Part shown: positions 1-64,000 of the stretch, piece after piece
How the letters are laid out: every line of letters starts with the position of its first letter
How positions within the stretch are numbered: position 1 is the stretch's first letter
DNA from: Runella rosea
Lineage (GTDB): Bacteria > Bacteroidota > Bacteroidia > Cytophagales > Spirosomataceae
Assembly: GCF_003325355.1 (NCBI RefSeq)
Contig: NZ_CP030850.1
Span: 2,294,001 to 2,358,000, forward strand
Direction of reading: 5' to 3'
Length of the DNA stretch: 64,000 nt
Position numbers and translations under genes: made by a program
The notes under the pieces: generated by a model
Told to the model about the DNA's origin: nothing
The model's input: the letters and a program-made list of their open reading frames with translations, nothing else
Databases searched by the model: none

Positions 1-343
1 CAAAGCTATAATTTCGCAAAAAACCTTCAGCAGCAGGGCGTACTTTGCTAAATCTCCCCCGCGCATCGTATTTCCAGACATAATGGCCCCATTTATTTGT
101 TGTTTCTCCTTCGTACCAAAGATGTTCGCCGTAAAGATTATCTTGGGCATCCATGTAGAGTTCGTGGGTATGCACATTGGGAACAACTACTGTTTTCGAG
201 TTTCCGTCGGGCGAAACTTTCCAGACGCGCTCGGTATCGGTGTAAAAAATTTCACCCTTTGAGTTTTGAACTATACCAATACCTGGATGGGCAAACGTAG
301 TCAGCGCTGCCAATAGACACATCCATATAAGTTGCTGTTTCAT
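1..343 (-). CDS. Partial secreted beta-propeller-like protein (5' part only)
   Basis: The reading frame opens at an ATG on the minus strand at 343 and stays open for 114 codons to the window edge, so only the N-terminus is visible. Residues 1-19 form a signal peptide (basic KQQ start, hydrophobic core, cleavage near TFAHP). The mature part has short beta-strand blades with motifs such as GEIFYTDTERVWKVSPDG and DAQDNLYGEH, as in NHL/SMP-30-type six-bladed propellers. It is divergent from the LytS-like gene at 501. The family assignment rests on blade-like motifs only, and the enzymatic role, if any, cannot be read from this fragment. Confidence 0.7.
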   Translation of the reverse strand, partial: MKQQLIWMCLLAALTTFAHPGIGIVQNSKGEIFYTDTERVWKVSPDGNSKTVVVPNVHTHELYMDAQDNLYGEHLWYEGETTNKWGHYVWKYDARGRFSKVRPAAEGFLRNYSF

Positions 344-500
344 ATCTTTATCCTGCTGTGTTTGACAATTCAAATCAACAAAAAGTGAGCATATCAATGA
401 AAATAGTTTGGTAACAGGTTGAAAATTCTTGATGTCACGACTTTTTATCGTTTGACGTAACTTTTTTGTTTCTGAACACCCAAATTTCCTAACTTTCACC

Positions 501-1526
501 ATGGAAAAATTCTTCAGATACCGCCTCGACCATGTTCTCTTCTGGATAGCTACCATTTCTTTCCATGCGTACAATCGGAGTTATATCATCTATAAATTGA
601 GCATTGGTGATTTTGTGGGGGAGTTATTGGTCCGGAACATTCTTTTGGCGGCGGTTATTTACGGTAATTTATGGGTATTGATTCCGCGTTTTTTTAACAC
701 CAAACGATACGGCTTGTATTTTCTGGCTCTTTCAGGAACCGTTTTGCTGTACGTAGTACTTAAAAATCTTCATGATATGTACCTCTACGGGTATGTTTTG
801 GGGGATATAGAACGGCGGTCGCTGCTCACTAATGCATTTTACAACGTATCCATTGCCGTTTTTTACGCCATTTTCAGCATGGCAATATGGCTGAGTCGAG
901 AATGGTTTTATCAGCGAGAAATAGTCCAAAAAATCAAAAATGAGCAATTAGCCACCGAATTACAGTACCTAAAATCACAGATAAATCCGCACATTGTATT
1001 CAATACGCTCAACCTGATTTACGGTTCTATCCACAAAACAAACCCCGAAGCGCGACAACTCGTCTTACAATTTTCAGATTTATTGCGTTATCAATTGTAT
1101 GAATGTAACGTAGAAAAAGTGTCTATTGAAAAAGAAATAGACTACCTAAACAATTACGTCATTTTGCAACGATTACGAAAAAACGACGCCCTGAACGTAC
1201 ATTTTATCCCAAATGAAAACCTCGCCAACATAACAGTAGCTCCTCTACTTTTTTCTCCTTTTGTAGAAAATGCGTTTAAGTACGTCAGCAATCACGAAAA
1301 CAAACCCAATTATATTGACATTCAAATTTTTAGAAATGAAAACCTGTTGATTTTCAAGTGTGAAAATTCCAAAAATCAGCACCCTTCAAACCCAATTTAT
1401 GGCTCTGGAGGTATCGGGATTGCCAACGTAAAGCGCCGTCTCGAATTACTCTATCCTCAGCACCACATACTGAAGATTGCTGAGGAGAGCGATGTGTTCA
1501 GAATTGAATTAAGCCTTGTGTTATAA
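501..1526 (+). CDS. LytS/YehU-type sensor histidine kinase
   Basis: Membrane sensor kinase of the His_kinase (PF06580) family, 341 aa. The N-terminal ~135 residues contain four hydrophobic membrane segments with almost no extracytoplasmic domain. A short linker leads to the phosphoacceptor region near residues 155-175 (QINPHIVFNTLNLI, where the family norm is NPHFLFN). A GHKL ATPase follows, with its N-box around LLFSPFVENAFKYV and a G-box around GSGGIGIANVKRRLELLY. The cognate LytTR regulator starts 17 bp downstream, so the two are almost certainly co-transcribed. The signal sensed is unknown. Such pairs in Bacteroidota commonly control surface or transport genes. Confidence 0.9.
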   Translation: MEKFFRYRLDHVLFWIATISFHAYNRSYIIYKLSIGDFVGELLVRNILLAAVIYGNLWVLIPRFFNTKRYGLYFLALSGTVLLYVVLKNLHDMYLYGYVLGDIERRSLLTNAFYNVSIAVFYAIFSMAIWLSREWFYQREIVQKIKNEQLATELQYLKSQINPHIVFNTLNLIYGSIHKTNPEARQLVLQFSDLLRYQLYECNVEKVSIEKEIDYLNNYVILQRLRKNDALNVHFIPNENLANITVAPLLFSPFVENAFKYVSNHENKPNYIDIQIFRNENLLIFKCENSKNQHPSNPIYGSGGIGIANVKRRLELLYPQHHILKIAEESDVFRIELSLVL

Positions 1527-1543
1527 ACTCCGAAAACCACCCT

Positions 1544-2251
1544 ATGAAAATCAACTGTCTTATTGTGGATGACGAACCTATAGCCCGCAAAATCTTGCAG
1601 GAATATATCGAAGAATTCGACTGGTTGCAGCTTGTTGGTCAGGCGGAAAGTCCCTTAAATGCCATTAATCTAATGGCCCAGCATTCGGTGGATTTACTAT
1701 TCTTAGACATCGAAATGCCTCAAATGAGTGGGTTCGCATTACTCAAAAAGCTTATTTATCCGCCAGCGGTTATTATCACTACGGCTTATCCAAATTATGC
1801 AGTCGAAGGATTTGAATTGGACGTGTTAGATTATTTATTGAAACCGATTTCGATTGACCGTTTTCTGAAGTCCGCCTTAAAAGCTAAGGCGCTCTATGCG
1901 CAAAAAAACAAAACTCCGTCGCCAACGATTGACTACTTTTTTGTAAAATGCGACGGCAACATTGAACGCATTGAACTACGTGACCTACTGTATGTCAAGG
2001 CATTAGAAAACTACATTATCATTCAGACCACCCAACGAAAATACATCACGTACCTGACGATGAAAGGCTTGGAGGAGTACTTGCCTACCGAACAATTTGT
2101 CAAGATTCATAAATCGTACCTTGTTCCAATTGCTAAAATTGACCGTATCGAAGGGAATGAGGTACACATAGGAATTGAAAAACTTCCGCTCAGTCGCACC
2201 CTAAGAACCGATGTATTGCAGCGTATTGATGAGAAGTTAGTAAAACGCTAA
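1544..2251 (+). CDS. LytTR-family response regulator
   Basis: A 235-aa regulator with an N-terminal receiver domain (residues ~1-120) and a C-terminal LytTR DNA-binding domain (~140-235). The receiver shows the acidic pair in IVDDEP, the phosphorylatable Asp in LLFLDIEMPQMSG, the Thr in VIITTAYPNYA and the Lys in DYLLKPI. The LytTR part has the characteristic YVKALENYIIIQT and FVKIHKSYLVPI strands. It follows the LytS-like kinase by 17 bp and is its expected partner. LytTR domains bind paired ~9-bp direct repeats, and the targets cannot be read from this window. Confidence 0.93.
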   Translation: MKINCLIVDDEPIARKILQEYIEEFDWLQLVGQAESPLNAINLMAQHSVDLLFLDIEMPQMSGFALLKKLIYPPAVIITTAYPNYAVEGFELDVLDYLLKPISIDRFLKSALKAKALYAQKNKTPSPTIDYFFVKCDGNIERIELRDLLYVKALENYIIIQTTQRKYITYLTMKGLEEYLPTEQFVKIHKSYLVPIAKIDRIEGNEVHIGIEKLPLSRTLRTDVLQRIDEKLVKR

Positions 2252-2869
2252 ACAACTTATCTGCATATTAATCATATGCATTCTCCACATTTTTCTTTTC
2301 CCCTCATAAAGTCGCTCAAACTTTTGCTTCTGCCCACCACTCGTTTCCTAAATAGCGTTTAAAATCTCTTCCTTATACAAGATTCCCCCTCCTTTGGTGG
2401 ATTAACCAGATTAAACTCAATTACAACTTTGGGGAAAATTCTTTTTTTGAAAGCAATTAAAAAATATACCTTTGAGACAAATTAACGCAATTTTGCTTAA
2501 ATTTAGGCGTATTCTAAATTTTCATTATAAAATAAGCAAAACAATCCTTTAAAATATGGATTTGTCTCAGCAATACAGTAGTAAAAATAGGGAATTATAT
2601 CCCATTTGATATTCAAACAGGTTAATAACCCGATTATTTTAAATGTTTTTGTAGGTATTTAGATGATTGAATTAATAAAAAACAGATAACCAAAAATAAT
2701 CCTATTAAGTCGGTTTGTTTACTGAATGGAGCGTTAAAAATGCCCTTTATAATTCAAAACATCCCTAAAACAGTATCCGCAAGCGAGTCAGAATGAAAAA
2801 AAATTACTACTCAACGATCATGAAGAAAATGGTAATTTTTCATTTAACCTCTAACTGCTGCCAATTAGA
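2252..2869. other. 618-bp AT-rich intergenic region upstream of the AraC-type gene
   Basis: No convincing coding frame on either strand. The stretch is markedly more AT-rich than its neighbours and holds one promoter-like arrangement (2446-2474), about 395 bp upstream of the next ATG. It may contain a long leader, a small RNA or simply regulatory DNA for the AraC-type gene. I could not identify a terminator with a clear stem and T-tract in it. Confidence 0.5.
2446..2474 (+). promoter_or_regulatory. Bacteroidota-type promoter candidate
   Basis: A TTTG (2446-2449) is followed after 17 bp by TACCTTTG (2467-2474), matching the Bacteroidota primary-sigma pattern of a -33 TTG and a -7 TAnnTTTG, with slightly short spacing. 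Transcription would start near 2480 and give a leader of roughly 390 nt before the AraC-type gene, or a separate short transcript. Confidence 0.4.
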
Positions 2870-3442
2870 ATGAGCACTTTACCCTCTGAAGAATTTACGA
2901 ATAACGATGGAGAGACTCCAACGTTAGAAATTAGGATTTTAAAGAAAGATGCGGAAACTGTCTTTCATCTTCTCTTACAAAGAGAAATTTCGTTTAGTTG
3001 TTTTCAAGATAAAAAAGACGCCGACAATATTTTTTCATCTTCTCAAAAATCCCTTCCTACGCCTGTTAAAAAGGTAAATTTGAGCATTATTGAACAGTTG
3101 TCAAGCCTTCATAAGGAGGTCACGAGTCATATCACTAACAAAATCCCGTCGGTCCAAGAAGCCTCTGAAAGACTTGGCCTAAGCCCTTCCAAGTTTAAGA
3201 CAATTTTTAAGAAAATCTACCAAGAACCTTATTACCAATACTTTAAGACGCAAAAACTAAAGCAGGCAAAAGTTTTGATTGAAAATGAGGAGTATTCGGT
3301 CAAAGAAGTTTCGGAGTTGTTGGGGTACTCTGAGCCCATTAAATTCATCATGGTGTTTAAAAAAAGGTACAAAATCACTCCTGGAAAACTGAAAACCAAA
3401 TACCCTACCGAGTTTCATGCGGCCAAGAAACCGCAAATTTGA
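2870..3442 (+). CDS. AraC-family transcriptional regulator (HTH domain, no clear sensor domain)
   Basis: A 190-aa protein whose residues ~95-180 form an AraC-type double helix-turn-helix: the first HTH is around VQEASERLGLSPSKFKTIFK, the second around SVKEVSELLGYSEPIKFIMV, ending in the usual KKRYKITPGKLK. The ~90-residue N-terminus has no cupin or other ligand-binding fold that I recognise, so it may act without a classic effector domain. It stands alone after a long AT-rich gap. Its targets are unknown. Confidence 0.87.
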   Translation: MSTLPSEEFTNNDGETPTLEIRILKKDAETVFHLLLQREISFSCFQDKKDADNIFSSSQKSLPTPVKKVNLSIIEQLSSLHKEVTSHITNKIPSVQEASERLGLSPSKFKTIFKKIYQEPYYQYFKTQKLKQAKVLIENEEYSVKEVSELLGYSEPIKFIMVFKKRYKITPGKLKTKYPTEFHAAKKPQI

Positions 3443-3483
3443 TTTTCAGTCAGCCGTTGGAGTACTTTCCCTTTCCCAGAATG

Positions 3484-5037
3484 CTACAATGGGATATTTC
3501 CGTGTTTTTTCTTGGGAAGGGTCGCCACTTTGTTTTCAAGCATTTTAAACGCTCGCATTAGTTTTTCTCGGGTCTGCTCGGGGTAAATGACTTCATCAAT
3601 GTATCCCCGGTGGGCCGCACGGTACGGGTTAGCAAACTTTGTGGTATATTCCTGTACTTTTTCCTGCAATTTGGCCGCTGGGTCTTCTGCTTCAGCAATC
3701 TCTTTTTTGAAGATAATCTCGGCCGCTCCACTTGCCCCCATCACGGCGATTTCGGCAGTAGGCCAAGCGTAGTTCATGTCTGCCCCGATGTGTTTTGAGT
3801 TCATTACGTCATAAGCTCCACCGTAGGCTTTGCGAGTAATGACCGTTATGCGCGGCACCGTTGCTTCGCAGAAAGCGTACAGCAACTTGGCGCCGTTGGT
3901 GATGATGGCGTTCCATTCCTGATCGGTACCAGGCAAAAAGCCAGGTACGTCTTCCAACACCAACAGGGGAATGTTGAAACTATCACAAAAACGCACAAAT
4001 CGCGCGCCTTTGGTGCTGGAGTCAATGTCTAAAACCCCCGCCAAAACAGCAGGCTGATTGGCCACAATTCCAATGCTACGACCACCCAAACGGGCAAAGC
4101 CCACCACGATATTTTCGGCAAAATATTTATGCACTTCCCAAAAACTGCCCGCGTCCACAATTTCATCAATCACCTCGCGCATGTCGTACGGTTGATTGGG
4201 ATTTTCGGGAATCAGCGTGTTTAGTTTAACTCGTTTTTCGTCCCCGCCCACGTACGGAAGCATGGGCACATCTTCTTCACAATTTTGGGGAATATAACTC
4301 AAGAGTCGGCGAATATCAGCAATACACTCTACCTCGTTGGCACTCACAAAGTGTGTCACTCCCGATTTGGTGGCATGGGTCATGGCTCCACCAAGTTCTT
4401 CCGAAGTTACGTCTTCGTGCGTCACGGTCTTGACCACGTTGGGCCCCGTCACAAACATATAGGAGGTGTTTTCGACCATCATGATAAAATCAGTGATAGC
4501 TGGTGAATACACCGCGCCACCCGCACATGGCCCCATAATGGCCGAAATCTGCGGAATAACGCCCGATGCCAACGTATTTCGGTAAAAAATATCGGCATAG
4601 CCTGCCAACGACAACACACCTTCCTGAATTCGAGCTCCACCTGAGTCATTGAGACCAATGACTGGCGCGCCGTTTTTCATGGCTAAATCCATGATTTTAC
4701 AGATTTTTTCGGCGTGGGTTTCAGACAAGGAGCCCCCAAAAACCGTAAAATCCTGCGCAAATACGTACACTAATCTTCCATCGATGGTTCCGTAACCAGT
4801 GATGACCCCGTCTCCCAAATAATATTCTTTATCTAAGCCAAAGTCTTTGCAACGGTGCATAACAAACTTGCCGATTTCTTCAAACGACCCCGCATCCATC
4901 AACAACTCAACTCGTTCGCGAGCGTGCAGCTTGCCTTTTTTGTGTTGTTGCTCAATGCGTTTTGCCCCACCACCGAGCAATGCTTCTTCGTTTTTAGTAT
5001 CAAGGATTTGATTCCGGTTCACAGGTTGATTCGTCAT
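3484..5037 (-). CDS. pccB: Acyl-CoA carboxylase beta subunit (propionyl-CoA carboxylase type)
   Basis: A 517-aa carboxyltransferase of the crotonase fold, the usual length for PccB/MmdA. It transfers CO2 from carboxybiotin to propionyl- or acetyl-CoA. The N-terminal half carries the acyl-CoA oxyanion region around [13 protein letters not shown] and [13 protein letters not shown]. The C-terminal half carries [15 protein letters not shown] and [13 protein letters not shown], and the protein ends in the usual [14 protein letters not shown] and KHGNIPL tail. The biotin carboxylase/carrier subunit is not in this window. A cobalamin adenosyltransferase at 32.9 kb fits a propionate-methylmalonyl-CoA route, although that link is inference. 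Biochemical specificity (propionyl, acetyl or methylmalonyl decarboxylase) is not decided by sequence alone. Confidence 0.93.
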
Positions 5038-5158
5038 AGCGGTTGGTTAGCTCGATTCAGAATGGTTTATAAAAGTCCGTCACAAATTTAAGCGAGTTTA
5101 TAGCTTAATCTAATGAGTTATGCGCCGAACATTTGCTAAAAAACTATAGAGAACCCGA

Positions 5159-6016
5159 TTATTTGCGGTCAATACCCGACAGGATGCGCCGAATTTCGTT
5201 GGCTCGTTGCATAAAATCAACGCTGGCCTTAATGTCGCGATCGTCAATGAATGTTTTGTATTGTTGCAAAAACTCAATATAATCCCCCAACGCCCGCGAA
5301 AGATTTTCGCGGTTTTGGTCAAAAATGGGTGCCCACATCGCGGGCGAACTTTTGGCCAAACGCACCGTCGAACTGAAACCCGTACTCGCCATGTCGAAGA
5401 TATTTTGCTCATCTCGTTCTTTTTCCAACACTGTATATCCCAAAGCAAACGACGTTACGTGACTCAAATGTGATACATACGCCAAATGCAAATCATGCTC
5501 CGCTGGTGTCATGTAATGAATTTTCATGCCAATATCTTTGAAAAGCGCCTCGACCAACGCTACGCTATCGGCATCGCTTTTTTCACAGTCGCACAAAATG
5601 ACGTTTTTTTCGGGCAACAGCTCCCGAAACGCCGCCGAAGGCCCTGAGTTTTCGGTTCCAGCCATTGGGTGAGCAGCCACAAAGCGACGGCGTTTTGGGT
5701 GTGCATCGGCCACTTCACAGATAAGCTGCTTGGTTGAGCCCAAATCTACTACCGTGGCGGTATCAGAAATCAAATCCAATACTGTCGGCAACAACTCAAC
5801 AATGTAATTGACGGGCACGGCAAGCACTACTAAATCAGATTTAGGAATAGCCATTTCCATCGGAAGAACCTCATCTACAATGCCTTTGGCTACCGCCAAA
5901 CGACCATGAACGTCGGAAGCATCCACCCCGACAAAATGCATTTTTGGGTATTTATCCCGTAAAGAAAGCGCATACGAGCCGCCAAGGAGGCCGATGCCGA
6001 TAATTGTGGTAACCAT
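5159..6016 (-). CDS. tyrA: Prephenate dehydrogenase
   Basis: A 285-aa enzyme that oxidatively decarboxylates prephenate to 4-hydroxyphenylpyruvate in tyrosine synthesis. The N-terminus is a Rossmann dinucleotide site (IGIGLLGGSYALSL), followed by the substrate-binding block around AHPMAGTENSGPSAA and the helical dimerisation region containing HDLHLAYVSHLSH. It lacks a fused chorismate mutase and ACT domain. It is read divergently from ribD with a 126-bp gap. On the minus strand a TACTTTTG-like -7 box lies about 65 bp upstream of the start, but no good -33 partner is visible. Confidence 0.93.
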   Translation of the reverse strand: MVTTIIGIGLLGGSYALSLRDKYPKMHFVGVDASDVHGRLAVAKGIVDEVLPMEMAIPKSDLVVLAVPVNYIVELLPTVLDLISDTATVVDLGSTKQLICEVADAHPKRRRFVAAHPMAGTENSGPSAAFRELLPEKNVILCDCEKSDADSVALVEALFKDIGMKIHYMTPAEHDLHLAYVSHLSHVTSFALGYTVLEKERDEQNIFDMASTGFSSTVRLAKSSPAMWAPIFDQNRENLSRALGDYIEFLQQYKTFIDDRDIKASVDFMQRANEIRRILSGIDRK

Positions 6017-6142
6017 TTTTTGAATAAATTAAAGAATCAGGAAGTATCTCGCTCCTGTTGGGATGCAAAAGTAGAAAGTTCCGGTTTTTAATCCGGCTTT
6101 TTGTTTCGTTAATTTGTCTCCCTCAAAAACGAATGATGTCTG

Positions 6143-7204
6143 ATGGCCGATTCCTTATCAATGTTGGATAATTTATACATGCGCCGTGCATTGGAGTTGG
6201 CGGCGCTTGGACGCGGCAGCGTTAGTCCCAATCCGATGGTGGGTTGTGTGATTGTACACAACGGCCGAATCATCGGTGAAGGTTGGCACCAACGCTACGG
6301 CGATTGGCACGCCGAGGTCAACGCCGTCAATGACGCGCTGTCTCGAAACGCAGCTCCTCTCCTACCAGAATCCACGATATACGTAACCCTTGAACCCTGT
6401 TCACATTTTGGCAAAACGCCGCCTTGCGCCGATTTATTGATAGAAAAGCAAGTAAAACGCGTAGTAGTTTGCAACGACGACCCCAATCCGCTCGTGGCAG
6501 GGAAAGGAATTCAGAAATTACGAGACGCAGGAATTGAAGTTACAACAGGCGTATTAATAGAAGAAGGCCGCAAACTCAACGCCCGTTTTTTTACATTCTT
6601 TGAAAAAAAACGCCCTTACGTCATTCTCAAATGGGCCGAAACCGCCGATGGATTCATCGCCGACGAAGATAAACAACCGCTATCCATCAGTTGCCGACAA
6701 TCGCGCACGTTGAGCCACCAATGGCGCACCCAAGAAGATGCCATTCTGGTAGGAACCAACACCGCCCTCAACGACAATCCTCAACTCAATGCCCGACTGT
6801 GGGCGGGGCACAATCCCGTCCGAATCGTGCTTGACCGCACCTTACGACTTCCTCGTGCGCTTCATTTGTTTGATAATTCACAAAAAACGATTTGTTACAA
6901 CGCCTTCACCAACGAAGAAGCAGGCGCAACGACATTTGTACGAATCAATTTTGACGAAATGTTCCTCGATCATTTTTTTGAAGATCTCCACCACCGCAAA
7001 ATTCAATCTCTACTGGTGGAAGGGGGATCCCAATTACTGCAAGCATTTCTGAATGATGGCCGTTTTGACGAAATCCGTATTGTAAAAAGCCCTAATCCAA
7101 TCGGCAAAGGCACCTCGTCGCCTCTCTTACCCCCAGGCGTTAGGTTCATGGCACAAGAAAATATTGGGGTCGACTGGCTGGGCTATTATGAGAAAGAGCA
7201 TTAG
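6143..7204 (+). CDS. ribD: Bifunctional riboflavin biosynthesis deaminase/reductase
   Basis: A 353-aa RibD that deaminates the pyrimidinone from GTP cyclohydrolase II and then reduces the ribosyl side chain with NADPH. The N-terminal deaminase domain has the zinc site HAEVNAV plus PCSHFGKTPPCAD. The C-terminal RibG reductase domain begins near residue 150 (PYVILKWAETADGFIAD) and contains the TNTALNDNPQLNAR and LVEGGSQLLQAF blocks. It is a monocistronic unit that ends in a bidirectional terminator shared with pyrG. Confidence 0.96.
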   Translation: MADSLSMLDNLYMRRALELAALGRGSVSPNPMVGCVIVHNGRIIGEGWHQRYGDWHAEVNAVNDALSRNAAPLLPESTIYVTLEPCSHFGKTPPCADLLIEKQVKRVVVCNDDPNPLVAGKGIQKLRDAGIEVTTGVLIEEGRKLNARFFTFFEKKRPYVILKWAETADGFIADEDKQPLSISCRQSRTLSHQWRTQEDAILVGTNTALNDNPQLNARLWAGHNPVRIVLDRTLRLPRALHLFDNSQKTICYNAFTNEEAGATTFVRINFDEMFLDHFFEDLHHRKIQSLLVEGGSQLLQAFLNDGRFDEIRIVKSPNPIGKGTSSPLLPPGVRFMAQENIGVDWLGYYEKEH

Positions 7205-7232
7205 AAAGGCACTCCGCCAATTTCATACAACT

Positions 7233-7264
7233 AAAAAAAGCCGATGTTATCATCGGCTTTTTTT
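7233..7264. terminator. Bidirectional rho-independent terminator between ribD and pyrG
   Basis: A perfect hairpin with a GCCGATG/CATCGGC stem and TTAT loop is flanked by seven A on the left and seven T on the right. The structure therefore reads as stem plus U-tract from both strands, fitting the convergent ribD (+) and pyrG (-). Confidence 0.93.
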
Positions 7265-7294
7265 AGTATATAAGACATTTTAAGTCCAGAACTT

Positions 7295-9004
<1,710 letters not shown>

Positions 9005-9014
9005 TTACGGGATA

Positions 9015-9022
9015 CAAAGGTA
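9015..9022 (-). promoter_or_regulatory. Putative -7 promoter box of pyrG
   Basis: Read on the minus strand this is TACCTTTG, matching the TAnnTTTG consensus, 35-42 bp before the pyrG start codon. No TTG at the expected upstream distance was found, so the assignment is tentative. Confidence 0.35.
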
Positions 9023-9187
9023 CTAAAATTTGGCACTGAGGCACTATCATATTTTACAAAGTACCTCTATTTTCAACGTAATACACTGACTATCAATATT
9101 AAAAAAAATATTAAAAAGTTGAAAATAGTTTGTCGGTCACAATTTGGTTCAACTTTCTTACTTTTACTTTTCAAATCCCCGTCCCCT

Positions 9188-9808
9188 ATGAGTGCTGTTC
9201 TTCGTTTGTTACTACGTCTGTTTCTTTTCGCGATTTTTACCGTGGGAATCATTTCGGTTTGGGAAGGTATGAAGACAGGAAAATGGTTTTCACTAGGGGC
9301 CGCTGGTGAGACCGAAACCACCCACGCCATGGTGCTAGAAGAGGTCCAAGCGATGGGAAAGTTGGAGCTAGTTCGGTACAATTTTAAGGACATTGTAGAA
9401 CATGAACAAAAACTCCAATGGTTTCCCAATCCCAAAGCCATTTTGATTGTGCAAGGCGAAGCCATCGGCTGTATTGATTTAACAAAAATTACTACCTCCG
9501 ACATCACGAGTGCGTCTGACACCGTGGTGGTGCATTTGCCTGAACCGGAGTTGTGTAACTATAAAATCGACCATACAAAATCAAAAGTCTACAACACCGA
9601 ATATGCCTTTACGGAAGAGGCAAAATTGGTACAGGAAGCTTACCAACAGGCCGAAAAACAAATCCAAAAATCAGCGCTGGATTTGGGCATTTTGGAGCAA
9701 ACAAAACAGAATGCCAATCTGATTTTGAAACCCGTTTTAGAGAGAATATCGGGCAAAAAAGTGGTGCTGCGCTATCGCCTAAAAGCGACCATCCCCAACC
9801 CAAGGTAG
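9188..9808 (+). CDS. DUF4230 family membrane-anchored protein
   Basis: A 206-aa protein of unknown function. I chose the ATG at 9188 because the longer frame from 9119 would put an extra hydrophobic stretch in front of a clean membrane anchor (residues ~3-22). The remainder is a predicted periplasmic alpha/beta domain typical of DUF4230, with GKLELVRYNFKDIVEHEQ, LIVQGEAIGCIDL, VVVHLPEPEL and a C-terminal helical region with many Gln/Lys. It is followed after 34 bp by the GH97 gene on the same strand. No catalytic motif is visible. Confidence 0.8.
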   Translation: MSAVLRLLLRLFLFAIFTVGIISVWEGMKTGKWFSLGAAGETETTHAMVLEEVQAMGKLELVRYNFKDIVEHEQKLQWFPNPKAILIVQGEAIGCIDLTKITTSDITSASDTVVVHLPEPELCNYKIDHTKSKVYNTEYAFTEEAKLVQEAYQQAEKQIQKSALDLGILEQTKQNANLILKPVLERISGKKVVLRYRLKATIPNPR

Positions 9809-9842
9809 GGGCCTAAAATGAACCAACAAAACCTATGATAAA

Positions 9843-11927
9843 ATGAAGAATACGCTTACCCTTAAAGTTGTCCTCTGCGTGGTCGGGGGGCTTCTACTCC
9901 CTTTATTGCCGCAGGCGCAGCAATCAATTTCTATCACCTCTCCTAATCGCTTCGTTGCGCTGACCGCCACCGTAGCCACAAACGGCAATGTACAGTACCG
10001 CGTCAGCTACAAAAACAATACTTTTATCGAGCCATCTTTGCTGGGTTTTTCATTGAGCAGGCCCAAAATTACCCTTTCTCAATTCTCGATTGTATCGGTT
10101 GATTCTTCCACAACCGACGAAACTTGGCAGCCCGTATGGGGCGAAGTAAGCCGCATACGAAATCATTATAAAGCCCTAAGCCTACTCCTGAAGGATAAAT
10201 CAGGCGTGTTGGTCAAGGTGCATTTTCGGGTGTTTAACGAGGGGGTAGGCTTTCGGTACGAATTTCCCAAACAGGAAAATTTGACGCATTTTGTGGTTGC
10301 CGACGAATTGACGCAGTTTAATTTGGCGGGCGACTACAAAGCGTTCTGGATTCCAGGCGATTATGACACCAACGAATATCTTTATAACACCACCAAGCTG
10401 AGCGAAGTAAACGCCGTAGCGGCGGCGGCCAAAGAAACCGACATCGCCCTCAAGTCCGTTATTGGCCCCAATGCCGTGCAAACACCGCTGATGCTCAAAA
10501 CACCCAAGGGGCTTTATATCAACCTCCACGAAGCGGCATTGGTCAATTATCCAGTGATGCATTTGATGTTGGACAAAAAAACTTTTACGCTTACATCACA
10601 CTTGGTACCTGATGCCGTTGGCAATAAAGCTTACCTTCAAACGCCCTTTCAAACCCCTTGGCGTACCATCAACGTCAGCGACAAAGCAAACGACATTTTG
10701 GCTTCAAAGCTCATTTTGAACCTAAACGAGCCTTCCAAAATCACGGATGTTTCGTGGATAAAACCGCAAAAATTCATCGGGATGTGGTGGGAAATGCACG
10801 TCGGGAAAGCCACGTGGGAAAAAGCAAGCGGAAAACACGGTGCCAACACGGCCAACGTAAAAACGTACATTGATTTTGCGTCAAAACACGGTTTTGATGG
10901 TGTATTGGTGGAAGGCTGGAACGAAGGTTGGGAAGATTGGTTTGGCAACTGGAAAGAAAACGTGTTTGATTTTATTACCCCTTACCCTGACTATAACTTG
11001 GAAGAACTGACGGCCTACGCACAGCAAAAGGGCGTCCGACTCATCATGCACCACGAAACCTCTGGCTCGGCCACCAACTACGAACGCTGGATGGGTAAAG
11101 CCTACAAATACATGAACGACCACCAAATAAACACCGTCAAAACGGGCTACGTCGGCAAAATTATTCCCCGGGGTGAGCACCACGACGGCCAATGGATGGT
11201 CAATCATTATCAACGCGTTGCAGAAAAAGCAGCTGAGTACAAAATTATGGTAGAAGCGCATGAACCCGCGCACCCCACGGGCCTGCACCGTACCTATCCT
11301 AACTGGCTGGCCAACGAAGCCGCGCGCGGCAATGAGTTTAACAATGCCCCCAAACTCGGCCTCGTGCCCGAGCACGAAACCATATTGCCTTTTACTCGGT
11401 TGATGGGCGGGCCCATGGACTATACACCCGGCTTTTTTCATTTTCAGTTGAACCAGTACGACGCCACCCGTACCACCCGCGTCAAAACAACCCTCGCCAA
11501 GCAATTGGCGCTGTACGTGACAATGTACAGCCCTCTGCAAATGGCGGGCGATTTTCCAGAAAATTTCAATAAACATTTAGACGCTTTTCAATTCATTAAG
11601 GATGTACCCGTAGATTGGGATGACACCCAAATTTTAGAGGCCGAACCCGGCGATTATATTACCATTGCCCGCCGAGAAAAAGGCAAACCTAACTGGTTTT
11701 TGGGCGCTATTTCTGATGAAAACAGCCGAACGACCGCGCTGCCATTGAATTTTCTGGAAAATGAGACCACTTATCAGGCCACCATTTATCGAGATGCCGA
11801 AAACGCGGACTGGCAAACCAATCCTGCGGCATATTCAATAGAAAAAATGACCGTTACAAACAAAACAACGCTCAATTTACGTTTAGCTAAAGGCGGCGGT
11901 TGTGCCATCAGCTTTCGTAAAATGTAA
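9843..11927 (+). CDS. Glycoside hydrolase family 97 (SusB-like alpha-glucosidase/galactosidase)
   Basis: A 694-aa secreted enzyme with a signal peptide (residues ~1-25, cleavage near PQAQQ). The N-terminal beta-sandwich, the (beta/alpha)8 barrel (~residues 300-560) and the C-terminal beta domain are in the order usual for GH97. Barrel motifs include FIGMWWEMHVGK, GVLVEGWNEGWEDW, MHHETSG and HEPAHPTGLHRTYPNW followed by ARGNEFN. The retained glutamates in the WNEGW, HEP and NEFN blocks resemble the inverting SusB branch more than the retaining branch with an Asp nucleophile. No SusC/SusD pair is next to it, so it is not in a typical polysaccharide utilisation locus. Confidence 0.92.
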   Translation: MKNTLTLKVVLCVVGGLLLPLLPQAQQSISITSPNRFVALTATVATNGNVQYRVSYKNNTFIEPSLLGFSLSRPKITLSQFSIVSVDSSTTDETWQPVWGEVSRIRNHYKALSLLLKDKSGVLVKVHFRVFNEGVGFRYEFPKQENLTHFVVADELTQFNLAGDYKAFWIPGDYDTNEYLYNTTKLSEVNAVAAAAKETDIALKSVIGPNAVQTPLMLKTPKGLYINLHEAALVNYPVMHLMLDKKTFTLTSHLVPDAVGNKAYLQTPFQTPWRTINVSDKANDILASKLILNLNEPSKITDVSWIKPQKFIGMWWEMHVGKATWEKASGKHGANTANVKTYIDFASKHGFDGVLVEGWNEGWEDWFGNWKENVFDFITPYPDYNLEELTAYAQQKGVRLIMHHETSGSATNYERWMGKAYKYMNDHQINTVKTGYVGKIIPRGEHHDGQWMVNHYQRVAEKAAEYKIMVEAHEPAHPTGLHRTYPNWLANEAARGNEFNNAPKLGLVPEHETILPFTRLMGGPMDYTPGFFHFQLNQYDATRTTRVKTTLAKQLALYVTMYSPLQMAGDFPENFNKHLDAFQFIKDVPVDWDDTQILEAEPGDYITIARREKGKPNWFLGAISDENSRTTALPLNFLENETTYQATIYRDAENADWQTNPAAYSIEKMTVTNKTTLNLRLAKGGGCAISFRKM

Positions 11928-11957
11928 GTTTTTACTCTTTTTTCAAGTCCAATATCC

Positions 11958-12860
11958 ATGCAAAACACTACTTTAAAAATCACACTCTTTGCGCTTTTCA
12001 TTTCCCTAATGCCCCATTCTTCAATGGGTCAAATCGACCCATTGAGACAAAAAATCCAGCAAATCGCGTCTAAGACTGACGGTACATTGGGCGTGGGGAT
12101 TTCGGGGCTAGAAAATCGAGACACGCTCACGCTCAATAACCACATTCATTTTGCGATGCAAAGCGTGTACAAGTTTCATTTAGGCTTGGCCATTTTGAAT
12201 CAAGTCGATAAAGGCAATCTCAAACTCAACCAGAAAATCCTCATTCAGAAAAAAGATTTATTGCCCGACACGTGGAGTCCATTGCGCGAAAAATATCCTA
12301 ATGGAAATGTAGAAATCCCCCTTAGTGAACTGTTTCAATTTACGGTTGCCCAAAGCGACAACAACGGTTGTGACATTTTATTCAGAATTATGGGCGGACC
12401 CAGAGTGGTTGACAACTACATCAAGAGCATTGGCATGACGGATGTTTCTATCCGAACTACAGAAGAAGAAATGCACAAAACCGAAGGTGCACAGTTCACC
12501 AATTGGACTACTCCTTGGTCGGCGGTGCAATTATTGGAGAAGTTTTACCAAAAGAAAATTCTTTCGCCTGCCAGCCACGCCTTCATGTGGAAAGTATTGA
12601 CCGAAGCCAACACAGGGAGCGGCAAAATCAAGGGATTACTGCCAACCGGAACCATTGTAGCGCACAAATCGGGTCTTTCGGGGGCAAATAAGGAGGGAAT
12701 CACGGCCGCGACCAACGACATCGGCATCGTGACTTTGCCCAACGGCAAGCATTTTATCATCTCCATTTTCTACGGCAACACCAAATTGAGCGACAAAGAA
12801 AGTGACAAAGTCATTGCCGAAGTAACCAAAGCGGCATGGGATTATTTTTCGGCCAAATGA
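11958..12860 (+). CDS. Class A beta-lactamase, subclass A2-like
   Basis: A 300-aa serine beta-lactamase with a signal peptide (residues ~1-24). The active-site set is complete: SVYK at 69-72 (nucleophile Ser69 and Lys72), SDN at 133-135, the omega-loop glutamates in TTEEEM around 169-171 and KSG at 237-239. The SDNNGCDILF context and the omega-loop sequence resemble the Bacteroidota A2 group (PER, CfxA, CepA and relatives). It starts 30 bp after GH97 and is followed by a ddl-like gene. It looks like a resident chromosomal gene: no mobile element is adjacent. Whether it hydrolyses clinically relevant drugs cannot be inferred. Confidence 0.92.
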   Translation: MQNTTLKITLFALFISLMPHSSMGQIDPLRQKIQQIASKTDGTLGVGISGLENRDTLTLNNHIHFAMQSVYKFHLGLAILNQVDKGNLKLNQKILIQKKDLLPDTWSPLREKYPNGNVEIPLSELFQFTVAQSDNNGCDILFRIMGGPRVVDNYIKSIGMTDVSIRTTEEEMHKTEGAQFTNWTTPWSAVQLLEKFYQKKILSPASHAFMWKVLTEANTGSGKIKGLLPTGTIVAHKSGLSGANKEGITAATNDIGIVTLPNGKHFIISIFYGNTKLSDKESDKVIAEVTKAAWDYFSAK

Positions 12861-12954
12861 ACTGGATATTTGTCGTTTCAAATTCCGAAAAGCGTCACTA
12901 CCTTTGCCCATTGTCTCATTTTTCCATTCACTACTACTCTAATTAGTTTACATC

Positions 12955-14628
12955 GTGCGTATCGGAATCTTTTTTGGCGGACCCGCGCGTGAGCGCGAAA
13001 TATCTTATGCAGGCGGTAAAACGGCCTACGAAAACATTGATAAGGCGTTGTTTACGCCCGTATTGGTGTTCGTGGATAGCCTCGGCAATTTTATCTTGAC
13101 CGATGAATCAACCCTTTATCATGCCAGCATCCGCGCTTTTTATCCGGGCCCTGCATTCAGGGAAGGTGGTTTTGAAGTATACATTGAGTCATTACAGCAA
13201 CAACTTTCGCAGGCTGAATTGGAAGCCCTAATGCACGGTATTGGCACGCCGATTCAACCGCAGGATTTCAAAAAATATTTCGATTTTGCTTTCATCATCC
13301 TCCACGGTCCCGATTGTGAAGATGGTGCAATTCAGGGCCTAATGGAGTGGCACAAAATGCCATATATGGGCCCAGGATTACTTGGATCGGCGGTAAGTAT
13401 TGATAAAATCTTGCAAAATGAGCAAATCGCCCGCGCCAACGGTCAACAGAAAAAAATGAAAGTAGTTCGCTGGGAGGAGTGGCACGGGGGCGATGTAAAC
13501 GCCATTTTTGAGGCTGCCAAAGCCGCCGTAGGATTGCCTATTGTGGTAAAAGCACCCCACCAAGGCTCCTCGATTGGGGTAGCGATTGTAAAAGAAGACA
13601 GCGCTACGGCCTTTGCTGCCGCTATGAATCAATGTTTTTTCTCATTAGAAATAAAGTCCGACGATTGGAAAAGTTGGTCAGAAGCCGAAAAACACGCTTT
13701 TGCGCAGCGCATCGGCAACCTTGATGAGAGCATCGGTTATCCGGTAGTGATTCAAGAAACCGGCGAAACCATTTACCACCCAATCGACTTAATTGAAAAA
13801 CTGGATTCATCTCTCTTTTCTTCTCACGTCTCGCTGCTCTCCGTGAATGCCGAAGACCAAGTGTTATTGGAAGAATTTATGACGGGACAGGAGTTTTCGT
13901 GCGGCGTAATTCAGGACAACGACGGCACCGTCATTGCCTTGCCTCCTACCGAAATTGCCAAAATGGACGAAAACCAGACGTTTGATTTCAAGACCAAATA
14001 CAAACTCAACGTCACCCGTAAGTTTATTCCCGTCAGAACGGTACTGGAAAACAACCAAAAGATTCAGTACAACATTGCATTGGTATTTGAAAAATTGGGC
14101 ATGAACGCCGTAGCTCGCATTGACGGCTTCCTCACTCCCGACGGACGTGTACTGCTCCACGACCCCAATACGCTGCCTGGAATGTCGCCTACCTCGTTGA
14201 TTTTCAAACAAATGGCCGAAATCGGATTGGATGTTACGCACGCCATCACGTATCTGATTCGCCAGTCATTGCGCGAGCGTATTCGCACGGGCAAAGACAC
14301 TGTACATTTACGGCAATTGCTGGCGGCTTTAGATGTCAAAATTGAACAAAAGCTTGCCGAGCTTACTTTTCAATCGGTTGAATTTGAGGCTACTACGGAG
14401 GCTTACATCGAAGCTCGCCGTACTTTCAGCCAACTTTCTGCTTCGGGTAAAGTAAAGCCCACTGCAGTATTGAAAATCAGCGATGAAGAAAAATACGAAT
14501 TACCAGTAAGTCTGCTTTTTAAAGATACAATTGAAGATGTATTGGAAATGATTTCACAACCCCTGCACCCGCTCATCGAAGAAACCCGCGAAAAAGCGAA
14601 AAATATTACCCGTCGTTTTGTGGGATAA
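12955..14628 (+). CDS. ddl: Long D-alanine--D-alanine ligase-like ATP-grasp protein
   Basis: A 557-aa protein with a GTG start (12955) giving the expected Ddl N-terminus (RIGIFFGGPAREREIS). It should join two D-alanines with ATP for peptidoglycan precursors. ATP-grasp landmarks are FIILHGPDCEDGAIQG, PIVVKAPHQGSSIGVAIV, VLLEEFMTGQEFSCGV and the metal/carboxylate block DPNTLPGMSPTS. It is ~200 residues longer than ordinary Ddl: there is an insert of ~80 residues after the QGSSIGV strand and a ~120-residue helical C-terminal extension after the ligase domain. Catalysis is expected to be intact. The function of the additions is unknown. Confidence 0.85.
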   Translation: MRIGIFFGGPAREREISYAGGKTAYENIDKALFTPVLVFVDSLGNFILTDESTLYHASIRAFYPGPAFREGGFEVYIESLQQQLSQAELEALMHGIGTPIQPQDFKKYFDFAFIILHGPDCEDGAIQGLMEWHKMPYMGPGLLGSAVSIDKILQNEQIARANGQQKKMKVVRWEEWHGGDVNAIFEAAKAAVGLPIVVKAPHQGSSIGVAIVKEDSATAFAAAMNQCFFSLEIKSDDWKSWSEAEKHAFAQRIGNLDESIGYPVVIQETGETIYHPIDLIEKLDSSLFSSHVSLLSVNAEDQVLLEEFMTGQEFSCGVIQDNDGTVIALPPTEIAKMDENQTFDFKTKYKLNVTRKFIPVRTVLENNQKIQYNIALVFEKLGMNAVARIDGFLTPDGRVLLHDPNTLPGMSPTSLIFKQMAEIGLDVTHAITYLIRQSLRERIRTGKDTVHLRQLLAALDVKIEQKLAELTFQSVEFEATTEAYIEARRTFSQLSASGKVKPTAVLKISDEEKYELPVSLLFKDTIEDVLEMISQPLHPLIEETREKAKNITRRFVG

Positions 14629-14634
14629 AAAAAC

Positions 14635-14696
14635 GATACTTGCCAAGTCTGGGCAACCCTATCTAGGCGACCCCGCCCAAAGACTTGGCAAGTATC
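14635..14696. terminator. Long inverted repeat/terminator between ddl and ctlX genes
   Basis: A 16-bp perfect stem (GATACTTGCCAAGTCT and its complement), extended inward by GGGC/GCCC pairing around a ~25-nt core. Seven A at 14627-14633 provide the U-tract for minus-strand transcripts leaving the gene at 14703. It could also stop the plus-strand ddl transcript, though the T-tract there is weak. Confidence 0.7.
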
Positions 14697-14702
14697 AAAA
14701 AT

Positions 14703-15644
14703 CTATTTTTCAGGCAAGTGTACTTCGGCCATCATGCAGCGGGCCGAGCCACCACCATTTCCTTCAATGACCGACAAATCGAAGTGCAAAAGCACGGCGT
14801 AATCGTCGATTTCGTCGCGTTGCTTAGCAGAAAGTGATTCAAATGCCTGCGTCGACATGACCAATAGTTTTTCGCCGCGTTTGTTATTGACCAACAGCAT
14901 ATTACCCGCAAAACTATTCATTTGCTCCAAAGTGATTTCAATCACTTGTTTACCCGTTTTTTCGAGCTCTTCACGGACCATGAGCCGCTCGTCGGGGTCT
15001 TGAATCGACTGCAAACACACTACTGCAAACGAATCGCCGACGCACATCACCACGTTGGTATGGTATACGGGTTTTCCGCCCGCATCTACCGAGTTGAATT
15101 TCACAATTTTGTAGCCCGTTTCGTGGGCAAAAGCCTCCAGCACATCCTGATGCGTGCGGGGCGAGAGGCAGGCATAGGCAATTTTATAACGACGGTCTAG
15201 CACCATGCTCCCCGTGCCTTCGAGGTATTTTCCCTCCTGCTCAAACGACGATAAATCAATGATTTCTTCAACATGATAACGCTTTTTGAGATCTTCGATA
15301 ATATCCATTCGTCGCTCCAAACGACGGTTAGGGGCTTGCATCGGATACAGTACTACCTTACCGCTTTGGTGAAAAGAAATCCAGTTGTTGGGAAAAATCG
15401 AATCGGGCGTAAAAGGCTCAGGCGTATCTTCATAAACAGTGACCTCTACGCCCGCCGCCGTAAGCTGTGACACCATGTGTTCAAACTCCTCCAAGGCTTC
15501 CTGTTGGGCTGCTTCTTTGGTTTTAGCGGCAATCTCAACGCTCTGAAATGCATTACTTTCGGCGGTTTCTTCATTAAAAGCGAATCGCACCGGTCGTATC
15601 ATCAGAATGTGCGATGTGGCTTGGGGTTGCATTTTGTGCGACAT
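14703..15644 (-). CDS. ctlX: Amidinotransferase/DDAH-like hydrolase (CtlX type)
   Basis: A 313-aa guanidino-group modifying enzyme. The beta/alpha-propeller fold landmarks are MIRPVRFAFNEETAESNAFQ, FTPDSIFPNNWISFHQSGKVVLYPM, the EGTGSMVLDR block, the His-containing VYHTNVVMCVG and the terminal Cys in GGSARCMMAEVHLP. These match the CtlX subgroup of the pentein superfamily (citrulline/arginine-type hydrolases). A second pentein enzyme, arginine deiminase-like, lies two genes further on the same strand. The exact substrate is not resolved by sequence. Confidence 0.87.
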   Translation of the reverse strand: MSHKMQPQATSHILMIRPVRFAFNEETAESNAFQSVEIAAKTKEAAQQEALEEFEHMVSQLTAAGVEVTVYEDTPEPFTPDSIFPNNWISFHQSGKVVLYPMQAPNRRLERRMDIIEDLKKRYHVEEIIDLSSFEQEGKYLEGTGSMVLDRRYKIAYACLSPRTHQDVLEAFAHETGYKIVKFNSVDAGGKPVYHTNVVMCVGDSFAVVCLQSIQDPDERLMVREELEKTGKQVIEITLEQMNSFAGNMLLVNNKRGEKLLVMSTQAFESLSAKQRDEIDDYAVLLHFDLSVIEGNGGGSARCMMAEVHLPEK

Positions 15645-15665
15645 ATCAACTTCTTTTTCTGATTT

Positions 15666-16232
15666 TTAGGAAAACATTTGGGATACCTCAAATTGAAAAT
15701 CAGCGATTACGGGCGCTGCTGAAATTACCTCGTTACCTTTATAAGCCTTTGATTCATCGGGGCTCGCATAGACGTAAATTTTTTGTTGTTTGGGAACAAT
15801 GTACCACACCAAAAGCCCCCCTGCGTCGAAATAATCCTGTACTTTTTCAATCACATCTTCAAAAGATTCAGAATCATACAATATCTCAATGGCAAACTTA
15901 GATTTTACTCGCACTTTTTGGCGCATTTGCTGAATTTCTTCGGCGGTAAAATAAGTCAAATCAGGCACCCGCTTGCGGGTTTCGCTTACGTAAGAGTCTA
16001 ACTCTGGCAACAGCATATCCCCTTTTTGAAATGCTGTAGTTTGCATGAAAGTGCGTAACAAAAAGTTTGCGATAAAAGCTTCGTCTTGCTTAATAGATTC
16101 CTTTTGAATGATTCTGCCATCTAAAAATTCAAAACTCCCTTCCGACACGTGTTGGCGCTGCCAATTTTCAAACTCTTCGACGGTTTGAAGGTCAGTAGGC
16201 AATACTTCAGTTTGAACTAATGTGGTTATCAT
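15666..16232 (-). CDS. Uma2 family endonuclease-like protein (DUF820)
   Basis: A 188-aa PDDEXK-fold protein of the Uma2 family. Core motifs are the early SFEFLDGRIIQKES, the acidic-strand region VPDLTYFTAEE and SKFAIEILYDSESFEDVIEKVQDYFDAGGLLVWY, written here in separate parts because they are the family's signature strands. It lies 21 bp before ctlX on the same strand. Uma2 proteins are abundant in some bacteria but their role is not established. A second copy is at 31807. Confidence 0.85.
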   Translation of the reverse strand: MITTLVQTEVLPTDLQTVEEFENWQRQHVSEGSFEFLDGRIIQKESIKQDEAFIANFLLRTFMQTTAFQKGDMLLPELDSYVSETRKRVPDLTYFTAEEIQQMRQKVRVKSKFAIEILYDSESFEDVIEKVQDYFDAGGLLVWYIVPKQQKIYVYASPDESKAYKGNEVISAAPVIADFQFEVSQMFS

Positions 16233-16293
16233 AGCTTCCTTAATTTTATCCTAAAATTAGCCATAAAACTGATGAATCAAAACAAGAAAATTC

Positions 16294-17739
16294 TTAAAAA
16301 TCATCCCGTAAAATCGGTAAACTCATGCAATGTGAGCCTCCACGCGCCCGCGAAAGCTCTGCCGAAGGCAACATGATAAACGTATCTGTGAGGGTATCAG
16401 GCGAGGAAATTCCCGCTTCAAATTCATCCAATAAATCTTTGGCCCGAACGGTCCTGAACCCTGCCGTCCGAAACGCCTCCAGTGTTTTGTCGTTACGGTC
16501 ATAGCCTATCACAACGCCGTCTTTGAGCGCCAGTAAATTGCAGGAATCAGTCCATTGTTCACGTGCGCCAAAAGGAAATTCGTTGTTTCCCGAATAAATA
16601 AATTGCACTGGTTCTGCACACCCCAAGTCATTTTTGCTGATGTCGGTCAACAAGTCTTCCAAATTTTCAATTTCGGTCGGTTTGTTTTCCCAACCTTTAT
16701 TAAACTGCATAATTTGCAGGCGGTCAGGGTCTTCTTTGGGGGCAAAAAAATGCAGCACATCCCGTTTTTTTGCTTCGTCACCTTGCCGCGCAATCGCTCC
16801 CAACAACACCCACATATTGCGTTTTACCTGCGTAAATACCGTATCAATGTGCATATAATCCCGCTTTTTAGGAATTTTGACGATGGTGATGGTATCCACC
16901 ACATTTCGTTCAAACAACGCTTTCATTACCTGCTGGGCCGCATAAAGCGTGGTACGCTCACTACAACCAATCAATAAATGTCGGGGTGCTACCATCATCA
17001 CATCGCCGCCTTCGAGGGTTGAGCGCAGATAATCACTTTTTAGCTCATCGTCGGTCAACAGAAAATGGTGCTCGTTGTCGGGGATTTCGATGATATTGTC
17101 ACGATACACCTCAAACATCGAATGGTAGAAAAAGATGTACTGCGTCAGAAGCGACTCCCGCGTGCGGGCTGTTTTGGCTGGTTTGTTCAACAAAACATAA
17201 TCGTTGATGACGATTCCTATATCACGCGTGAAAATGAAATTGGGAACGGGCGCAAAAATCATAGATTTATCGGGCAATGACCCAGAAATCAGGATTTTAG
17301 CCAATTCCGACGCGTCGTATTCTTTGAGTTTATGTTGTATTTTGAACGAACAGCGTTCCACCGCACAAATTGACGCAATCAATTTGGTCTTGATGGTTTC
17401 GTTTTCCAGAATCTCGGTCAAAAGTTTCTGAATATCAATGACCTTATCCGAATTAAAATACTGAGGATTTCCTGGCTTATAAAACGACCGCGAGGCGTCA
17501 GCGTCTATTTCTTTCAACTTTCCTTTCACTTTTTCAGGGTCAAGGAAATACAGCAGAATCTTGACGTAATAATCGTACTCCTCACGCCGCATCGTATCGA
17601 GGTGTACAATATCTTCAAAAAGCCAATCTTGGGCTTTAGAAGGAACCACTTTTCCTAACCCACGGTCAGGACTGTGAATGAGGAGTTTGCGCAGCGTGCC
17701 AACTTCAGAAGAGACCTTAAGTTGATGAGTTGAATTCAT
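16294..17739 (-). CDS. Arginine deiminase-family protein
   Basis: A 481-aa pentein enzyme starting at the ATG at 17739 (an upstream extension to 17856 looks unlike the family). Active-site blocks are complete: FTRDIGIV, STLEGGDVMMV, YMHIDTVFTQV and the nucleophilic Cys in ARGGSHCMSLPI. Expected chemistry is hydrolysis of arginine to citrulline and ammonia or a closely related guanidino reaction. It is longer than classical ArcA (~410 aa) because of an insertion between residues ~60 and 170. No arcB/arcC genes are next to it, so fermentation by the ADI pathway is not supported by context. Confidence 0.87.
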   Translation of the reverse strand: MNSTHQLKVSSEVGTLRKLLIHSPDRGLGKVVPSKAQDWLFEDIVHLDTMRREEYDYYVKILLYFLDPEKVKGKLKEIDADASRSFYKPGNPQYFNSDKVIDIQKLLTEILENETIKTKLIASICAVERCSFKIQHKLKEYDASELAKILISGSLPDKSMIFAPVPNFIFTRDIGIVINDYVLLNKPAKTARTRESLLTQYIFFYHSMFEVYRDNIIEIPDNEHHFLLTDDELKSDYLRSTLEGGDVMMVAPRHLLIGCSERTTLYAAQQVMKALFERNVVDTITIVKIPKKRDYMHIDTVFTQVKRNMWVLLGAIARQGDEAKKRDVLHFFAPKEDPDRLQIMQFNKGWENKPTEIENLEDLLTDISKNDLGCAEPVQFIYSGNNEFPFGAREQWTDSCNLLALKDGVVIGYDRNDKTLEAFRTAGFRTVRAKDLLDEFEAGISSPDTLTDTFIMLPSAELSRARGGSHCMSLPILRDDF

Positions 17740-17954
17740 GAGAATAAGTTTGTAGTGATTCGTTTTTGGTAGAATTATAGGGGATGTAACCAATCCCGAC
17801 AAATTCGGAGACGAATCTAAAAAAGTGTTTTTTCGCAAAATACAATTTTGACGCAAAACAAATGTCTATCAAATCAAAATAGCTTAAAATAGCTATTTCT
17901 GAATATATATCAAATTAAAAATGGGGTTTTGGAAGGCAATTTAACAATCAAAGT

Positions 17955-18875
17955 TTATTGAATTGACACACTATGACTGGTAAAAAAGACTTGCTTTGAC
18001 ACGCGGTCGAAAGTAAAATCAAGCCGTCCCAAACTCGCACCACCCCAACCTGCCTGATTCACCAACACGGGTTTGCCGACCAGATTTTTCAACGCGGTAG
18101 GTTCATTCAGAAACGTATGTGTATGCCCGCCGATGATTAAATCAATGTCTTTGGTCTGCGGTGCCATCACCAAATCCGACATTTCGCCGTCACTCATTTT
18201 ATAGCCCAAATGCGAAAGGCACACCACCAAACTACATTTTTTCTCTTGGCGCAAAAAAGTGGCGGTTTCGTTGGCCGTTTTGATGGGGTCGAGGTATTTG
18301 GTCCCGCCAAATAGTTTTTCAGGAATGAGCCCTTTGGGGTCAATTCCCAAGCCAAAAACACCGATTTTTACGCCCTTTACCGTAAAGATTTTGTAGGGTT
18401 GCGCCAAGCCTTCCATGACCGTTCCTTTGAAATCATAGTTAGCCACCAAAACGGGGAATTTAGCGTATTCCTTGATTTGCTTTACGTACAACTCTAAACC
18501 GCCGTCAAAATCATGGTTTCCCATCGTAACTGCGTCGTAGCCCATTTGGCTCATCAATTCAATCTCGGGACGGCCTTTGTAGAAATTGAAATAAGGCGTT
18601 CCCTGAAAAATATCTCCTGCATCAAAAAGCAGCACATTGGCTTCTTCCGACCTGATTTTGCTTAAAATACGGGCCCGGTTGACCACCCCGCCCCGCCCCG
18701 CCAAACGATCCGTTTTCGGAAACGGCTCCAAACGGCTATGCTGGTCGTTGGTGTGCAAAATGGTTATTTTCAATGACTCGGCGTTGGTGTTTGCCCAAGT
18801 TTCAAAAGGCCATTGTCCCAATGCCACCGCACCACCGATACCTGCTATGTTTCTGAGAAATAATCTTCTTTCCAT
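17955..18875 (-). CDS. 5'-nucleotidase-type metallophosphatase (N-terminal UshA domain)
   Basis: A 306-aa exported metallophosphoesterase. The N-terminus has a twin-arginine signature (RRLFLR), suggesting Tat export in folded, metal-loaded form. Dinuclear metal-site motifs are ILHTNDQHSRLEPF, LFDAGDIFQGT, MGNHDFDGG, LSHLGYKMSD and IIGGHTHTF, as in the catalytic domain of UshA. The substrate-binding C-terminal domain is absent here and is encoded by the gene just upstream (18885), so the two products probably work as a split 5'-nucleotidase. Confidence 0.9.
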   Translation of the reverse strand: MERRLFLRNIAGIGGAVALGQWPFETWANTNAESLKITILHTNDQHSRLEPFPKTDRLAGRGGVVNRARILSKIRSEEANVLLFDAGDIFQGTPYFNFYKGRPEIELMSQMGYDAVTMGNHDFDGGLELYVKQIKEYAKFPVLVANYDFKGTVMEGLAQPYKIFTVKGVKIGVFGLGIDPKGLIPEKLFGGTKYLDPIKTANETATFLRQEKKCSLVVCLSHLGYKMSDGEMSDLVMAPQTKDIDLIIGGHTHTFLNEPTALKNLVGKPVLVNQAGWGGASLGRLDFTFDRVSKQVFFTSHSVSIQ

Positions 18876-18884
18876 TTCTTGATA

Positions 18885-19643
18885 TTATTTTACGGTGGTC
18901 CGTCCGTCTTTTGTTGGGTTAAGCTCCTGATTTTGTTGCCCTTTTCGTCGCAAATAATCAGCAATGGCATCGCGCATCAGATAACGAAGAATCTGAAAAC
19001 CCTGATTGTTTTTAACAATAGCCGCCATGTCACTGCTAACAGCCATGTAGTCGCTCGTGATGAGCGTATAGGTTTGTTTTAAATCCAGCGGTTTGCCGCC
19101 GATTGTGGCCTCCAGCGGTTTATTGGTCGCTTTGTCGATGACCAATTTCACGCCCGATTGGGGCTCTTTGCGCTGCGCTAAATACTCAATCACTTTCTGC
19201 ATGGTTTCGCCCGAGAGCGTGATGGCCACCAATTCGTTGTCAAAAGGCATGACTTCATACACATTGCCGAGGGTAATATTCCCAGCGGGAAAATCAGTTC
19301 TGATTCCTCCGCTGTTGGTAATAGCCACATCTACGGGTTTACCCAAGCGTTCTTGCCCCATTTCGCGCAAAATATCCGCCATTAAATTCCCTAATTCTGA
19401 CTCTGGTACTCCTTTGGAAAGCCGACGCGGCGACTTTACCAATACCGTATTCATGTTTGTTTCCAAACTGTCGCGGTAAGGCTGTAAATACGCAGCAATC
19501 TGTAGCGAAAGCGCTCCCGAGGGGGCTGAAGCAGTATCACTGACGGCGATGGGGCGCAGTTGGACGGGTTTTGCGATAAAATAACGCGTACAGGCCGTCA
19601 ACGAAGCTGCAAACAGCGCAATCAGCAGGATATTTTTTTTCAT
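18885..19643 (-). CDS. 5'-nucleotidase C-terminal domain lipoprotein
   Basis: A 252-aa lipoprotein (lipobox SLTAC, Cys at residue 18) carrying only the 5_nucleotid_C domain that normally follows the metallophosphatase domain in UshA. Motifs are ESELGNLMADILR, ITNSGGIRTDFPAGNITLGNVYEVMPF and TLITSDYMA. It precedes the catalytic-domain gene by 9 bp on the same strand. It has its own signal and start, so the arrangement is a natural two-gene form, not a broken gene. Confidence 0.9.
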   Translation of the reverse strand: MKKNILLIALFAASLTACTRYFIAKPVQLRPIAVSDTASAPSGALSLQIAAYLQPYRDSLETNMNTVLVKSPRRLSKGVPESELGNLMADILREMGQERLGKPVDVAITNSGGIRTDFPAGNITLGNVYEVMPFDNELVAITLSGETMQKVIEYLAQRKEPQSGVKLVIDKATNKPLEATIGGKPLDLKQTYTLITSDYMAVSSDMAAIVKNNQGFQILRYLMRDAIADYLRRKGQQNQELNPTKDGRTTVK

Positions 19644-19692
19644 TTTTTGGTTAGGTCAAGAATGTTGATGGCCGAAAGTTAAGAAATTCTTC

Positions 19693-20853
19693 TTAGCCTA
19701 CGACCTTTAACTCTTTTTCCAAGGCCTCCCGACTTTCGGCCACGATGCGTTCGTAATAGGCTTCGTATTGCGGTAAGATATTGGCCAAATCAAATTCTTT
19801 GGCCCTTGCCAGCGCATTTTCTTTGAAACGGGGGAGGTTTTCTTCCTGTAAAATGTACGCGGCATTTTTGACCATGTCTTCGATGTCGCCCACATTGCTC
19901 ATAAACCCAGTCACACCCTGAATATTAAGTTCGGGCAAGCCACCCGCATTTGACGTAATCAGTGGCACTTCACAGGCCATGGCTTCGAGCGCGGCCAAGC
20001 CAAAACTTTCGGTTTCGGAAGGCATCACAAACAAATCAGCCACCGACAACACCTCTTCGATAGCGTCTAAGTTGCCCAGAAAACGAACATCGTGCATCAA
20101 TTTCATCTCTTTACACATGTATTCGATTCGGCTGCGCTCGGGGCCATCGCCGACGAGCAACAACTTGGAAGGAACAATGTGACGCAGTTTGTCAAACATC
20201 AACACAATATCTTCAATGCGTTTTACTTTACGAAAATTGGACGTGTGAACGAGCAATTTTTCGTTATTAGGACAAATTGCCAGCTTGAAGTGGTCTTTTT
20301 TCTGCTTTTTAAACCGATCTAAATCAATAAAGTTAGGAATAACTTCAATTTCTTTGGTAATCGGAAATGACTCGTTGGTTGCATTTTTGAGAAATTCTGA
20401 CACTGCCGTTACACCGTCGGAAGCATTGATACTGAACGTAATCACTGGCCCAAAAGCCGCATCACGACCTACCAACGTAATGTCGGTTCCGTGGAGGGTT
20501 GTGATAAACGGAATATGAATTCCTTGTGATTTCAGTATCTGTTTTGCCAAATACGCCGACGAAGCGTGCGGAATGGCGTAATGCACGTGCAACACATCCA
20601 GTTTTTCGTCGTTTACTACATTAACCATGGCGCTCGAAAGCGCAGATTCATAAGGAGCGTATTGAAAAAGCGGATAATTGGGGATATGAACTTCGTGATA
20701 AAAGATATTTTCGCCAAAAAAATCGAGGCGGGTAGGTTGCGAATATGTGATAAAGTGGATTTCATGGCCAACCGCAGCCAGGGCTTTGCCTAACTCGGTG
20801 GCTACTACACCACTACCCCCAAAGGTGGGATAACAAACTATTCCTATTTTCAT
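19693..20853 (-). CDS. bshA: N-acetyl-alpha-D-glucosaminyl L-malate synthase (bacillithiol)
   Basis: A 386-aa GT4 glycosyltransferase starting at the ATG at 20853. It joins UDP-GlcNAc to L-malate, the first step of bacillithiol synthesis. Diagnostic blocks are KIGIVCYPTFGGSGVVATELG, HVHYAIPHASSAYLA, TTLHGTDITLVG and the donor-site region DLFVMPSETESFGLAALEAMACEVPLI (described by its E-x7-E pattern). The close match at the N-terminus to the BshA signature GGSGVVATELG separates it from other GT4 enzymes. BshB and BshC are not in the window. Confidence 0.93.
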   Translation of the reverse strand: MKIGIVCYPTFGGSGVVATELGKALAAVGHEIHFITYSQPTRLDFFGENIFYHEVHIPNYPLFQYAPYESALSSAMVNVVNDEKLDVLHVHYAIPHASSAYLAKQILKSQGIHIPFITTLHGTDITLVGRDAAFGPVITFSINASDGVTAVSEFLKNATNESFPITKEIEVIPNFIDLDRFKKQKKDHFKLAICPNNEKLLVHTSNFRKVKRIEDIVLMFDKLRHIVPSKLLLVGDGPERSRIEYMCKEMKLMHDVRFLGNLDAIEEVLSVADLFVMPSETESFGLAALEAMACEVPLITSNAGGLPELNIQGVTGFMSNVGDIEDMVKNAAYILQEENLPRFKENALARAKEFDLANILPQYEAYYERIVAESREALEKELKVVG

Positions 20854-21023
20854 TCGTAAACGGAGCGTTAGATGGACTGATTTATAATTACAACAAAAAA
20901 AATCCAACTTTTTCTCCTTAGTGCATGTAAAGATTTTGTGAACTCGCGAAACGCTTCAAAATTTTTTAGTGTTTCGTACAGAGTTGAAACCCAAATCCAT
21001 CATCCTCCATACTCCATTTCTCA

Positions 21024-21899
21024 TTGAAAAAACGACTAACCATAAAAGACGTAGTGCTTGGTTTTCTGCGGCTTATCCGCTGGCCCAATCTCCTGATTAT
21101 CGCCGTAACTCAGTACATGACGCGGATTTTTCTGGTTGGCCCAACCCAAGATTGGCGGTCGATTTTGGGCGAGGCTACTATTTTTTTTATTAGTCTTTCT
21201 ACCGTACTTATTGCAGCGGCGGGCTATATCATAAACGACTATTTTGACATAAAAATAGACCTCATCAATAAACCCGACCGGGTGATTATCGGCCGCTACC
21301 TCAAGCGTCGCGTGGCCATGGGGGCCCATCAGGTACTGAGTTTTGTGGGCTGTTTATTGGGGTTATGGGTGGGAAAATGGATTTTTTTAATCAGCGTTTT
21401 GTCCGTAACACTGCTTTGGTTTTACGCTTCATATTTTAAGAAACGCCCTTTTATCGGTAATCTTATCGTTTCTTTATTGACCGCCCTTTCGCTATTAATT
21501 TTGGCCGTTTACTATCCTCAAAATCGTAACTTAGTCCTTCTATACGCCCTTTTTGCTTTCGGAATTACGATGATTCGGGAAATCATCAAAGACATGGAAG
21601 ATGTACGGGGCGATGTATCGCACGGTTGCCGCACATTGCCCATTATTTGGGGAATTCCGCGCACCAAACTCTTTCTTTACCTTCTCATTGGTTTGTTTAT
21701 TCCTAGTCTTTTTGCGGCGGCGCATTGGCTCAACAATCCGCGCTTGGGTTGGATGTTCGTGGGCTTGGCATTACTAATCAGTTGGTTGGTATATCGCTTG
21801 GTTTATGCAGATACCAAACGGGAGTTCGGAGCGTTGAGCAGTTTATGTAAAATCATTACGTTGGTCGGAATGGTTAGTATGATATGGATAGTTTTTTAA
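21024..21899 (+). CDS. UbiA-family prenyltransferase
   Basis: A 291-aa polytopic membrane enzyme that transfers an isoprenoid chain. It has ~8 hydrophobic helices and the two Asp-rich motifs: NDYFDIKIDLINKPDR near residue 72 and DMEDVRGDVSHGCRTLP near residue 190. This second motif is typical of the geranylgeranylglycerol-phosphate synthase-like branch common in Bacteroidota. The frame opens at a TTG (21024), since no in-frame ATG precedes the first conserved helix. Its actual aromatic or glycerol acceptor is unknown. Confidence 0.87.
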   Translation: MKKRLTIKDVVLGFLRLIRWPNLLIIAVTQYMTRIFLVGPTQDWRSILGEATIFFISLSTVLIAAAGYIINDYFDIKIDLINKPDRVIIGRYLKRRVAMGAHQVLSFVGCLLGLWVGKWIFLISVLSVTLLWFYASYFKKRPFIGNLIVSLLTALSLLILAVYYPQNRNLVLLYALFAFGITMIREIIKDMEDVRGDVSHGCRTLPIIWGIPRTKLFLYLLIGLFIPSLFAAAHWLNNPRLGWMFVGLALLISWLVYRLVYADTKREFGALSSLCKIITLVGMVSMIWIVF

Positions 21900-21935
21900 A
21901 TTTGGGTTATTATTCATTTTTCCCCCAATTTTCTA

Positions 21936-22637
21936 ATGAAAAAATACGCATTGCTCAGTCTCATCTTAATCACAACTGTAATCAGTACGCGCATTCAGGC
22001 CCAAATGTGCATGGGCGTAAACATGAAAGCAGGAATGGGCTACGAAATGGTCACGTACAACGCCAAGGATAAACCTACAGGAAAAGTAGTGTACACCGTC
22101 AAAAACGTAAGCACCGAAAATGGCACCACGCTTATGTCAATGGAAATGCAAAACTTCGATGCCAAAGACAAACTTCAAGCTACCAACAATTATAAGTGTG
22201 CTTGCAAAGGCAATGAATTGATGGTAGATATGACGGCAATGATGGCGGGCCAAGAAAATCCCATGCTCAAAGATGCCAAAATGACCTTTACTTCCACCGA
22301 CCTTATTTACACCGATAATTATACCGTCGGTGCCACGCTGAAAGATGCCGAACTGAAAGGGCAAGGCGAAATGGGCGGAGGAATGATGCTTAACTACTCT
22401 ATGTCGATGAAAAATCGGAAAGTAGTGGCACAGGAAAATATCACCGTTCCAGCGGGTACTTTCAACGCCTACAAGGTAACTTCCGATATGACCGTAAGCA
22501 CCAAAACCATCATGAATATATCTTTTGATTTTCAAGTGGTCAGTTTCCGCGCCCCAAATGTGTTGTGGGATGTCCGCTCCGAAACATATCGCAAAGATAA
22601 ACTCATGGCCTACAGCCTCTTAACTAAGGTGTTTTAA
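21936..22637 (+). CDS. Secreted TapB-like/DUF3108-like protein
   Basis: A 233-aa exported protein with a signal peptide (~residues 1-22, cleavage near IQAQM). The mature part is a beta-rich domain with repeated GKVVYTVKNVSTENGTTLMS and QENITVPAGTFNAYKVTSD strands, the latter being the hallmark of TapB/DUF3108-like folds. It is rich in Met (for example the MGGGMMLNYSMSM region). It follows the UbiA gene by 36 bp. Function unknown. Confidence 0.7.
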   Translation: MKKYALLSLILITTVISTRIQAQMCMGVNMKAGMGYEMVTYNAKDKPTGKVVYTVKNVSTENGTTLMSMEMQNFDAKDKLQATNNYKCACKGNELMVDMTAMMAGQENPMLKDAKMTFTSTDLIYTDNYTVGATLKDAELKGQGEMGGGMMLNYSMSMKNRKVVAQENITVPAGTFNAYKVTSDMTVSTKTIMNISFDFQVVSFRAPNVLWDVRSETYRKDKLMAYSLLTKVF

Positions 22638-22686
22638 TAGCTAGACATTGGCGAGTTTTTGAACACGATTGTTCTACTATACTCAG

Positions 22687-22714
22687 GGTTGCCCAACGGC
22701 AACCTTTATTTTTT
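22687..22714. terminator. Terminator between the TapB-like gene and gldD
   Basis: GGTTGCC/GGCAACC stem with a CAAC-type loop followed by a T-rich tract (TTTATTTTTT) on the plus strand. It fits termination of the plus-strand transcript at its convergence with gldD. Confidence 0.8.
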
Positions 22715-23296
22715 CCATTTCAGGGTATTGAGCAGGTGCATGACATCTTTTCTGAGAAAATCAATGGCGGGCTTAAGGGAATCTTGCTTGTCGGCAACAG
22801 TAAAATAAAGCGCCCCCCGCAGGTAATGCGTGGAAGAATCCGTCGTAAAAAACTGGGTATAACTTGGCACATCTCCCGCCAAATCAAACACCACCGCCGT
22901 TTGGCCCGATTTTGTTTTGATTACCTGCTCCCTAATCCCAGTGGCCCTTACCTGATGTTTTCCCGCCAGTCGATATGCATCATTGATAAATCCCGACAAG
23001 CGCTGCGGATTGTTTTGTACAGGCTTGTACGTCAACTGAATACTAGCATTTAAGGAAGGGTACGCCACAAAAATCCAATGCGGCTCCGCCATCCGGAAGG
23101 TATCGGGCAAAATCACCGCACTTTTGGAATATTCAAACGTGTAAGGATGGTCTTCCTTCAGGGCTTGGTAGGTTTGGGGAGGCAAATCCATACGCGGGTA
23201 GCCTTTGGGCTTGGGGACATAATCGGGCGTGGAAGAATTACAGGAGGTGATTAAAAAACACATTCCCAAGACAAAACGCATTTGATTAAAATACAT
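22706..23296 (-). CDS. gldD: Gliding motility lipoprotein GldD
   Basis: A 196-aa lipoprotein of the Bacteroidota gliding/T9SS set. The start is at 23296 (or 23281), leading to the lipobox ITSC. The mature N-terminus PKPKGYPRMDLPPQTYQ is the conserved GldD signature, followed by YTFEYSKSAVI and HWIFVAYPSLNASIQLTY. It begins 4-11 bp from the birA stop codon on the same strand, so co-transcription with birA is likely. GldD is required for gliding in Flavobacterium. The presence of this gene suggests, but does not prove, gliding here. Confidence 0.92.
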   Translation of the reverse strand: MYFNQMRFVLGMCFLITSCNSSTPDYVPKPKGYPRMDLPPQTYQALKEDHPYTFEYSKSAVILPDTFRMAEPHWIFVAYPSLNASIQLTYKPVQNNPQRLSGFINDAYRLAGKHQVRATGIREQVIKTKSGQTAVVFDLAGDVPSYTQFFTTDSSTHYLRGALYFTVADKQDSLKPAIDFLRKDVMHLLNTLKWKK

Positions 23297-24044
23297 AACT
23301 GATTTCCTTAAAATCAAAATATTCAAGTTTATTATTGATTTGAACCGCCAAATGCCCCGTTTCGGCTACTCCCACAATCACCCCTTCTATCTCTTCCCCT
23401 AATCGTTGAAATAAGTGCGGCTCCTGATAACGAAAAAGATGCTGCAAATAACGTGTTTTCAGGAGGTCATACTTTCGATTACGCAATAAAAGATAGTTTT
23501 TTTCAATGGAAGTCAACAATTCGGGAAGAAGCGACTCCAATGAAAACTCCTTTCCGAGCATCAACCGCAGTGAAGTGGCCCGGCCTTCTTCAAAATCAAG
23601 CTGATTGATATTCAGGCCGATTCCAACGACTGAACTTTCCAGGCGATTTCCCTGTAATGTATTTTCAATTAAGATTCCACCTAATTTTTGATTGTTTACG
23701 TAGATGTCGTTGGGCCATTTTATTTTTAGGAGAGGCCCCATGTAAGGAAGTAAAAAATCAAAAACTCCCAGCGACACCGCAATGTTTAACCGAAACTGTT
23801 CATTTGCCATCAAAAAATGGGGGCGTAAAATCACGGATAGCGTAAAATTTTCGCCAGGCTTAGCGAGCCACTGATTACCGCGTTGGCCGCGCCCTGCCGT
23901 CTGGTAATCGGTTATGACAACCGCCCCTTCCAAGCCTTGGCCTTGGCGCAACAAATCAGCCGCTTCGTCGTTAGTCGACTGACAAGATGGCAGATAAAGT
24001 ATTTTTTTTCCAATAAACAGGGTTTTGGGCTTACTTTTGTACAA
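23286..24044 (-). CDS. birA: Biotin--[acetyl-CoA-carboxylase] ligase
   Basis: A 252-aa ligase that attaches biotin to carboxylase carrier domains. The biotinyl-AMP site appears as STNDEAADLLRQG, DYQTAGRGQRGNQWL and LKIKWPNDIYVNNQKLGGILIE split by a short gap. A C-terminal SH3-like domain follows. There is no N-terminal HTH, so it is the non-repressor type. The frame opens at TTG (24044) because no ATG lies upstream. It is divergent from rsfS. Confidence 0.92.
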   Translation of the reverse strand: MYKSKPKTLFIGKKILYLPSCQSTNDEAADLLRQGQGLEGAVVITDYQTAGRGQRGNQWLAKPGENFTLSVILRPHFLMANEQFRLNIAVSLGVFDFLLPYMGPLLKIKWPNDIYVNNQKLGGILIENTLQGNRLESSVVGIGLNINQLDFEEGRATSLRLMLGKEFSLESLLPELLTSIEKNYLLLRNRKYDLLKTRYLQHLFRYQEPHLFQRLGEEIEGVIVGVAETGHLAVQINNKLEYFDFKEISYVF

Positions 24045-24090
24045 AATTTTTTAATTTTAGAATTGAATTGATGCAATTTAAAACTTACGC

Positions 24091-24474
24091 ATGAAACAAC
24101 GCAAATCAAACATTATATCTTCAGAAGAACTGTGCCAGCTGGTTGTGAAGGGAATGCAGGAAAAGAAAGCAGTAGACATCGTAGTGATGGACCTGCGCGA
24201 AATAAAAAACTCCATTACAGACTTCTTTGTTATTTGTACCGGTAACTCCGATACCCAAGTAGACGCCATCGCCGATTCTGTCGAAGATGAAGTGCAAAAA
24301 ATCACGAACTCATTGCCTTGGCAGCGTGAAGGGCGTGAAGCCAAAGAATGGATATTGATTGATTATGTGGATGTTGTGGTCCATGTTTTCAAGAAAGAAC
24401 GTCGTGAATTCTACGGATTGGAACAACTCTGGGGTGATGCCAAAGTTACCCACGTCGAGGAGGAATTTGCCTGA
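24091..24474 (+). CDS. rsfS: Ribosome silencing factor
   Basis: A 127-aa RsfS/Iojap protein that binds L14 and keeps ribosomal subunits apart under starvation. Conserved blocks are VDIVVMDLREIKNSITDFFVICTGNSDTQVDAIADSV (core), EGREAKEWILIDYVDVVVHVF and EFYGLEQLWGDAK. A TACTTTTG -7-like box lies at 24032-24039. It precedes ftsH by ~200 bp, the usual Bacteroidota neighbourhood. Confidence 0.95.
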   Translation: MKQRKSNIISSEELCQLVVKGMQEKKAVDIVVMDLREIKNSITDFFVICTGNSDTQVDAIADSVEDEVQKITNSLPWQREGREAKEWILIDYVDVVVHVFKKERREFYGLEQLWGDAKVTHVEEEFA

Positions 24475-24672
24475 TTGAACATTAGAGATAAAAATAGTGT
24501 TTTCTCATTGTACGCAAAAAACTCAAACCTTACACGTACAATAAACCATACCTGTTTACAATAATCCATTTGTTAATTGTTTTTCGTCCCCGCAACATCA
24601 ACCCATTTTCATTGGTTTTTGACCGGCTCAACGATTAATTATTAACCATTAACCGTTAACGTTTCAATTATT

Positions 24673-26679
24673 ATGTCCGAAAACAATGGAAATCCGCTCA
24701 ACTCCAATAACCGCAATCCGCGCCGTTCCGGGTATCAGGGGTGGATTATTGCGGCATTGGTGTTAGCAATTTTGGGGATTACCTTCTTCAGTAAAAATAC
24801 TGCGGTAAGGCCGATTACCCAAAAGAAATTTGAGAAGATGGTTCAAGCACACGAAGTGCAAAATATCGTCATTGTCAATAACGAATTTGTGGAAGTAACG
24901 CTTACACCCAAAGCGCTGGAAGACCCTAAATACCGCGCTTTGTTTGCCGATAAGCCTTATTTTAGCAACGGAGGCCCCCAATTTCAGTTTGAAGTTACCT
25001 CGGCCGATAAATTTTTGGATGACTTCCAAAAACTAAAACCTGATAGCGATTCAATCGACTATGATTTTGATCGCCGCAGCGACTGGACAGGCTTTCTGAG
25101 CACTTGGGGCTTCTTGATTATCATGATTTTGGCCATGTATTTTTTGCTTGGCCGCATGACAGGCGGCGGTGGTCCGGGTGGTCAGATATTCAACATTGGT
25201 CGGTCACGTGCCACACTTTTTGATGCTGAAAACAAAGTTAAAATAACCTTTAATGATGTTGCTGGTCTGGAAGAAGCCAAAGAGGAAATCAAAGAGATTG
25301 TTGATTACCTAAAAAGCCCTGGTAAATTCACCAAATTAGGGGCAAAAATCCCGAAAGGTGCTTTATTGGTAGGCCCTCCCGGTACGGGTAAAACCCTCAT
25401 CGCAAAAGCGGTAGCGGGCGAAGCTGGCGTTCCTTTCTTCTCCCTTTCAGGGTCTGATTTTGTGGAAATGTTTGTCGGTGTGGGTGCAGCTCGTGTGCGC
25501 GATTTATTTAAGCAAGCCAAAGAAAAAGCACCTTGTATTATCTTTATTGACGAGATTGACGCCGTGGGCCGTTCACGTGGTCGGGGTGCGATGCCCGGTG
25601 CCAATGATGAGCGCGAAAATACGTTGAACTCCCTGTTGGTAGAAATGGACGGTTTCGCGACCGATTCAGGAATTATCATCATGGCGGCCACCAACCGTCC
25701 CGATGTACTTGACCCTGCGCTTTTGCGTCCTGGTCGTTTTGACCGCCAGATTTCGGTTGATAAACCCGATATCATTGGTCGTGAGGCTATTTTCAAAGTT
25801 CACTTGAAGCCTATAAAGCTTTCTCCTGATGTAGACCCTAAAAAACTGGCCGCTCAAACGCCTGGTTTTGCAGGAGCTGAAATCGCCAACGTGTGCAACG
25901 AAGCCGCCCTAATTGCGGCCCGTCGTGATCGTGAAGAAGTGACCATGCAGGACTTTCAGGATGCAATGGACCGGGTGATTGGAGGTTTGGAGAAAAAGAA
26001 CAAACTTATCTCACCTGACGAAAAGAAAATCGTAGCTTACCACGAAGCAGGCCATGCGGTAGCAGGTTGGTTCTTGGAGCACGCTGACCCATTGGTTAAA
26101 GTAACGATTGTACCGCGTGGTGTAGCGGCATTAGGATACGCTCAGTACCTACCGCGTGAGCAGTATCTATACCGTACCGAGCAACTCATGGACGAAATGT
26201 GTATGACGTTGGGGGGCCGCGCCGCCGAAGATGTCGTGTTTGGCAAGGTATCTACGGGCGCACTCAGCGACTTGGAACGCGTAACCAAATTGGCACACAG
26301 CATGGTAACGGTGTACGGTCTGAACGACAAAATCGGTAACATGTCCTACTATGATTCCAAGCAGTCTGAGTACTCTTTCAACAAGCCTTATTCGGAAGAA
26401 ACCGCTCGCATGATTGACGAAGAAATGCGAAAAATCATTGCGCAGGCCTATGACCGCTGTCATGCCTTGCTCTCTGAGCACCGCGAAGCGCTGGAAGTAA
26501 TCGCCAAAGAATTGTTGGAAAAAGAAATCCTGTTCCAAAGTGACTTAGAGCGTCTGATAGGCAAGCGGCCTTTCGAAAGAGAGACGGTATATCAAGCCTA
26601 CATGAACACTGAAAACAGCAACGATCAGGTCAAAGAAGAGAAAGAGGAAGAAGCGACCAGCGAAACCGAAGCAAAATAA
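24673..26679 (+). CDS. ftsH: ATP-dependent zinc metalloprotease FtsH
   Basis: A 668-aa membrane-anchored AAA+ protease that degrades membrane and some cytosolic proteins. Two membrane segments (near residues 22-40 and ~137-157) flank a periplasmic domain. The AAA module has Walker A GPPGTGKT, the pore loop around [15 protein letters not shown], Walker [12 protein letters not shown] and the arginine fingers in [13 protein letters not shown]. The M41 zinc site is [11 protein letters not shown]. The C-terminal tail is acidic (Glu-rich). The gap to rsfS contains short ATTAAC-type repeats near 24638-24662. Confidence 0.97.
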
Positions 26680-26699
26680 GCATTTCAGTATCATACCAT

Positions 26700-26745
26700 A
26701 AAGGGTTAGAAATAGATGGGTTTTCCCTGATTTCTAACCCTTTTT
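26700..26745 (+). terminator. ftsH terminator
   Basis: A 14-bp stem built from AAAGGGTTAGAAAT and its complement around a ~17-nt loop, followed by five T. It is a strong rho-independent terminator 20 bp after the ftsH stop. Confidence 0.9.
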
Positions 26746-26796
26746 CAATTCTATTCTGACCACAAATAAACCTTCACATATAACCCCTTTCGATGT

Positions 26797-27084
26797 ATGC
26801 TTTACGTAATTCATGCCTACGATTTTACCGATGAACAAGCCCTCGAACGCCGCATGGCCGTCAGGCCCAATCACTTTGATGGCGCAAAACAGTTGAAATC
26901 TACTGGAAACTTTGTCTTAGGCGGAGCCTTATTAGACCCTGATGGAAAGATGATTGGGTCAATGATGGTGGTTGACTTTGAAGATGAAACAGGGCTCAAC
27001 CAGTGGCTTCAAAACGACCCCTACGTAACTGGCAAAGTATGGGAGAAAATAGATGTAAAACCCTTCAGAAAAGCTGATATATAG
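26797..27084 (+). CDS. YciI-like protein
   Basis: A 95-aa small protein of the YciI/YCII family (alpha-beta barrel dimer). Motifs are HAYDFTDEQALERRMAVRPNHF near the N-terminus (with the conserved His) and GAMLLDPDGKMIGSMMV-type strands, here written as LLDPDGKMIGS, then DPYVTGKVWEKIDVKPF. The role of the family is poorly known. It is a single-gene unit between two terminators. Confidence 0.85.
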   Translation: MLYVIHAYDFTDEQALERRMAVRPNHFDGAKQLKSTGNFVLGGALLDPDGKMIGSMMVVDFEDETGLNQWLQNDPYVTGKVWEKIDVKPFRKADI

Positions 27085-27093
27085 AAGCCGAAA

Positions 27094-27121
27094 AAGGCAC
27101 TGTGACGAATCGCAGTGCCTT
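27094..27121. terminator. Terminator between the YciI gene and rpsU
   Basis: Hairpin with GGCACTG/CAGTGCC arms and an ~8-nt loop, bordered by AAAA on the left and TT on the right. It can serve both the plus-strand YciI gene and the minus-strand rpsU gene, which converge here. Confidence 0.75.
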
Positions 27122-27149
27122 GATATATATGAAATGACTTTATAATCGC

Positions 27150-27344
27150 TTATAGTTCATCGCCCTCGCGCATTTTCTGCACGTAAGAGGCATGAATCAC
27201 TTGCTGACGACGTTTCACTGATTTCTTTTCGAAAGCAGAGCGTGAACGCAATTCTTTCAAAACTCCGGTCTTTTCAAATTTCTTTTTGAAACGTTTGAGT
27301 GCCTTGTCAATTGATTCGTTTTCTTTGATTTGTACGACGAGCAT
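27150..27344 (-). CDS. rpsU: 30S ribosomal protein S21
   Basis: A 64-aa basic protein of the small subunit. The start [20 protein letters not shown] is the S21 signature and is followed by a Lys/Arg-rich helix. A promoter with both boxes is visible upstream at 27381-27411. In Bacteroidota, S21 is linked to control of Shine-Dalgarno recognition, so its own regulation may matter. Confidence 0.96.
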
Positions 27345-27380
27345 ATGTGTTTATGTTTATATCTATTTTGAAACGGATTG

Positions 27381-27411
27381 CAAAAATAAAAGTCTGCTTC
27401 TAAAAAATCAA
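27381..27411 (-). promoter_or_regulatory. rpsU promoter (TTG-N20-TAnnTTTG)
   Basis: On the minus strand a TTG (27411-27409) is followed after 20 bp by TATTTTTG (27388-27381), a close fit to the Bacteroidota primary-sigma consensus. The start codon is at 27344, giving a leader of ~30 nt. Confidence 0.7.
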
Positions 27412-27472
27412 CTTTATTTGTGTTTTTGTTTCAGTTATTTACATTCTCCGCAAAAATACCCCTTTCCAATCC

Positions 27473-28402
27473 ATGAAGTACGCCATTATTGACCTTGGAA
27501 CCAATACTTTCCATTTGTTGATTATTGAACAAAATCCTGACGGAATTATCCCCCTATTTAAGACTCAAATCCCCGCCAAGATAGGCAAAGCAGGTATTAA
27601 TCAGGGCATTATCACCGAAGAAGCTACCCAACGCGCGTTAAATGTGCTAAGTCAATTTCGTCAAAGAATAAATGAATTTGGCGTTGAACTTTCCAACACC
27701 AAGGCCATTGGCACCAGCGCGATTCGAAACGCAAAAAATGCGAAAGAATTTTGCGCAACGGTCAAAAATGAAACAGAAATCACGATTGACATCATTTCGG
27801 GCGACCGAGAAGCGGAATTAATCTACCACGGCGTCCGACAAGGAATTGCGTTAGGCGAGAAAATATCCGTTATCATGGACATCGGCGGAGGCAGCGTTGA
27901 GTTTATCATTTGCAATGCTTCGCGTATCTTTTGGAAACAAAGTTTTGAAATAGGCGGACAGCGGTTGCTGGAGCAATTTGTGCTTACTGACCCCATATCG
28001 CCGTCGGCAATTCGACGAATGAATGATTATTTTCAAGAACAGCTTTTACCGCTGGTCAATGCCGCTCACCAATACGCCCCCCAAACGCTGGTCGGCTCCT
28101 CAGGTTCATTTGATACGTTGGTTGACATGGATTTTATGCACCGACTGGGCCATTTACCCAATCCATCACAAACAGGTTTTGAAATTGCAACGGAAGAATT
28201 CTACCGCGCTTACCATCTCCTCACTACCCAGAGCCACCATGATCGCATGACCATTCCGGGTATGATTGAGTTACGGGTGGATATGATTGTACCCGGTGTG
28301 GTGCTGATTGACCATGTTTTACGAAGTTTGAATATTCAACAGATTCGTTCTTCGACCTATGCGTTGAAAGAAGGAATTATGGCTTGGGTTGTGTCAGCAT
28401 AA
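27473..28402 (+). CDS. Ppx/GppA-family phosphatase
   Basis: A 309-aa member of the ASKHA exopolyphosphatase/pppGpp phosphatase family, consisting of the two-lobed N-terminal module only. Nucleotide/phosphate motifs are AIIDLGTNTFHLLI (phosphate 1), ISGDREAELIYHG, VIMDIGGGSVEFII (phosphate 2) and LVGSSGSFDTLVDM. The C-terminal HD-like domain of long Ppx proteins is absent. It converges with the amidohydrolase gene, with stop codons 3 bp apart. Confidence 0.92.
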   Translation: MKYAIIDLGTNTFHLLIIEQNPDGIIPLFKTQIPAKIGKAGINQGIITEEATQRALNVLSQFRQRINEFGVELSNTKAIGTSAIRNAKNAKEFCATVKNETEITIDIISGDREAELIYHGVRQGIALGEKISVIMDIGGGSVEFIICNASRIFWKQSFEIGGQRLLEQFVLTDPISPSAIRRMNDYFQEQLLPLVNAAHQYAPQTLVGSSGSFDTLVDMDFMHRLGHLPNPSQTGFEIATEEFYRAYHLLTTQSHHDRMTIPGMIELRVDMIVPGVVLIDHVLRSLNIQQIRSSTYALKEGIMAWVVSA

Positions 28403-28405
28403 TCA

Positions 28406-29554
28406 CTATCTCCTTAATATTTTTTGGGCGTTGGTTTGGTATATTTTTTTTAGCGTTCTGGGGCTTAACGACAACCCATACAAAGGCCAATGGTATCCAA
28501 ACCGATTGTGCTCGTAAAAGTGTTCGTCGGCCGATTCAAGGATTCTGAACGTGGTAAGATACATATCGCGCGAGAAGCCCATGTCGGTACCATAGACCAA
28601 CCGATCGCTATATTTTTCCATGAATGCCTTGGCAAAGCGCGGAATCGGGGCAAATTCGGCAAACCGGGCTGATATATCTGCATACAAATTGGGATACGCA
28701 TCCAGTAGCCTCGCCAATTGACTCAAATCAGCATTGCAGTTAGCCAGGTGACAAGCGATAAAAGTCGTGCGGGGATTGTCGCGCACAGCCTCTTCAAGCG
28801 TAGTAATCAACTGATCATGATTCAAAATACCCTCTTTGGTCATATCCACCCGCCATTTGGCAGCGTTCATCAAACCGTCATTGGTAGAGTCGGGCGGCAA
28901 GTACATCCAAGCATCCTCCGCTACGTGAATACTGATGGGCATTCTCAGTTCCCCACACTTCATCAATAGGGGTTTCATACGGGGGTCGTTGATGTGCATA
29001 CCACGTCCCGGAGTTGGTTTAGAGTACAATTCCCCCAAACCTTTGTCGCCCAACTCCCCCACCCCGCGCGCACCTGATTGGTAGCAGCGTACCAATTCTG
29101 CCACCGCCCGCTGCGACCAATCAGGTTGGTCCATTCCAGTATAGTCAAACCCACACCATACCTCAAAACGATTGGGATAACGGGCGTATTTACGCGCCAT
29201 GGCGTCAAAAGTGGCTCCCGTACTATATGATAAAATGACTGACTTATCAATCCCTACTTCATCCATGAGCTGTACCCACCTATCCACTTCAGCATCGCTT
29301 TTAGGATTATCGTGGGTGTGCAGATCTATCGCCGGGTATTTGGCTTTCGGAATTTTTGATTGGGGTGTTTTGTAAATTGAGACTGGGCGATAATCTTTCA
29401 ATTTGACTTGTTGAACATCCTCTGACAGTTCCGTACGTTGCAGGTAATTCAGACGGAAATCTTTCAATTTGGCGGACTGTGCTTCCTGACCGAAGGTGAC
29501 ACACTGTATTGCCCCCAAAATGACGGACAAAAGCGTACTGCGGTAGTTGAACAT
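28406..29554 (-). CDS. Exported amidohydrolase-2 family protein
   Basis: A 382-aa protein with an N-terminal signal peptide (cleavage near VTFGQE) and a TIM-barrel metal-dependent hydrolase. Motifs include AIDLHTHDNPK (metal HxH), MPISIHVAEDAW, TTFIACHLANCNAD and LVYGTDMGFSRD (late metal Asp). Amidohydrolase-2 members act as decarboxylases or lactone hydrolases. The substrate cannot be read from sequence. It appears monocistronic. Confidence 0.87.
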   Translation of the reverse strand: MFNYRSTLLSVILGAIQCVTFGQEAQSAKLKDFRLNYLQRTELSEDVQQVKLKDYRPVSIYKTPQSKIPKAKYPAIDLHTHDNPKSDAEVDRWVQLMDEVGIDKSVILSYSTGATFDAMARKYARYPNRFEVWCGFDYTGMDQPDWSQRAVAELVRCYQSGARGVGELGDKGLGELYSKPTPGRGMHINDPRMKPLLMKCGELRMPISIHVAEDAWMYLPPDSTNDGLMNAAKWRVDMTKEGILNHDQLITTLEEAVRDNPRTTFIACHLANCNADLSQLARLLDAYPNLYADISARFAEFAPIPRFAKAFMEKYSDRLVYGTDMGFSRDMYLTTFRILESADEHFYEHNRFGYHWPLYGLSLSPRTLKKIYQTNAQKILRR

Positions 29555-29913
29555 AATACTGTTTTGATTTAAAATTGCTACTTACTAAACTGCTTATAAT
29601 CAAACCTTTCTATCCTTCAAATCTACTCACCATCCTACCTTGATGATACTATATAGTGGCAGGAGTTAGTCCTATTTGAGGAATACAGTAAGGCCCATCA
29701 GAAAGATACAACTTATGCCAAAATTTTTCAGAGAGAATTGATTTCTACCCACATAAGGCCCTCACTTAGATTTGCGGGCGTTACGGGTCATGGTGGCACA
29801 CTACGACCACGATTTTCACCAAAGCCTATTGAAAACCAATATCTTATAAACCTTTTTTACCCGCTGCGGCCCGAACTACACCCACTGGATAAGGAGCAGG
29901 CTTGGGCAGGGGA
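29555..29913. other. Intergenic region between the amidohydrolase and dehydratase genes
   Basis: About 360 bp without a convincing gene. It serves as the upstream region of the minus-strand amidohydrolase. A plus-strand frame from 29738 runs into the dehydratase gene antisense and has no family features, so I treat it as a shadow. Confidence 0.5.
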
Positions 29914-29950
29914 TAAAAAAAGCGTCGGACAGTTTGAAACTGTCCGACGC
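29914..29950 (-). terminator. Terminator of the IlvD/Edd gene
   Basis: A 12-13-bp perfect stem of GCGTCGGACAGTTT and complement with a very short loop, followed on the minus strand by seven T (As at 29914-29921 on the plus strand). Confidence 0.92.
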
Positions 29951-29972
29951 CTAACAATACAAGCCTCTTTAT

Positions 29973-31688
29973 TTAATGCGACTCTCTACTCACTTTGTGC
30001 CCTGATTTACCAATCAAAAAGTCAAAATCACAACCTTCGTGCGATTGGGTCACGTGCTCAATGTAAAGCTTATTGTGGCCGCGGTTGTAGCCCAAATCAA
30101 TCGGCGTCCAAGCGGCTCGGCGGCGTGCGATTTCATCGTCTGAAACGTGCCAGTGAATATAGCGTTCGTGAATGTCAATTTCGATGATGTCGCCGTTTTC
30201 AACCAATCCCAAATTACCACCGATGGCACTTTCAGGAGAAGCGTGTAATAACACCGTTCCGTAGGCCGTTCCACTCATGCGGGCATCAGAAATACGCACC
30301 ATGTCCGTCACTCCTTTTTCCAACAGTTTTTTAGGCAACGCCATGTTACCAACTTCAGGCATTCCTGGATAACCTTTTGGCCCTACGTTTTTAAGGACCA
30401 TTACGCAAGTCTCGTCAATATCCAGTTCTGGGTCTTCGATACGAGCATGATAATCTTCAATCGACTCAAACACCACAGCCCGACCTTTGTGCTTCATCAA
30501 ATGCGCCGAAGCCGCCGAAGGTTTAATAACCGCGCCATTTTCGCACAAATTACCTTTAATAACCGCAATCCCTCCTTCTTCCAAAATCGGCGACTCTCCC
30601 GATGCAATCACGTCAGGATTCCAGTTTTTGGCATTTAATGAATTATCAATCAGCGATTTACCATTTACGGTTATTACATTTTTGTGTAAATGCTCCTTCA
30701 TTTCATTAATGACCACCTGCAAGCCACCTGCGTAGAAATAATCTTCCATGAGGTATTTACCAGAAGGCATTACATTCAATAAAAACGGCATTCGTGAACC
30801 TACGCGGTCAAAGTCGTCCAACGTCAAGTCTACGCCTACCCGGCCCGCGATGGCCAGCAAGTGCAACACAAAATTTGTAGAGCCTCCCACGCCCGCATTG
30901 AGCATAATAGCATTTTCGAAGGCTTCTCTGGTCAATATTTTTGAAAGTGTCAGATTCTCTTTGACCATTTCTACAATGCGCATTCCCGTCATGTGGGCAT
31001 TCATTTTCTTACGCGAATCAGCGGCAGGAATCGCCGACAGCCCGGGTAGTGTAAGGCCCAGAGCTTCGGCCATGGTCGCCATGGTAGAAGCCGTACCCAT
31101 CGTAGAGCAGTGACCAATACTACGGCTCATACAACTCTCTGCTTCTTCAAATTCTTCGGGAGTCATTTTACCCGTTTTGAGGTCATCGGCAAACCGCCAT
31201 ACGTCGGTGCCCGAACCGATGGCTTTGCCTTGAAAACGCCCCGCCAACATCGGCCCACCAGGCAATACAATCGTGGGTAAATCAACGCTCGCGGCCCCCA
31301 TGATGAGCGAAGGGGTGGTTTTGTCGCAACCCGTCAATAAGACAATCCCATCGAAAGGATTGGCTCGAATACTTTCCTCGACCGACATACTCGCCAGATT
31401 GCGATACAGCATGGCCGTAGGACGAATAAGGGTTTCCCCCAAAGACATCACTGGAAATTCCAACGGAAAACCACCCGCTTCGTAAATACCGTTTTTAACA
31501 CTTTGGGCTAAGTCTCGAAAGTGGCCGTTGCAAGGTGTTACTTCCGACCACGTATTACAAATACCAATCACGGGTTTTCCCTTAAATTGGTGCGGCGCAT
31601 GGCCTTGGTTTTTCATCCAACTGCGGTAAATAAAACCGTCTTTACCTTCTTTGCCAAACCAGTCCTGGCTGCGGAGTTCATTTTCCAT
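29973..31688 (-). CDS. IlvD/Edd-family dehydratase (sugar-acid type likely)
   Basis: A 571-aa iron-sulfur dehydratase. The cluster cysteines are visible in GICNTWSEVTPCNGH, LLTGCDKTTPSL and SIGHCSTMGTASTMA. The N-terminal FGKEGKDGFIYRSWMKNQG and the spacing of blocks are closer to the L-arabinonate/D-xylonate dehydratase branch than to valine-pathway dihydroxy-acid dehydratase (IlvD). The distinction is inference from memory of family motifs. No other isoleucine/valine synthesis gene is adjacent; IlvE sits 2 kb away as a separate unit. Neighbouring genes do not show a sugar-acid pathway either. Confidence 0.85.
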   Translation of the reverse strand: MENELRSQDWFGKEGKDGFIYRSWMKNQGHAPHQFKGKPVIGICNTWSEVTPCNGHFRDLAQSVKNGIYEAGGFPLEFPVMSLGETLIRPTAMLYRNLASMSVEESIRANPFDGIVLLTGCDKTTPSLIMGAASVDLPTIVLPGGPMLAGRFQGKAIGSGTDVWRFADDLKTGKMTPEEFEEAESCMSRSIGHCSTMGTASTMATMAEALGLTLPGLSAIPAADSRKKMNAHMTGMRIVEMVKENLTLSKILTREAFENAIMLNAGVGGSTNFVLHLLAIAGRVGVDLTLDDFDRVGSRMPFLLNVMPSGKYLMEDYFYAGGLQVVINEMKEHLHKNVITVNGKSLIDNSLNAKNWNPDVIASGESPILEEGGIAVIKGNLCENGAVIKPSAASAHLMKHKGRAVVFESIEDYHARIEDPELDIDETCVMVLKNVGPKGYPGMPEVGNMALPKKLLEKGVTDMVRISDARMSGTAYGTVLLHASPESAIGGNLGLVENGDIIEIDIHERYIHWHVSDDEIARRRAAWTPIDLGYNRGHNKLYIEHVTQSHEGCDFDFLIGKSGHKVSRESH

Positions 31689-31806
31689 TATCTTTCGTTG
31701 AAATTTTCGGTTTCGATTTTAGTACAATAAGGCAAAAAGGGGGAAAATCTAATAGTTGCTCATCTAAAGAAGAAGGCGTATTTTTGAAGAAACAAAGTAA
31801 GTTGTG

Positions 31807-32385
31807 ATGGAAACAATAGCCGTAAAAACATATACCGTCGAAGAATACTTTGCTTTCTGTGAGCAAAATACGGGGCGTTTTGAGTACGTAAACGGAGAAA
31901 TTATCGAAATGTCGGGAGAATCAGTAACTGCCAATCAAATTGCGGGTAATATTCATTTTTATCTGCGTGGTCTTTTAGAAGACCAACCTTTTATTTTTGT
32001 TCAAAATGCTGTAAAACTGCAAGTAAAAGGAGGAAAAGCGTTTAGAATTCCTGATTTTTTCATTTTTCACGAAAGCGGTAATCAAAAAAAATACGCAACC
32101 GAACCAATTTTTATTGTTGAGGTATTGTCGGAAAGCAGTATTAACACGGATCGTGTAACCAAATTAGCTGAATACACGCAAATCCCAACGTTACAATATT
32201 ATTTAATCATCGAACAAGAGGAATGTTTGGTAGAAGTTTTCAACCGCGAAGGAAAACGTTGGTACGTAGATTTCTACAGCGATTTGAAAGAAACCATTGA
32301 TTTTCCAGCCCTAAACGTAAAATTGCCCGTATCAGTAATTTACAAAAAAATCAATTTGCCTGCCGCGTCTTCATCGTCCGAATAA
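31807..32385 (+). CDS. Uma2 family endonuclease-like protein (second copy)
   Basis: A 192-aa PDDEXK-fold protein like the one at 15666. Motifs are GRFEYVNGEIIEMSGES, the acidic strand RIPDFFIFHE and PIFIVEVLSESSI with TRVTKLAEYTQIPTLQYYLII-type helices (here DRVTKLAEYTQ). I chose the ATG at 31807 over the GTG one codon earlier. The 3' end overlaps the convergent ABA4-like gene by 35 bp. Role unknown. Confidence 0.85.
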   Translation: METIAVKTYTVEEYFAFCEQNTGRFEYVNGEIIEMSGESVTANQIAGNIHFYLRGLLEDQPFIFVQNAVKLQVKGGKAFRIPDFFIFHESGNQKKYATEPIFIVEVLSESSINTDRVTKLAEYTQIPTLQYYLIIEQEECLVEVFNREGKRWYVDFYSDLKETIDFPALNVKLPVSVIYKKINLPAASSSSE

Positions 32386-32776
32386 CCCAATACGCCAGTA
32401 ATCCAATCGGTCCCAACATAAAGCAGAAAAAAAGCGGTAGTACAATCCACCCGTGCGGGATATTTTTCTCTTGGGAGTCTTTCAACACAAAGCTTCCTGC
32501 TACCAAATCAAACGCTAAATAGTGAATCCACCCAGCCAACACTGCGCCGTCGCCTCCTTTAGAAAATAAACTTTTGACCCCCTCAAACGTACTGAAGTCA
32601 TTGAAATTCAACGGCCCACCGCTGAAAATAAAATATGCGTATAGGCACGCCAGCGAAACGGGAATCAGGTACGAGCGCACCAGCCACTGCGTAACGCGCC
32701 AACGCGGCGCAACAATCATCAGAAGCCATTGGGGCAATACGAGCGCATTAGCGATTTGAAAAGCAGTTTCTATCAT
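32351..32776 (-). CDS. ABA4-like (DUF4281) integral membrane protein
   Basis: A 141-aa protein with four hydrophobic segments, starting at the ATG at 32776. Blocks such as ANALVLPQWLLMI, GGDGAVLAGWIHYLAFDLVAGSFV and MLGPIGLLAYWVIR match the ABA4-like family (named after a plant neoxanthin-synthesis protein). The bacterial role is not established; a link to carotenoids is only suggestive. It converges on and overlaps the Uma2 gene. Confidence 0.8.
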   Translation of the reverse strand: MIETAFQIANALVLPQWLLMIVAPRWRVTQWLVRSYLIPVSLACLYAYFIFSGGPLNFNDFSTFEGVKSLFSKGGDGAVLAGWIHYLAFDLVAGSFVLKDSQEKNIPHGWIVLPLFFCFMLGPIGLLAYWVIRTMKTRQAN

Positions 32777-32924
32777 CGTATTTTGGATTGGGGTAAACCT
32801 CTTTATTTCAATCTTCAATTTACATGTTTTAAGGAGAATTAAACCGTTTTACCCATTAGTTTGTTGGAACACTAAAAACAGGCAAGTCGAACAAAGAATG
32901 ATTGACCAGCCGTACCAAAAATAC

Positions 32925-33479
32925 ATGAAAATTTATACAAAAACGGGTGACAAAGGCACCACTTCACTCGTGGGCGGGACGCGCATCAGTAAGGCAGATT
33001 TACGAATCGATACCTACGGCACGGTAGATGAGCTTAATTCCTACATCGGCTTAGTCCGCGACCAACCCGTGAATGAAGTACGCCGCGACTTTTTAAAATA
33101 TATTCAGGACCGCCTCTTTACGATTGGCTCCATTTTGGCCTCCGAGCCTGACAACAAAAAACACTTTATCCCTGACCTCCACGAAGAAGACATCGTCGCA
33201 TTGGAGCTTGCCATGGACGAAATGAACACCGTACTTGAGCCCATGCGCTCGTTTATTCTGCCAGGAGGGCATCCTTCGGTCTCGTTTGGGCACGTGGCCC
33301 GTACGGTGTGCCGGCGAGCCGAGCGTTTGGTCATTGCACTCAATGAATCTGAACCCGTTGAAGCCGAGGTGATTCGGTACTTAAACCGTCTTTCTGATTA
33401 TTTATTTGTGCTTTCACGAAAAATGGCACAGGAATTGGGAATAGAAGAAATAAAATGGGCGGGCCGTAAATCCTCGTAA
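32925..33479 (+). CDS. Cob(I)alamin adenosyltransferase (PduO type)
   Basis: A 184-aa ATP:cobalamin adenosyltransferase that makes coenzyme B12. The start at 32925 gives MKIYTKTGDKGTTSLVGG, the standard N-terminus with the ATP-binding TGDxGTT. An ATG nine codons upstream is also possible. Other signature blocks are RISKADLRIDTYGTVDELNS, FILPGGHP and ARTVCRRAERLV near residue 125. It supports use of adenosylcobalamin, for example by methylmalonyl-CoA mutase. The stop codon sits inside a hairpin repeat. Confidence 0.94.
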   Translation: MKIYTKTGDKGTTSLVGGTRISKADLRIDTYGTVDELNSYIGLVRDQPVNEVRRDFLKYIQDRLFTIGSILASEPDNKKHFIPDLHEEDIVALELAMDEMNTVLEPMRSFILPGGHPSVSFGHVARTVCRRAERLVIALNESEPVEAEVIRYLNRLSDYLFVLSRKMAQELGIEEIKWAGRKSS

Positions 33480-33529
33480 GGGCAGACGCAACGGTACAAA
33501 AGGGCAGATGCAAGGCCTGCCCCTACGAG
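33473..33529. repeat. REP-like hairpin repeat (GGGCAGRYGCAAGGCCTGCCCCTAC type)
   Basis: A 13-bp imperfect inverted repeat (CTCGTAAGGGCAG against CTGCCCCTACGAG, one mismatch) with an inner second GGGCAG unit. It overlaps the end of the adenosyltransferase gene. It shares the core AAGGCCTGCCCCTAC with the palindrome at 39555 and resembles the array at 60490, so it belongs to a dispersed family. Confidence 0.75.
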
Positions 33530-33706
33530 CCCAATTCATTTTTTTGATAACTAAACTGATATTTTCTTGTCTTTTCGCCGAAAAATAAAAATATTTGCAT
33601 TGACAACTAATTTTGACCTTTTGGCACACTAAGTGCTGATACAGAACAGTTGATACTTAGAAATCAGATACAATAATTGCTTACATACAGTAAAACCACC
33701 AACACA

Positions 33707-34774
33707 ATGACAACGGACACATTGGCCATGGAAATCAAACGCGTAGAAGCTTCGCGTATCCATGAAGTAGATTTCGACAATTTGGTATTTGGTCGCCATT
33801 ATTCAGACCACATGTTTGTCGCCGATTATATTAACGGTGAATGGACCAACCTTCAAATTGTCCCCTATGCCAACCTCAGCCTCAGCCCCGCCACTGCCGC
33901 TCTCCACTACGGACAAGCAATTTTTGAAGGAATGAAAGCCTACAAAAACGAAGCAGGTGAGCCACTGATGTTCCGTCCGTTGGACAACTGGGCGCGTTTT
34001 AACAAGTCGGCCACGCGTATGTGCATGCCAGAAGTCCCCGAAGAAATTTTCATGGGCGGCCTCACCGAATTGCTCCGTACAGATGCGGCTTGGATTCCTA
34101 CTGCCCCAGATACTTCGCTTTATATTCGTCCGTATATGTTTTCTACCGATGCCTATATTGGTGTAAGACCTTCAGATACCTACAAGTTTATCATTTTTAC
34201 CAGCCCAGTAGGAAAATACTACTCAAAACCTCCACGCGTGAAAGTGGAGCAGCACTACATCCGCGCGGCCGAAGGTGGCGTAGGTTTTGCCAAATGTGCG
34301 GGTAATTATGGCGGCTCGTTGTATCCTGCCAAATTGGCCCAACAACAAGGCTACGACCAAATTATCTGGACGGACGCCCGCGACCACGAGTATGTAGAAG
34401 AATCAGGAACGATGAACGTGATGTTTTTCATGGATGGCAAACTCATTACGCCTGCTACTTCCGATACCATCCTCAACGGTGTGACCCGCAAAAGCATCGT
34501 AGATATTGCCCGTCATTGGGGAGTACCTGTAGAAGAACGTAAAGTAGCCGTGAAAGAAATCATAGATGCGCTTAAAGAAGGCCGTTTAGAGGCGGCTTTT
34601 GGGGCAGGAACTGCCGTGGTGGTGTCGCCGTTTGGCGTAATCGGCTTTGAAGGAACCGACTACGAACTTCCTGCCGTGACCGAAGATTCATTTGTTGCGC
34701 GCGTTAAAAACTTTTTAACCGACCTCCGTACTGGAAAAACAGAAGACCCTTTTGGATGGGTAGTGAAAGCATAA
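33707..34774 (+). CDS. ilvE: Branched-chain amino acid aminotransferase
   Basis: A 355-aa fold-type IV PLP enzyme of the ~355-residue IlvE class, using Glu/2-oxoglutarate with Leu, Ile and Val. The start at 33707 (ATG) is preferred over an upstream TTG. Blocks are YADHMFVADYINGEW-like (here YSDHMFVADYI), LHYGQAIFEGMKAY, the PLP lysine region GGVGFAKCAGNYGGSL, DHEYVEESGTMNVMF and ILNGVTRKSI. A TAATTTTG -7-like box is ~100 bp upstream. It ends at a terminator. Confidence 0.95.
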   Translation: MTTDTLAMEIKRVEASRIHEVDFDNLVFGRHYSDHMFVADYINGEWTNLQIVPYANLSLSPATAALHYGQAIFEGMKAYKNEAGEPLMFRPLDNWARFNKSATRMCMPEVPEEIFMGGLTELLRTDAAWIPTAPDTSLYIRPYMFSTDAYIGVRPSDTYKFIIFTSPVGKYYSKPPRVKVEQHYIRAAEGGVGFAKCAGNYGGSLYPAKLAQQQGYDQIIWTDARDHEYVEESGTMNVMFFMDGKLITPATSDTILNGVTRKSIVDIARHWGVPVEERKVAVKEIIDALKEGRLEAAFGAGTAVVVSPFGVIGFEGTDYELPAVTEDSFVARVKNFLTDLRTGKTEDPFGWVVKA

Positions 34775-34800
34775 ATTCATAATTTCTCCTATCTTATTTA

Positions 34801-34850
34801 GGCGTCAGACGGACTGGGCGTCCCCGTTCAAACCGTCTGATGCTTTTTTT
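34801..34850 (+). terminator. ilvE terminator
   Basis: GCGTCAGACGG pairs with CCGTCTGATGC around a ~20-nt loop and is followed by seven T, 26 bp after the ilvE stop. Confidence 0.92.
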
Positions 34851-34904
34851 ATGCTGTCCTATAATTCAAAACACCTAAGAATTAGGCGAAGGCGAGCCCC
34901 GCTC

Positions 34905-35663
34905 CTACCTTAGCTTTTGGTACTTCAAATACGTGTAACGGGCGTTTTCTTTGGCAATAAACCAACCATAATATCCATCTAAAAAGCCAAATTTGAAGAT
35001 ATATTCTACCAAGAAACGAAACGCTGGACTGAGGTAGACTTTAATAAAAGAAGCTTTTTTGCCTATTTTTCGCCCTTTTTCGGCAAAAAGTGTACTGTAT
35101 CGGTCGGTTTTGGCGACAAATTGTTCGGGTGTATCAACGGTATAGTGATGTACGTACCCCGTTAGTTTTTTAATGATATGCTCTGGTTTGAGCGTCAAGC
35201 CTTCATGGACCGCGTCAGTATTCCACTGAATCTTTTTTCTGTTAAAAATTCGGATGTGTGATTCTGGATTCCAACCACCAAAGCGAATCAACTTCCCCGC
35301 AAAAACCGTTCTGAAAGGCAAATCATAGGCATCTGCCTCTGGGGCGGGAGTGAAGGCCTGTTTTATGCTTTCGATTAACTCCGGGCTTACTACTTCGTCA
35401 TCGTCTACAGATAAAATCCAATCGTGTTTTGCCCACTGATTTCCAAAGTTTTTCTGCTCAGAATACCCAGTCCAAGGTCGTTCGAGCACATTAGCTCCCG
35501 CCGCCCGAGCTACTTTTCGGGTAAGGTCAGTGCTGCCAGAATCCACAACTACAATATCATCGGTGAGGGCTTTAAGGGCTTCAATCGTTTTAGCGATTTT
35601 CTTTTCTTGGTTAACGGTAATAATAACGGCCGAAAGCGAGGTCATGGCGTATTTTTTATACAT
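34905..35663 (-). CDS. Glycosyltransferase family 2 (WaaE/KdtX-like)
   Basis: A 252-aa GT2 enzyme. The N-terminal GT-A fold shows LSAVIITVNQEKKIAKTIEAL, DIVVVDSGSTDLTRK and the metal-binding LSVDDDEVVSPEL. The middle GGWNPESHIRIFNRKK and LTGYVHHYTVDTPEQ blocks and the short C-terminal amphipathic segment match the LPS core glucosyltransferase WaaE/KdtX group. Likely acts on lipopolysaccharide core at the inner membrane face. No kdtA or coaD is next to it. Confidence 0.87.
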   Translation of the reverse strand: MYKKYAMTSLSAVIITVNQEKKIAKTIEALKALTDDIVVVDSGSTDLTRKVARAAGANVLERPWTGYSEQKNFGNQWAKHDWILSVDDDEVVSPELIESIKQAFTPAPEADAYDLPFRTVFAGKLIRFGGWNPESHIRIFNRKKIQWNTDAVHEGLTLKPEHIIKKLTGYVHHYTVDTPEQFVAKTDRYSTLFAEKGRKIGKKASFIKVYLSPAFRFLVEYIFKFGFLDGYYGWFIAKENARYTYLKYQKLR

Positions 35664-35781
35664 TTCTAAAGCGCAACCTACTGTTTTCTCCTCAATGCAA
35701 CAAATAATAACTCGTTCTGTCCAAAGGTTCTTCGCAGGGAAACGTACATCGAGGCGCTTTTTCTAGTCCCTTTTGTGAGTT

Positions 35782-37647
35782 CTATCCCACTTCAACAAAC
35801 GTTCTTTCAGTAAATACCAAAGGAGTAGCGAGGGGTAAAGTGAGTTCGATGATTGTGCCCTGATTGGGTGCTGATTGCACCACCATGCTACCGTCAAGTT
35901 CTTCCACCCGTTTTTCCATGTTAAAAAGCCCATTGCCGCTGCCTTTCACAGCTTCTTTGTCAAAGCCTATCCCGTCATCCTTAATCTCAAGATGAAGTTG
36001 CTGGTTTTTTCTGCAAATCTTTATCCAAACATTCCCTGCCTGCGCATATTTGGCGGCATTGTTGATGGCTTCTTTAAAAATAAGGTAAAAATTATACTGT
36101 TGATTGGACGGAAGCTTATAGCCTTTTAATTCTTCTGAAATACAAAAATCGTAGTGAATGTGCTTTGGTTCAAGCATTTCTGACGCAAAAATTTTCATCT
36201 TGGTGGTGATACTTTCCAGGCTATCATTCATGGGGCGAGTGGTCCAGATGATGTCCCGAATCGTACTCACGGTTCGTTGCGAGTTAATGCTTATCAAGTC
36301 CAACAGTTCTTTTAGCTGTTCATCTTTGTCCTTCAGTTGGCGTTTGGCCGCTTGACTCAACATCGCTACTCCACTCAGCGTTGCGCCCAAATCATCGTGT
36401 AAATCGCGCGCAATTTGACTCCTAATTCGGTCGGACAACTGCATTTGACGAATGGTTTCCGCTTGTGCTTTTTGGGCATCGCGAATTTGTTTCAGCCGGT
36501 TTCTATAAAATGCATAACTCAAAACCCCCATCAACATTACAATAACCGACGCCAACGAAATAATCCAATAGGTTTGGCTCTTCAATTCTGCTTCTTGCGA
36601 GGCCTTGATTTGTTTGAGGCGCTGATTTTCTTTGTCTTTCTCGAAGGCAGTATATTTCAATTCAACCAGTTCGGCACGAACCACATTCTTTTTCCGTTCA
36701 ATCGAGTCGCTCAGTGTTTTGTACTCCTGAAAATAGCCCAACGCCTCTTTATAGTCGCCTTTCATTTCTTCTAACTCCGCCATTTCTCGATTGATATGTG
36801 CGATTTCTACAATGGACCCAAACTGGTTAGCCGCGTCGAGGGCTTTTTGAAAATACACTTTGGCGCTGTCGAGTTTCTGTTGAAGCCTGAACGTCTTCGC
36901 AGATTCTTCATAACACTGAATTTGGAGTAGTTTTTCGCCGTATTGTTGACTTTGCTGCGTAGCCTTCCTCATGTACCAAAGCGCCGTAGAAAACTCCCGA
37001 CGGTCGTTGTAATTTCGGGCAATGCCCAATAAAACCTGCGGCAATATCTGGTAATTTTGGTCGGCTTGCTCCGCCAATTTTAGGCCTTGTTCTAAGTACT
37101 TCAACGATTCTTCGTAGCGGCCCATTCGACGATATAAGTCGCCGATTTGCTCGTGATTAACCGCCATTCCCCGTATTTCATTCTTTTTTTTATTCAACTC
37201 CAAAGCGCGAAAAGTATAATCTAACGCCTTATCAAGTTGATTCATGCTTTTGTAATTTTCGGCAATATTGTTCAGGCAAATCGCTTTACCACGCTCCCAC
37301 CCCGTCTGTTCAAAAATCTTCAACGCCGTAAGATAGTATTCCTGCCCTTTGGCATAATTCCCTTCCAACGACTCCAGAATGGCGTAATTGATAAAACTTT
37401 GGCCGATATTGGTGTTGTTATTGAGTTTTTTGGCAAGCTGATTGGCTTCATTGGCGTAGCGCCACGCGGTAGTTTGGTCAATTTCAGAAAGGCGATAGGC
37501 CAACCGATGGAGTGTCACGACACGCGCGCTGTCTTGGACGGGATGCGTAGCCAGCCAATGCCGCAGACTGTCGACTATCCGGTTTTGGGCCGTCAATCCA
37601 ATGCTTACCGTGTAAAACAAAGCAATAAAAGCCAATCTAATTTTCAT
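35782..37647 (-). CDS. TPR-containing sensor histidine kinase (HisKA_3 type)
   Basis: A 621-aa kinase with a signal peptide (residues 1-20), about six tetratricopeptide repeats in the periplasm (~45-300), a coiled-coil and one transmembrane helix near residue 360, and a cytoplasmic kinase. The phosphoacceptor His is in QIARDLHDDLGATLSG. The ATPase has a N-box around YLIFKEAINNAAKYAQ and G-boxes DDGIGF and GNGLFNMEKRVEEL. This NarX/DegS-like class normally pairs with a LuxR-type response regulator. None is within reach, so it is an orphan in this window. Confidence 0.92.
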   Translation of the reverse strand: MKIRLAFIALFYTVSIGLTAQNRIVDSLRHWLATHPVQDSARVVTLHRLAYRLSEIDQTTAWRYANEANQLAKKLNNNTNIGQSFINYAILESLEGNYAKGQEYYLTALKIFEQTGWERGKAICLNNIAENYKSMNQLDKALDYTFRALELNKKKNEIRGMAVNHEQIGDLYRRMGRYEESLKYLEQGLKLAEQADQNYQILPQVLLGIARNYNDRREFSTALWYMRKATQQSQQYGEKLLQIQCYEESAKTFRLQQKLDSAKVYFQKALDAANQFGSIVEIAHINREMAELEEMKGDYKEALGYFQEYKTLSDSIERKKNVVRAELVELKYTAFEKDKENQRLKQIKASQEAELKSQTYWIISLASVIVMLMGVLSYAFYRNRLKQIRDAQKAQAETIRQMQLSDRIRSQIARDLHDDLGATLSGVAMLSQAAKRQLKDKDEQLKELLDLISINSQRTVSTIRDIIWTTRPMNDSLESITTKMKIFASEMLEPKHIHYDFCISEELKGYKLPSNQQYNFYLIFKEAINNAAKYAQAGNVWIKICRKNQQLHLEIKDDGIGFDKEAVKGSGNGLFNMEKRVEELDGSMVVQSAPNQGTIIELTLPLATPLVFTERTFVEVG

Positions 37648-37875
37648 AAGCGATAACGGGCAGCCATAATTATAGAACGAATTTGCTAATTTTCTTATAT
37701 CTTACCTACACCAATTTAGTTAATGGTAATTGTATCAAGATACAATATTTATCTGACTTACTAGCAAAATACCGAATACATACCAGATTTGCGCCTCTAG
37801 CCTGTATGAGAAGCAATTAAAGCCTCAGCATTATGAAAAAAATGTAGGGTTCGACAAAGAAAATAGGGCAGAAAC

Positions 37876-39447
37876 CTACTCCCCTTTCCGCAATACCTTT
37901 CCAGCCCGTCGCCCCGTATGTTTTTCATTTTCTACAACCAATTCCCCGTTGACGATGACGTACTTCATCCCGCGTGAATATTGATGGGGACGGTCGTAGG
38001 TAGAAACATCAATGATGGTGTTTTCATCAAATACGAGTACATCGGCCACACGGCCAGATTGAAGCAGGCCTCGCTCTGCCAGCTTGAATTTTTGGGCGGG
38101 CAATGAAGTCATGCGGCGAATGGCTTCTTCCAAGGGGATGATTTTTTTTTGACGTACGTAGTAACCCAACACGCGGGCGTTGGTGCCGTAGCCGCGCGGG
38201 TGAGGCACACCAAAGTTATACACCCGAATGGAGGCATCGGAGGCAAACATATTTTGCGGATACCGCATGATGTTTTCGACGTCCCAATCGCCCATGCCGT
38301 GAAATACCATACTAGCCCCACCTTTGACGGCCATTTCCATGATGGTCTCGGCTTCAACGGTTGCTTTGTGTTTACGCCCTTTCAACAGGTTTATTTCTTC
38401 AATATTTTTACCATTGAGCGTGGTATCGGCGTCATAATAAGCCACTACGGCATAGGTAAAGTGATTTTGCTTACGACGTTTGAGCGTTGCCACCATTTCT
38501 TTCACCATACGCTTACGCGTGGCAGGATCGTTGACGCGTGCTTTGATGGAATCCAGGCCACCTGCCAACGCCCAACTTGGCAATAATGTATTTAGCCCAG
38601 TGCTGCTAGCCGTGTAAGGGTATTGGTCAATGGTGACGTCGATGCCTTCACGTCGGGCGTTTTCGACAGCCGCAATGGTCTCTTTGGAGCGTCCCCAGTT
38701 GTTTTGGCCGCTTACTTTAAAGTGCGAAATCTGAACAGGAATAGCAGCCTGTCGCCCGATATTGACGGCCTCTTCGATGGCGGTCAGGACTTCATCGCCT
38801 TCATAACGAATGTGCGAAGCATACACGCCGCCGTAGCGAGCCGCCACTTTGGCCAATCCCACCACTTCTTCGGTATTGGAATAGGTACCGGGTACGTAAA
38901 TCAGCCCCGTAGCCAGACCATAGGCACCGTCTTTCATAGCTTTTTCAACGATGGCTTCCATACGCTGTTGCTCCTCAGGGGTTGCAAACCGATTCGCCGT
39001 GCCCATCACCGCTTTCCGAACGTCATTGTGGCCAATCAACGACGCGACGTTAACCGATGTTTTGACACTGTCTAGTTGCTTAAAATACAAGCCTAAGTCT
39101 ACATTTGACAAACCGCAATTTCCCGTTACCACAGTGGTGACGCCATCATAAATGAAATTGTCGGCTGTAGGAAGTCGAAATTCATCTTCTTCAATGTGGG
39201 TGTGTACATCAATAAACCCCGGGCTAACAATCAGCCCTTTGGCATCCAATATTTTCTTGGCGGTGGCATTCGGCCATTGGCCAACGCGCGCAATCTTGCC
39301 ATTTTTGATGGCTACATCGCCGTAAAACCAAGCATTTCCAGTTCCATCTACGATTTTACCCCCGCGTATGAGTACATCATATTCTTGGGCAAAAGATGCC
39401 GTTGTTGTGAAGAAAACAAACGTGATGAGTGTAAAGAAAGGCTTCAT
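37876..39447 (-). CDS. N-acyl-D-amino-acid deacylase (D-aminoacylase family)
   Basis: A 523-aa exported amidohydrolase with a signal peptide (cleavage near ASFAQE). It should hydrolyse N-acyl-D-amino acids or related D-dipeptides. Motifs are DVLIRGGKIVDGTGN, VSPGFIDVHTHIEED (metal HxH), VVTGNCGLSNVDLG, ASHIRYEGDEVLTAI, IPVQISHFKVSG and the late FASDASIRVY. Its start is 142 bp from the next M14 gene on the same strand, separated by a terminator, so it is probably a separate unit. Confidence 0.9.
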   Translation of the reverse strand: MKPFFTLITFVFFTTTASFAQEYDVLIRGGKIVDGTGNAWFYGDVAIKNGKIARVGQWPNATAKKILDAKGLIVSPGFIDVHTHIEEDEFRLPTADNFIYDGVTTVVTGNCGLSNVDLGLYFKQLDSVKTSVNVASLIGHNDVRKAVMGTANRFATPEEQQRMEAIVEKAMKDGAYGLATGLIYVPGTYSNTEEVVGLAKVAARYGGVYASHIRYEGDEVLTAIEEAVNIGRQAAIPVQISHFKVSGQNNWGRSKETIAAVENARREGIDVTIDQYPYTASSTGLNTLLPSWALAGGLDSIKARVNDPATRKRMVKEMVATLKRRKQNHFTYAVVAYYDADTTLNGKNIEEINLLKGRKHKATVEAETIMEMAVKGGASMVFHGMGDWDVENIMRYPQNMFASDASIRVYNFGVPHPRGYGTNARVLGYYVRQKKIIPLEEAIRRMTSLPAQKFKLAERGLLQSGRVADVLVFDENTIIDVSTYDRPHQYSRGMKYVIVNGELVVENEKHTGRRAGKVLRKGE

Positions 39448-39495
39448 AAAGTGGGGTTAATATTAGGTTAAACGAAGAACGTAAAAAAACGGCGC

Positions 39496-39523
39496 AAAAA
39501 AAATTGGTCGGCCTTTCGACCAA
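39496..39523 (-). terminator. Terminator of the M14 peptidase gene
   Basis: On the minus strand a TTGGTCG/CGACCAA stem is followed by an eight-T tract (A-run at 39496-39503). It lies ~65 bp beyond the stop codon of the M14 gene at 39590. Confidence 0.85.
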
Positions 39524-39554
39524 CCAATTTATCATTTGTAGTAATGCAATTCTT

Positions 39555-39583
39555 GTAGGGGCAGGCCTTGCGTCTGCCCCTAC
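39555..39583. repeat. REP-like palindrome (GTAGGGGCAGGC type)
   Basis: A 12-bp stem (GTAGGGGCAGGC with GTCTGCCCCTAC, one G-T pair) and a CTTGC-type loop. It is the cleanest copy of a repeat that also appears at 33473 and, as a tandem variant, at 60490. It sits between the M14 stop and that gene's terminator. Confidence 0.8.
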
Positions 39584-39589
39584 GGTACT

Positions 39590-41407
39590 TTACAGGGTTT
39601 TGGAAACAATGCCTCCTTTGCGGCTGTCTACCTCAACGGTCCATTTGTCGGCTTTGCCCTTCACGATCCAGCGTACTTTCACGGAATTTCCGCCGCCCCC
39701 GAAACCGCCAAAACCGCCGCCTCCACCACCGCCACCAGATACGGTACCAGCAATGTTAGCTATTTCAATCGTTTGCGGGTTGTACTTTTGTTCTCTGGTA
39801 ATTCCCAGATCTTCATTTTCGACGATCATCCCTGCCAATACCTGTACATTTTTGAGCGTGATGTAATCGGGACGTTCGATTTTAAAGCGTAAATCATGCG
39901 CGGAGTGCGTCGGAATAGCGCGTTGGTTTTGCACCACCGCTGTTACTTCCGTCAGGCCATTGGCCAAGGCTTTAGTTTTAATATCAATGATTTCCAACTT
40001 AGGCATGTGGTAGGCATGAAGCATGGTAAAGGCCATGTTACGGTGTCCTTCTTCTTCCAACAAAAAGCCCGGCGTGTTACGAATGTAGTTACGTTTGGTT
40101 CCACCGATTTCAATATCGCCGTATTGTGGGTGTTTGATGGGTTTCCATTTTACGTAGCCGTCACCCAACAATAAAAACTTATCAAACTCCTCAAACTCAC
40201 TGTTTTGGTTGCGGTTTTCGGTAGAGTTTTTGTTGAACATCCGCCAAGATGTGTTGATTTCGTTGGAGAACATAAACACGCCGCGCCCCAGTCCAATCCA
40301 GTCAATTTCGCCACCATACACGGTATAAAGGTCTTTCCAAAGCACGTAGTACTTATACCCCGGAATCATTTTCTCACCCGTTTTCCCGATTACATCATAC
40401 ACGGCAATATCGGCTTGCGGTACGTACATGGCATCTTCTTCCGCCCCCGGAGGACGCAAAAACATCCCGCCGAAGTTGTGGTAACTTTGGGCACCTGCAA
40501 TATTGGGATGTGAGTAAAAGAATTTTTTCACGTTTTTTGTTTCGGGCAATGTTCCCGGATAAAAAAGCGCTCCACCCTGAATATAATCAGGCTGCCAGCC
40601 CCAACCCCAGTCGCGGTTAGGGTCGTATGCGCCAGGATTATCTTCATTAACACGTCCGTCACCATCATTGTCAATCCCCTCAAAACCAAGCATTTCGTAC
40701 TCTCCTTGCTCATCTGGCTTTGCCAAAATCATACGACCTGGAAAATCAGGATCTACTTTATACCGCCCCGTTGGAGATTTACGACGCATGGTCACGATGT
40801 TGCCATCACCATCCAAATCATCGTAAGAATCTTCATCCACCAAACCATCGCCGTCGTCGTCGAGCGGCATCATTCCTGAGCGCGATGAGCTGGTGGTGTT
40901 TGATTTGTAGATAAAATTTTCATGCGCATCGGGGTTAAGTGACGGCAATATGTAGAACGTACGACCTTTCAACATATCGGTCACAAAATCCATTTTTCCG
41001 AAACTTTCGGCCAAGTACCAAGCCGTGTACATGGCAAACTGTGTTCCCTGCAACTCATTGGCGTGAATGTTTCCGTCGATCCAGAAAGCAGGCTTACTTT
41101 CGGGTTTTCCGCTTTTAAAATCCGTAACGGTAATGACGTACATGTCACGCCCCTGAAACGATTTTCCAATGGATTCGTATTTGACCAAATCGGGGTACGC
41201 TTTGGCCAATTCTTGCATTAGTTTGTTGAACCCAGCGTAGTCCATGTAATAATTCCAACCCCATTTAACTTTAGGATTGGCGGGGGTTCCAATCGCCCGC
41301 ATACCGTTCAGGTCGGGGTCAGTTTGGGGTGCGGTTTGTGCAAAAGCGTTGACCGCTAAAGTGCAGCAAACGAGTGCATATATGAATGAGTGAATGTATT
41401 TTTTCAT
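39590..41407 (-). CDS. Secreted M14 zinc carboxypeptidase
   Basis: A 605-aa exported metallopeptidase with a signal peptide (cleavage near NAFAQT). The catalytic set is present: zinc HxxE in GNIHANE (His115, Glu118), the substrate-Arg region DPNRDWGW, the third zinc His in AQSYHNFGG and the likely catalytic Glu in MFSNEINTSW. Two Asp-rich EF-hand/dockerin-like loops (DDDGDGLVDED and DLDGDG; then DNDGDGRVNED) suggest calcium binding within the peptidase domain. A C-terminal domain carries a poly-Gly patch. It lies directly downstream of its catalytically altered paralogue. Confidence 0.92.
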   Translation of the reverse strand: MKKYIHSFIYALVCCTLAVNAFAQTAPQTDPDLNGMRAIGTPANPKVKWGWNYYMDYAGFNKLMQELAKAYPDLVKYESIGKSFQGRDMYVITVTDFKSGKPESKPAFWIDGNIHANELQGTQFAMYTAWYLAESFGKMDFVTDMLKGRTFYILPSLNPDAHENFIYKSNTTSSSRSGMMPLDDDGDGLVDEDSYDDLDGDGNIVTMRRKSPTGRYKVDPDFPGRMILAKPDEQGEYEMLGFEGIDNDGDGRVNEDNPGAYDPNRDWGWGWQPDYIQGGALFYPGTLPETKNVKKFFYSHPNIAGAQSYHNFGGMFLRPPGAEEDAMYVPQADIAVYDVIGKTGEKMIPGYKYYVLWKDLYTVYGGEIDWIGLGRGVFMFSNEINTSWRMFNKNSTENRNQNSEFEEFDKFLLLGDGYVKWKPIKHPQYGDIEIGGTKRNYIRNTPGFLLEEEGHRNMAFTMLHAYHMPKLEIIDIKTKALANGLTEVTAVVQNQRAIPTHSAHDLRFKIERPDYITLKNVQVLAGMIVENEDLGITREQKYNPQTIEIANIAGTVSGGGGGGGGFGGFGGGGNSVKVRWIVKGKADKWTVEVDSRKGGIVSKTL

Positions 41408-41452
41408 TGTTTTTACAATTAACGGATAACAAATAACGATTAACAGAAAGGC

Positions 41453-43213
41453 CTACTTCAACGTCACATCTGCTGACTTTACCCCTGCCGTAGGACATCC
41501 CGTTTCAATGGTCAATTTACCAGTTCCCGACACCAACCACGTGTATTCTTCCGACTCATCAGAAGCAAGCGCAGCACGCAGGTTCAGGCGTTTACCCGAC
41601 ACAATGGCCTGTCCAGCCCCCAATTTAAGTTCGGTTTTTACTTTCTGAACAAAGCGAACACGGTCGCCGATTTCGGCGTAGGTTGGCATCAATCCTTTAT
41701 TGATAACGGTTGCCGTGATACGCGTCAAGCCGTTACCTAGGGATTCCGTTTTTACATTTACCAATTGAATTTCAGGCATCTGCGCCCCCAATCCGGTCAG
41801 GAATTTCACATGCTTATCGGCAGCAGCGGTCAAATAAGAAACTGGTGGGTTCAATTTAGAGAAAGGAACAATCCCGCCTACTTCCACTTTTTGGCCGGGG
41901 AAATCAGGGTGTTGAATGGTTTTCCAATCCACGTACACACCCGTCAATTTTTCTTTGTCTGCCCACTTCAGAAAACGGGCATCATCTTCACTTGCATTGG
42001 CCGTGCTTGTTGCTGCGGCAGCAGCACCACCACCGCCCATGCGTCCACCACCGCCAGCAGGGCCGCCTGTGGCAGCAGGTGCAGTTGGCGAGGGAGTAGT
42101 TGGAGCCGTTGCTGCGGCTCTTCTGGTCGTATCTCTGGGGGCTTCTACTTTAGGAGTCCACCAGCCCGGTGTCGTAAAGCTATAACGACCCGCGTGGTAA
42201 TAGGCCGTTTGGGAGAAATTTCCGCGTGTTTGCGGCATGGTCGGTGCGTCTTTCAAAGCCGTACGACCATTGTATAATTTTGACACCTGCTCCATCGCTT
42301 TGGCATCTTTGGCAAGTGGTCCAGTCAAAATCCGACGAGCCACTTTTGCCGCATCAAAACGCGGTGCTTCGCTCAAGTTGTTGTTGGGGCCAAAGGTAAG
42401 AACCGCAAAAATATTGGGGGCACGATACAGGAAATCCAGTAAAGCGCGCACTTCTGGCTCAGAAGCGGCGTGTTCGCCCGAACCAGTTGTAAATATCTGA
42501 TAATCAAACGTAAAGTTCTTCTCTGGGTTTACACCACCAGCGCCATCCTCGTTGTATACCCCATCTTTATCGTTATCAATGCCTTCCGTATAAACCAAAT
42601 ATTTACCGCTTTCCCCCTTGGAAGGGTCAGCTTTGACCAGAATCCGCGGGTCTTCTTTGCTCGCTACGTAGGTTCCAGCCGCATCTTCTACGCGAATCCA
42701 CGACACAACGCCATCGCCGTTGAGGTCCTCAAATGGATCTTCATCAACACGACCATCGCGGTCGTCGTCAGTTTTGGAGTCATTTGTTGTACGTTCGTAC
42801 TTGAGTTTAGCCGAAAACTGCTCCTGTGCGTCGGGGTTCATGCTGGGCAGAAAATAAAAGGTTTTGGTTTCCAACAGCTTAGCCACACTGTCAGCATTGG
42901 CTGCTCCGAGCATTTTTTCGGCCGTTTGGATGGCCAATTCACTACCTGCCAAGTGGGTACCGTCCAGCCCAGCAACGATAAGAATGGCTGGTTTTTTGGT
43001 GGCATCCCCTTTCCCTAAAGTAAGAAGCCAAAGGTCGCGACCGCCGGCACTTTTACCGATGGAACTCACCGAAGCCAATGCGTTGAACTTTGTCGAGAGG
43101 TTTTTAAGTCTGCCGGAGAGTTGTGCGTGGCTATTGTACGTTGTTTGCGCTTCCAAAGTCTGCGCAACACACGCCAATGCCAGTACCCCTCCATAGAGTA
43201 ATTGACGAATCAT
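41453..43213 (-). CDS. M14 peptidase paralogue predicted to be catalytically inactive
   Basis: A 586-aa secreted protein homologous over its full length to the neighbouring M14 enzyme, including the Asp-rich calcium-type loops (DDDRDGRVDED, DLNGDG, DNDKDGVYNED) and a C-terminal domain. In an ungapped alignment of the zinc site, His and Glu of HxxE become Asp84 and His87 (GLDGTHLAG). The third zinc His becomes Gly (TFGPNNN) and the substrate Arg becomes Lys (NPEKN). The Ca/propeller-like scaffold is kept, so a binding or chaperone role is more likely than peptidase activity. It has a long Ala/Pro/Gly-rich low-complexity segment (~residues 365-405). Confidence 0.88.
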   Translation of the reverse strand: MIRQLLYGGVLALACVAQTLEAQTTYNSHAQLSGRLKNLSTKFNALASVSSIGKSAGGRDLWLLTLGKGDATKKPAILIVAGLDGTHLAGSELAIQTAEKMLGAANADSVAKLLETKTFYFLPSMNPDAQEQFSAKLKYERTTNDSKTDDDRDGRVDEDPFEDLNGDGVVSWIRVEDAAGTYVASKEDPRILVKADPSKGESGKYLVYTEGIDNDKDGVYNEDGAGGVNPEKNFTFDYQIFTTGSGEHAASEPEVRALLDFLYRAPNIFAVLTFGPNNNLSEAPRFDAAKVARRILTGPLAKDAKAMEQVSKLYNGRTALKDAPTMPQTRGNFSQTAYYHAGRYSFTTPGWWTPKVEAPRDTTRRAAATAPTTPSPTAPAATGGPAGGGGRMGGGGAAAAATSTANASEDDARFLKWADKEKLTGVYVDWKTIQHPDFPGQKVEVGGIVPFSKLNPPVSYLTAAADKHVKFLTGLGAQMPEIQLVNVKTESLGNGLTRITATVINKGLMPTYAEIGDRVRFVQKVKTELKLGAGQAIVSGKRLNLRAALASDESEEYTWLVSGTGKLTIETGCPTAGVKSADVTLK

Positions 43214-43415
43214 AAAGTTTGGTTTTTAGTGTTTAGTCTGATGCAGGAAAACAGGCGTAGAAAGTCACAGATAGTATTCACCGTGCTTTTTATCATTCCC
43301 CTTACACACCATTGACAAGGCAAGTTAGCTAAGAAACTTTATACCCAATAGTTTGTTGTACTTTTGAGCGATAAAAACCGAAATTTCAGAGAGGTAACCG
43401 ATAGTTTTGCGAACA

Positions 43416-44390
43416 ATGTCTTTTTTTAAACTCAATTCCGTTTCAAAAATATACCAACAACAATGGGTCGTCAAAGAAGTTAGCTTTACGCTTTCTGAAG
43501 GTGAAATCTTTGGTTTACTGGGCGAAAGCGGCTCTGGCAAAAGTACCTTACTCCGCATTGCGGCGGGATTATTGGACCCCGACGCAGGAGACGTTTGGCT
43601 TCAGGGACAAAAATTGCGCCTTGCCAGCGACCAGCTCATTCCAGGCCATCCCGACATCAAAATTGTTCATCAAGATTATAACCTTTCGGCACCGTTGACG
43701 GTCCGAGAGAACATAAATTACGCGTTGCGGTACTACGAAAAAACCTACCGCGACGAACGGGTGGACGAGTTACTCCAGCTTTGTCAACTGGAATCCGTGG
43801 CCGAACATCCCGCCAAATCACTCTCTGGCGGCGAAAAACAGCGCACCGCCATTGCCCGTGCTCTGGCCGAAGAAGCCAAAGTATTGCTGTTGGATGAGCC
43901 TTTTGCCCATTTGGATCTCCCCAACCGCCGCCGCCTCACCGAAACCATTCGAGAGTTGGCCGAACAAACGGGCATTGCCTGCATTTTTGTCACACACGAT
44001 GCCAACGATGCCCTCAGCCTCTCTACGCGCATGGGCATTTTACAACACGGAAATTTGATTCAGCTCGGTACGCCAGAAATTATTTATCATTCACCCGCTG
44101 ATGCCTACGTGGCCGAACTGACGGGAGAGATAAATCTGTTGGGCGCTGATTTTTTAAAAAACGATGTCCATTCCCGTCTCCCCGATGGCCGCATCGCCGT
44201 TCGGCCCGAAAAACTCACGCTCTCCTTTTCGCCCACCATTTATGGGGTAGAAAGTGTGGTAAAACGCGTTGTATTTGAAGGTAGTCACTACAAAATATAC
44301 CTTCAAGCCGGGCACCAACTGCTCAAAGTCTATCATCATGAAGTGGTGCCTTTAGGTAAATCAGTCTTTGTTGATTTCCGTACTTTCTAA
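43416..44390 (+). CDS. ABC transporter ATP-binding protein
   Basis: A 324-aa ABC ATPase starting at the ATG at 43416. Walker A is GESGSGKST, the Q-loop VHQDYNLS, the signature LSGGEKQRT, Walker B VLLLDEP and the H-loop FVTHDAND. A ~90-residue C-terminal TOBE-like region follows (RIAVRPEKLTLSF), as in ions/spermidine/sugar importers of the PotA/CysA/FbpC group. No permease or binding protein is adjacent, so its transporter partners must be elsewhere. Confidence 0.9.
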   Translation: MSFFKLNSVSKIYQQQWVVKEVSFTLSEGEIFGLLGESGSGKSTLLRIAAGLLDPDAGDVWLQGQKLRLASDQLIPGHPDIKIVHQDYNLSAPLTVRENINYALRYYEKTYRDERVDELLQLCQLESVAEHPAKSLSGGEKQRTAIARALAEEAKVLLLDEPFAHLDLPNRRRLTETIRELAEQTGIACIFVTHDANDALSLSTRMGILQHGNLIQLGTPEIIYHSPADAYVAELTGEINLLGADFLKNDVHSRLPDGRIAVRPEKLTLSFSPTIYGVESVVKRVVFEGSHYKIYLQAGHQLLKVYHHEVVPLGKSVFVDFRTF

Positions 44391-44515
44391 AATCGAAGAA
44401 TGATAAGGTAGAATACAAGAAAGTAGAGATAAATCGCCTGCGTACAATGGGGAAATAGATTTGGGGAGCATTACAAATATGCGTAATTTCCCGCACAACT
44501 AAATGACCCTTCATC

Positions 44516-47500
44516 ATGCGATTTCTACCCTTTCTAGCGTTGTTAGCTGGTTTTTGGGGCAACGGTAGCCACACCTCCGCGCAAGGCACTCGTCTGCTGC
44601 GCCAACCGACCGTCAGCGACCGCGCCATTGTCTTTGTGTATGCCGACGACCTTTGGCTCGTTGACCGCGACGGCGGCAATGCCCAACGCCTCACCACCCA
44701 CGAAGGCACCGAATCTCTCCCTCATTTTTCGCCCGACGGCAGCCTAATTGCTTTTTCGGCTCAGTACGCGGGCAATACCGATGTGTACGTTATTCCTGCC
44801 AGTGGCGGCGAACCCAAACGCCTCACGTGGCATCCAGGAGAAGACGCCGTGCAGGGCTGGACGCCCGACGGGCAAAGTGTCGTTTTTCGTTCGGGGCGCA
44901 GTGGCTATCCAACCGCCATCGCTAAGTTTTTCAAAGTCAACATCAAGGGCGGATTTCAGGAAGAACTGCCCATTCCACAAGCCCACGCGGGAGAGATTTC
45001 AGCCGATGGCCAAATGGCGGCCTACCAAACCATCGGCTTTTGGGACCCCGAATGGCGTAATTATCGCGGCGGACAGGCCCAACCCATCTGGATTGTGGAC
45101 TTAAAAACCCTTACGCTTAAAACTACTCCCCAAACCGACCGCGAGCGCCATACCGACCCCGTTTGGTACAAAGACATGGTCTATTTTCTCTCTGAGCGCG
45201 ATTATGCCAACAATATTTGGTCGTTCAACCCCAAAACCAATGAGCTGAAGCAGGTCACCTTTCACAAAGATTTTGACGTAAAAAGTCTGGATGCTTCCAA
45301 TGACCGCATCCTGTATGAACAGGGAGGCTACCTCCACCTACTCGACCCGCAAACTGGACAAGCCAAACAATTGATAATCAACGTACAGGGAGATTTTACG
45401 TGGGCATTGCCGCGTTGGCAAGATGTGCGCCCGTCGGCCCTGTTGAATGCGTCCCTTTCTCCCACGGGCAAACGGGCTTTGTTTGAATACCGAGGCGATA
45501 TTTTTACCGTTCCCAAAGAAAACGGCGATTGGCGCAACATCAGCCACAGCCCCGGCGCCGCCGACCGCTCGCCCGTGTGGTCGCCCAATGGTCAGAAGAT
45601 TGCTTGGTTTTCGGATGCCAGCGGTGAATATCAGTTGATGATTTCGGATCAAGAAGGACTCGAAAAACCGCGCGCAGTGGCCTTGCCCACTCCCACATTT
45701 TACTTTAAACCCCAGTGGTCGCCCGACAGCAAATACATTTCGTATACCGACACGGATTATAATTTATGGGTTATTGAAATTGACGGCGGCCAACCCAAAA
45801 AGATTGATACCGAGCGTTTCGCGCACCCAAATCGCAGTCTGAACCCCGTTTGGTCACCAGATAGCAAATGGATTGCCTACGCCCGTATTTTGGACAATCA
45901 GCACAAAGCCATCAAAGTCTATAACCTTGAAACGGGCCAAACGCATCAATTGACCGACGGCATGTCAGACGCCATTTCGCCCGTGTGGGATGCCAGCGGA
46001 AAGTATTTGTATTTTTTAGCAAGTACTAATTTTGCGCTAAACACGGGCTGGCTCGACATGAGTTCATACCAAATGCCCGTTACCCGTGGTGTATACATGA
46101 TTGTTTTGGCAAAAGGCGACCCCTCTCCTTTTCTGCCCAAAAGTGACGAAGAAATCGTAGAAAAAATCGAAAAGAAAGAAGAGCCTCCCACCGACGACAA
46201 GTCCAAGAAAACGGATAAAAAAGGCAAAGAAGCGCCCAAAAAGGACGAAAAAACAGAGCCCAAAAAAGGAATTGTGGTAAAAATAGATTTGGACGGCCTT
46301 GACCAACGCATTCTGGCATTGCCCAAAGTTGCGGTAAAAGATTATGACCAGATCATTGAAGGCCCAGAAGGTTCTCTGTTTTTTACCGAAAATATCCCCG
46401 ACCAGCCTGGCTTTATTCTCCATAAATATACCCTCAAAGACCAGAAAAACGAAGATTTTTTGAAGGGCATTCAATACGCCGTTACCGCGCACGACCGCAA
46501 GAATTTGCTGTATCGCAGCGAAGGTTCATGGGGCATTATAGCCACCGCCAATCCCCCTAAACCGGGCGATGGAAAGCTGAACATGGCAGGCATGAAAATT
46601 CAGATTGACCCTAAAGCCGAATATAAGCAAATCTTCCGCGAAGGCTGGCGCTATCAGCGGGACTTCCTGTACGTAAACAACACCCACGGCGCTCCTTGGA
46701 ACGATGTGTATCAATGGTATTCCCCTTGGATTGACCACGTTCGCCACCGCACCGATCTCAATTACGTAGTCGATATTTTGGGCGGAGAAATTGCCGTAGG
46801 GCACTCCTATACCTCAGGTGGCGATTTTCCTACCTTGGACAACAACAATCCTGCGGGACTTTTGGGCGCAGATTTTAGCATTGAAAACGGATTGTATCGC
46901 CTAAAAACCATTTTTACGGGCGAAAACTGGAACCCTGAATTACGCGCTCCGCTCTCCGGCCCGGGCATCGACGTCAAAGAAGGTGATTATCTGTTGGAAA
47001 TCAACGGCGTGCCCCTTACGGCAGAGATGGATATTTATGGTTTATTGGAAGGAACGGCCAATCGTCAAATCAAAATTCGTGTAGGTGCTACGACCTACTT
47101 AAAAACTGCTAAATTGATTACGGTCGTACCCATTGCCAATGAAGCACAGCTCCGCACTCGCGCGTGGGTAGAAGGCAATCGTCGCAAGGTATCCGAACTT
47201 TCCAACGGCCAGTTGGCCTACGTATGGATTCCCAATACGGGCAATGGTGGCTACGAGTATTTTAACCGTTATTATTTTGCCCAACAGGATAAAAAGGGGG
47301 CAGTGATTGACGAGCGTAACAACGGCGGCGGTTCAGCAGCAGACTATATTGTGGATGTTTTGGCCCGAAAATTACAAGGATATTTCAACAGTCGCGCCAA
47401 TGACCATAAGCCATTCACCACGCCAATGGCAGGACTTTGGGGCCCTAAAGTAATGATTATCAATGAGCGCGCTGGCTCTGGGGGTGATTTGATGCCGTTC

Positions 47501-47830
47501 TTGTTCCGCCAAGCCAAAGTCGGTCCGTTGGTAGGCACCCGTACCTGGGGAGGGTTGGTCGGAACATGGGACACCCCGCCCTTTATCGACGGTGGTCGCA
47601 TGGTAGCGCCTCGCGGTGGTTTTTATGATGTGGACGGAAAATGGTCGGTAGAAGGAGAAGGCATTGCGCCCGATGTGGAGGTTCACCAAGACCCCGCCAA
47701 AGTAGCCAAGGGAGAAGACCCGCAACTGGAAAAATCGGTACAGGTAGCGTTGGAATTGTTGAAGACGCAAGGCGTAACGCTCAAACCAGAGCCAGAAGCA
47801 CCTATTCGATATAAAAGACCACAGAAGTAG
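44516..47830 (+). CDS. Tricorn-protease-like S41 peptidase
   Basis: An 1104-aa exported protein with a signal peptide (residues 1-22). Domains in order: WD40/TolB-like propeller repeats (residues ~25-500, for example FSPDGSLIAFSA, WSPNGQKIAWFSD, WSPDSKWIAYARI), a Lys/Glu-rich linker (~535-580), a tricorn C1-like helical part, a PDZ domain around DVKEGDYLLEINGVPL and an S41 serine peptidase with the catalytic Ser in NERAGSGGDLMP. It is expected to degrade peptides in the periplasm. It is the last gene before the accessory island. Confidence 0.93.
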   Translation: MRFLPFLALLAGFWGNGSHTSAQGTRLLRQPTVSDRAIVFVYADDLWLVDRDGGNAQRLTTHEGTESLPHFSPDGSLIAFSAQYAGNTDVYVIPASGGEPKRLTWHPGEDAVQGWTPDGQSVVFRSGRSGYPTAIAKFFKVNIKGGFQEELPIPQAHAGEISADGQMAAYQTIGFWDPEWRNYRGGQAQPIWIVDLKTLTLKTTPQTDRERHTDPVWYKDMVYFLSERDYANNIWSFNPKTNELKQVTFHKDFDVKSLDASNDRILYEQGGYLHLLDPQTGQAKQLIINVQGDFTWALPRWQDVRPSALLNASLSPTGKRALFEYRGDIFTVPKENGDWRNISHSPGAADRSPVWSPNGQKIAWFSDASGEYQLMISDQEGLEKPRAVALPTPTFYFKPQWSPDSKYISYTDTDYNLWVIEIDGGQPKKIDTERFAHPNRSLNPVWSPDSKWIAYARILDNQHKAIKVYNLETGQTHQLTDGMSDAISPVWDASGKYLYFLASTNFALNTGWLDMSSYQMPVTRGVYMIVLAKGDPSPFLPKSDEEIVEKIEKKEEPPTDDKSKKTDKKGKEAPKKDEKTEPKKGIVVKIDLDGLDQRILALPKVAVKDYDQIIEGPEGSLFFTENIPDQPGFILHKYTLKDQKNEDFLKGIQYAVTAHDRKNLLYRSEGSWGIIATANPPKPGDGKLNMAGMKIQIDPKAEYKQIFREGWRYQRDFLYVNNTHGAPWNDVYQWYSPWIDHVRHRTDLNYVVDILGGEIAVGHSYTSGGDFPTLDNNNPAGLLGADFSIENGLYRLKTIFTGENWNPELRAPLSGPGIDVKEGDYLLEINGVPLTAEMDIYGLLEGTANRQIKIRVGATTYLKTAKLITVVPIANEAQLRTRAWVEGNRRKVSELSNGQLAYVWIPNTGNGGYEYFNRYYFAQQDKKGAVIDERNNGGGSAADYIVDVLARKLQGYFNSRANDHKPFTTPMAGLWGPKVMIINERAGSGGDLMPFLFRQAKVGPLVGTRTWGGLVGTWDTPPFIDGGRMVAPRGGFYDVDGKWSVEGEGIAPDVEVHQDPAKVAKGEDPQLEKSVQVALELLKTQGVTLKPEPEAPIRYKRPQK

Positions 47831-47835
47831 ATAAT

Positions 47836-47898
47836 AACGTTGGAGAGGACTGGGTCGCACCGGCGGACTGGTCTGCCGTTTAAATCCTCGCCAACGTT
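47836..47898. repeat. Complex stem-loop element at the left edge of the island
   Basis: Outer arms AACGTTGGAGAGGA and TCCTCGCCAACGTT pair at 13 of 14 positions. An inner hairpin is formed by CGGCGGA and TCTGCCG (one G-T pair). The 63-nt unit sits 5 bp after the tricorn gene and 11 bp before the left direct repeat. It lacks a U-tract on either side, so it is not a standard terminator. It could be a REP-like dispersed repeat or a small structured RNA. A tRNA reading was considered and rejected. Confidence 0.55.
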
Positions 47899-47909
47899 GA
47901 ATTTATACA

Positions 47910-47948
47910 GACATCTTATCAACCAAGTCCCGCACAATTTCCTGGAAA
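47910..47948. repeat. Left 39-bp direct repeat (diverged copy of the ceramidase gene 3' end)
   Basis: Identical at 37 of 39 positions to 58344-58382. Read on the minus strand it encodes FQEIVRDLVDKMSV and a stop, the last residues of the ceramidase-like protein with one I-to-V change. It lies outside any gene here and marks the left end of the island. Confidence 0.85.
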
Positions 47949-48025
47949 AATTTATTTAAAGAGTTTAATATCAGTTATTTATTGGCAAAAATTTATACTA
48001 TCAAACCTTTTTTGTGTGGTCATTT

Positions 48026-49723
48026 TTAGTTTTCTTCGTTATATTCTTCCTCTGTCTGTTGTTCTTCTTCCCCAGTAGCGACTTCGCTTACAATTCTTTT
48101 TTTCAACTCTGAACTTACAATGATTGCACGTGCATTGAAAAACATTTCATAGTCATTTTGTTCGACACCAAAATCCTGAAAATCACTAATGAAGTGTGTT
48201 AGCAGAGTTTCTGCGAGTCTATTGTTATTATTGCCTATTTCTTTCATGTATCTGGCAGGTGCTTTATCTCTAATGATACGCTTATTCAGGAAGTCATCTA
48301 CAATCGTGATATTCAGAATATGATTATATCTCCAGTAATCCATTGTAGGATATTCTCGCCTCATAAAAGCAATCGGAAAGAAATGATGATAATTTTTACT
48401 CGTAGATTTTTTCAGCCAACTGTTATCTATCAAAACATCAAAATGGTTATGGAATGATTTAGGCTTTTGCATAGCATATAAACATAATATGCCTTTTATG
48501 AAGCTTCGACTCGTACCAAACCATCCATTTCTCTTTAGTTCTTCGGGAGAAATATTAATACTCCATTCATAGTACGGTAGTTTGTTATCCAAAATTTTAT
48601 CAATTTTTTGTATATCATTGGCAAGCTTATTTTCAACGCCCGAAGAATACCTGCTGCCCAATGCACAACGCCAAAAGAAGTCTTCCAATCGCCTTTGCAT
48701 TTCGCCTACCGGTACATCAGGATGTTTATAGAAACAATAGCTAAAAGGCACAACAAGAGCATTATACGGCAATAATTCGGATACGGGTATGCCAAAGGTT
48801 CGGAAATAATCTACGCTTGCTTTTATGGCTTTTACAGCACTTTCCCAGATAGATATAAAGGCTTCTTTTTCCAGTTCCAATATCTGTTTGCGAGTGCATC
48901 CCCCCACCAATAATATAGATACAACTTGAAGGATGGTTGATGGTGATATTGTATCGTATTTAGAATGTTTTAACTCCTCAATTAGCTTTTGATAACTGTC
49001 CAGTAAATCAAAACTATTTTCATTGTTAGTTTCATTTTCTATTGCCTGAAATACCTTTGGAGCTTTATAGGTCTTTGCTACCATAATCTCAAAAAGAGAT
49101 AAGGTTTTACCGCCTACGTTCAAGCGTGTGAACACATCCGTTGCCACATCAATTTTGGCATCGTTTAGATAGGTAATATTAAAATTCCATCCTCTGATGT
49201 TGTTCTGAAACTTTAACAGACTTTCATGATATTCGGTCGGGAATGAACCAAGTAAAGCAAAACTCCCATTGATTAAATCGGTAACTCGAATGTAGCTTTT
49301 TTCAGGTAGTCCATTGGTTTCGGTAATGACTATATCGTCATCTTCGCCTGCCATTAAGTTAATATAAATTTCAGAGAAATTATCTACTTTTCCTCTTTCT
49401 CTTTCAATTTTTGCCCCCGTAATGGCCGCAAAAAATGACGTGATGCGCTGTTGGCCGTCCAGAATATAGTACACAGACTCTCCATTGCGCTGCTCGGGGA
49501 AGGATAAATTACCAATACTCCTGACCGATCTCAGTTCTTCCTGCGTCTGCCATAAAATAAATGTTCCAATAGGATACCCTTTGAGCATACTGTCGACCAA
49601 TTTGGCCGATGCTTTCAGTTCCCAAACAAAGTTTCGTTGGAAGTGTGGGATTCTTACCCTGCCTGATTCGATACGACTGATAAAATCTGAGTATTTTTCG
49701 GATACGTGTGTTACTGATGCCAT
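48026..49723 (-). CDS. DUF262 protein with C-terminal HNH-like domain (GmrSD/BrxU-like)
   Basis: A 565-aa protein. The N-terminal DUF262 (ParB/sulfiredoxin-like) domain shows RIPHFQRNFVWELKASAKLV, YPIGTFILWQ and YILDGQQRITSFFAAI, the NTP-dependent nuclease motif set. The C-terminal region contains KNYHHFFPIAF and NHILNITIVDDFLNKR, matching the His-rich core of DUF1524-type HNH nuclease domains. GmrS/GmrD and BrxU of this group cut modified (for example glucosylated hydroxymethylcytosine) phage DNA. The C-terminal tail is Glu-rich. It is the last gene of the island operon, 14 bp after the methyltransferase. Confidence 0.87.
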   Translation of the reverse strand: MASVTHVSEKYSDFISRIESGRVRIPHFQRNFVWELKASAKLVDSMLKGYPIGTFILWQTQEELRSVRSIGNLSFPEQRNGESVYYILDGQQRITSFFAAITGAKIERERGKVDNFSEIYINLMAGEDDDIVITETNGLPEKSYIRVTDLINGSFALLGSFPTEYHESLLKFQNNIRGWNFNITYLNDAKIDVATDVFTRLNVGGKTLSLFEIMVAKTYKAPKVFQAIENETNNENSFDLLDSYQKLIEELKHSKYDTISPSTILQVVSILLVGGCTRKQILELEKEAFISIWESAVKAIKASVDYFRTFGIPVSELLPYNALVVPFSYCFYKHPDVPVGEMQRRLEDFFWRCALGSRYSSGVENKLANDIQKIDKILDNKLPYYEWSINISPEELKRNGWFGTSRSFIKGILCLYAMQKPKSFHNHFDVLIDNSWLKKSTSKNYHHFFPIAFMRREYPTMDYWRYNHILNITIVDDFLNKRIIRDKAPARYMKEIGNNNNRLAETLLTHFISDFQDFGVEQNDYEMFFNARAIIVSSELKKRIVSEVATGEEEQQTEEEYNEEN

Positions 49724-49737
49724 TATTTACTGTTTTT

Positions 49738-52320
49738 CTACTTCCAATGTTCCTGTATGTACTTGGCCGCTTCGCTAAGTCTTAAATCTATCGTGGAAGC
49801 AAGGCGGCGGATGTAAAAGGTCTCTTTGCCGTTTTCGTCGGTGATATAGAATGGCTCGGCTGATTTTTCTTTGATTTCAACCATGCAGAGGGTTTTGCCT
49901 TCAACACTCGGAAAACTGACATTAAGATAATGATGGACGTGGTTGCCGAAGGTCTTACCCAACAGGTTATCGAAATGCTTTTGAAACTCGTCTAACTTAT
50001 CGGGTTTTGAGAACGAATCAAAATCAGGTTGAAGCCCCAATATATTTTTATTGTCTTCTACACCGATGAGCAGCGTACCGCCCTCGGAGTTGAGAAAGGC
50101 AGCGATGGTTTTCAGTACGCTATGTTCTATGAACTTCTCGGTGCGGAGGGTGCGGAGGTCGATGCGAAGCGTACTTTTAAACTCTACGGTGGGGCTTTCG
50201 CCCGCTTGGATGAGTTGTAGGGCGGCAGCATGGTTTTGAGATTCCGCTTTTAGGAGGACATCCAACCGCTCAAACTCCGCCAATACCAATGCCTTTTGCT
50301 CGGCAGCCACGAGCGGGAAGGTACTGAGGATGTACTCCAACTCGGCCGCCGTAAGCCCGTAGCAATGCGCCACCATTGCATCCAGTTCAGCCCTCAGTTG
50401 GTTGCGTTGCTCGGCAGCCGTAGCGCCGCTTTGCGCCGACCACGTATTGGGCATTACCTCCTCCCACAACTCCGCAAACTCCTCCGTAGTGCAGATGAGA
50501 CGGGCGGCTCGCTCTACTATCTCCTCATAAAACCTATCTCCCGCCCGTAAACGCGGTACGGGAAGTTGGTAGATGTAGAACATATTACAGTGTGCTGTTA
50601 CCTTTTGTCGGGTTAAAAAGTCAACAACAAAACTGTTCAAGAACGTAACAATACCTAACAAGTCATTAGGAGACAATTCGTTTTTGGAAATTACAAGTGT
50701 ATTACCTGTAACGGCTTTTTTGGGAAGTATTGATGCAATTAAAGTTCTAATATCTGTGTTTCGAGCAATATCTCTAAATGCTAATCTATACGTTTGATAA
50801 CCAACAATTTGGTCTTTATCTTCTTCCCTGCCTAATAGTACTTTCCTGCCTTCTTGTTCATTTATCCAATATCTACCCTGTGAAAATTGACTATCAAATT
50901 GATGAATCATTTTACCTTCATATACTGGCAAATAGTCTCCTTTGTTTTCGATTCGGAACAAATGGCTATCGTTTGTCATATGAATCTCATTTCCCAACTT
51001 CACATTCCAAATCCTCGCCATTTTATCTCCCAACAACGGAAATTTCAACATTTGCTCGACAATCTGAAACTCCATTTCGTTTTTCATTTCCATGATACTG
51101 AGGCTATCGGGGCTTTGGCGTTTGATGAAATCCACCGAAATCATATTAGCTCCGTACTTAGGAAACAATGCCAATTCCTCCACATTGTGACGCATAAAAG
51201 CCGCAGGAAAGCTGGTGGTAGTGCCGCCTTTCTCAAAACTCAACACTATGAACTTAAAACTGCGGTGTACGTTTTCGAAAATCTCTTTGCGGTTTTCAAA
51301 ACAGAATAAGCCCGTTATTTGGGTCTGCTCAAAGAGCAATTGACGGAGTTGTTTAGTGCCCAAGTCGGTATAAATGCCACTTGGGATGACAATACCGCAA
51401 TAGCCTTGGTCACGCAGGAGATTGTAACTCTGCTCGGTAAAGAGTTTGTAGAGGTTAATATCTGAGCCTGCTTTTTTTCCATTGACGATAGAAATTTGGT
51501 TACGAAACTGTGAAGAAGCTCTGAAATAAGCACTTACGTGAGGAAACGAACTTTGGTAGTCGAACCAAGCTGCTCTTGTTTCAGTATTTTCCAAAAGTTT
51601 GCTTTGCTCTTTTTCAAAGTCTTTGATATTCATTTTGTTTTTCGTGACCACATCCGAGTATTTCAAGAAAAACTCCTTTGAGTTGGGCTTAAACACTTCC
51701 CAAGGCGGATTAGCAATGACGGCATCGAAGCCATTTTTCTTTGTAAATATTTCTGAGAATTCGTAGCCCCAATGAAAAGGCTGGAGGGCTTCGATATCGG
51801 CAAGGGTCAGGGGGCGTTTGGTGGGTTTCCCTTCTTTGTTTTTGGCGGTGTCCCAGGTTACTGCTTCGTAGCGGATGCCGAGGGTGTTAAACTCGTCCAA
51901 AAGCAGTTGATTCAGCACTTTATAGGCTTCGTCCCGTTGGGTTTGGATGCTTTCTTTGAGGGTTTGTAGGGCGTCGCTGTCGAGGTTTTGGGCGTTGCGG
52001 TACGCGCGCAGAGCGGCTTCTTTTTCGTTGATCAGTTGCTGATAGCCTTTGGCTTTGTTTTCTCCAAAGAGGTCAAACTGCACCACTGCGGGGCGAAACA
52101 AATCGGCTTGTTGAATTACTTTACCCGAAGCCCCAATATTACTTTGAGTTTTTTGAGTATCAAAACGGCTGCTGTCCACGCGCATCAGTCCCATGAGCGA
52201 GTTGCCCGCCATGATGTTGAAGTCAATATTGGGCAGCGGTTCGAGGTCATCTACGTGGTGGGCCGAAGCCACCAAGGCCAAAAACAGCCGAAGTTTGGCT
52301 ATTTCGGTAGCTTCCTCCAT
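49738..52320 (-). CDS. C-terminal fragment of frameshifted Eco57I-like DNA methyltransferase with AlbA_2 domain
   Basis: An 860-aa frame that continues the methyltransferase begun at 53803. The start MEEATEIAKLRLFL is the helix that normally follows NLYGVDI. Catalytic motif IV is NPPWEVF (residues 204-207), the adenine-N6 type. A target-recognition-like region (~250-600) follows. The last ~150 residues form an AlbA_2/Schlafen-type domain (VEFKSTLRID and NSEGGTLLIGVEDN), an unusual fusion. An ATG at 52320 could allow separate translation. Without the N-terminal half, it lacks the cofactor-binding motif I. Confidence 0.85.
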   Translation of the reverse strand: MEEATEIAKLRLFLALVASAHHVDDLEPLPNIDFNIMAGNSLMGLMRVDSSRFDTQKTQSNIGASGKVIQQADLFRPAVVQFDLFGENKAKGYQQLINEKEAALRAYRNAQNLDSDALQTLKESIQTQRDEAYKVLNQLLLDEFNTLGIRYEAVTWDTAKNKEGKPTKRPLTLADIEALQPFHWGYEFSEIFTKKNGFDAVIANPPWEVFKPNSKEFFLKYSDVVTKNKMNIKDFEKEQSKLLENTETRAAWFDYQSSFPHVSAYFRASSQFRNQISIVNGKKAGSDINLYKLFTEQSYNLLRDQGYCGIVIPSGIYTDLGTKQLRQLLFEQTQITGLFCFENRKEIFENVHRSFKFIVLSFEKGGTTTSFPAAFMRHNVEELALFPKYGANMISVDFIKRQSPDSLSIMEMKNEMEFQIVEQMLKFPLLGDKMARIWNVKLGNEIHMTNDSHLFRIENKGDYLPVYEGKMIHQFDSQFSQGRYWINEQEGRKVLLGREEDKDQIVGYQTYRLAFRDIARNTDIRTLIASILPKKAVTGNTLVISKNELSPNDLLGIVTFLNSFVVDFLTRQKVTAHCNMFYIYQLPVPRLRAGDRFYEEIVERAARLICTTEEFAELWEEVMPNTWSAQSGATAAEQRNQLRAELDAMVAHCYGLTAAELEYILSTFPLVAAEQKALVLAEFERLDVLLKAESQNHAAALQLIQAGESPTVEFKSTLRIDLRTLRTEKFIEHSVLKTIAAFLNSEGGTLLIGVEDNKNILGLQPDFDSFSKPDKLDEFQKHFDNLLGKTFGNHVHHYLNVSFPSVEGKTLCMVEIKEKSAEPFYITDENGKETFYIRRLASTIDLRLSEAAKYIQEHWK

Positions 52321-53803
52321 GATGTCCCACGCCGTAGAGGTTGTTGGTAATGATTTGCTTTTTGATGTAATACTCTAAACTCGGGTGGTCGGCTTCAATC
52401 TTTTGCAACCAATCGCTGAGGGGTTTATCGTGCAAAAACTTGATACGGCCAATAACCGCGGCATACACATTGATGAGGGTTTTCATGGCCGCCACCAAAA
52501 ACGCACCTGAGCCGCAGGCGGGGTCGAGCAAGCTGAGTTTAGGCAAAATACCCGTTTTTTCATCAATGAGCTTACGAATAATGGGGGCATCCAGTTTGGT
52601 GTAGAGTTCAGCAAGATTTTCGTACACAGGTGCTTGCAGTTTTTTACGCAATTCAGTCGGTAAACCGTCAGCAAGTGCTCCGCCGTTGAGTTGGTCGAGG
52701 ATGAGTTTGTTGACGGTTTGTTCGCAGAGGTATTCCGTGATTTCGGGGCGGGTGTAGTAGGCCCCAAATTCTTTTTGGTTGATGTATTTCTCAAAAATAT
52801 AGCCCAGCACATCGGGATTGATTTCGTTGTCGTTTTGCCCGACGGTATCGTTCAGAGACCAACTGTAGGAGTCAAAGAGCCCAAAGAGGTTTTCAAAAGC
52901 CTTATTAGGAATTTGGATATGCTTGTATTTCTGTTCGATTTTGTGTTTCAGGAACAAGCCCCCGTTGAGGTACTTGATTTTTCCGATGAGTTTGCGGGTT
53001 TCGGCATCACGGTATTCTTCGGGTTTGGCAAAGCCTTCAAAAAAGAGTTTTTGGAGGAAGATGCCATAGAAAGTCTCCTCTCCCCCAATGGAGGCTTTTA
53101 GTTTTTGTTGCAGGTAATTGTGATTGCCATTGTCAATAAAGCCTTTTTTCTGTAGGAAGTAGATGAACATCAGGCGGTTGAGAATAACCGATGCGTACCA
53201 GTGACGGTCTTCTTCGTGGTCAATGCCTTCAATGAGATTGACGAACTCCACAAATTTGAGTTCATACTCTTTAAAGAACTTTTTAGTAACCCGCTCTACA
53301 TCAAGGGCTTGCTTGAGTTTTTCGGCCACTCGTGCAATGGAGATATTGCCATCTTCATCAAACTCTGAGAGGTCAGTGACCAGTCCCGTAAGTTTAGGGA
53401 TAAATCCATCACCAGATTGCCCGCGTAAAAAGAAATGGTCACGGTGGAGTTTTTTAGCCGCTTTGTTGCCTTTTTCCTGTAGTTTGACCCAATGCCATAC
53501 CGATTGACTGCGGTCTTTATCAATAAAAATGAGCAGGTTTTCGGCTTTGAGGGCATGGATTTTATTGGCGATTTCTACTCGGGTTTTGCTGTTGGGGATT
53601 GCCCCGTCGGCCATCGTAATTTCATAGACCGTTGCCCCTGCCAGTTCGGCAATGGGCTTTCGGGTAAAATTAACAGCTTTAAGTACCTCTGCCTGAGTAG
53701 CTTTATTACTTGGATTCGACCAGTTGAGTTCTTCGATGAACAGCTCTCCAAAGCGAAATTCTTGGAGCAAGGTGCGGGCATTTTCAATGTTGAGTTTTGC
53801 CAT
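52247..53803 (-). CDS. N-terminal fragment of frameshifted Eco57I-like DNA methyltransferase
   Basis: A 518-aa frame with a helical N-terminal region (TRKPIAELAGATVYEITM, ERVTKKFFKEYELKFVEFV), a helical spacer and the SAM-binding motif I LLDPACGSGAFLV (Asp427-Gly433). At residue 492 (NNLYGV) the frame shifts because of one extra base in a GGG run (52326-52328). The protein then ends in 26 unrelated residues (GHHGGSYRN onward). The downstream ORF resumes the family sequence. Restored, the enzyme would be ~1354 aa. The pair is a pseudogene, a split enzyme or a sequencing error. Confidence 0.85.
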   Translation of the reverse strand: MAKLNIENARTLLQEFRFGELFIEELNWSNPSNKATQAEVLKAVNFTRKPIAELAGATVYEITMADGAIPNSKTRVEIANKIHALKAENLLIFIDKDRSQSVWHWVKLQEKGNKAAKKLHRDHFFLRGQSGDGFIPKLTGLVTDLSEFDEDGNISIARVAEKLKQALDVERVTKKFFKEYELKFVEFVNLIEGIDHEEDRHWYASVILNRLMFIYFLQKKGFIDNGNHNYLQQKLKASIGGEETFYGIFLQKLFFEGFAKPEEYRDAETRKLIGKIKYLNGGLFLKHKIEQKYKHIQIPNKAFENLFGLFDSYSWSLNDTVGQNDNEINPDVLGYIFEKYINQKEFGAYYTRPEITEYLCEQTVNKLILDQLNGGALADGLPTELRKKLQAPVYENLAELYTKLDAPIIRKLIDEKTGILPKLSLLDPACGSGAFLVAAMKTLINVYAAVIGRIKFLHDKPLSDWLQKIEADHPSLEYYIKKQIITNNLYGVGHHGGSYRNSQTSAVFGLGGFGPPRR

Positions 53804-53825
53804 TAGGTTTAGGTCTTTTTATGGT

Positions 53826-53852
53826 AATTGTCGTGCCAGTGGCACGACAATT
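53826..53852. repeat. Perfect palindrome between DUF1016 and methyltransferase genes
   Basis: AATTGTCGTGCC and its exact complement flank a 3-nt loop (12-bp stem). It occupies most of the 64-bp gap between the two island genes. There is no good T-tract on the minus strand after it, so it may attenuate or serve as an operator for an MTase-type control circuit. Confidence 0.6.
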
Positions 53853-53867
53853 TGAGATTACAGCACT

Positions 53868-54872
53868 TTACCCGTTTTCAAGAATTTGCTTGATTTTGTT
53901 TTCAAGTTGCTTCTGGTCGGGTAAATAGAGTTGGTATTTTGAAACAAAAATTTTATTTGAAAGCCCTCCTGTTGCGTACTTAACCAAAAACTCGTGTTTA
54001 TCTGCCGCAATTATAATTCCGATAGGTTCATGGTCGCTTTCCGTATTTTCTTCCTCTTTAAAATAATTGAGGTAAAGGTTCATCTGGCCGATGTCTTGGT
54101 GCTTTACTTTATGGGTTTTTAAGTCAATTAAAACAAAGCATTTCAAGATTCGATGATAAAACACCAAATCAACATAAAAGTGTTGGTTGTCTACTGTAAT
54201 CTTATATTGTCGGGCTACAAACGAAAAACCCTTTCCAAGTTCGAGCAAAAATTTTTGGAGGTTATCAATGAGTTTACTTTCTAAGGCTCTTTCTTTTACT
54301 ATCTTTTCCTGTGGAAGTCCAAGAAACTCAAACACATAAGGGTCTTTAATAATATCTTTAGGCTCCTTTATGCTTTGCCCTTTTGCCGACAATGCCAATA
54401 CACTTTCTTTATCCTTACTGAGCGCCAGTCTTTCAAATAGGGCAGCATCTATCTGCCGTTTCATTTCTCTAAAGCTCCAATTTTCTTTTTCGGCTTGTTT
54501 TTCATAAAATGTTCTGGCCAAGTCATCTGAAATGGTCAAAAGTTCAGCGTAATGACTCCAACTCAATTTTCCAGACAGTGTCTGGAAAATTGGGTATTTG
54601 AGGTAAAATTGCCTGCATAGGTAGATATTACTTTTTCCAAACCCCTTTCCATACGCCAGTTTTAGGTCTTTTGAAAGGTTTGATAGCAACGAGCTACCAT
54701 AGTCAGCTTTTTCTTTGCCGTTTTGTTCAAATTCAACGATATGTTTGCCAATTTCCCAATTAGCAATCACTAATTCTTGATTGACGGCTTTTATGGCATT
54801 TTCACGAGTTCGGTGTAGCGTCAGTCCGATGTCGTCAATCAGTTTTCGATATGTTTGCTTTATGTTAGTCAT
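53868..54872 (-). CDS. DUF1016 (YhcG-type) PDDEXK nuclease
   Basis: A 334-aa protein. The start at 54872 is the ATG that overlaps the helicase stop by four bases (ATGA), a coupling arrangement; the longer frame upstream is not used. The N-terminal helical DUF1016 domain has ELVIANWEIGKHIVEFEQ, SNLSKDLKLAYGKGF and LSWSHYAELL. The C-terminal nuclease core has HFYVDLVFYHRILKC and VLIDLKTHK, the D-x-(E/D)xK metal site. The family is associated with restriction and defence loci. Specificity is unknown. Confidence 0.9.
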   Translation of the reverse strand: MTNIKQTYRKLIDDIGLTLHRTRENAIKAVNQELVIANWEIGKHIVEFEQNGKEKADYGSSLLSNLSKDLKLAYGKGFGKSNIYLCRQFYLKYPIFQTLSGKLSWSHYAELLTISDDLARTFYEKQAEKENWSFREMKRQIDAALFERLALSKDKESVLALSAKGQSIKEPKDIIKDPYVFEFLGLPQEKIVKERALESKLIDNLQKFLLELGKGFSFVARQYKITVDNQHFYVDLVFYHRILKCFVLIDLKTHKVKHQDIGQMNLYLNYFKEEENTESDHEPIGIIIAADKHEFLVKYATGGLSNKIFVSKYQLYLPDQKQLENKIKQILENG

Positions 54873-57800
54873 AGTCGTAGTCCCATCGAACAAATAATTT
54901 GTGGGTCTTTTGATTGGGTATCGTCTTCGGAAATGAGACACAGGTTGTTTTCTTCCCTTAGTGAGGTGATCATTGCAACCATATCATCGTCTTTGACGTG
55001 GTTTTTAAAGAAACGGTTAATACGTTCTTTGGCAATTTCACGCAGAGGATAACGGTAAATTTCATCAATGGCACGCTCTAAGGCTTCGGTAACGAAGATA
55101 GTGCCCCGGTTCTGTTCGTAGTATCGTTTGAGGAAATGATAAATTCGGTAACGAACGCCCGTATGCCTGCCCAACTGCCCGCCAATATTCTTTTCCATTT
55201 CCTTGATCACCTCCAACCCCTTCGCGACCAACTCGTGATGGGCGGGTATTTTGGCTAAGGGGGGGGCGTTAGGCTCACAAGCCACGGTTTTCAAAATGGT
55301 AAGTTGCGATTGCGTAATAGTGGCGCCTTTATCGTTCAGCCAGGTCAGTATATCATTATCTTCGGGCGTACGGGCATACACAATCACGCCATTTTGTTGG
55401 CTTACAATTCCTTCATTCTGTGGATTATTCTTAGTAGCATACACTACTTCGGGCATATCAGGGATTGTTTTGAGGAGTGTTGGGTTTTGGTCGGTGGCAT
55501 CTTTCCAAATCTGATACGCATACGAGGCTAAATCAACTTCGCTATCGTCTTCTTCGTCCAAAATACCTGATTCCTCATTATAAAGAGTTTCCAATTCCGA
55601 CCTCATGCGCTGATTGGTAAAAAACTGTTCATCTGAACCAATCACTTCACCACTTTCTTCCAATCGGCTTTGCAGGCGAGTACGGAGGCGAATGATACGT
55701 TCAATACCCTCTTCGGGCAAAAACGAATAACAATAAATTTTATCTGATTTCTGTCCTATTCTATCCACTCGTCCAGCCCTTTGAATCAATCGAATGATTG
55801 CCCAAGGAAGGTCGTAATTCAGGATAATATGAGCATCTTGTAGGTTTTGTCCTTCCGATAGTACATCCGTTGTTATCAGAACACGTAGCTCGTTTTTTAC
55901 ATTTTTGATTCGGTTACTTTCAGGACTAAATCGGTGAGCATATTCGGTAGGGTTCTCGGTATCACCTGTTACGCAACCGATGTTGACTATACCTTTCTTT
56001 TTCAAGCTTTTATGTAAATAAATAGCCGTATCTGCAAATTGCGTAAAAATCAGAATTTTTTCAGTTTTATGTTTTTTAGTACATAACTCGTATAAGCAGT
56101 TTAACTGTCGGTCATTTTGAGGTGTCCAGTCTTTCCCTTTTTCCAAAATGCCTAATAGTTGGTTAGAATCGTTGTTCAGCGCATTTTGTAAGTGTTTTGA
56201 AAAAAGATGACTGCCAATCCAATCGAAACGATTGTAATATTTACTCTCAAAAAGAGCGTAAACGCTTGCTGCTTTGTTCATGTATTGTTCATGAGTAAGC
56301 ATCAGGTCTATTTCTTCGTTAGTGGTATCACCAAACAAGGTAATTTCTTCATTATCAATGTCATTTTCCTCCAAATACTCATCAAGCATCGCTACATCCT
56401 GTTTACCAATCGGAAAAGGTTTTTGGTTTTCGATGGCATACAGAAAGATATAATTTCGCAGAATATGACGGCTTACCGAGAGCAAGAACGCATAGCCACT
56501 GCTTTCGAGACGTTTGAAAAGATTGGTTTTGGCAAAACCCTTTAATCTCGACCCTGCCCTACCTAAGTTGGATTGTACTATAAGTTCTTCGGGAGTAGGG
56601 AAAGGAATCGGATTCTGCTCAATGTATTGTTGAGTACCCAACCCATAGCGAGGCAAAAACAGCTTGTCAATCACACTCACTATCTCATCAGAATACAATT
56701 GAGCATACTGGTCGTTAGGGTCATTGACATCAAAATCGTATTCTACTTTCTTGGCATATCGGTCAGGAAAATAAGAGCTGCGTCCATCGGCAAAGGTCAA
56801 ATATTGTCTATTATTGGTCGGGTCATTTTGAGTGTAGCTTTTTTTGATAAAACTGCGGGTCCGTCTTATCAAATAAAGCCGCATCAATTCTCGCCAATCG
56901 TCAATAAAATCGCTTTTTTCAAAAGCTGACAGGCTTCCAATAGGAGTTTGATACTTCCCCATAAAGTAACTTCTTCCTCCTATACTATTGATGAAATTTT
57001 CGGGAGTTATGCCTAAATCTCTGTCTTCGGGCAAAAATAGTCGTAATTGATTAGATAAATCAATCAAACTTTTATTGTAGGGGGTAGCCGAAAGCAGAAT
57101 CACTTTTGATTCGTTTCTTTGAATGTATTCTTGAATGACTTTGTAGCGTTTTCCCTCTCTATTTCGCAAGTTATGGCTTTCATCAATCATTACGATTCTG
57201 TACCGCCTCATCTTAGGAAGTTCATTCTGAGCTTGTGTGATGGACACTATCTTTGCCCTAAGTTGGTATTTATGGGTATAGTCTTCCCACATTTCAACCA
57301 AGTTTTTAGGGCAAATAATGAGTGTTTCCAATAGATGCTCCTCTTCCATCATTTTGGCTAAGGCGGTCCCGGTAATGGTTTTCCCCAGTCCAACCACATC
57401 ACCAATCATTACGCCTCCCCGTTTGTTTAAATGCCTTGCTGCAATTTGAACCGCTTTTTGCTGAAACTCCAACAGTTCTTTCTGGAAGATTAAAGGCAAA
57501 GTGTTCTCTGCTAACCCTGCGCGTGCTTCTCTCGAAAGGTGATAGGCGATTTTTAAATAAATCTGATAAGGGGTATAGTTTTCGGATGCCCAGGAAGTAT
57601 CAATGATTTCAGCAAGTTCTTTAGAAATATCTACACAAAACTTGTCATTCCATCGTTCCTCAAACCAAGTTACCAATTTTTGATTAGCGTCTTTTTCCTG
57701 TACATCTACATTTAACTCTCCCTGATTTGCTAACCCTGCTAAGGTAAGATTACTACTTCCCAGAAAGCTATTTACAGGATTTACTTTATCATATCTATAC

Positions 57801-58231
57801 AACAAATACAGTTTAGCATGAAGTGGGTACCGCAGGAAAAGTTTGACAACTAACTTTTTTGATTTTAGTTGATTTGACAAAACTCTAAGTCCATTTTCGT
57901 CTTCTTCCGTTGGAATACCAACCATCAGTTGTTCTTTAAACTCCTTCGCTAAACGCTTTTTTAACAAAATAGCGGATTGAGTATCAATGGCATTTTGCTC
58001 ACTCTTGTTAAAATAATCACGAACTACAAATTCGGGAGACTTGTGCATCCCTATGAGTAAACGGCATTGATTCTCTTCCTCTCCTTGCCAATCTTCTACA
58101 TATTTTGCAATTCTTTTCCAGCCTCGTAAATTGAAGTAACCTACACAAAAATCAGCTTTATGTGAAACTTCTAAAACTTCTGAAAGACCAGTTAGTAAAT
58201 GCTGTTTTATGTTATCGTATATCGTGGGCAT
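54869..58231 (-). CDS. PLD-domain SNF2-like helicase
   Basis: An 1120-aa protein. Residues ~1-200 form a PLD-like domain with HAKLYLLY (H138-K140) and GSSNLTLAGL (158-167). A superfamily 2 SNF2 ATPase follows: Walker A GDVVGLGKT (277-285), DESH box at 350-353, motif III/TPYN in LLSATPYNKSLI, and the C-terminal lobe with IFTQFADTAIYL and RAGRVDRIGQ. A Glu-rich stretch lies near residue 940. It is the first gene of the island operon. The combination is known from modification-linked defence loci. Its 3' end is coupled to the DUF1016 gene. Confidence 0.93.
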   Translation of the reverse strand: MPTIYDNIKQHLLTGLSEVLEVSHKADFCVGYFNLRGWKRIAKYVEDWQGEEENQCRLLIGMHKSPEFVVRDYFNKSEQNAIDTQSAILLKKRLAKEFKEQLMVGIPTEEDENGLRVLSNQLKSKKLVVKLFLRYPLHAKLYLLYRYDKVNPVNSFLGSSNLTLAGLANQGELNVDVQEKDANQKLVTWFEERWNDKFCVDISKELAEIIDTSWASENYTPYQIYLKIAYHLSREARAGLAENTLPLIFQKELLEFQQKAVQIAARHLNKRGGVMIGDVVGLGKTITGTALAKMMEEEHLLETLIICPKNLVEMWEDYTHKYQLRAKIVSITQAQNELPKMRRYRIVMIDESHNLRNREGKRYKVIQEYIQRNESKVILLSATPYNKSLIDLSNQLRLFLPEDRDLGITPENFINSIGGRSYFMGKYQTPIGSLSAFEKSDFIDDWRELMRLYLIRRTRSFIKKSYTQNDPTNNRQYLTFADGRSSYFPDRYAKKVEYDFDVNDPNDQYAQLYSDEIVSVIDKLFLPRYGLGTQQYIEQNPIPFPTPEELIVQSNLGRAGSRLKGFAKTNLFKRLESSGYAFLLSVSRHILRNYIFLYAIENQKPFPIGKQDVAMLDEYLEENDIDNEEITLFGDTTNEEIDLMLTHEQYMNKAASVYALFESKYYNRFDWIGSHLFSKHLQNALNNDSNQLLGILEKGKDWTPQNDRQLNCLYELCTKKHKTEKILIFTQFADTAIYLHKSLKKKGIVNIGCVTGDTENPTEYAHRFSPESNRIKNVKNELRVLITTDVLSEGQNLQDAHIILNYDLPWAIIRLIQRAGRVDRIGQKSDKIYCYSFLPEEGIERIIRLRTRLQSRLEESGEVIGSDEQFFTNQRMRSELETLYNEESGILDEEDDSEVDLASYAYQIWKDATDQNPTLLKTIPDMPEVVYATKNNPQNEGIVSQQNGVIVYARTPEDNDILTWLNDKGATITQSQLTILKTVACEPNAPPLAKIPAHHELVAKGLEVIKEMEKNIGGQLGRHTGVRYRIYHFLKRYYEQNRGTIFVTEALERAIDEIYRYPLREIAKERINRFFKNHVKDDDMVAMITSLREENNLCLISEDDTQSKDPQIICSMGLRL

Positions 58232-58298
58232 TTGTCATTAATTTCGTCAATATTATACAACGGTAGGATAAATCTTTGAAAAAACATTTTATTAAAAA

Positions 58299-58335
58299 TC
58301 AGCCTTGGAAAGTTTTAAAAACTTTCCAAGGCTGA
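58299..58335 (-). terminator. Terminator of the ceramidase-like gene (18-bp perfect palindrome)
   Basis: A perfect 18-bp stem with a 1-nt centre, from TCAGCCTTGGAAAG inward. On the minus strand it is followed by TTTTTAAT, so it is a strong rho-independent terminator 4 bp past the gene stop. It also sits inside the right end of the island. Confidence 0.88.
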
Positions 58336-58339
58336 TAAA

Positions 58340-59698
58340 TCACGACATCTTATCAATCAAGTCCCGCACAATTTCCTGAAAATAAGCACCGTTGTAAGGC
58401 CCAAACCAGTTCATGGTTAGGGTTTCGTAGGTATCTCTTCCGTAGTATTTATCGGGTGTAATGTACCCAATATACCCTCCATTGAAGCTCGTAACCATCA
58501 ACTGCAATCCTTTCTTTTCAGCATAGGCGCTCATTTCGGCCACCAATTCTCCCGAAAAATCACAGGGAAAACCAACCATCAAAACATTACCGATGCGCAT
58601 CGCCTTGACATAATTGGGATAATCGCCAAAGGCCCAATGAAACACCCAAGGTCTCATGCTCAAACCCGTAGTAACTCTCGGAACCGGCTGGCGAAGAGGC
58701 AATGGGAGCGTTACCATTTGAAAAACTGGATTTGGGAAAGGTTGGATTTGAGTAAGTTGCTTCTGAACATCGCTTTCTAAACTGTCGGCTTCGGTCCCCA
58801 CTTTGACAAAATCAGAATCGGATTCTATCCCAATTTTAGGCCCCATACTCCCCACCGCCCCCGACATAAACAGGGCAAAATTGGCCTCTCCTTTTTCCAA
58901 CGAATCTACCAACACCCCTGGGTAATCGCGCGATAGCACAATGTTGTCGGAACTCATAATCGTTGAATGGGCCGCGTAGGTGCACAGCAAGGCTTTTTGG
59001 CCATCGTTTCTTACAAACTGCATGGTACGCACAAACGGGTCAATAGTCCCTTCATCAAACGCCCGATTTCTAACACGAGCGGTATCAGCCAATTGATTGT
59101 ACGCCACTGTTGCAGGTTGGAGGTCTTTTTGCGCTGATTGCACTGCTTTTACAATCGCATCGGCAATCCACGTCACGTTTGCTTCGTTAAATTCTCCCCC
59201 AAACAACTTTCCGACAATTCCTTCACTCCAACCACCCATGCTGTTGTGCGAGTGCGTTGCGCCAAAATAAACCTGCTCAAACGGAATTCCTGTTGCTTTG
59301 AGTTTCTCTTTGAGTTGTTCGGTAACGGCGGGCGGAATAATCAATAAATCAGCGGCAACGATTGCGGCTTTGGTATCGCCATTTTCGATGACCACGGCCC
59401 GAACATAAATAGAATCATGCACGGAGGTATACAAAGCCCCCCGCCTTACGCCATATCCGGCGGTCGGCGTGGGTGATTTGGGCGTAAAATTCACTTTTGC
59501 CCAACCGACTTTCAGTTGATTAACGCCCAACGACTGCTTTCTAACTGGCAGCTCCTTCATTTGGGTCTTCCATTGTTGATAATAGGGCATTTCTTGGTAG
59601 GGCGTATCGTCGATGGTAGTCAACATACACACCAATACAACCGCAATCAGCGCGACCAGACCGCCGAGAATTTTGAGAAGGATTTTGAGAAAACGCAT
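58340..59698 (-). CDS. Neutral/alkaline ceramidase-like protein
   Basis: A 452-aa protein starting at the ATG at 59698. An N-terminal membrane anchor (residues ~8-30) is followed by the neutral-ceramidase N-terminal domain with VGWAKVNFTPKSPTPTAGYG, VVIENGDTKAAIVAADLLIIP and FGATHSHNSMGGW (metal-binding His pair). A second catalytic-type block is AAHSTIMSSDN followed by FMSGAVGSMGP. It would act on N-acyl sphingolipids, consistent with sphingolipid-making Bacteroidota. It is shorter than typical ceramidases (~650 aa), lacking the C-terminal Ig-like domain. Its last 12 residues lie in the right direct repeat of the island. Confidence 0.87.
   Translation of the reverse strand: MRFLKILLKILGGLVALIAVVLVCMLTTIDDTPYQEMPYYQQWKTQMKELPVRKQSLGVNQLKVGWAKVNFTPKSPTPTAGYGVRRGALYTSVHDSIYVRAVVIENGDTKAAIVAADLLIIPPAVTEQLKEKLKATGIPFEQVYFGATHSHNSMGGWSEGIVGKLFGGEFNEANVTWIADAIVKAVQSAQKDLQPATVAYNQLADTARVRNRAFDEGTIDPFVRTMQFVRNDGQKALLCTYAAHSTIMSSDNIVLSRDYPGVLVDSLEKGEANFALFMSGAVGSMGPKIGIESDSDFVKVGTEADSLESDVQKQLTQIQPFPNPVFQMVTLPLPLRQPVPRVTTGLSMRPWVFHWAFGDYPNYVKAMRIGNVLMVGFPCDFSGELVAEMSAYAEKKGLQLMVTSFNGGYIGYITPDKYYGRDTYETLTMNWFGPYNGAYFQEIVRDLIDKMS
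58344..58382. repeat. Right 39-bp direct repeat (native ceramidase gene 3' end)
   Basis: It encodes the C-terminal residues FQEIVRDLIDKMS of the ceramidase-like gene on the minus strand. It differs from the left copy (47910-47948) at two positions. It marks the right end of the island. Confidence 0.85.
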
Positions 59699-59762
59699 TT
59701 TAAGAAGGAGCAAAAGTTTGATTTATGAGGCACAAACTAAGATAGAAATAACGACTGTACAT

Positions 59763-59796
59763 AAAAAGGCGCAAAGAAATATAATCTCTTTGCGCC
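59763..59796 (-). terminator. lutC terminator
   Basis: GGCGCAAAGA pairs with TCTTTGCGCC (10 bp, ~9-nt loop), followed on the minus strand by five T, ~25 bp after the lutC stop. Confidence 0.9.
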
Positions 59797-59820
59797 CCAG
59801 TACTTTTTATAGGATTTTGT

Positions 59821-60399
59821 TTACTCCATCAAAAACGCCAACATAGACTTCGGGCCATGCGCTCCCAAGACCAAAGATTGTTCAATATCTGCGGTTTTGG
59901 AAGGGCCCGCAATGAAGGCCCCAAACCCATAACGCTCTCCTCCGATACGGATGTAAGCATCATGCATCTTGGGTACGAGTTCTGATTTTTGAATCACTAA
60001 GGCGAGCGTCTCGGCAATAAAAGGCGTTACACGTTGCCCCATTTCGGTCTCCGTGACCCAAATAGAGCCATTTTCGGCCACGCCAAATTGGCCTTTCAAA
60101 ATGGCCAATCCCACATCTTCCAAAGAATGTGGGTCTGATTTTATCCAACTTTCTTGCGCTACATCTGCCAATGGGTCAATGTTGGTCACAATGCGACGCC
60201 CACCGAAATGCGTTTGGATATACGCCCTGATTTCTTCCCAATCTTTGACATAAACTACCTCGCCGCCAATTGCGGTCAGAACGGCCTTAAACTGTTCTAC
60301 CAAATTCGCGTAAGGATTGCCAAAATTTTGAATTTCGGGCAACGGCGTCAAATCTGGTTTGTTTTTGGCTACAGCAGCCAGTATTTTTTCACGACTCAT
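59821..60399 (-). CDS. lutC: LutC-type lactate utilisation protein (LUD domain)
   Basis: A 192-aa LUD (DUF162) protein. The late NGSIWVTETEMGQR and TPFIAETLALVIQKSELVPKMHDAY region and the terminal VLGAHGPKSMLAFLM are typical for LutC/YkgG, the small subunit of the NAD-independent L-lactate oxidation complex. It is the third gene of the lut set, separated from lutB by 182 bp with a 21-bp tandem repeat. Confidence 0.92.
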   Translation of the reverse strand: MSREKILAAVAKNKPDLTPLPEIQNFGNPYANLVEQFKAVLTAIGGEVVYVKDWEEIRAYIQTHFGGRRIVTNIDPLADVAQESWIKSDPHSLEDVGLAILKGQFGVAENGSIWVTETEMGQRVTPFIAETLALVIQKSELVPKMHDAYIRIGGERYGFGAFIAGPSKTADIEQSLVLGAHGPKSMLAFLME

Positions 60400-60489
60400 T
60401 TTAATATATTTTTGTCATGCTGGAAGCATCTAAATGCAACTGAAGCAGTCGATAAATTTAGGTCAATGTTTGGCTCTTTCTAACTCGCT

Positions 60490-60573
60490 GGGCAAACGCA
60501 AGGCTTGTTTGGGCAAACGCAAGGCTTGCTTGGGCAAACGCAAGGCTTGCTTGGGCAAACGCAAGGCTTGCCC
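60490..60573. repeat. 21-bp tandem repeat, four copies, between lutB and lutC
   Basis: Units begin at 60490, 60511, 60532 and 60553 (GGGCAAACGCAAGGCTTG plus TTT, CTT, CTT or CCC). They are nearly identical. The end unit runs into GCCCCTAC, linking it to the REP-like palindromes near 33.5 and 39.6 kb. It is inside the lut operon. Confidence 0.88.
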
Positions 60574-60581
60574 CTACTTCC

Positions 60582-61946
60582 TCACTTCTCACCCCTGTTT
60601 TTCTTGTACCATTCGCCAAACGATTCCTTGGGTGGCTCAGGCATTTCGCGTTGCTTGAACCAAGGATTGAATGAATTATTCACCACAAATGGGGCATTAG
60701 CCATGGCAAATCGGCCGATTTTTCCCGACAAATGATACACAGTTGGATTGGATAACACTGCCGACATCACTTTCATGCTCAACGTTTTAGCAGTGGGAGA
60801 ATGTCCGCTTTTCGTCAACTCCTGACGCCATTCATACAACTGCTCATGGATGTTAATTTTAACGGGACATACATTCGAACAACTGCCGCAAAGGGTACTG
60901 GCAAAGGGCAAATCTGCATTTTTGGTCATGTCTAAATTGGGCGCTAAAATCGCCCCAATGGGTCCCGCCACTGCGTTGTGATAGCTGTGCCCGCCACTGC
61001 GACGATACACGGGGCAGGTATTCATACACGCCCCACAACGAATACATTTGAGCGAATTGCGGAACTGCTCGCGTCCCAATTGCACCGTACGGCCGTTGTC
61101 TACCAACACAATGTGCATTTGCTGACCCTCACGCGGTTTACCAAAATGACTCGAATAAGTAGTAATCGGCTGCCCAGTAGCCGAGCGCGTCAGTAGACGC
61201 AGAAAAACGCCCAAATGCTCGCGTTTGGGAATGATTTTTTCGATGCCCATGCACGCAATGTGTACATCTGCGAGGTGCGCCCCCATGTCGGCATTACCTT
61301 CATTGGTACAGACCACAAACTCGCCCGTTTCGGCTACGGCAAAGTTCACGCCCGTAATGGCTACTCGACGCGTCAAAAACTTTTCGCGGAGGTTTGCGCG
61401 TGCCGCGTGTGTCAATAAAACAGGGTCTGCACAGCCTTCGGGCGTTCCTAAATGTTTATGAAATAAAACGCCAATTTCTTCTTTTTTCCAGTGAATACAG
61501 GGCAACACGATGTGGCTCGGTGGCTCGTCGGCCAACTGAACAATACGCTCGCCCAAGTCAGTATCAATCACTTCCACTCCGTTTTCGGTCAGGTACGGAT
61601 TGAGGTGACACTCTTCCGTGAGCATCGACTTGCTCTTCACTATTTCCGTTACGCCTTGGCTTTTCAGAATCGAAAGTATAATTTGGTTATGCTCGTGGGC
61701 ATCGGCCGCCCAATGCACAGTAATGCCGTTTTTCTGCGCATTTTTCTCAAATTCAATCAAATAATTGTCTAAGTTAGACAATACATTATGCTTGATTTGA
61801 GAGGCGGTCTCGCGCAGTTGTTCCCATTCGGGGATGGCAAAAGCCGCGCGGTCGCGTTTTTGGCGCACCCACCAAAGCGTCTCGTCGTGCCAAGTAGTAC
61901 GGTCAAAATCCTTATTAAACTTTTCGGCGGCGTCAGCGTGGTTCAT
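60582..61946 (-). CDS. lutB: LutB-type iron-sulfur lactate utilisation protein
   Basis: A 454-aa LutB/YkgF, started at the ATG at 61946 (the frame opens with TTG three codons earlier). It has an N-terminal LUD domain (STLTEE-like signature: KSKSMLTEECHLNPYL) and a C-terminal ferredoxin-like part with two 4Fe-4S cysteine sets: CIRCGACMNTCPVYRR and CGSCSNVCPVK. It transfers electrons from lactate in the LutABC complex. Its neighbours are lutA upstream (81-bp gap) and lutC downstream. Confidence 0.94.
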   Translation of the reverse strand: MNHADAAEKFNKDFDRTTWHDETLWWVRQKRDRAAFAIPEWEQLRETASQIKHNVLSNLDNYLIEFEKNAQKNGITVHWAADAHEHNQIILSILKSQGVTEIVKSKSMLTEECHLNPYLTENGVEVIDTDLGERIVQLADEPPSHIVLPCIHWKKEEIGVLFHKHLGTPEGCADPVLLTHAARANLREKFLTRRVAITGVNFAVAETGEFVVCTNEGNADMGAHLADVHIACMGIEKIIPKREHLGVFLRLLTRSATGQPITTYSSHFGKPREGQQMHIVLVDNGRTVQLGREQFRNSLKCIRCGACMNTCPVYRRSGGHSYHNAVAGPIGAILAPNLDMTKNADLPFASTLCGSCSNVCPVKINIHEQLYEWRQELTKSGHSPTAKTLSMKVMSAVLSNPTVYHLSGKIGRFAMANAPFVVNNSFNPWFKQREMPEPPKESFGEWYKKNRGEK

Positions 61947-62027
61947 TTTTTTCAAGTATTAAGGGTTGCTCACAACCCGATACGACAATCTCGTGGCAGA
62001 TTTGAGAATCTATTACCACACTAGAAA

Positions 62028-62762
62028 TCATTTCGCATTTAGAATCTCAGCGATGTGCATTACTTTGATGGGCAATTGACGACGGCGAATAACGCCCTCC
62101 AAGTGCATCAAACACGACATATCACCTCCAGTCAGAACTTCGGTGCCGTTTTTGACGTGGTCATCTACGCGGTCGATACCCATCCGTACGGAAACAGCTT
62201 CTTCGGCTACGCAAAATGTACCGCCAAATCCGCAACATTCATCCACCCGGTCGAGCTTTACTAACTCTAAACCAGTAACCATGTTCAATAGTTTTTCGGG
62301 TTTGGAAAATGGCGGTGCCACCAACTCCGACATCTGGGCTACGTGCAACCCCCGCTGCCCGTGGCAACTCTGGTGTACTCCTACGCGGTGCGGGAAATGG
62401 GCCGTTAAATTTTCAACCTTTAGGATATCAGTCAAAAACTCCGTGAGTTCATAAATATGCGTCCGCACGTGCGTTGCTTCGCCCTCGCGTTTGTCGTCAT
62501 GCAGGTGGTCTTTGATGTGCAGCACACAGCTTCCCGACGGGGAAACGATATAGTCAAACTCCGAGAAGTTGTTGACAAACAAACGATTACAGTCATGCGT
62601 CAGGTGTTCATAGCCAGAATTGGCCATGGGCTGACCGCAGCACGTTTGTTTGGCAGGATACGAAACCTGACATCCAAACCTCTCTAATAATTGAAGCGTA
62701 GCAATACCCACTTGCGGGTAAAACTGGTCTACGTAGCAGGGAATAAATAAGCCGACTTTCAT
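62028..62762 (-). CDS. lutA: LutA-type (Fe-S)-binding lactate utilisation protein
   Basis: A 244-aa LutA/YkgE with two CCG domains: YPAKQTCCGQPMANSGYEHL in the first and VDECCGFGGTFCVAEE in the second, which form iron-sulfur cluster/heterodisulfide-type sites. The middle GVHQSCHGQRGL is the conserved linker motif. It starts the lut set. No lactate permease is next to it. Confidence 0.94.
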   Translation of the reverse strand: MKVGLFIPCYVDQFYPQVGIATLQLLERFGCQVSYPAKQTCCGQPMANSGYEHLTHDCNRLFVNNFSEFDYIVSPSGSCVLHIKDHLHDDKREGEATHVRTHIYELTEFLTDILKVENLTAHFPHRVGVHQSCHGQRGLHVAQMSELVAPPFSKPEKLLNMVTGLELVKLDRVDECCGFGGTFCVAEEAVSVRMGIDRVDDHVKNGTEVLTGGDMSCLMHLEGVIRRRQLPIKVMHIAEILNAK

Positions 62763-62840
62763 AGCACAAACTTACATTATTCCCCACTAAAATGCTGTCC
62801 TGTGGACACCTGTTAAAGAAATTTAATGCGCCCGAAATGG

Positions 62841-64000
62841 TTACTTTTTTTGCTGCAAAAACACATGCACCCCTTTTTTGTTCGCTACCACAACATCAGG
62901 AAGGCGGTCGTTGTTCATATCTTCCGTCACAACGTGCAAGCCTACGCCCGAGTTATTGTCAATTTCGTGGGGCGTCCAAGTGGGCGTTGGGCCAGGTTTG
63001 AATTCAAACCAATACAATACCGCTGGCTGAAACTCGCCGGGGTCATTGCCATTGTGCGCAAAATAACGTTTACCTGTCACCAAATCTTTTTGTCCATCGC
63101 CATTGATGTCAACTAAACTTAGTCCGTGTGTCTGCGAAAAAGCTTTATATATTTCGTGCTTCGTCCAAGTGGGGTTACCTTGTCCGTCTTTGCCCTGTTC
63201 GTGCCACCACATACCATAGGCATGCGCCGAAGTACTGATAACATCTTTCAACCCATCCTGATTTACATCAAGTAGGTACATTTGAGAACAATCTTCGCCC
63301 AAATTTGCCTTGTGAAATGCCCAATTCGGCTGTTTACGGTCGGCAGGTGCTTCCCACCAACCTTCTTTGATGAGCACATCAAGTCGGCCATCATCGTTCA
63401 TATCTACCAAACCAAGGCCGTGGGTAAATCGGTGAGTTCCAGGAATGTTTCCTTCCGCAATCACGGTTTTTTCCCATTGCGTATCACCTTTTTTGGTGGG
63501 AGATTTCAACCATATAATCTGTTTTGATTCGGAATCATTACCGACAATATCGGGGCGACCGTCACCGTCGATATCGCCAAAATACGGAGATTCATTGCCC
63601 AGCGATTTGCTAATTACATGTACTTTCCAGTGGCCGGGTTTATTCTGGGGATTTTCGTGCCACACCACCGGAATTCCAGGATAATCTACCCGTATCAAAT
63701 CAATCCAGCCATCCTGATTGACATCCATACTGAAATTCAGGAACGAATTACTGTAGCCGCCATTAACAGTGAAAGTATCTCCTTTGGCAATTTCGTGACG
63801 TTCCCAGTTGGGCGCCTGAAACCAAAATGCCCCTGCCATAACGTCCTTCTTTCCGTCATGATTCACATCTCCTACCGCCACGCCTTCCGAAAAGAACATC
63901 TTGGTCAGTACTTGTTTTGTAAAACTCACTTCTTTCCCTTTCTGCGCACAAACGGTCGTTATTCCTGCAAAAAGAGGCATGAGGGCAATCAATCCTATCT
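62841..64000 (-). CDS. FG-GAP/VCBS repeat exported protein (start beyond window)
   Basis: At least 383 aa to the window edge. The frame stays open upstream of the annotated region (IGLIALMPLFAGITTVCAQ reads as the end of a signal peptide), so its start codon probably lies just outside. About seven Ca-binding FG-GAP repeats are visible (for example GDVNHDGKKDVMAG, GDIDGDGRPDIVGN, DMNDDGRLDVLI, DVNQDGLKDVIS, DINGDGQKDLVTG, EDMNNDRLPDVVVA), giving a seven-bladed propeller like integrin alpha. Role unknown, probably extracellular binding. Confidence 0.85.
   Translation of the reverse strand, partial: IGLIALMPLFAGITTVCAQKGKEVSFTKQVLTKMFFSEGVAVGDVNHDGKKDVMAGAFWFQAPNWERHEIAKGDTFTVNGGYSNSFLNFSMDVNQDGWIDLIRVDYPGIPVVWHENPQNKPGHWKVHVISKSLGNESPYFGDIDGDGRPDIVGNDSESKQIIWLKSPTKKGDTQWEKTVIAEGNIPGTHRFTHGLGLVDMNDDGRLDVLIKEGWWEAPADRKQPNWAFHKANLGEDCSQMYLLDVNQDGLKDVISTSAHAYGMWWHEQGKDGQGNPTWTKHEIYKAFSQTHGLSLVDINGDGQKDLVTGKRYFAHNGNDPGEFQPAVLYWFEFKPGPTPTWTPHEIDNNSGVGLHVVTEDMNNDRLPDVVVANKKGVHVFLQQKK

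Follow-up and report, generated by a model that had tools for sequence, protein, structure and literature searches.

A restriction gene island between two copies of a ceramidase gene end in Runella rosea

Islands inserted by an integrase, like cis-mobilizable elements, lie between direct repeats of a gene or tRNA 3′ end. The target can be a protein gene, as with SGI1, which integrates at the 3′ end of trmE according to PMC8409611. The Runella rosea island described here shares the flanking gene-end repeat with these elements and differs from them in that no integrase was found, that its site is not common to the other cargoes of the same slot, and that the repeat length varies at other genes of the chromosome. 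A closer parallel among restriction-modification genes is insertion with long target duplication (Nobusato et al. 2000, as cited in PMC1643837 and PMC3031569). As these two sources present it, one genome has restriction genes that a relative lacks, and the target is directly repeated on either side of them. That process is known in Helicobacter; in Runella, other unrelated cargo also shows duplication, and the copies are found at the 3′ ends of genes, each next to a different spacer. Integrase-free hotspots of horizontal transfer, attributed to recombination in the core genes that border them (Oliveira et al. 2017, PMC5635113), are similar in that varied cargo occupies one slot between two conserved genes with no mobile element recognised, and the Runella locus differs from the hotspots as outlined there in leaving a displaced gene end, which we would not expect from double homologous recombination alone. 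Displacement of T6SS modules has been ascribed in PMC5361080 to homology-facilitated illegitimate recombination; there too an incoming module is anchored on one side and the old part is kept beyond it, whereas the Runella locus keeps merely 39 bp of the old gene, with no evident function.

The repeat pair and the island cargo

The window analysed is a stretch of 64,000 nt of the R. rosea genome (GCF_003325355.1, NZ_CP030850.1, positions 2,294,001–2,358,000, forward strand). Positions 47910–47948 and 58344–58382 form a direct repeat, identical at 37/39 positions and spaced by 10434 bp. The right copy is made of the final 13 codons of a ceramidase-like gene (58340–59713, minus strand; Pfam Ceramidase_alk, 1e-19), and the left copy, which codes for FQEIVRDLV, is orphaned from that gene, both as the initial annotation had described. 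Together with the old stop codon, the displaced end (47903–47948, minus strand) finishes as DKMSV-stop, where relative G011 finishes as DKMSA-stop. With up to 3 mismatches allowed, the 39-mer occurs at these two sites only in the 7.16 Mb of the genome; the repeat is therefore not widespread, a chance origin was rejected, and no further site for another island ending in the same 39 bp, a check suggested by the annotation, was found in this genome. Within 3 mismatches, the 39-mer occurs once each, at the ceramidase end, in 7 of the 12 other Runella genomes, and the relatives without the island (G011, G002 and G008) keep one copy with the tricorn and ceramidase genes adjacent, as had been predicted. 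None of the viral contigs searched contains the exact 39-bp pattern, and a viral source was rejected as far as the repeat can tell. A tRNA target was likewise rejected, the window being devoid of tRNA genes. Other direct-repeat families in the window (at least 30 bp, seed 14) amount to a 21-bp tandem array at 60489–60592 and one 71% pair. At 39 bp, the target repeat on both flanks exceeds the length of transposon-type duplications. These observations support the view that the island is acquired DNA at the ceramidase 3′ end; the gene has a complete end, the old one lying beyond the island.

All five ORFs between the repeats have restriction- or defence-type matches, which bears out the proposed restriction-type content, and all lie on the minus strand. 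From left to right they encode a DUF262/GmrSD_N protein (48026–49723; Pfam GmrSD_N, 5e-29), the C-terminal part of an Eco57I-like DNA methyltransferase with a terminal SLFN_AlbA_2 domain (49738–52320; Pfam Eco57I, 8e-19; SLFN_AlbA_2, 1e-17), the N-terminal part of the same methyltransferase (52247–53803), a YhcG-type PD-(D/E)XK nuclease (DUF1016; 53868–54941; Pfam YhcG_C, 6e-60) and a PLD(HKD)-SNF2 helicase (54869–58231; Pfam PLDc_2, SNF2-rel_dom and Helicase_C; PADLOC C3a139 HKD+Snf2, 7e-49), the putative nuclease of the restriction pair. The two methyltransferase parts are split by a frameshift near 52.3 kb, the homologue being a single ORF in L089 (1198 aa) and L092 (1160 aa). Judged by these domains, the cargo is a predicted helicase-nuclease and methyltransferase pair, the latter frameshifted, with additional YhcG and GmrSD-N genes. 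GC content ranges from 0.36 to 0.48 in the ten 1-kb bins wholly inside the island and from 0.46 to 0.52 in those wholly outside. The Type-2 BREX-related (DUF499) systems, as reported in PMC12839542, also combine an HKD + SNF2 helicase with an N6 methyltransferase; the five island ORFs differ in giving no Pfam match to the DUF499 ATPase or to DUF3780 at E 0.001, and we do not assign the cargo to that family. Relatives of the helicase on plasmids (589 records, 40 of them with at least 80% query coverage) are all below 60% identity, and those in phages (16 records) are all partial, with 0 reaching 80% query coverage. A DNA search of 200 family genomes, including all 12 other Runella, returned no match to the island helicase or methyltransferase in other Runella, nor did Runella genomes of another sample.

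Spacers and the tricorn-ceramidase slot

To the left of the island lies a tricorn-like protease gene (44516–47830, plus strand; Pfam PDZ_Tricorn, Peptidase_S41 and Tricorn_C1), convergent with the ceramidase gene; in G011 a 97% identical copy adjoins the ceramidase gene. Between it and the displaced end is a type-1 spacer with a hairpin (47837–47898) that matches those of G011 and G002, where the site is empty, and the left copy itself ends as in these two genomes, with TCT-NNN-TAA followed by the hairpin. The right copy ends in TCG-stop, an ending shared with 6 of 11 Runella relatives (G012, G004, G008, G001, G010 and G003), and is followed by a terminator-like hairpin (58299–58336) of the kind found in type-2 spacers. 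The gene-side copy and the displaced copy thus adjoin different kinds of spacer. With exact arms, the right-hand hairpin (CCTTGGAAAG) occurs 12 times across 13 genomes, and 6 of these occurrences are in the tricorn-ceramidase slot. G012, G004 and G008 have the hairpin on the side of the slot next to tricorn, and its ceramidase-side position in the window is seen again only for a second copy in G010. Hairpins 85–91% alike are also present elsewhere in Runella genomes, and together with the tricorn-side position in three relatives they led us to reject the hairpin as a locus-specific marker; it is suggestive of slot-type DNA and serves as supporting evidence only. Mapping of an import tract from differences at the ceramidase 3′ end was dropped, the excess being too weak: the flanking genes show a local excess in the last 60 bp of ceramidase only, where 6 positions differ from G011, within the range of other 60-bp bins (up to 9).

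Including R. rosea, nine Runella genomes have the tricorn-ceramidase pair, with the slot filled in 6/9 and empty in 3/9. Different accessory genes stand between the same core genes from one genome to another: five further Runella genomes hold other cargo, each without a second ceramidase end, and none was found in a search of 18 relative loci. G010 presents the mirror image, with the tricorn end duplicated instead of the ceramidase end. A stretch of the G008 spacer recurs at the end of the cargo in G012 and G004, and this empty G008 site may have lost its cargo.

Recombinases and other repeat pairs

No recombinase is encoded by the five island ORFs, an absence already pointed out in the initial annotation, and none was found among the scanned slot-cargo ORFs of other genomes (five of G003, two of G004 and two of G010). 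Queried by tblastn at E 1e-6, the 16 PF00589 integrases of the genome gave 0 matches in the window, where the annotation had proposed to look for an integrase next to the repeat, and no match in the 18 relative loci. A remnant integrase inside the island was rejected on the same tblastn and on the Pfam matches of the ORFs. Integrases were sought genome-wide through PF00589 only, and serine recombinases and transposases through Pfam on the scanned ORFs only.

Scanning 1.264 Mb of the chromosome for repeat pairs gave 27 aligned pairs, with 7 rows lacking a gene or tRNA tag left aside, one of them with neighbours listed. Three pairs in this stretch lie at tRNA genes with an integrase inside each, and they provide a within-genome control for three others at protein-gene 3′ ends (39, 77 and 141 bp), each with an orphan copy. 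A PF00589 match was found inside 0/3 of the protein-gene-end pairs, and G011 has a single-copy site for all three. In the 141-bp pair, at a glycosyltransferase gene, the 153-bp gene-side spacer aligns with the spacer of G003 at the same gene and the sequence beyond the orphan copy follows that of G011, so that two kinds of spacer are present here too. The PPK2 insert is present in G012, with copies 77/77 identical, and, truncated where a contig stops, in G002; the single-copy PPK2 site of G011 could be a loss of the insert. Compared with their relatives, two of the three protein-gene-end pairs look locally doubled.

Origin of the duplicated gene end

We infer that host recombination, and not an island-borne integrase, brought the island in (probability roughly 0.6), because ends are doubled at two other genes, no integrase was found, the two copies adjoin different spacers and G010 has a mirror-image case at the tricorn end. 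The incoming fragment would have come from a closely related Runella strain in which restriction genes adjoined a ceramidase 3′ end. It would have paired with the resident ceramidase gene, where a single crossover would anchor it, and its far end would have been joined with little homology, presumably by a non-homologous join, at a point 39 bp into the end of the resident gene. The ceramidase gene would thereby receive the incoming end, that is, the right copy with DKMS-TGA and hairpin, and the old end, the left copy with DKMSV-TAA and the type-1 spacer, would be stranded across the insert. The outcome would be an insertion with long target duplication, consistent with the insert-free relatives with one target copy, the 39-bp flanking repeat and the restriction-modification cargo without recombinase. 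Because the two copies have 2 mutual differences, versus 3–5 to each of 7 relatives, the donor must have been very close to the species, unless the copies were homogenised at a later time. Against this reading stand the different hairpin position in relatives, the weak sign of an import tract in ceramidase, the possible loss at the PPK2 site of G011 and the two pairs that look locally doubled.

Site-specific integration, favoured by the initial annotation, is possible but doubtful. A tyrosine recombinase that recognises the end of the ceramidase gene would have inserted the island there, alone or as part of a larger parent element. The integrase would since have been lost or would act in trans, and what is left between attL and attR would be a cis-mobilizable remnant. 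The precisely regenerated gene end, the 37/39 repeat, the single-copy sites of relatives, the integrase islands at tRNA genes in the same genome and the precedent of SGI1 in trmE (PMC8409611) all agree with it, and the right-hand spacer too would be accounted for by an element that brought its own gene end with stop and terminator. However, the searches for a recombinase were negative, the 39-bp site has no second use in the genome or in five other slot cargoes, G010 offers a mirror case at the tricorn end, and a separate recognition would be needed for each of the repeats, which measure 39, 77 and 141 bp and lie at unrelated genes. In another reading, fill-in of a staggered break at the end of the ceramidase gene, on both sides of captured cargo, would have doubled 39 bp in situ with no donor homology. 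The similarity of the copies to each other speaks for it; the glycosyltransferase copies are likewise closer to each other (8/141 differences) than to two relatives spanning the site (11–19). We nevertheless consider such duplication improbable, since the right copy runs straight into TCG-TGA as in six relatives and not into the local TCT-GTA-TAA (by our own estimate, a G and an immediate stop would arise by chance about 1 time in 85), the slot-type hairpin comes next after this stop, and the glycosyltransferase gene-side spacer is homologous to that of G003. Least plausible of all, and very unlikely, is that the repeat is a relic of an older insertion or duplication and that relatives lost the island. 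Recombination between two copies would leave exactly one, the PPK2 insert is kept in G012 and single-copy in G011, and the G008 spacer hints at departed cargo, but neither helicase nor methyltransferase matches were found in the other Runella genomes searched and slot contents are unlike between genomes.

Beyond host recombination as such, it is rather unlikely, though conceivable, that Runella has a recurring, recombinase-free route adding cargo at 3′ gene ends with the host gene left intact. Restriction systems, toxin-antitoxin pairs and surface proteins would all use this route, and an unknown factor favouring gene ends with terminator hairpins might drive it. Gene-end direct repeats are often taken for att sites. 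In the chromosome stretch examined, this holds at tRNA genes with an integrase and finds no support at protein-gene ends. Long target duplication is already known, and its recurrence inside one chromosome is the most interesting part of our findings. Displaced gene ends offer a simple sequence signature for cargo gained via host recombination and, the cargo here being a defence island, they bear on the movement of defence genes in the absence of mobile elements.

The duplicated ceramidase end and its cargo

The 39-bp direct repeat of the initial annotation is present as described, with 37 of 39 positions equal between 47910-47948 and 58344-58382. Rather than being widespread, the sequence occurs at only two places in the 7.16-Mb genome when up to three mismatches are allowed. 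On the right, the copy forms the 3′ coding part of the ceramidase-like gene (58340-59713, minus strand), finishing with TCG-TGA. The left copy is indeed orphaned and specifies the same peptide except for V in place of I, running on to an old stop codon (DKMSV-TAA, versus DKMSA-TAA in the Runella genome G011). The spacer on its left, with a hairpin at 47837-47898, is of the type that separates the ceramidase-like gene from the convergent tricorn-like gene (44516-47830, plus strand) in G011 and in another Runella genome, G002. With its old stop and old-type spacer, the left copy is thus the former end of the gene, its former spacer still attached. Among 11 Runella relatives, the ceramidase gene ends in TCG and an immediate stop in six (G012, G004, G008, G001, G010 and G003), in TCT-NNN-TAA in two (G011 and G002) and in other ways in three (G006, G007 and G009).

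A few bases past the TGA of the right copy lies a CCTTGGAAAG hairpin, which is the only place with exact arms in this genome. Exact arms occur at 12 places in 13 Runella genomes, six of them in the slot between tricorn and ceramidase; the hairpin adjoins the tricorn end in G012, G004 and G008, and among relatives a position beside ceramidase is seen solely for the second copy in G010. Looser relatives exist elsewhere in the genus, and we treat this hairpin as a supporting marker only.

The cargo between the repeats is of restriction type, as first proposed, and comprises a PLD(HKD)-SNF2 helicase, an Eco57I-like methyltransferase, a YhcG nuclease and a GmrSD_N protein. A frameshift divides the methyltransferase into two ORFs overlapping at 52247-52320; intact homologues measure 1198 and 1160 aa at two fetched loci (L089 and L092). 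The frameshift may leave the system inactive, or it may reflect an error in sequencing. At its C-terminus (ORF 49738-52320) the methyltransferase carries a fused Schlafen AlbA_2 domain, an extension absent from the three homologues among the four methyltransferases scanned. Among 390 genomes searched in the order, the helicase matched at E <1e-100 in seven beyond our own, all from other families, and methyltransferase matches adjoin it in all six of these that were fetched. Searching 200 genomes of the family at the DNA level added matches to parts of the helicase and the methyltransferase genes in G437, G504 and G015, with no match to either in the 12 other Runella genomes. The island YhcG and GmrSD_N had no tblastn hit (E 1e-5) in six fetched stretches, three of them short. 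A Type-2 BREX-related system, as described in PMC12839542, was rejected because DUF499 and DUF3780 are absent from the island.

A slot with variable contents in Runella

The tricorn-ceramidase pair is found in nine of 13 Runella genomes, with the slot empty in three and filled in six. In G011, G002 and G008 the two genes are direct neighbours with a single repeat copy, which is the island-free arrangement expected of relatives; cargo may have been lost from the G008 site, whose spacer has a stretch in common with the cargo end of G012 and G004. Besides the restriction-type island, fillings include a PIN-domain pair with YhcG (G004), a two-gene module resembling that PIN pair by sequence likeness (G012), a lone YhcG detected by tblastn (G001), a two-gene module whose weak RelE match falls under the Pfam cut-off (G010), and an 11-kb stretch (G003) whose five scanned ORFs encode AraC-type regulators, response regulators and histidine kinases.

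Tricorn is absent from the locus in G006, G009 and G007, and G005 has no close ceramidase. An ABC gene abuts ceramidase in G006 and G009 (L040 and L043), a layout suggesting that tricorn, too, could be a variable insert. The ABC-tricorn gap next to the slot varies as well, being approximately 2.2-2.4 kb longer in G002 and G003 (L035, about 5280-7480; L041, about 17170-19580). At 60489-60592 in the window, a tandem array of a 21-bp unit lies between genes that we take to be LutC-like and LutB-like.

No second ceramidase end was detected in 18 relative loci, 11 of them from Runella and some truncated where a contig stops. G010 provides the mirror image of the window case: beyond its cargo lies a second tricorn 3′ end with its hairpin, and the two copies differ in kind, one being G001-like and the other like G004 and G008.

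Duplicated gene ends elsewhere in the chromosome

Self-comparison of 1.264 Mb of the chromosome (about a fifth) yielded 27 aligned direct pairs (at least 28 bp, at least 85% identity, 1-60 kb apart): three at tRNA genes, three at 3′ ends of protein genes, 14 with both copies within ORFs, which are paralogues, and seven untagged. Each tRNA pair (Pro, 43 bp; Glu, 87 bp; Met, 77 bp with the whole tRNA on both sides) encloses a PF00589 integrase. The genome has 16 such matches, five within the scanned stretch, and the two outside the tRNA pairs (near 1665551 and 2151215) are in no pair. No PF00589 match lies between the copies of any of the three protein-gene pairs, each of which leaves an orphan copy: ceramidase (39 bp), PPK2 (77 bp; L111, chromosome 2063078-2068577), enclosing a 1653-aa Ig-domain protein, and a glycosyltransferase (141 bp including the terminator; L165, chromosome 2787180-2789078), enclosing an ORF of about 350 aa with no Pfam match and no tblastn hit in six fetched relatives, one only 2.5 kb long.

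G011 has a single copy and no insert at both PPK2 and the glycosyltransferase. The PPK2 insert is shared with G012 and, over the part that its contig covers, with G002. In G012 the two 77-bp copies are identical, and on the orphan side the spacer and part of the end of the cargo gene are repeated as well; the terminator hairpin loop (L139) has opposite orientations on the gene and orphan sides, as if it had inverted. At the glycosyltransferase, G003 has DNA resembling both the 153-bp spacer on the gene side, where it runs on unbroken from the gene, and 177 bp at the insert's opposite end; beyond the orphan copy the sequence is instead that of G011. Here too, then, the spacers on the two sides are of different kinds.

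Proposed mechanisms: anchored recombination or site-specific integration

The initial annotation read the duplicated end as site-specific integration. Its observation of a recombinase-free island stands; the integration itself is not supported, given that no integrase was found, that repeat length varies (39, 77 and 141 bp) between unrelated genes, and that G010 shows the mirror case. The same differing lengths and lack of a detected integrase, together with the mirror case at the other neighbour and the unlike spacers on the two sides, fit recombination that would take one flanking gene as its anchor and be completed on the opposite side by a non-homologous join; the duplicated anatomy is observed directly, and from it we infer both crossover and join.

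What speaks most strongly against a distant donor is how local the doubled sequence appears. The ceramidase copies differ at two positions from each other and at 3-5 from seven relatives; the glycosyltransferase copies differ at 8 of 141 from each other, at 11-19 from G011 and G003, and at 5 and 8 from G002 over the 77 bp that it spans. The PPK2 copies of this genome differ at 7 of 77, the orphan being nearer to G002 (3) and G011 (5) than to its partner. By these differences the doubling looks like local sequence in two of the three cases, which speaks for a donor closely related to this species or for later homogenisation.

The proposed anchored recombination has parallels in the literature. 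The window pattern matches the insertion with long target duplication described for restriction-modification genes of Helicobacter pylori (cited in PMC1643837 and PMC3031569), and also fits the displacement model of T6SS modules (PMC5361080). It is likewise consistent with a report on hotspots, of which only 45% encode an integrase and whose flanking core genes recombine more (PMC5635113).
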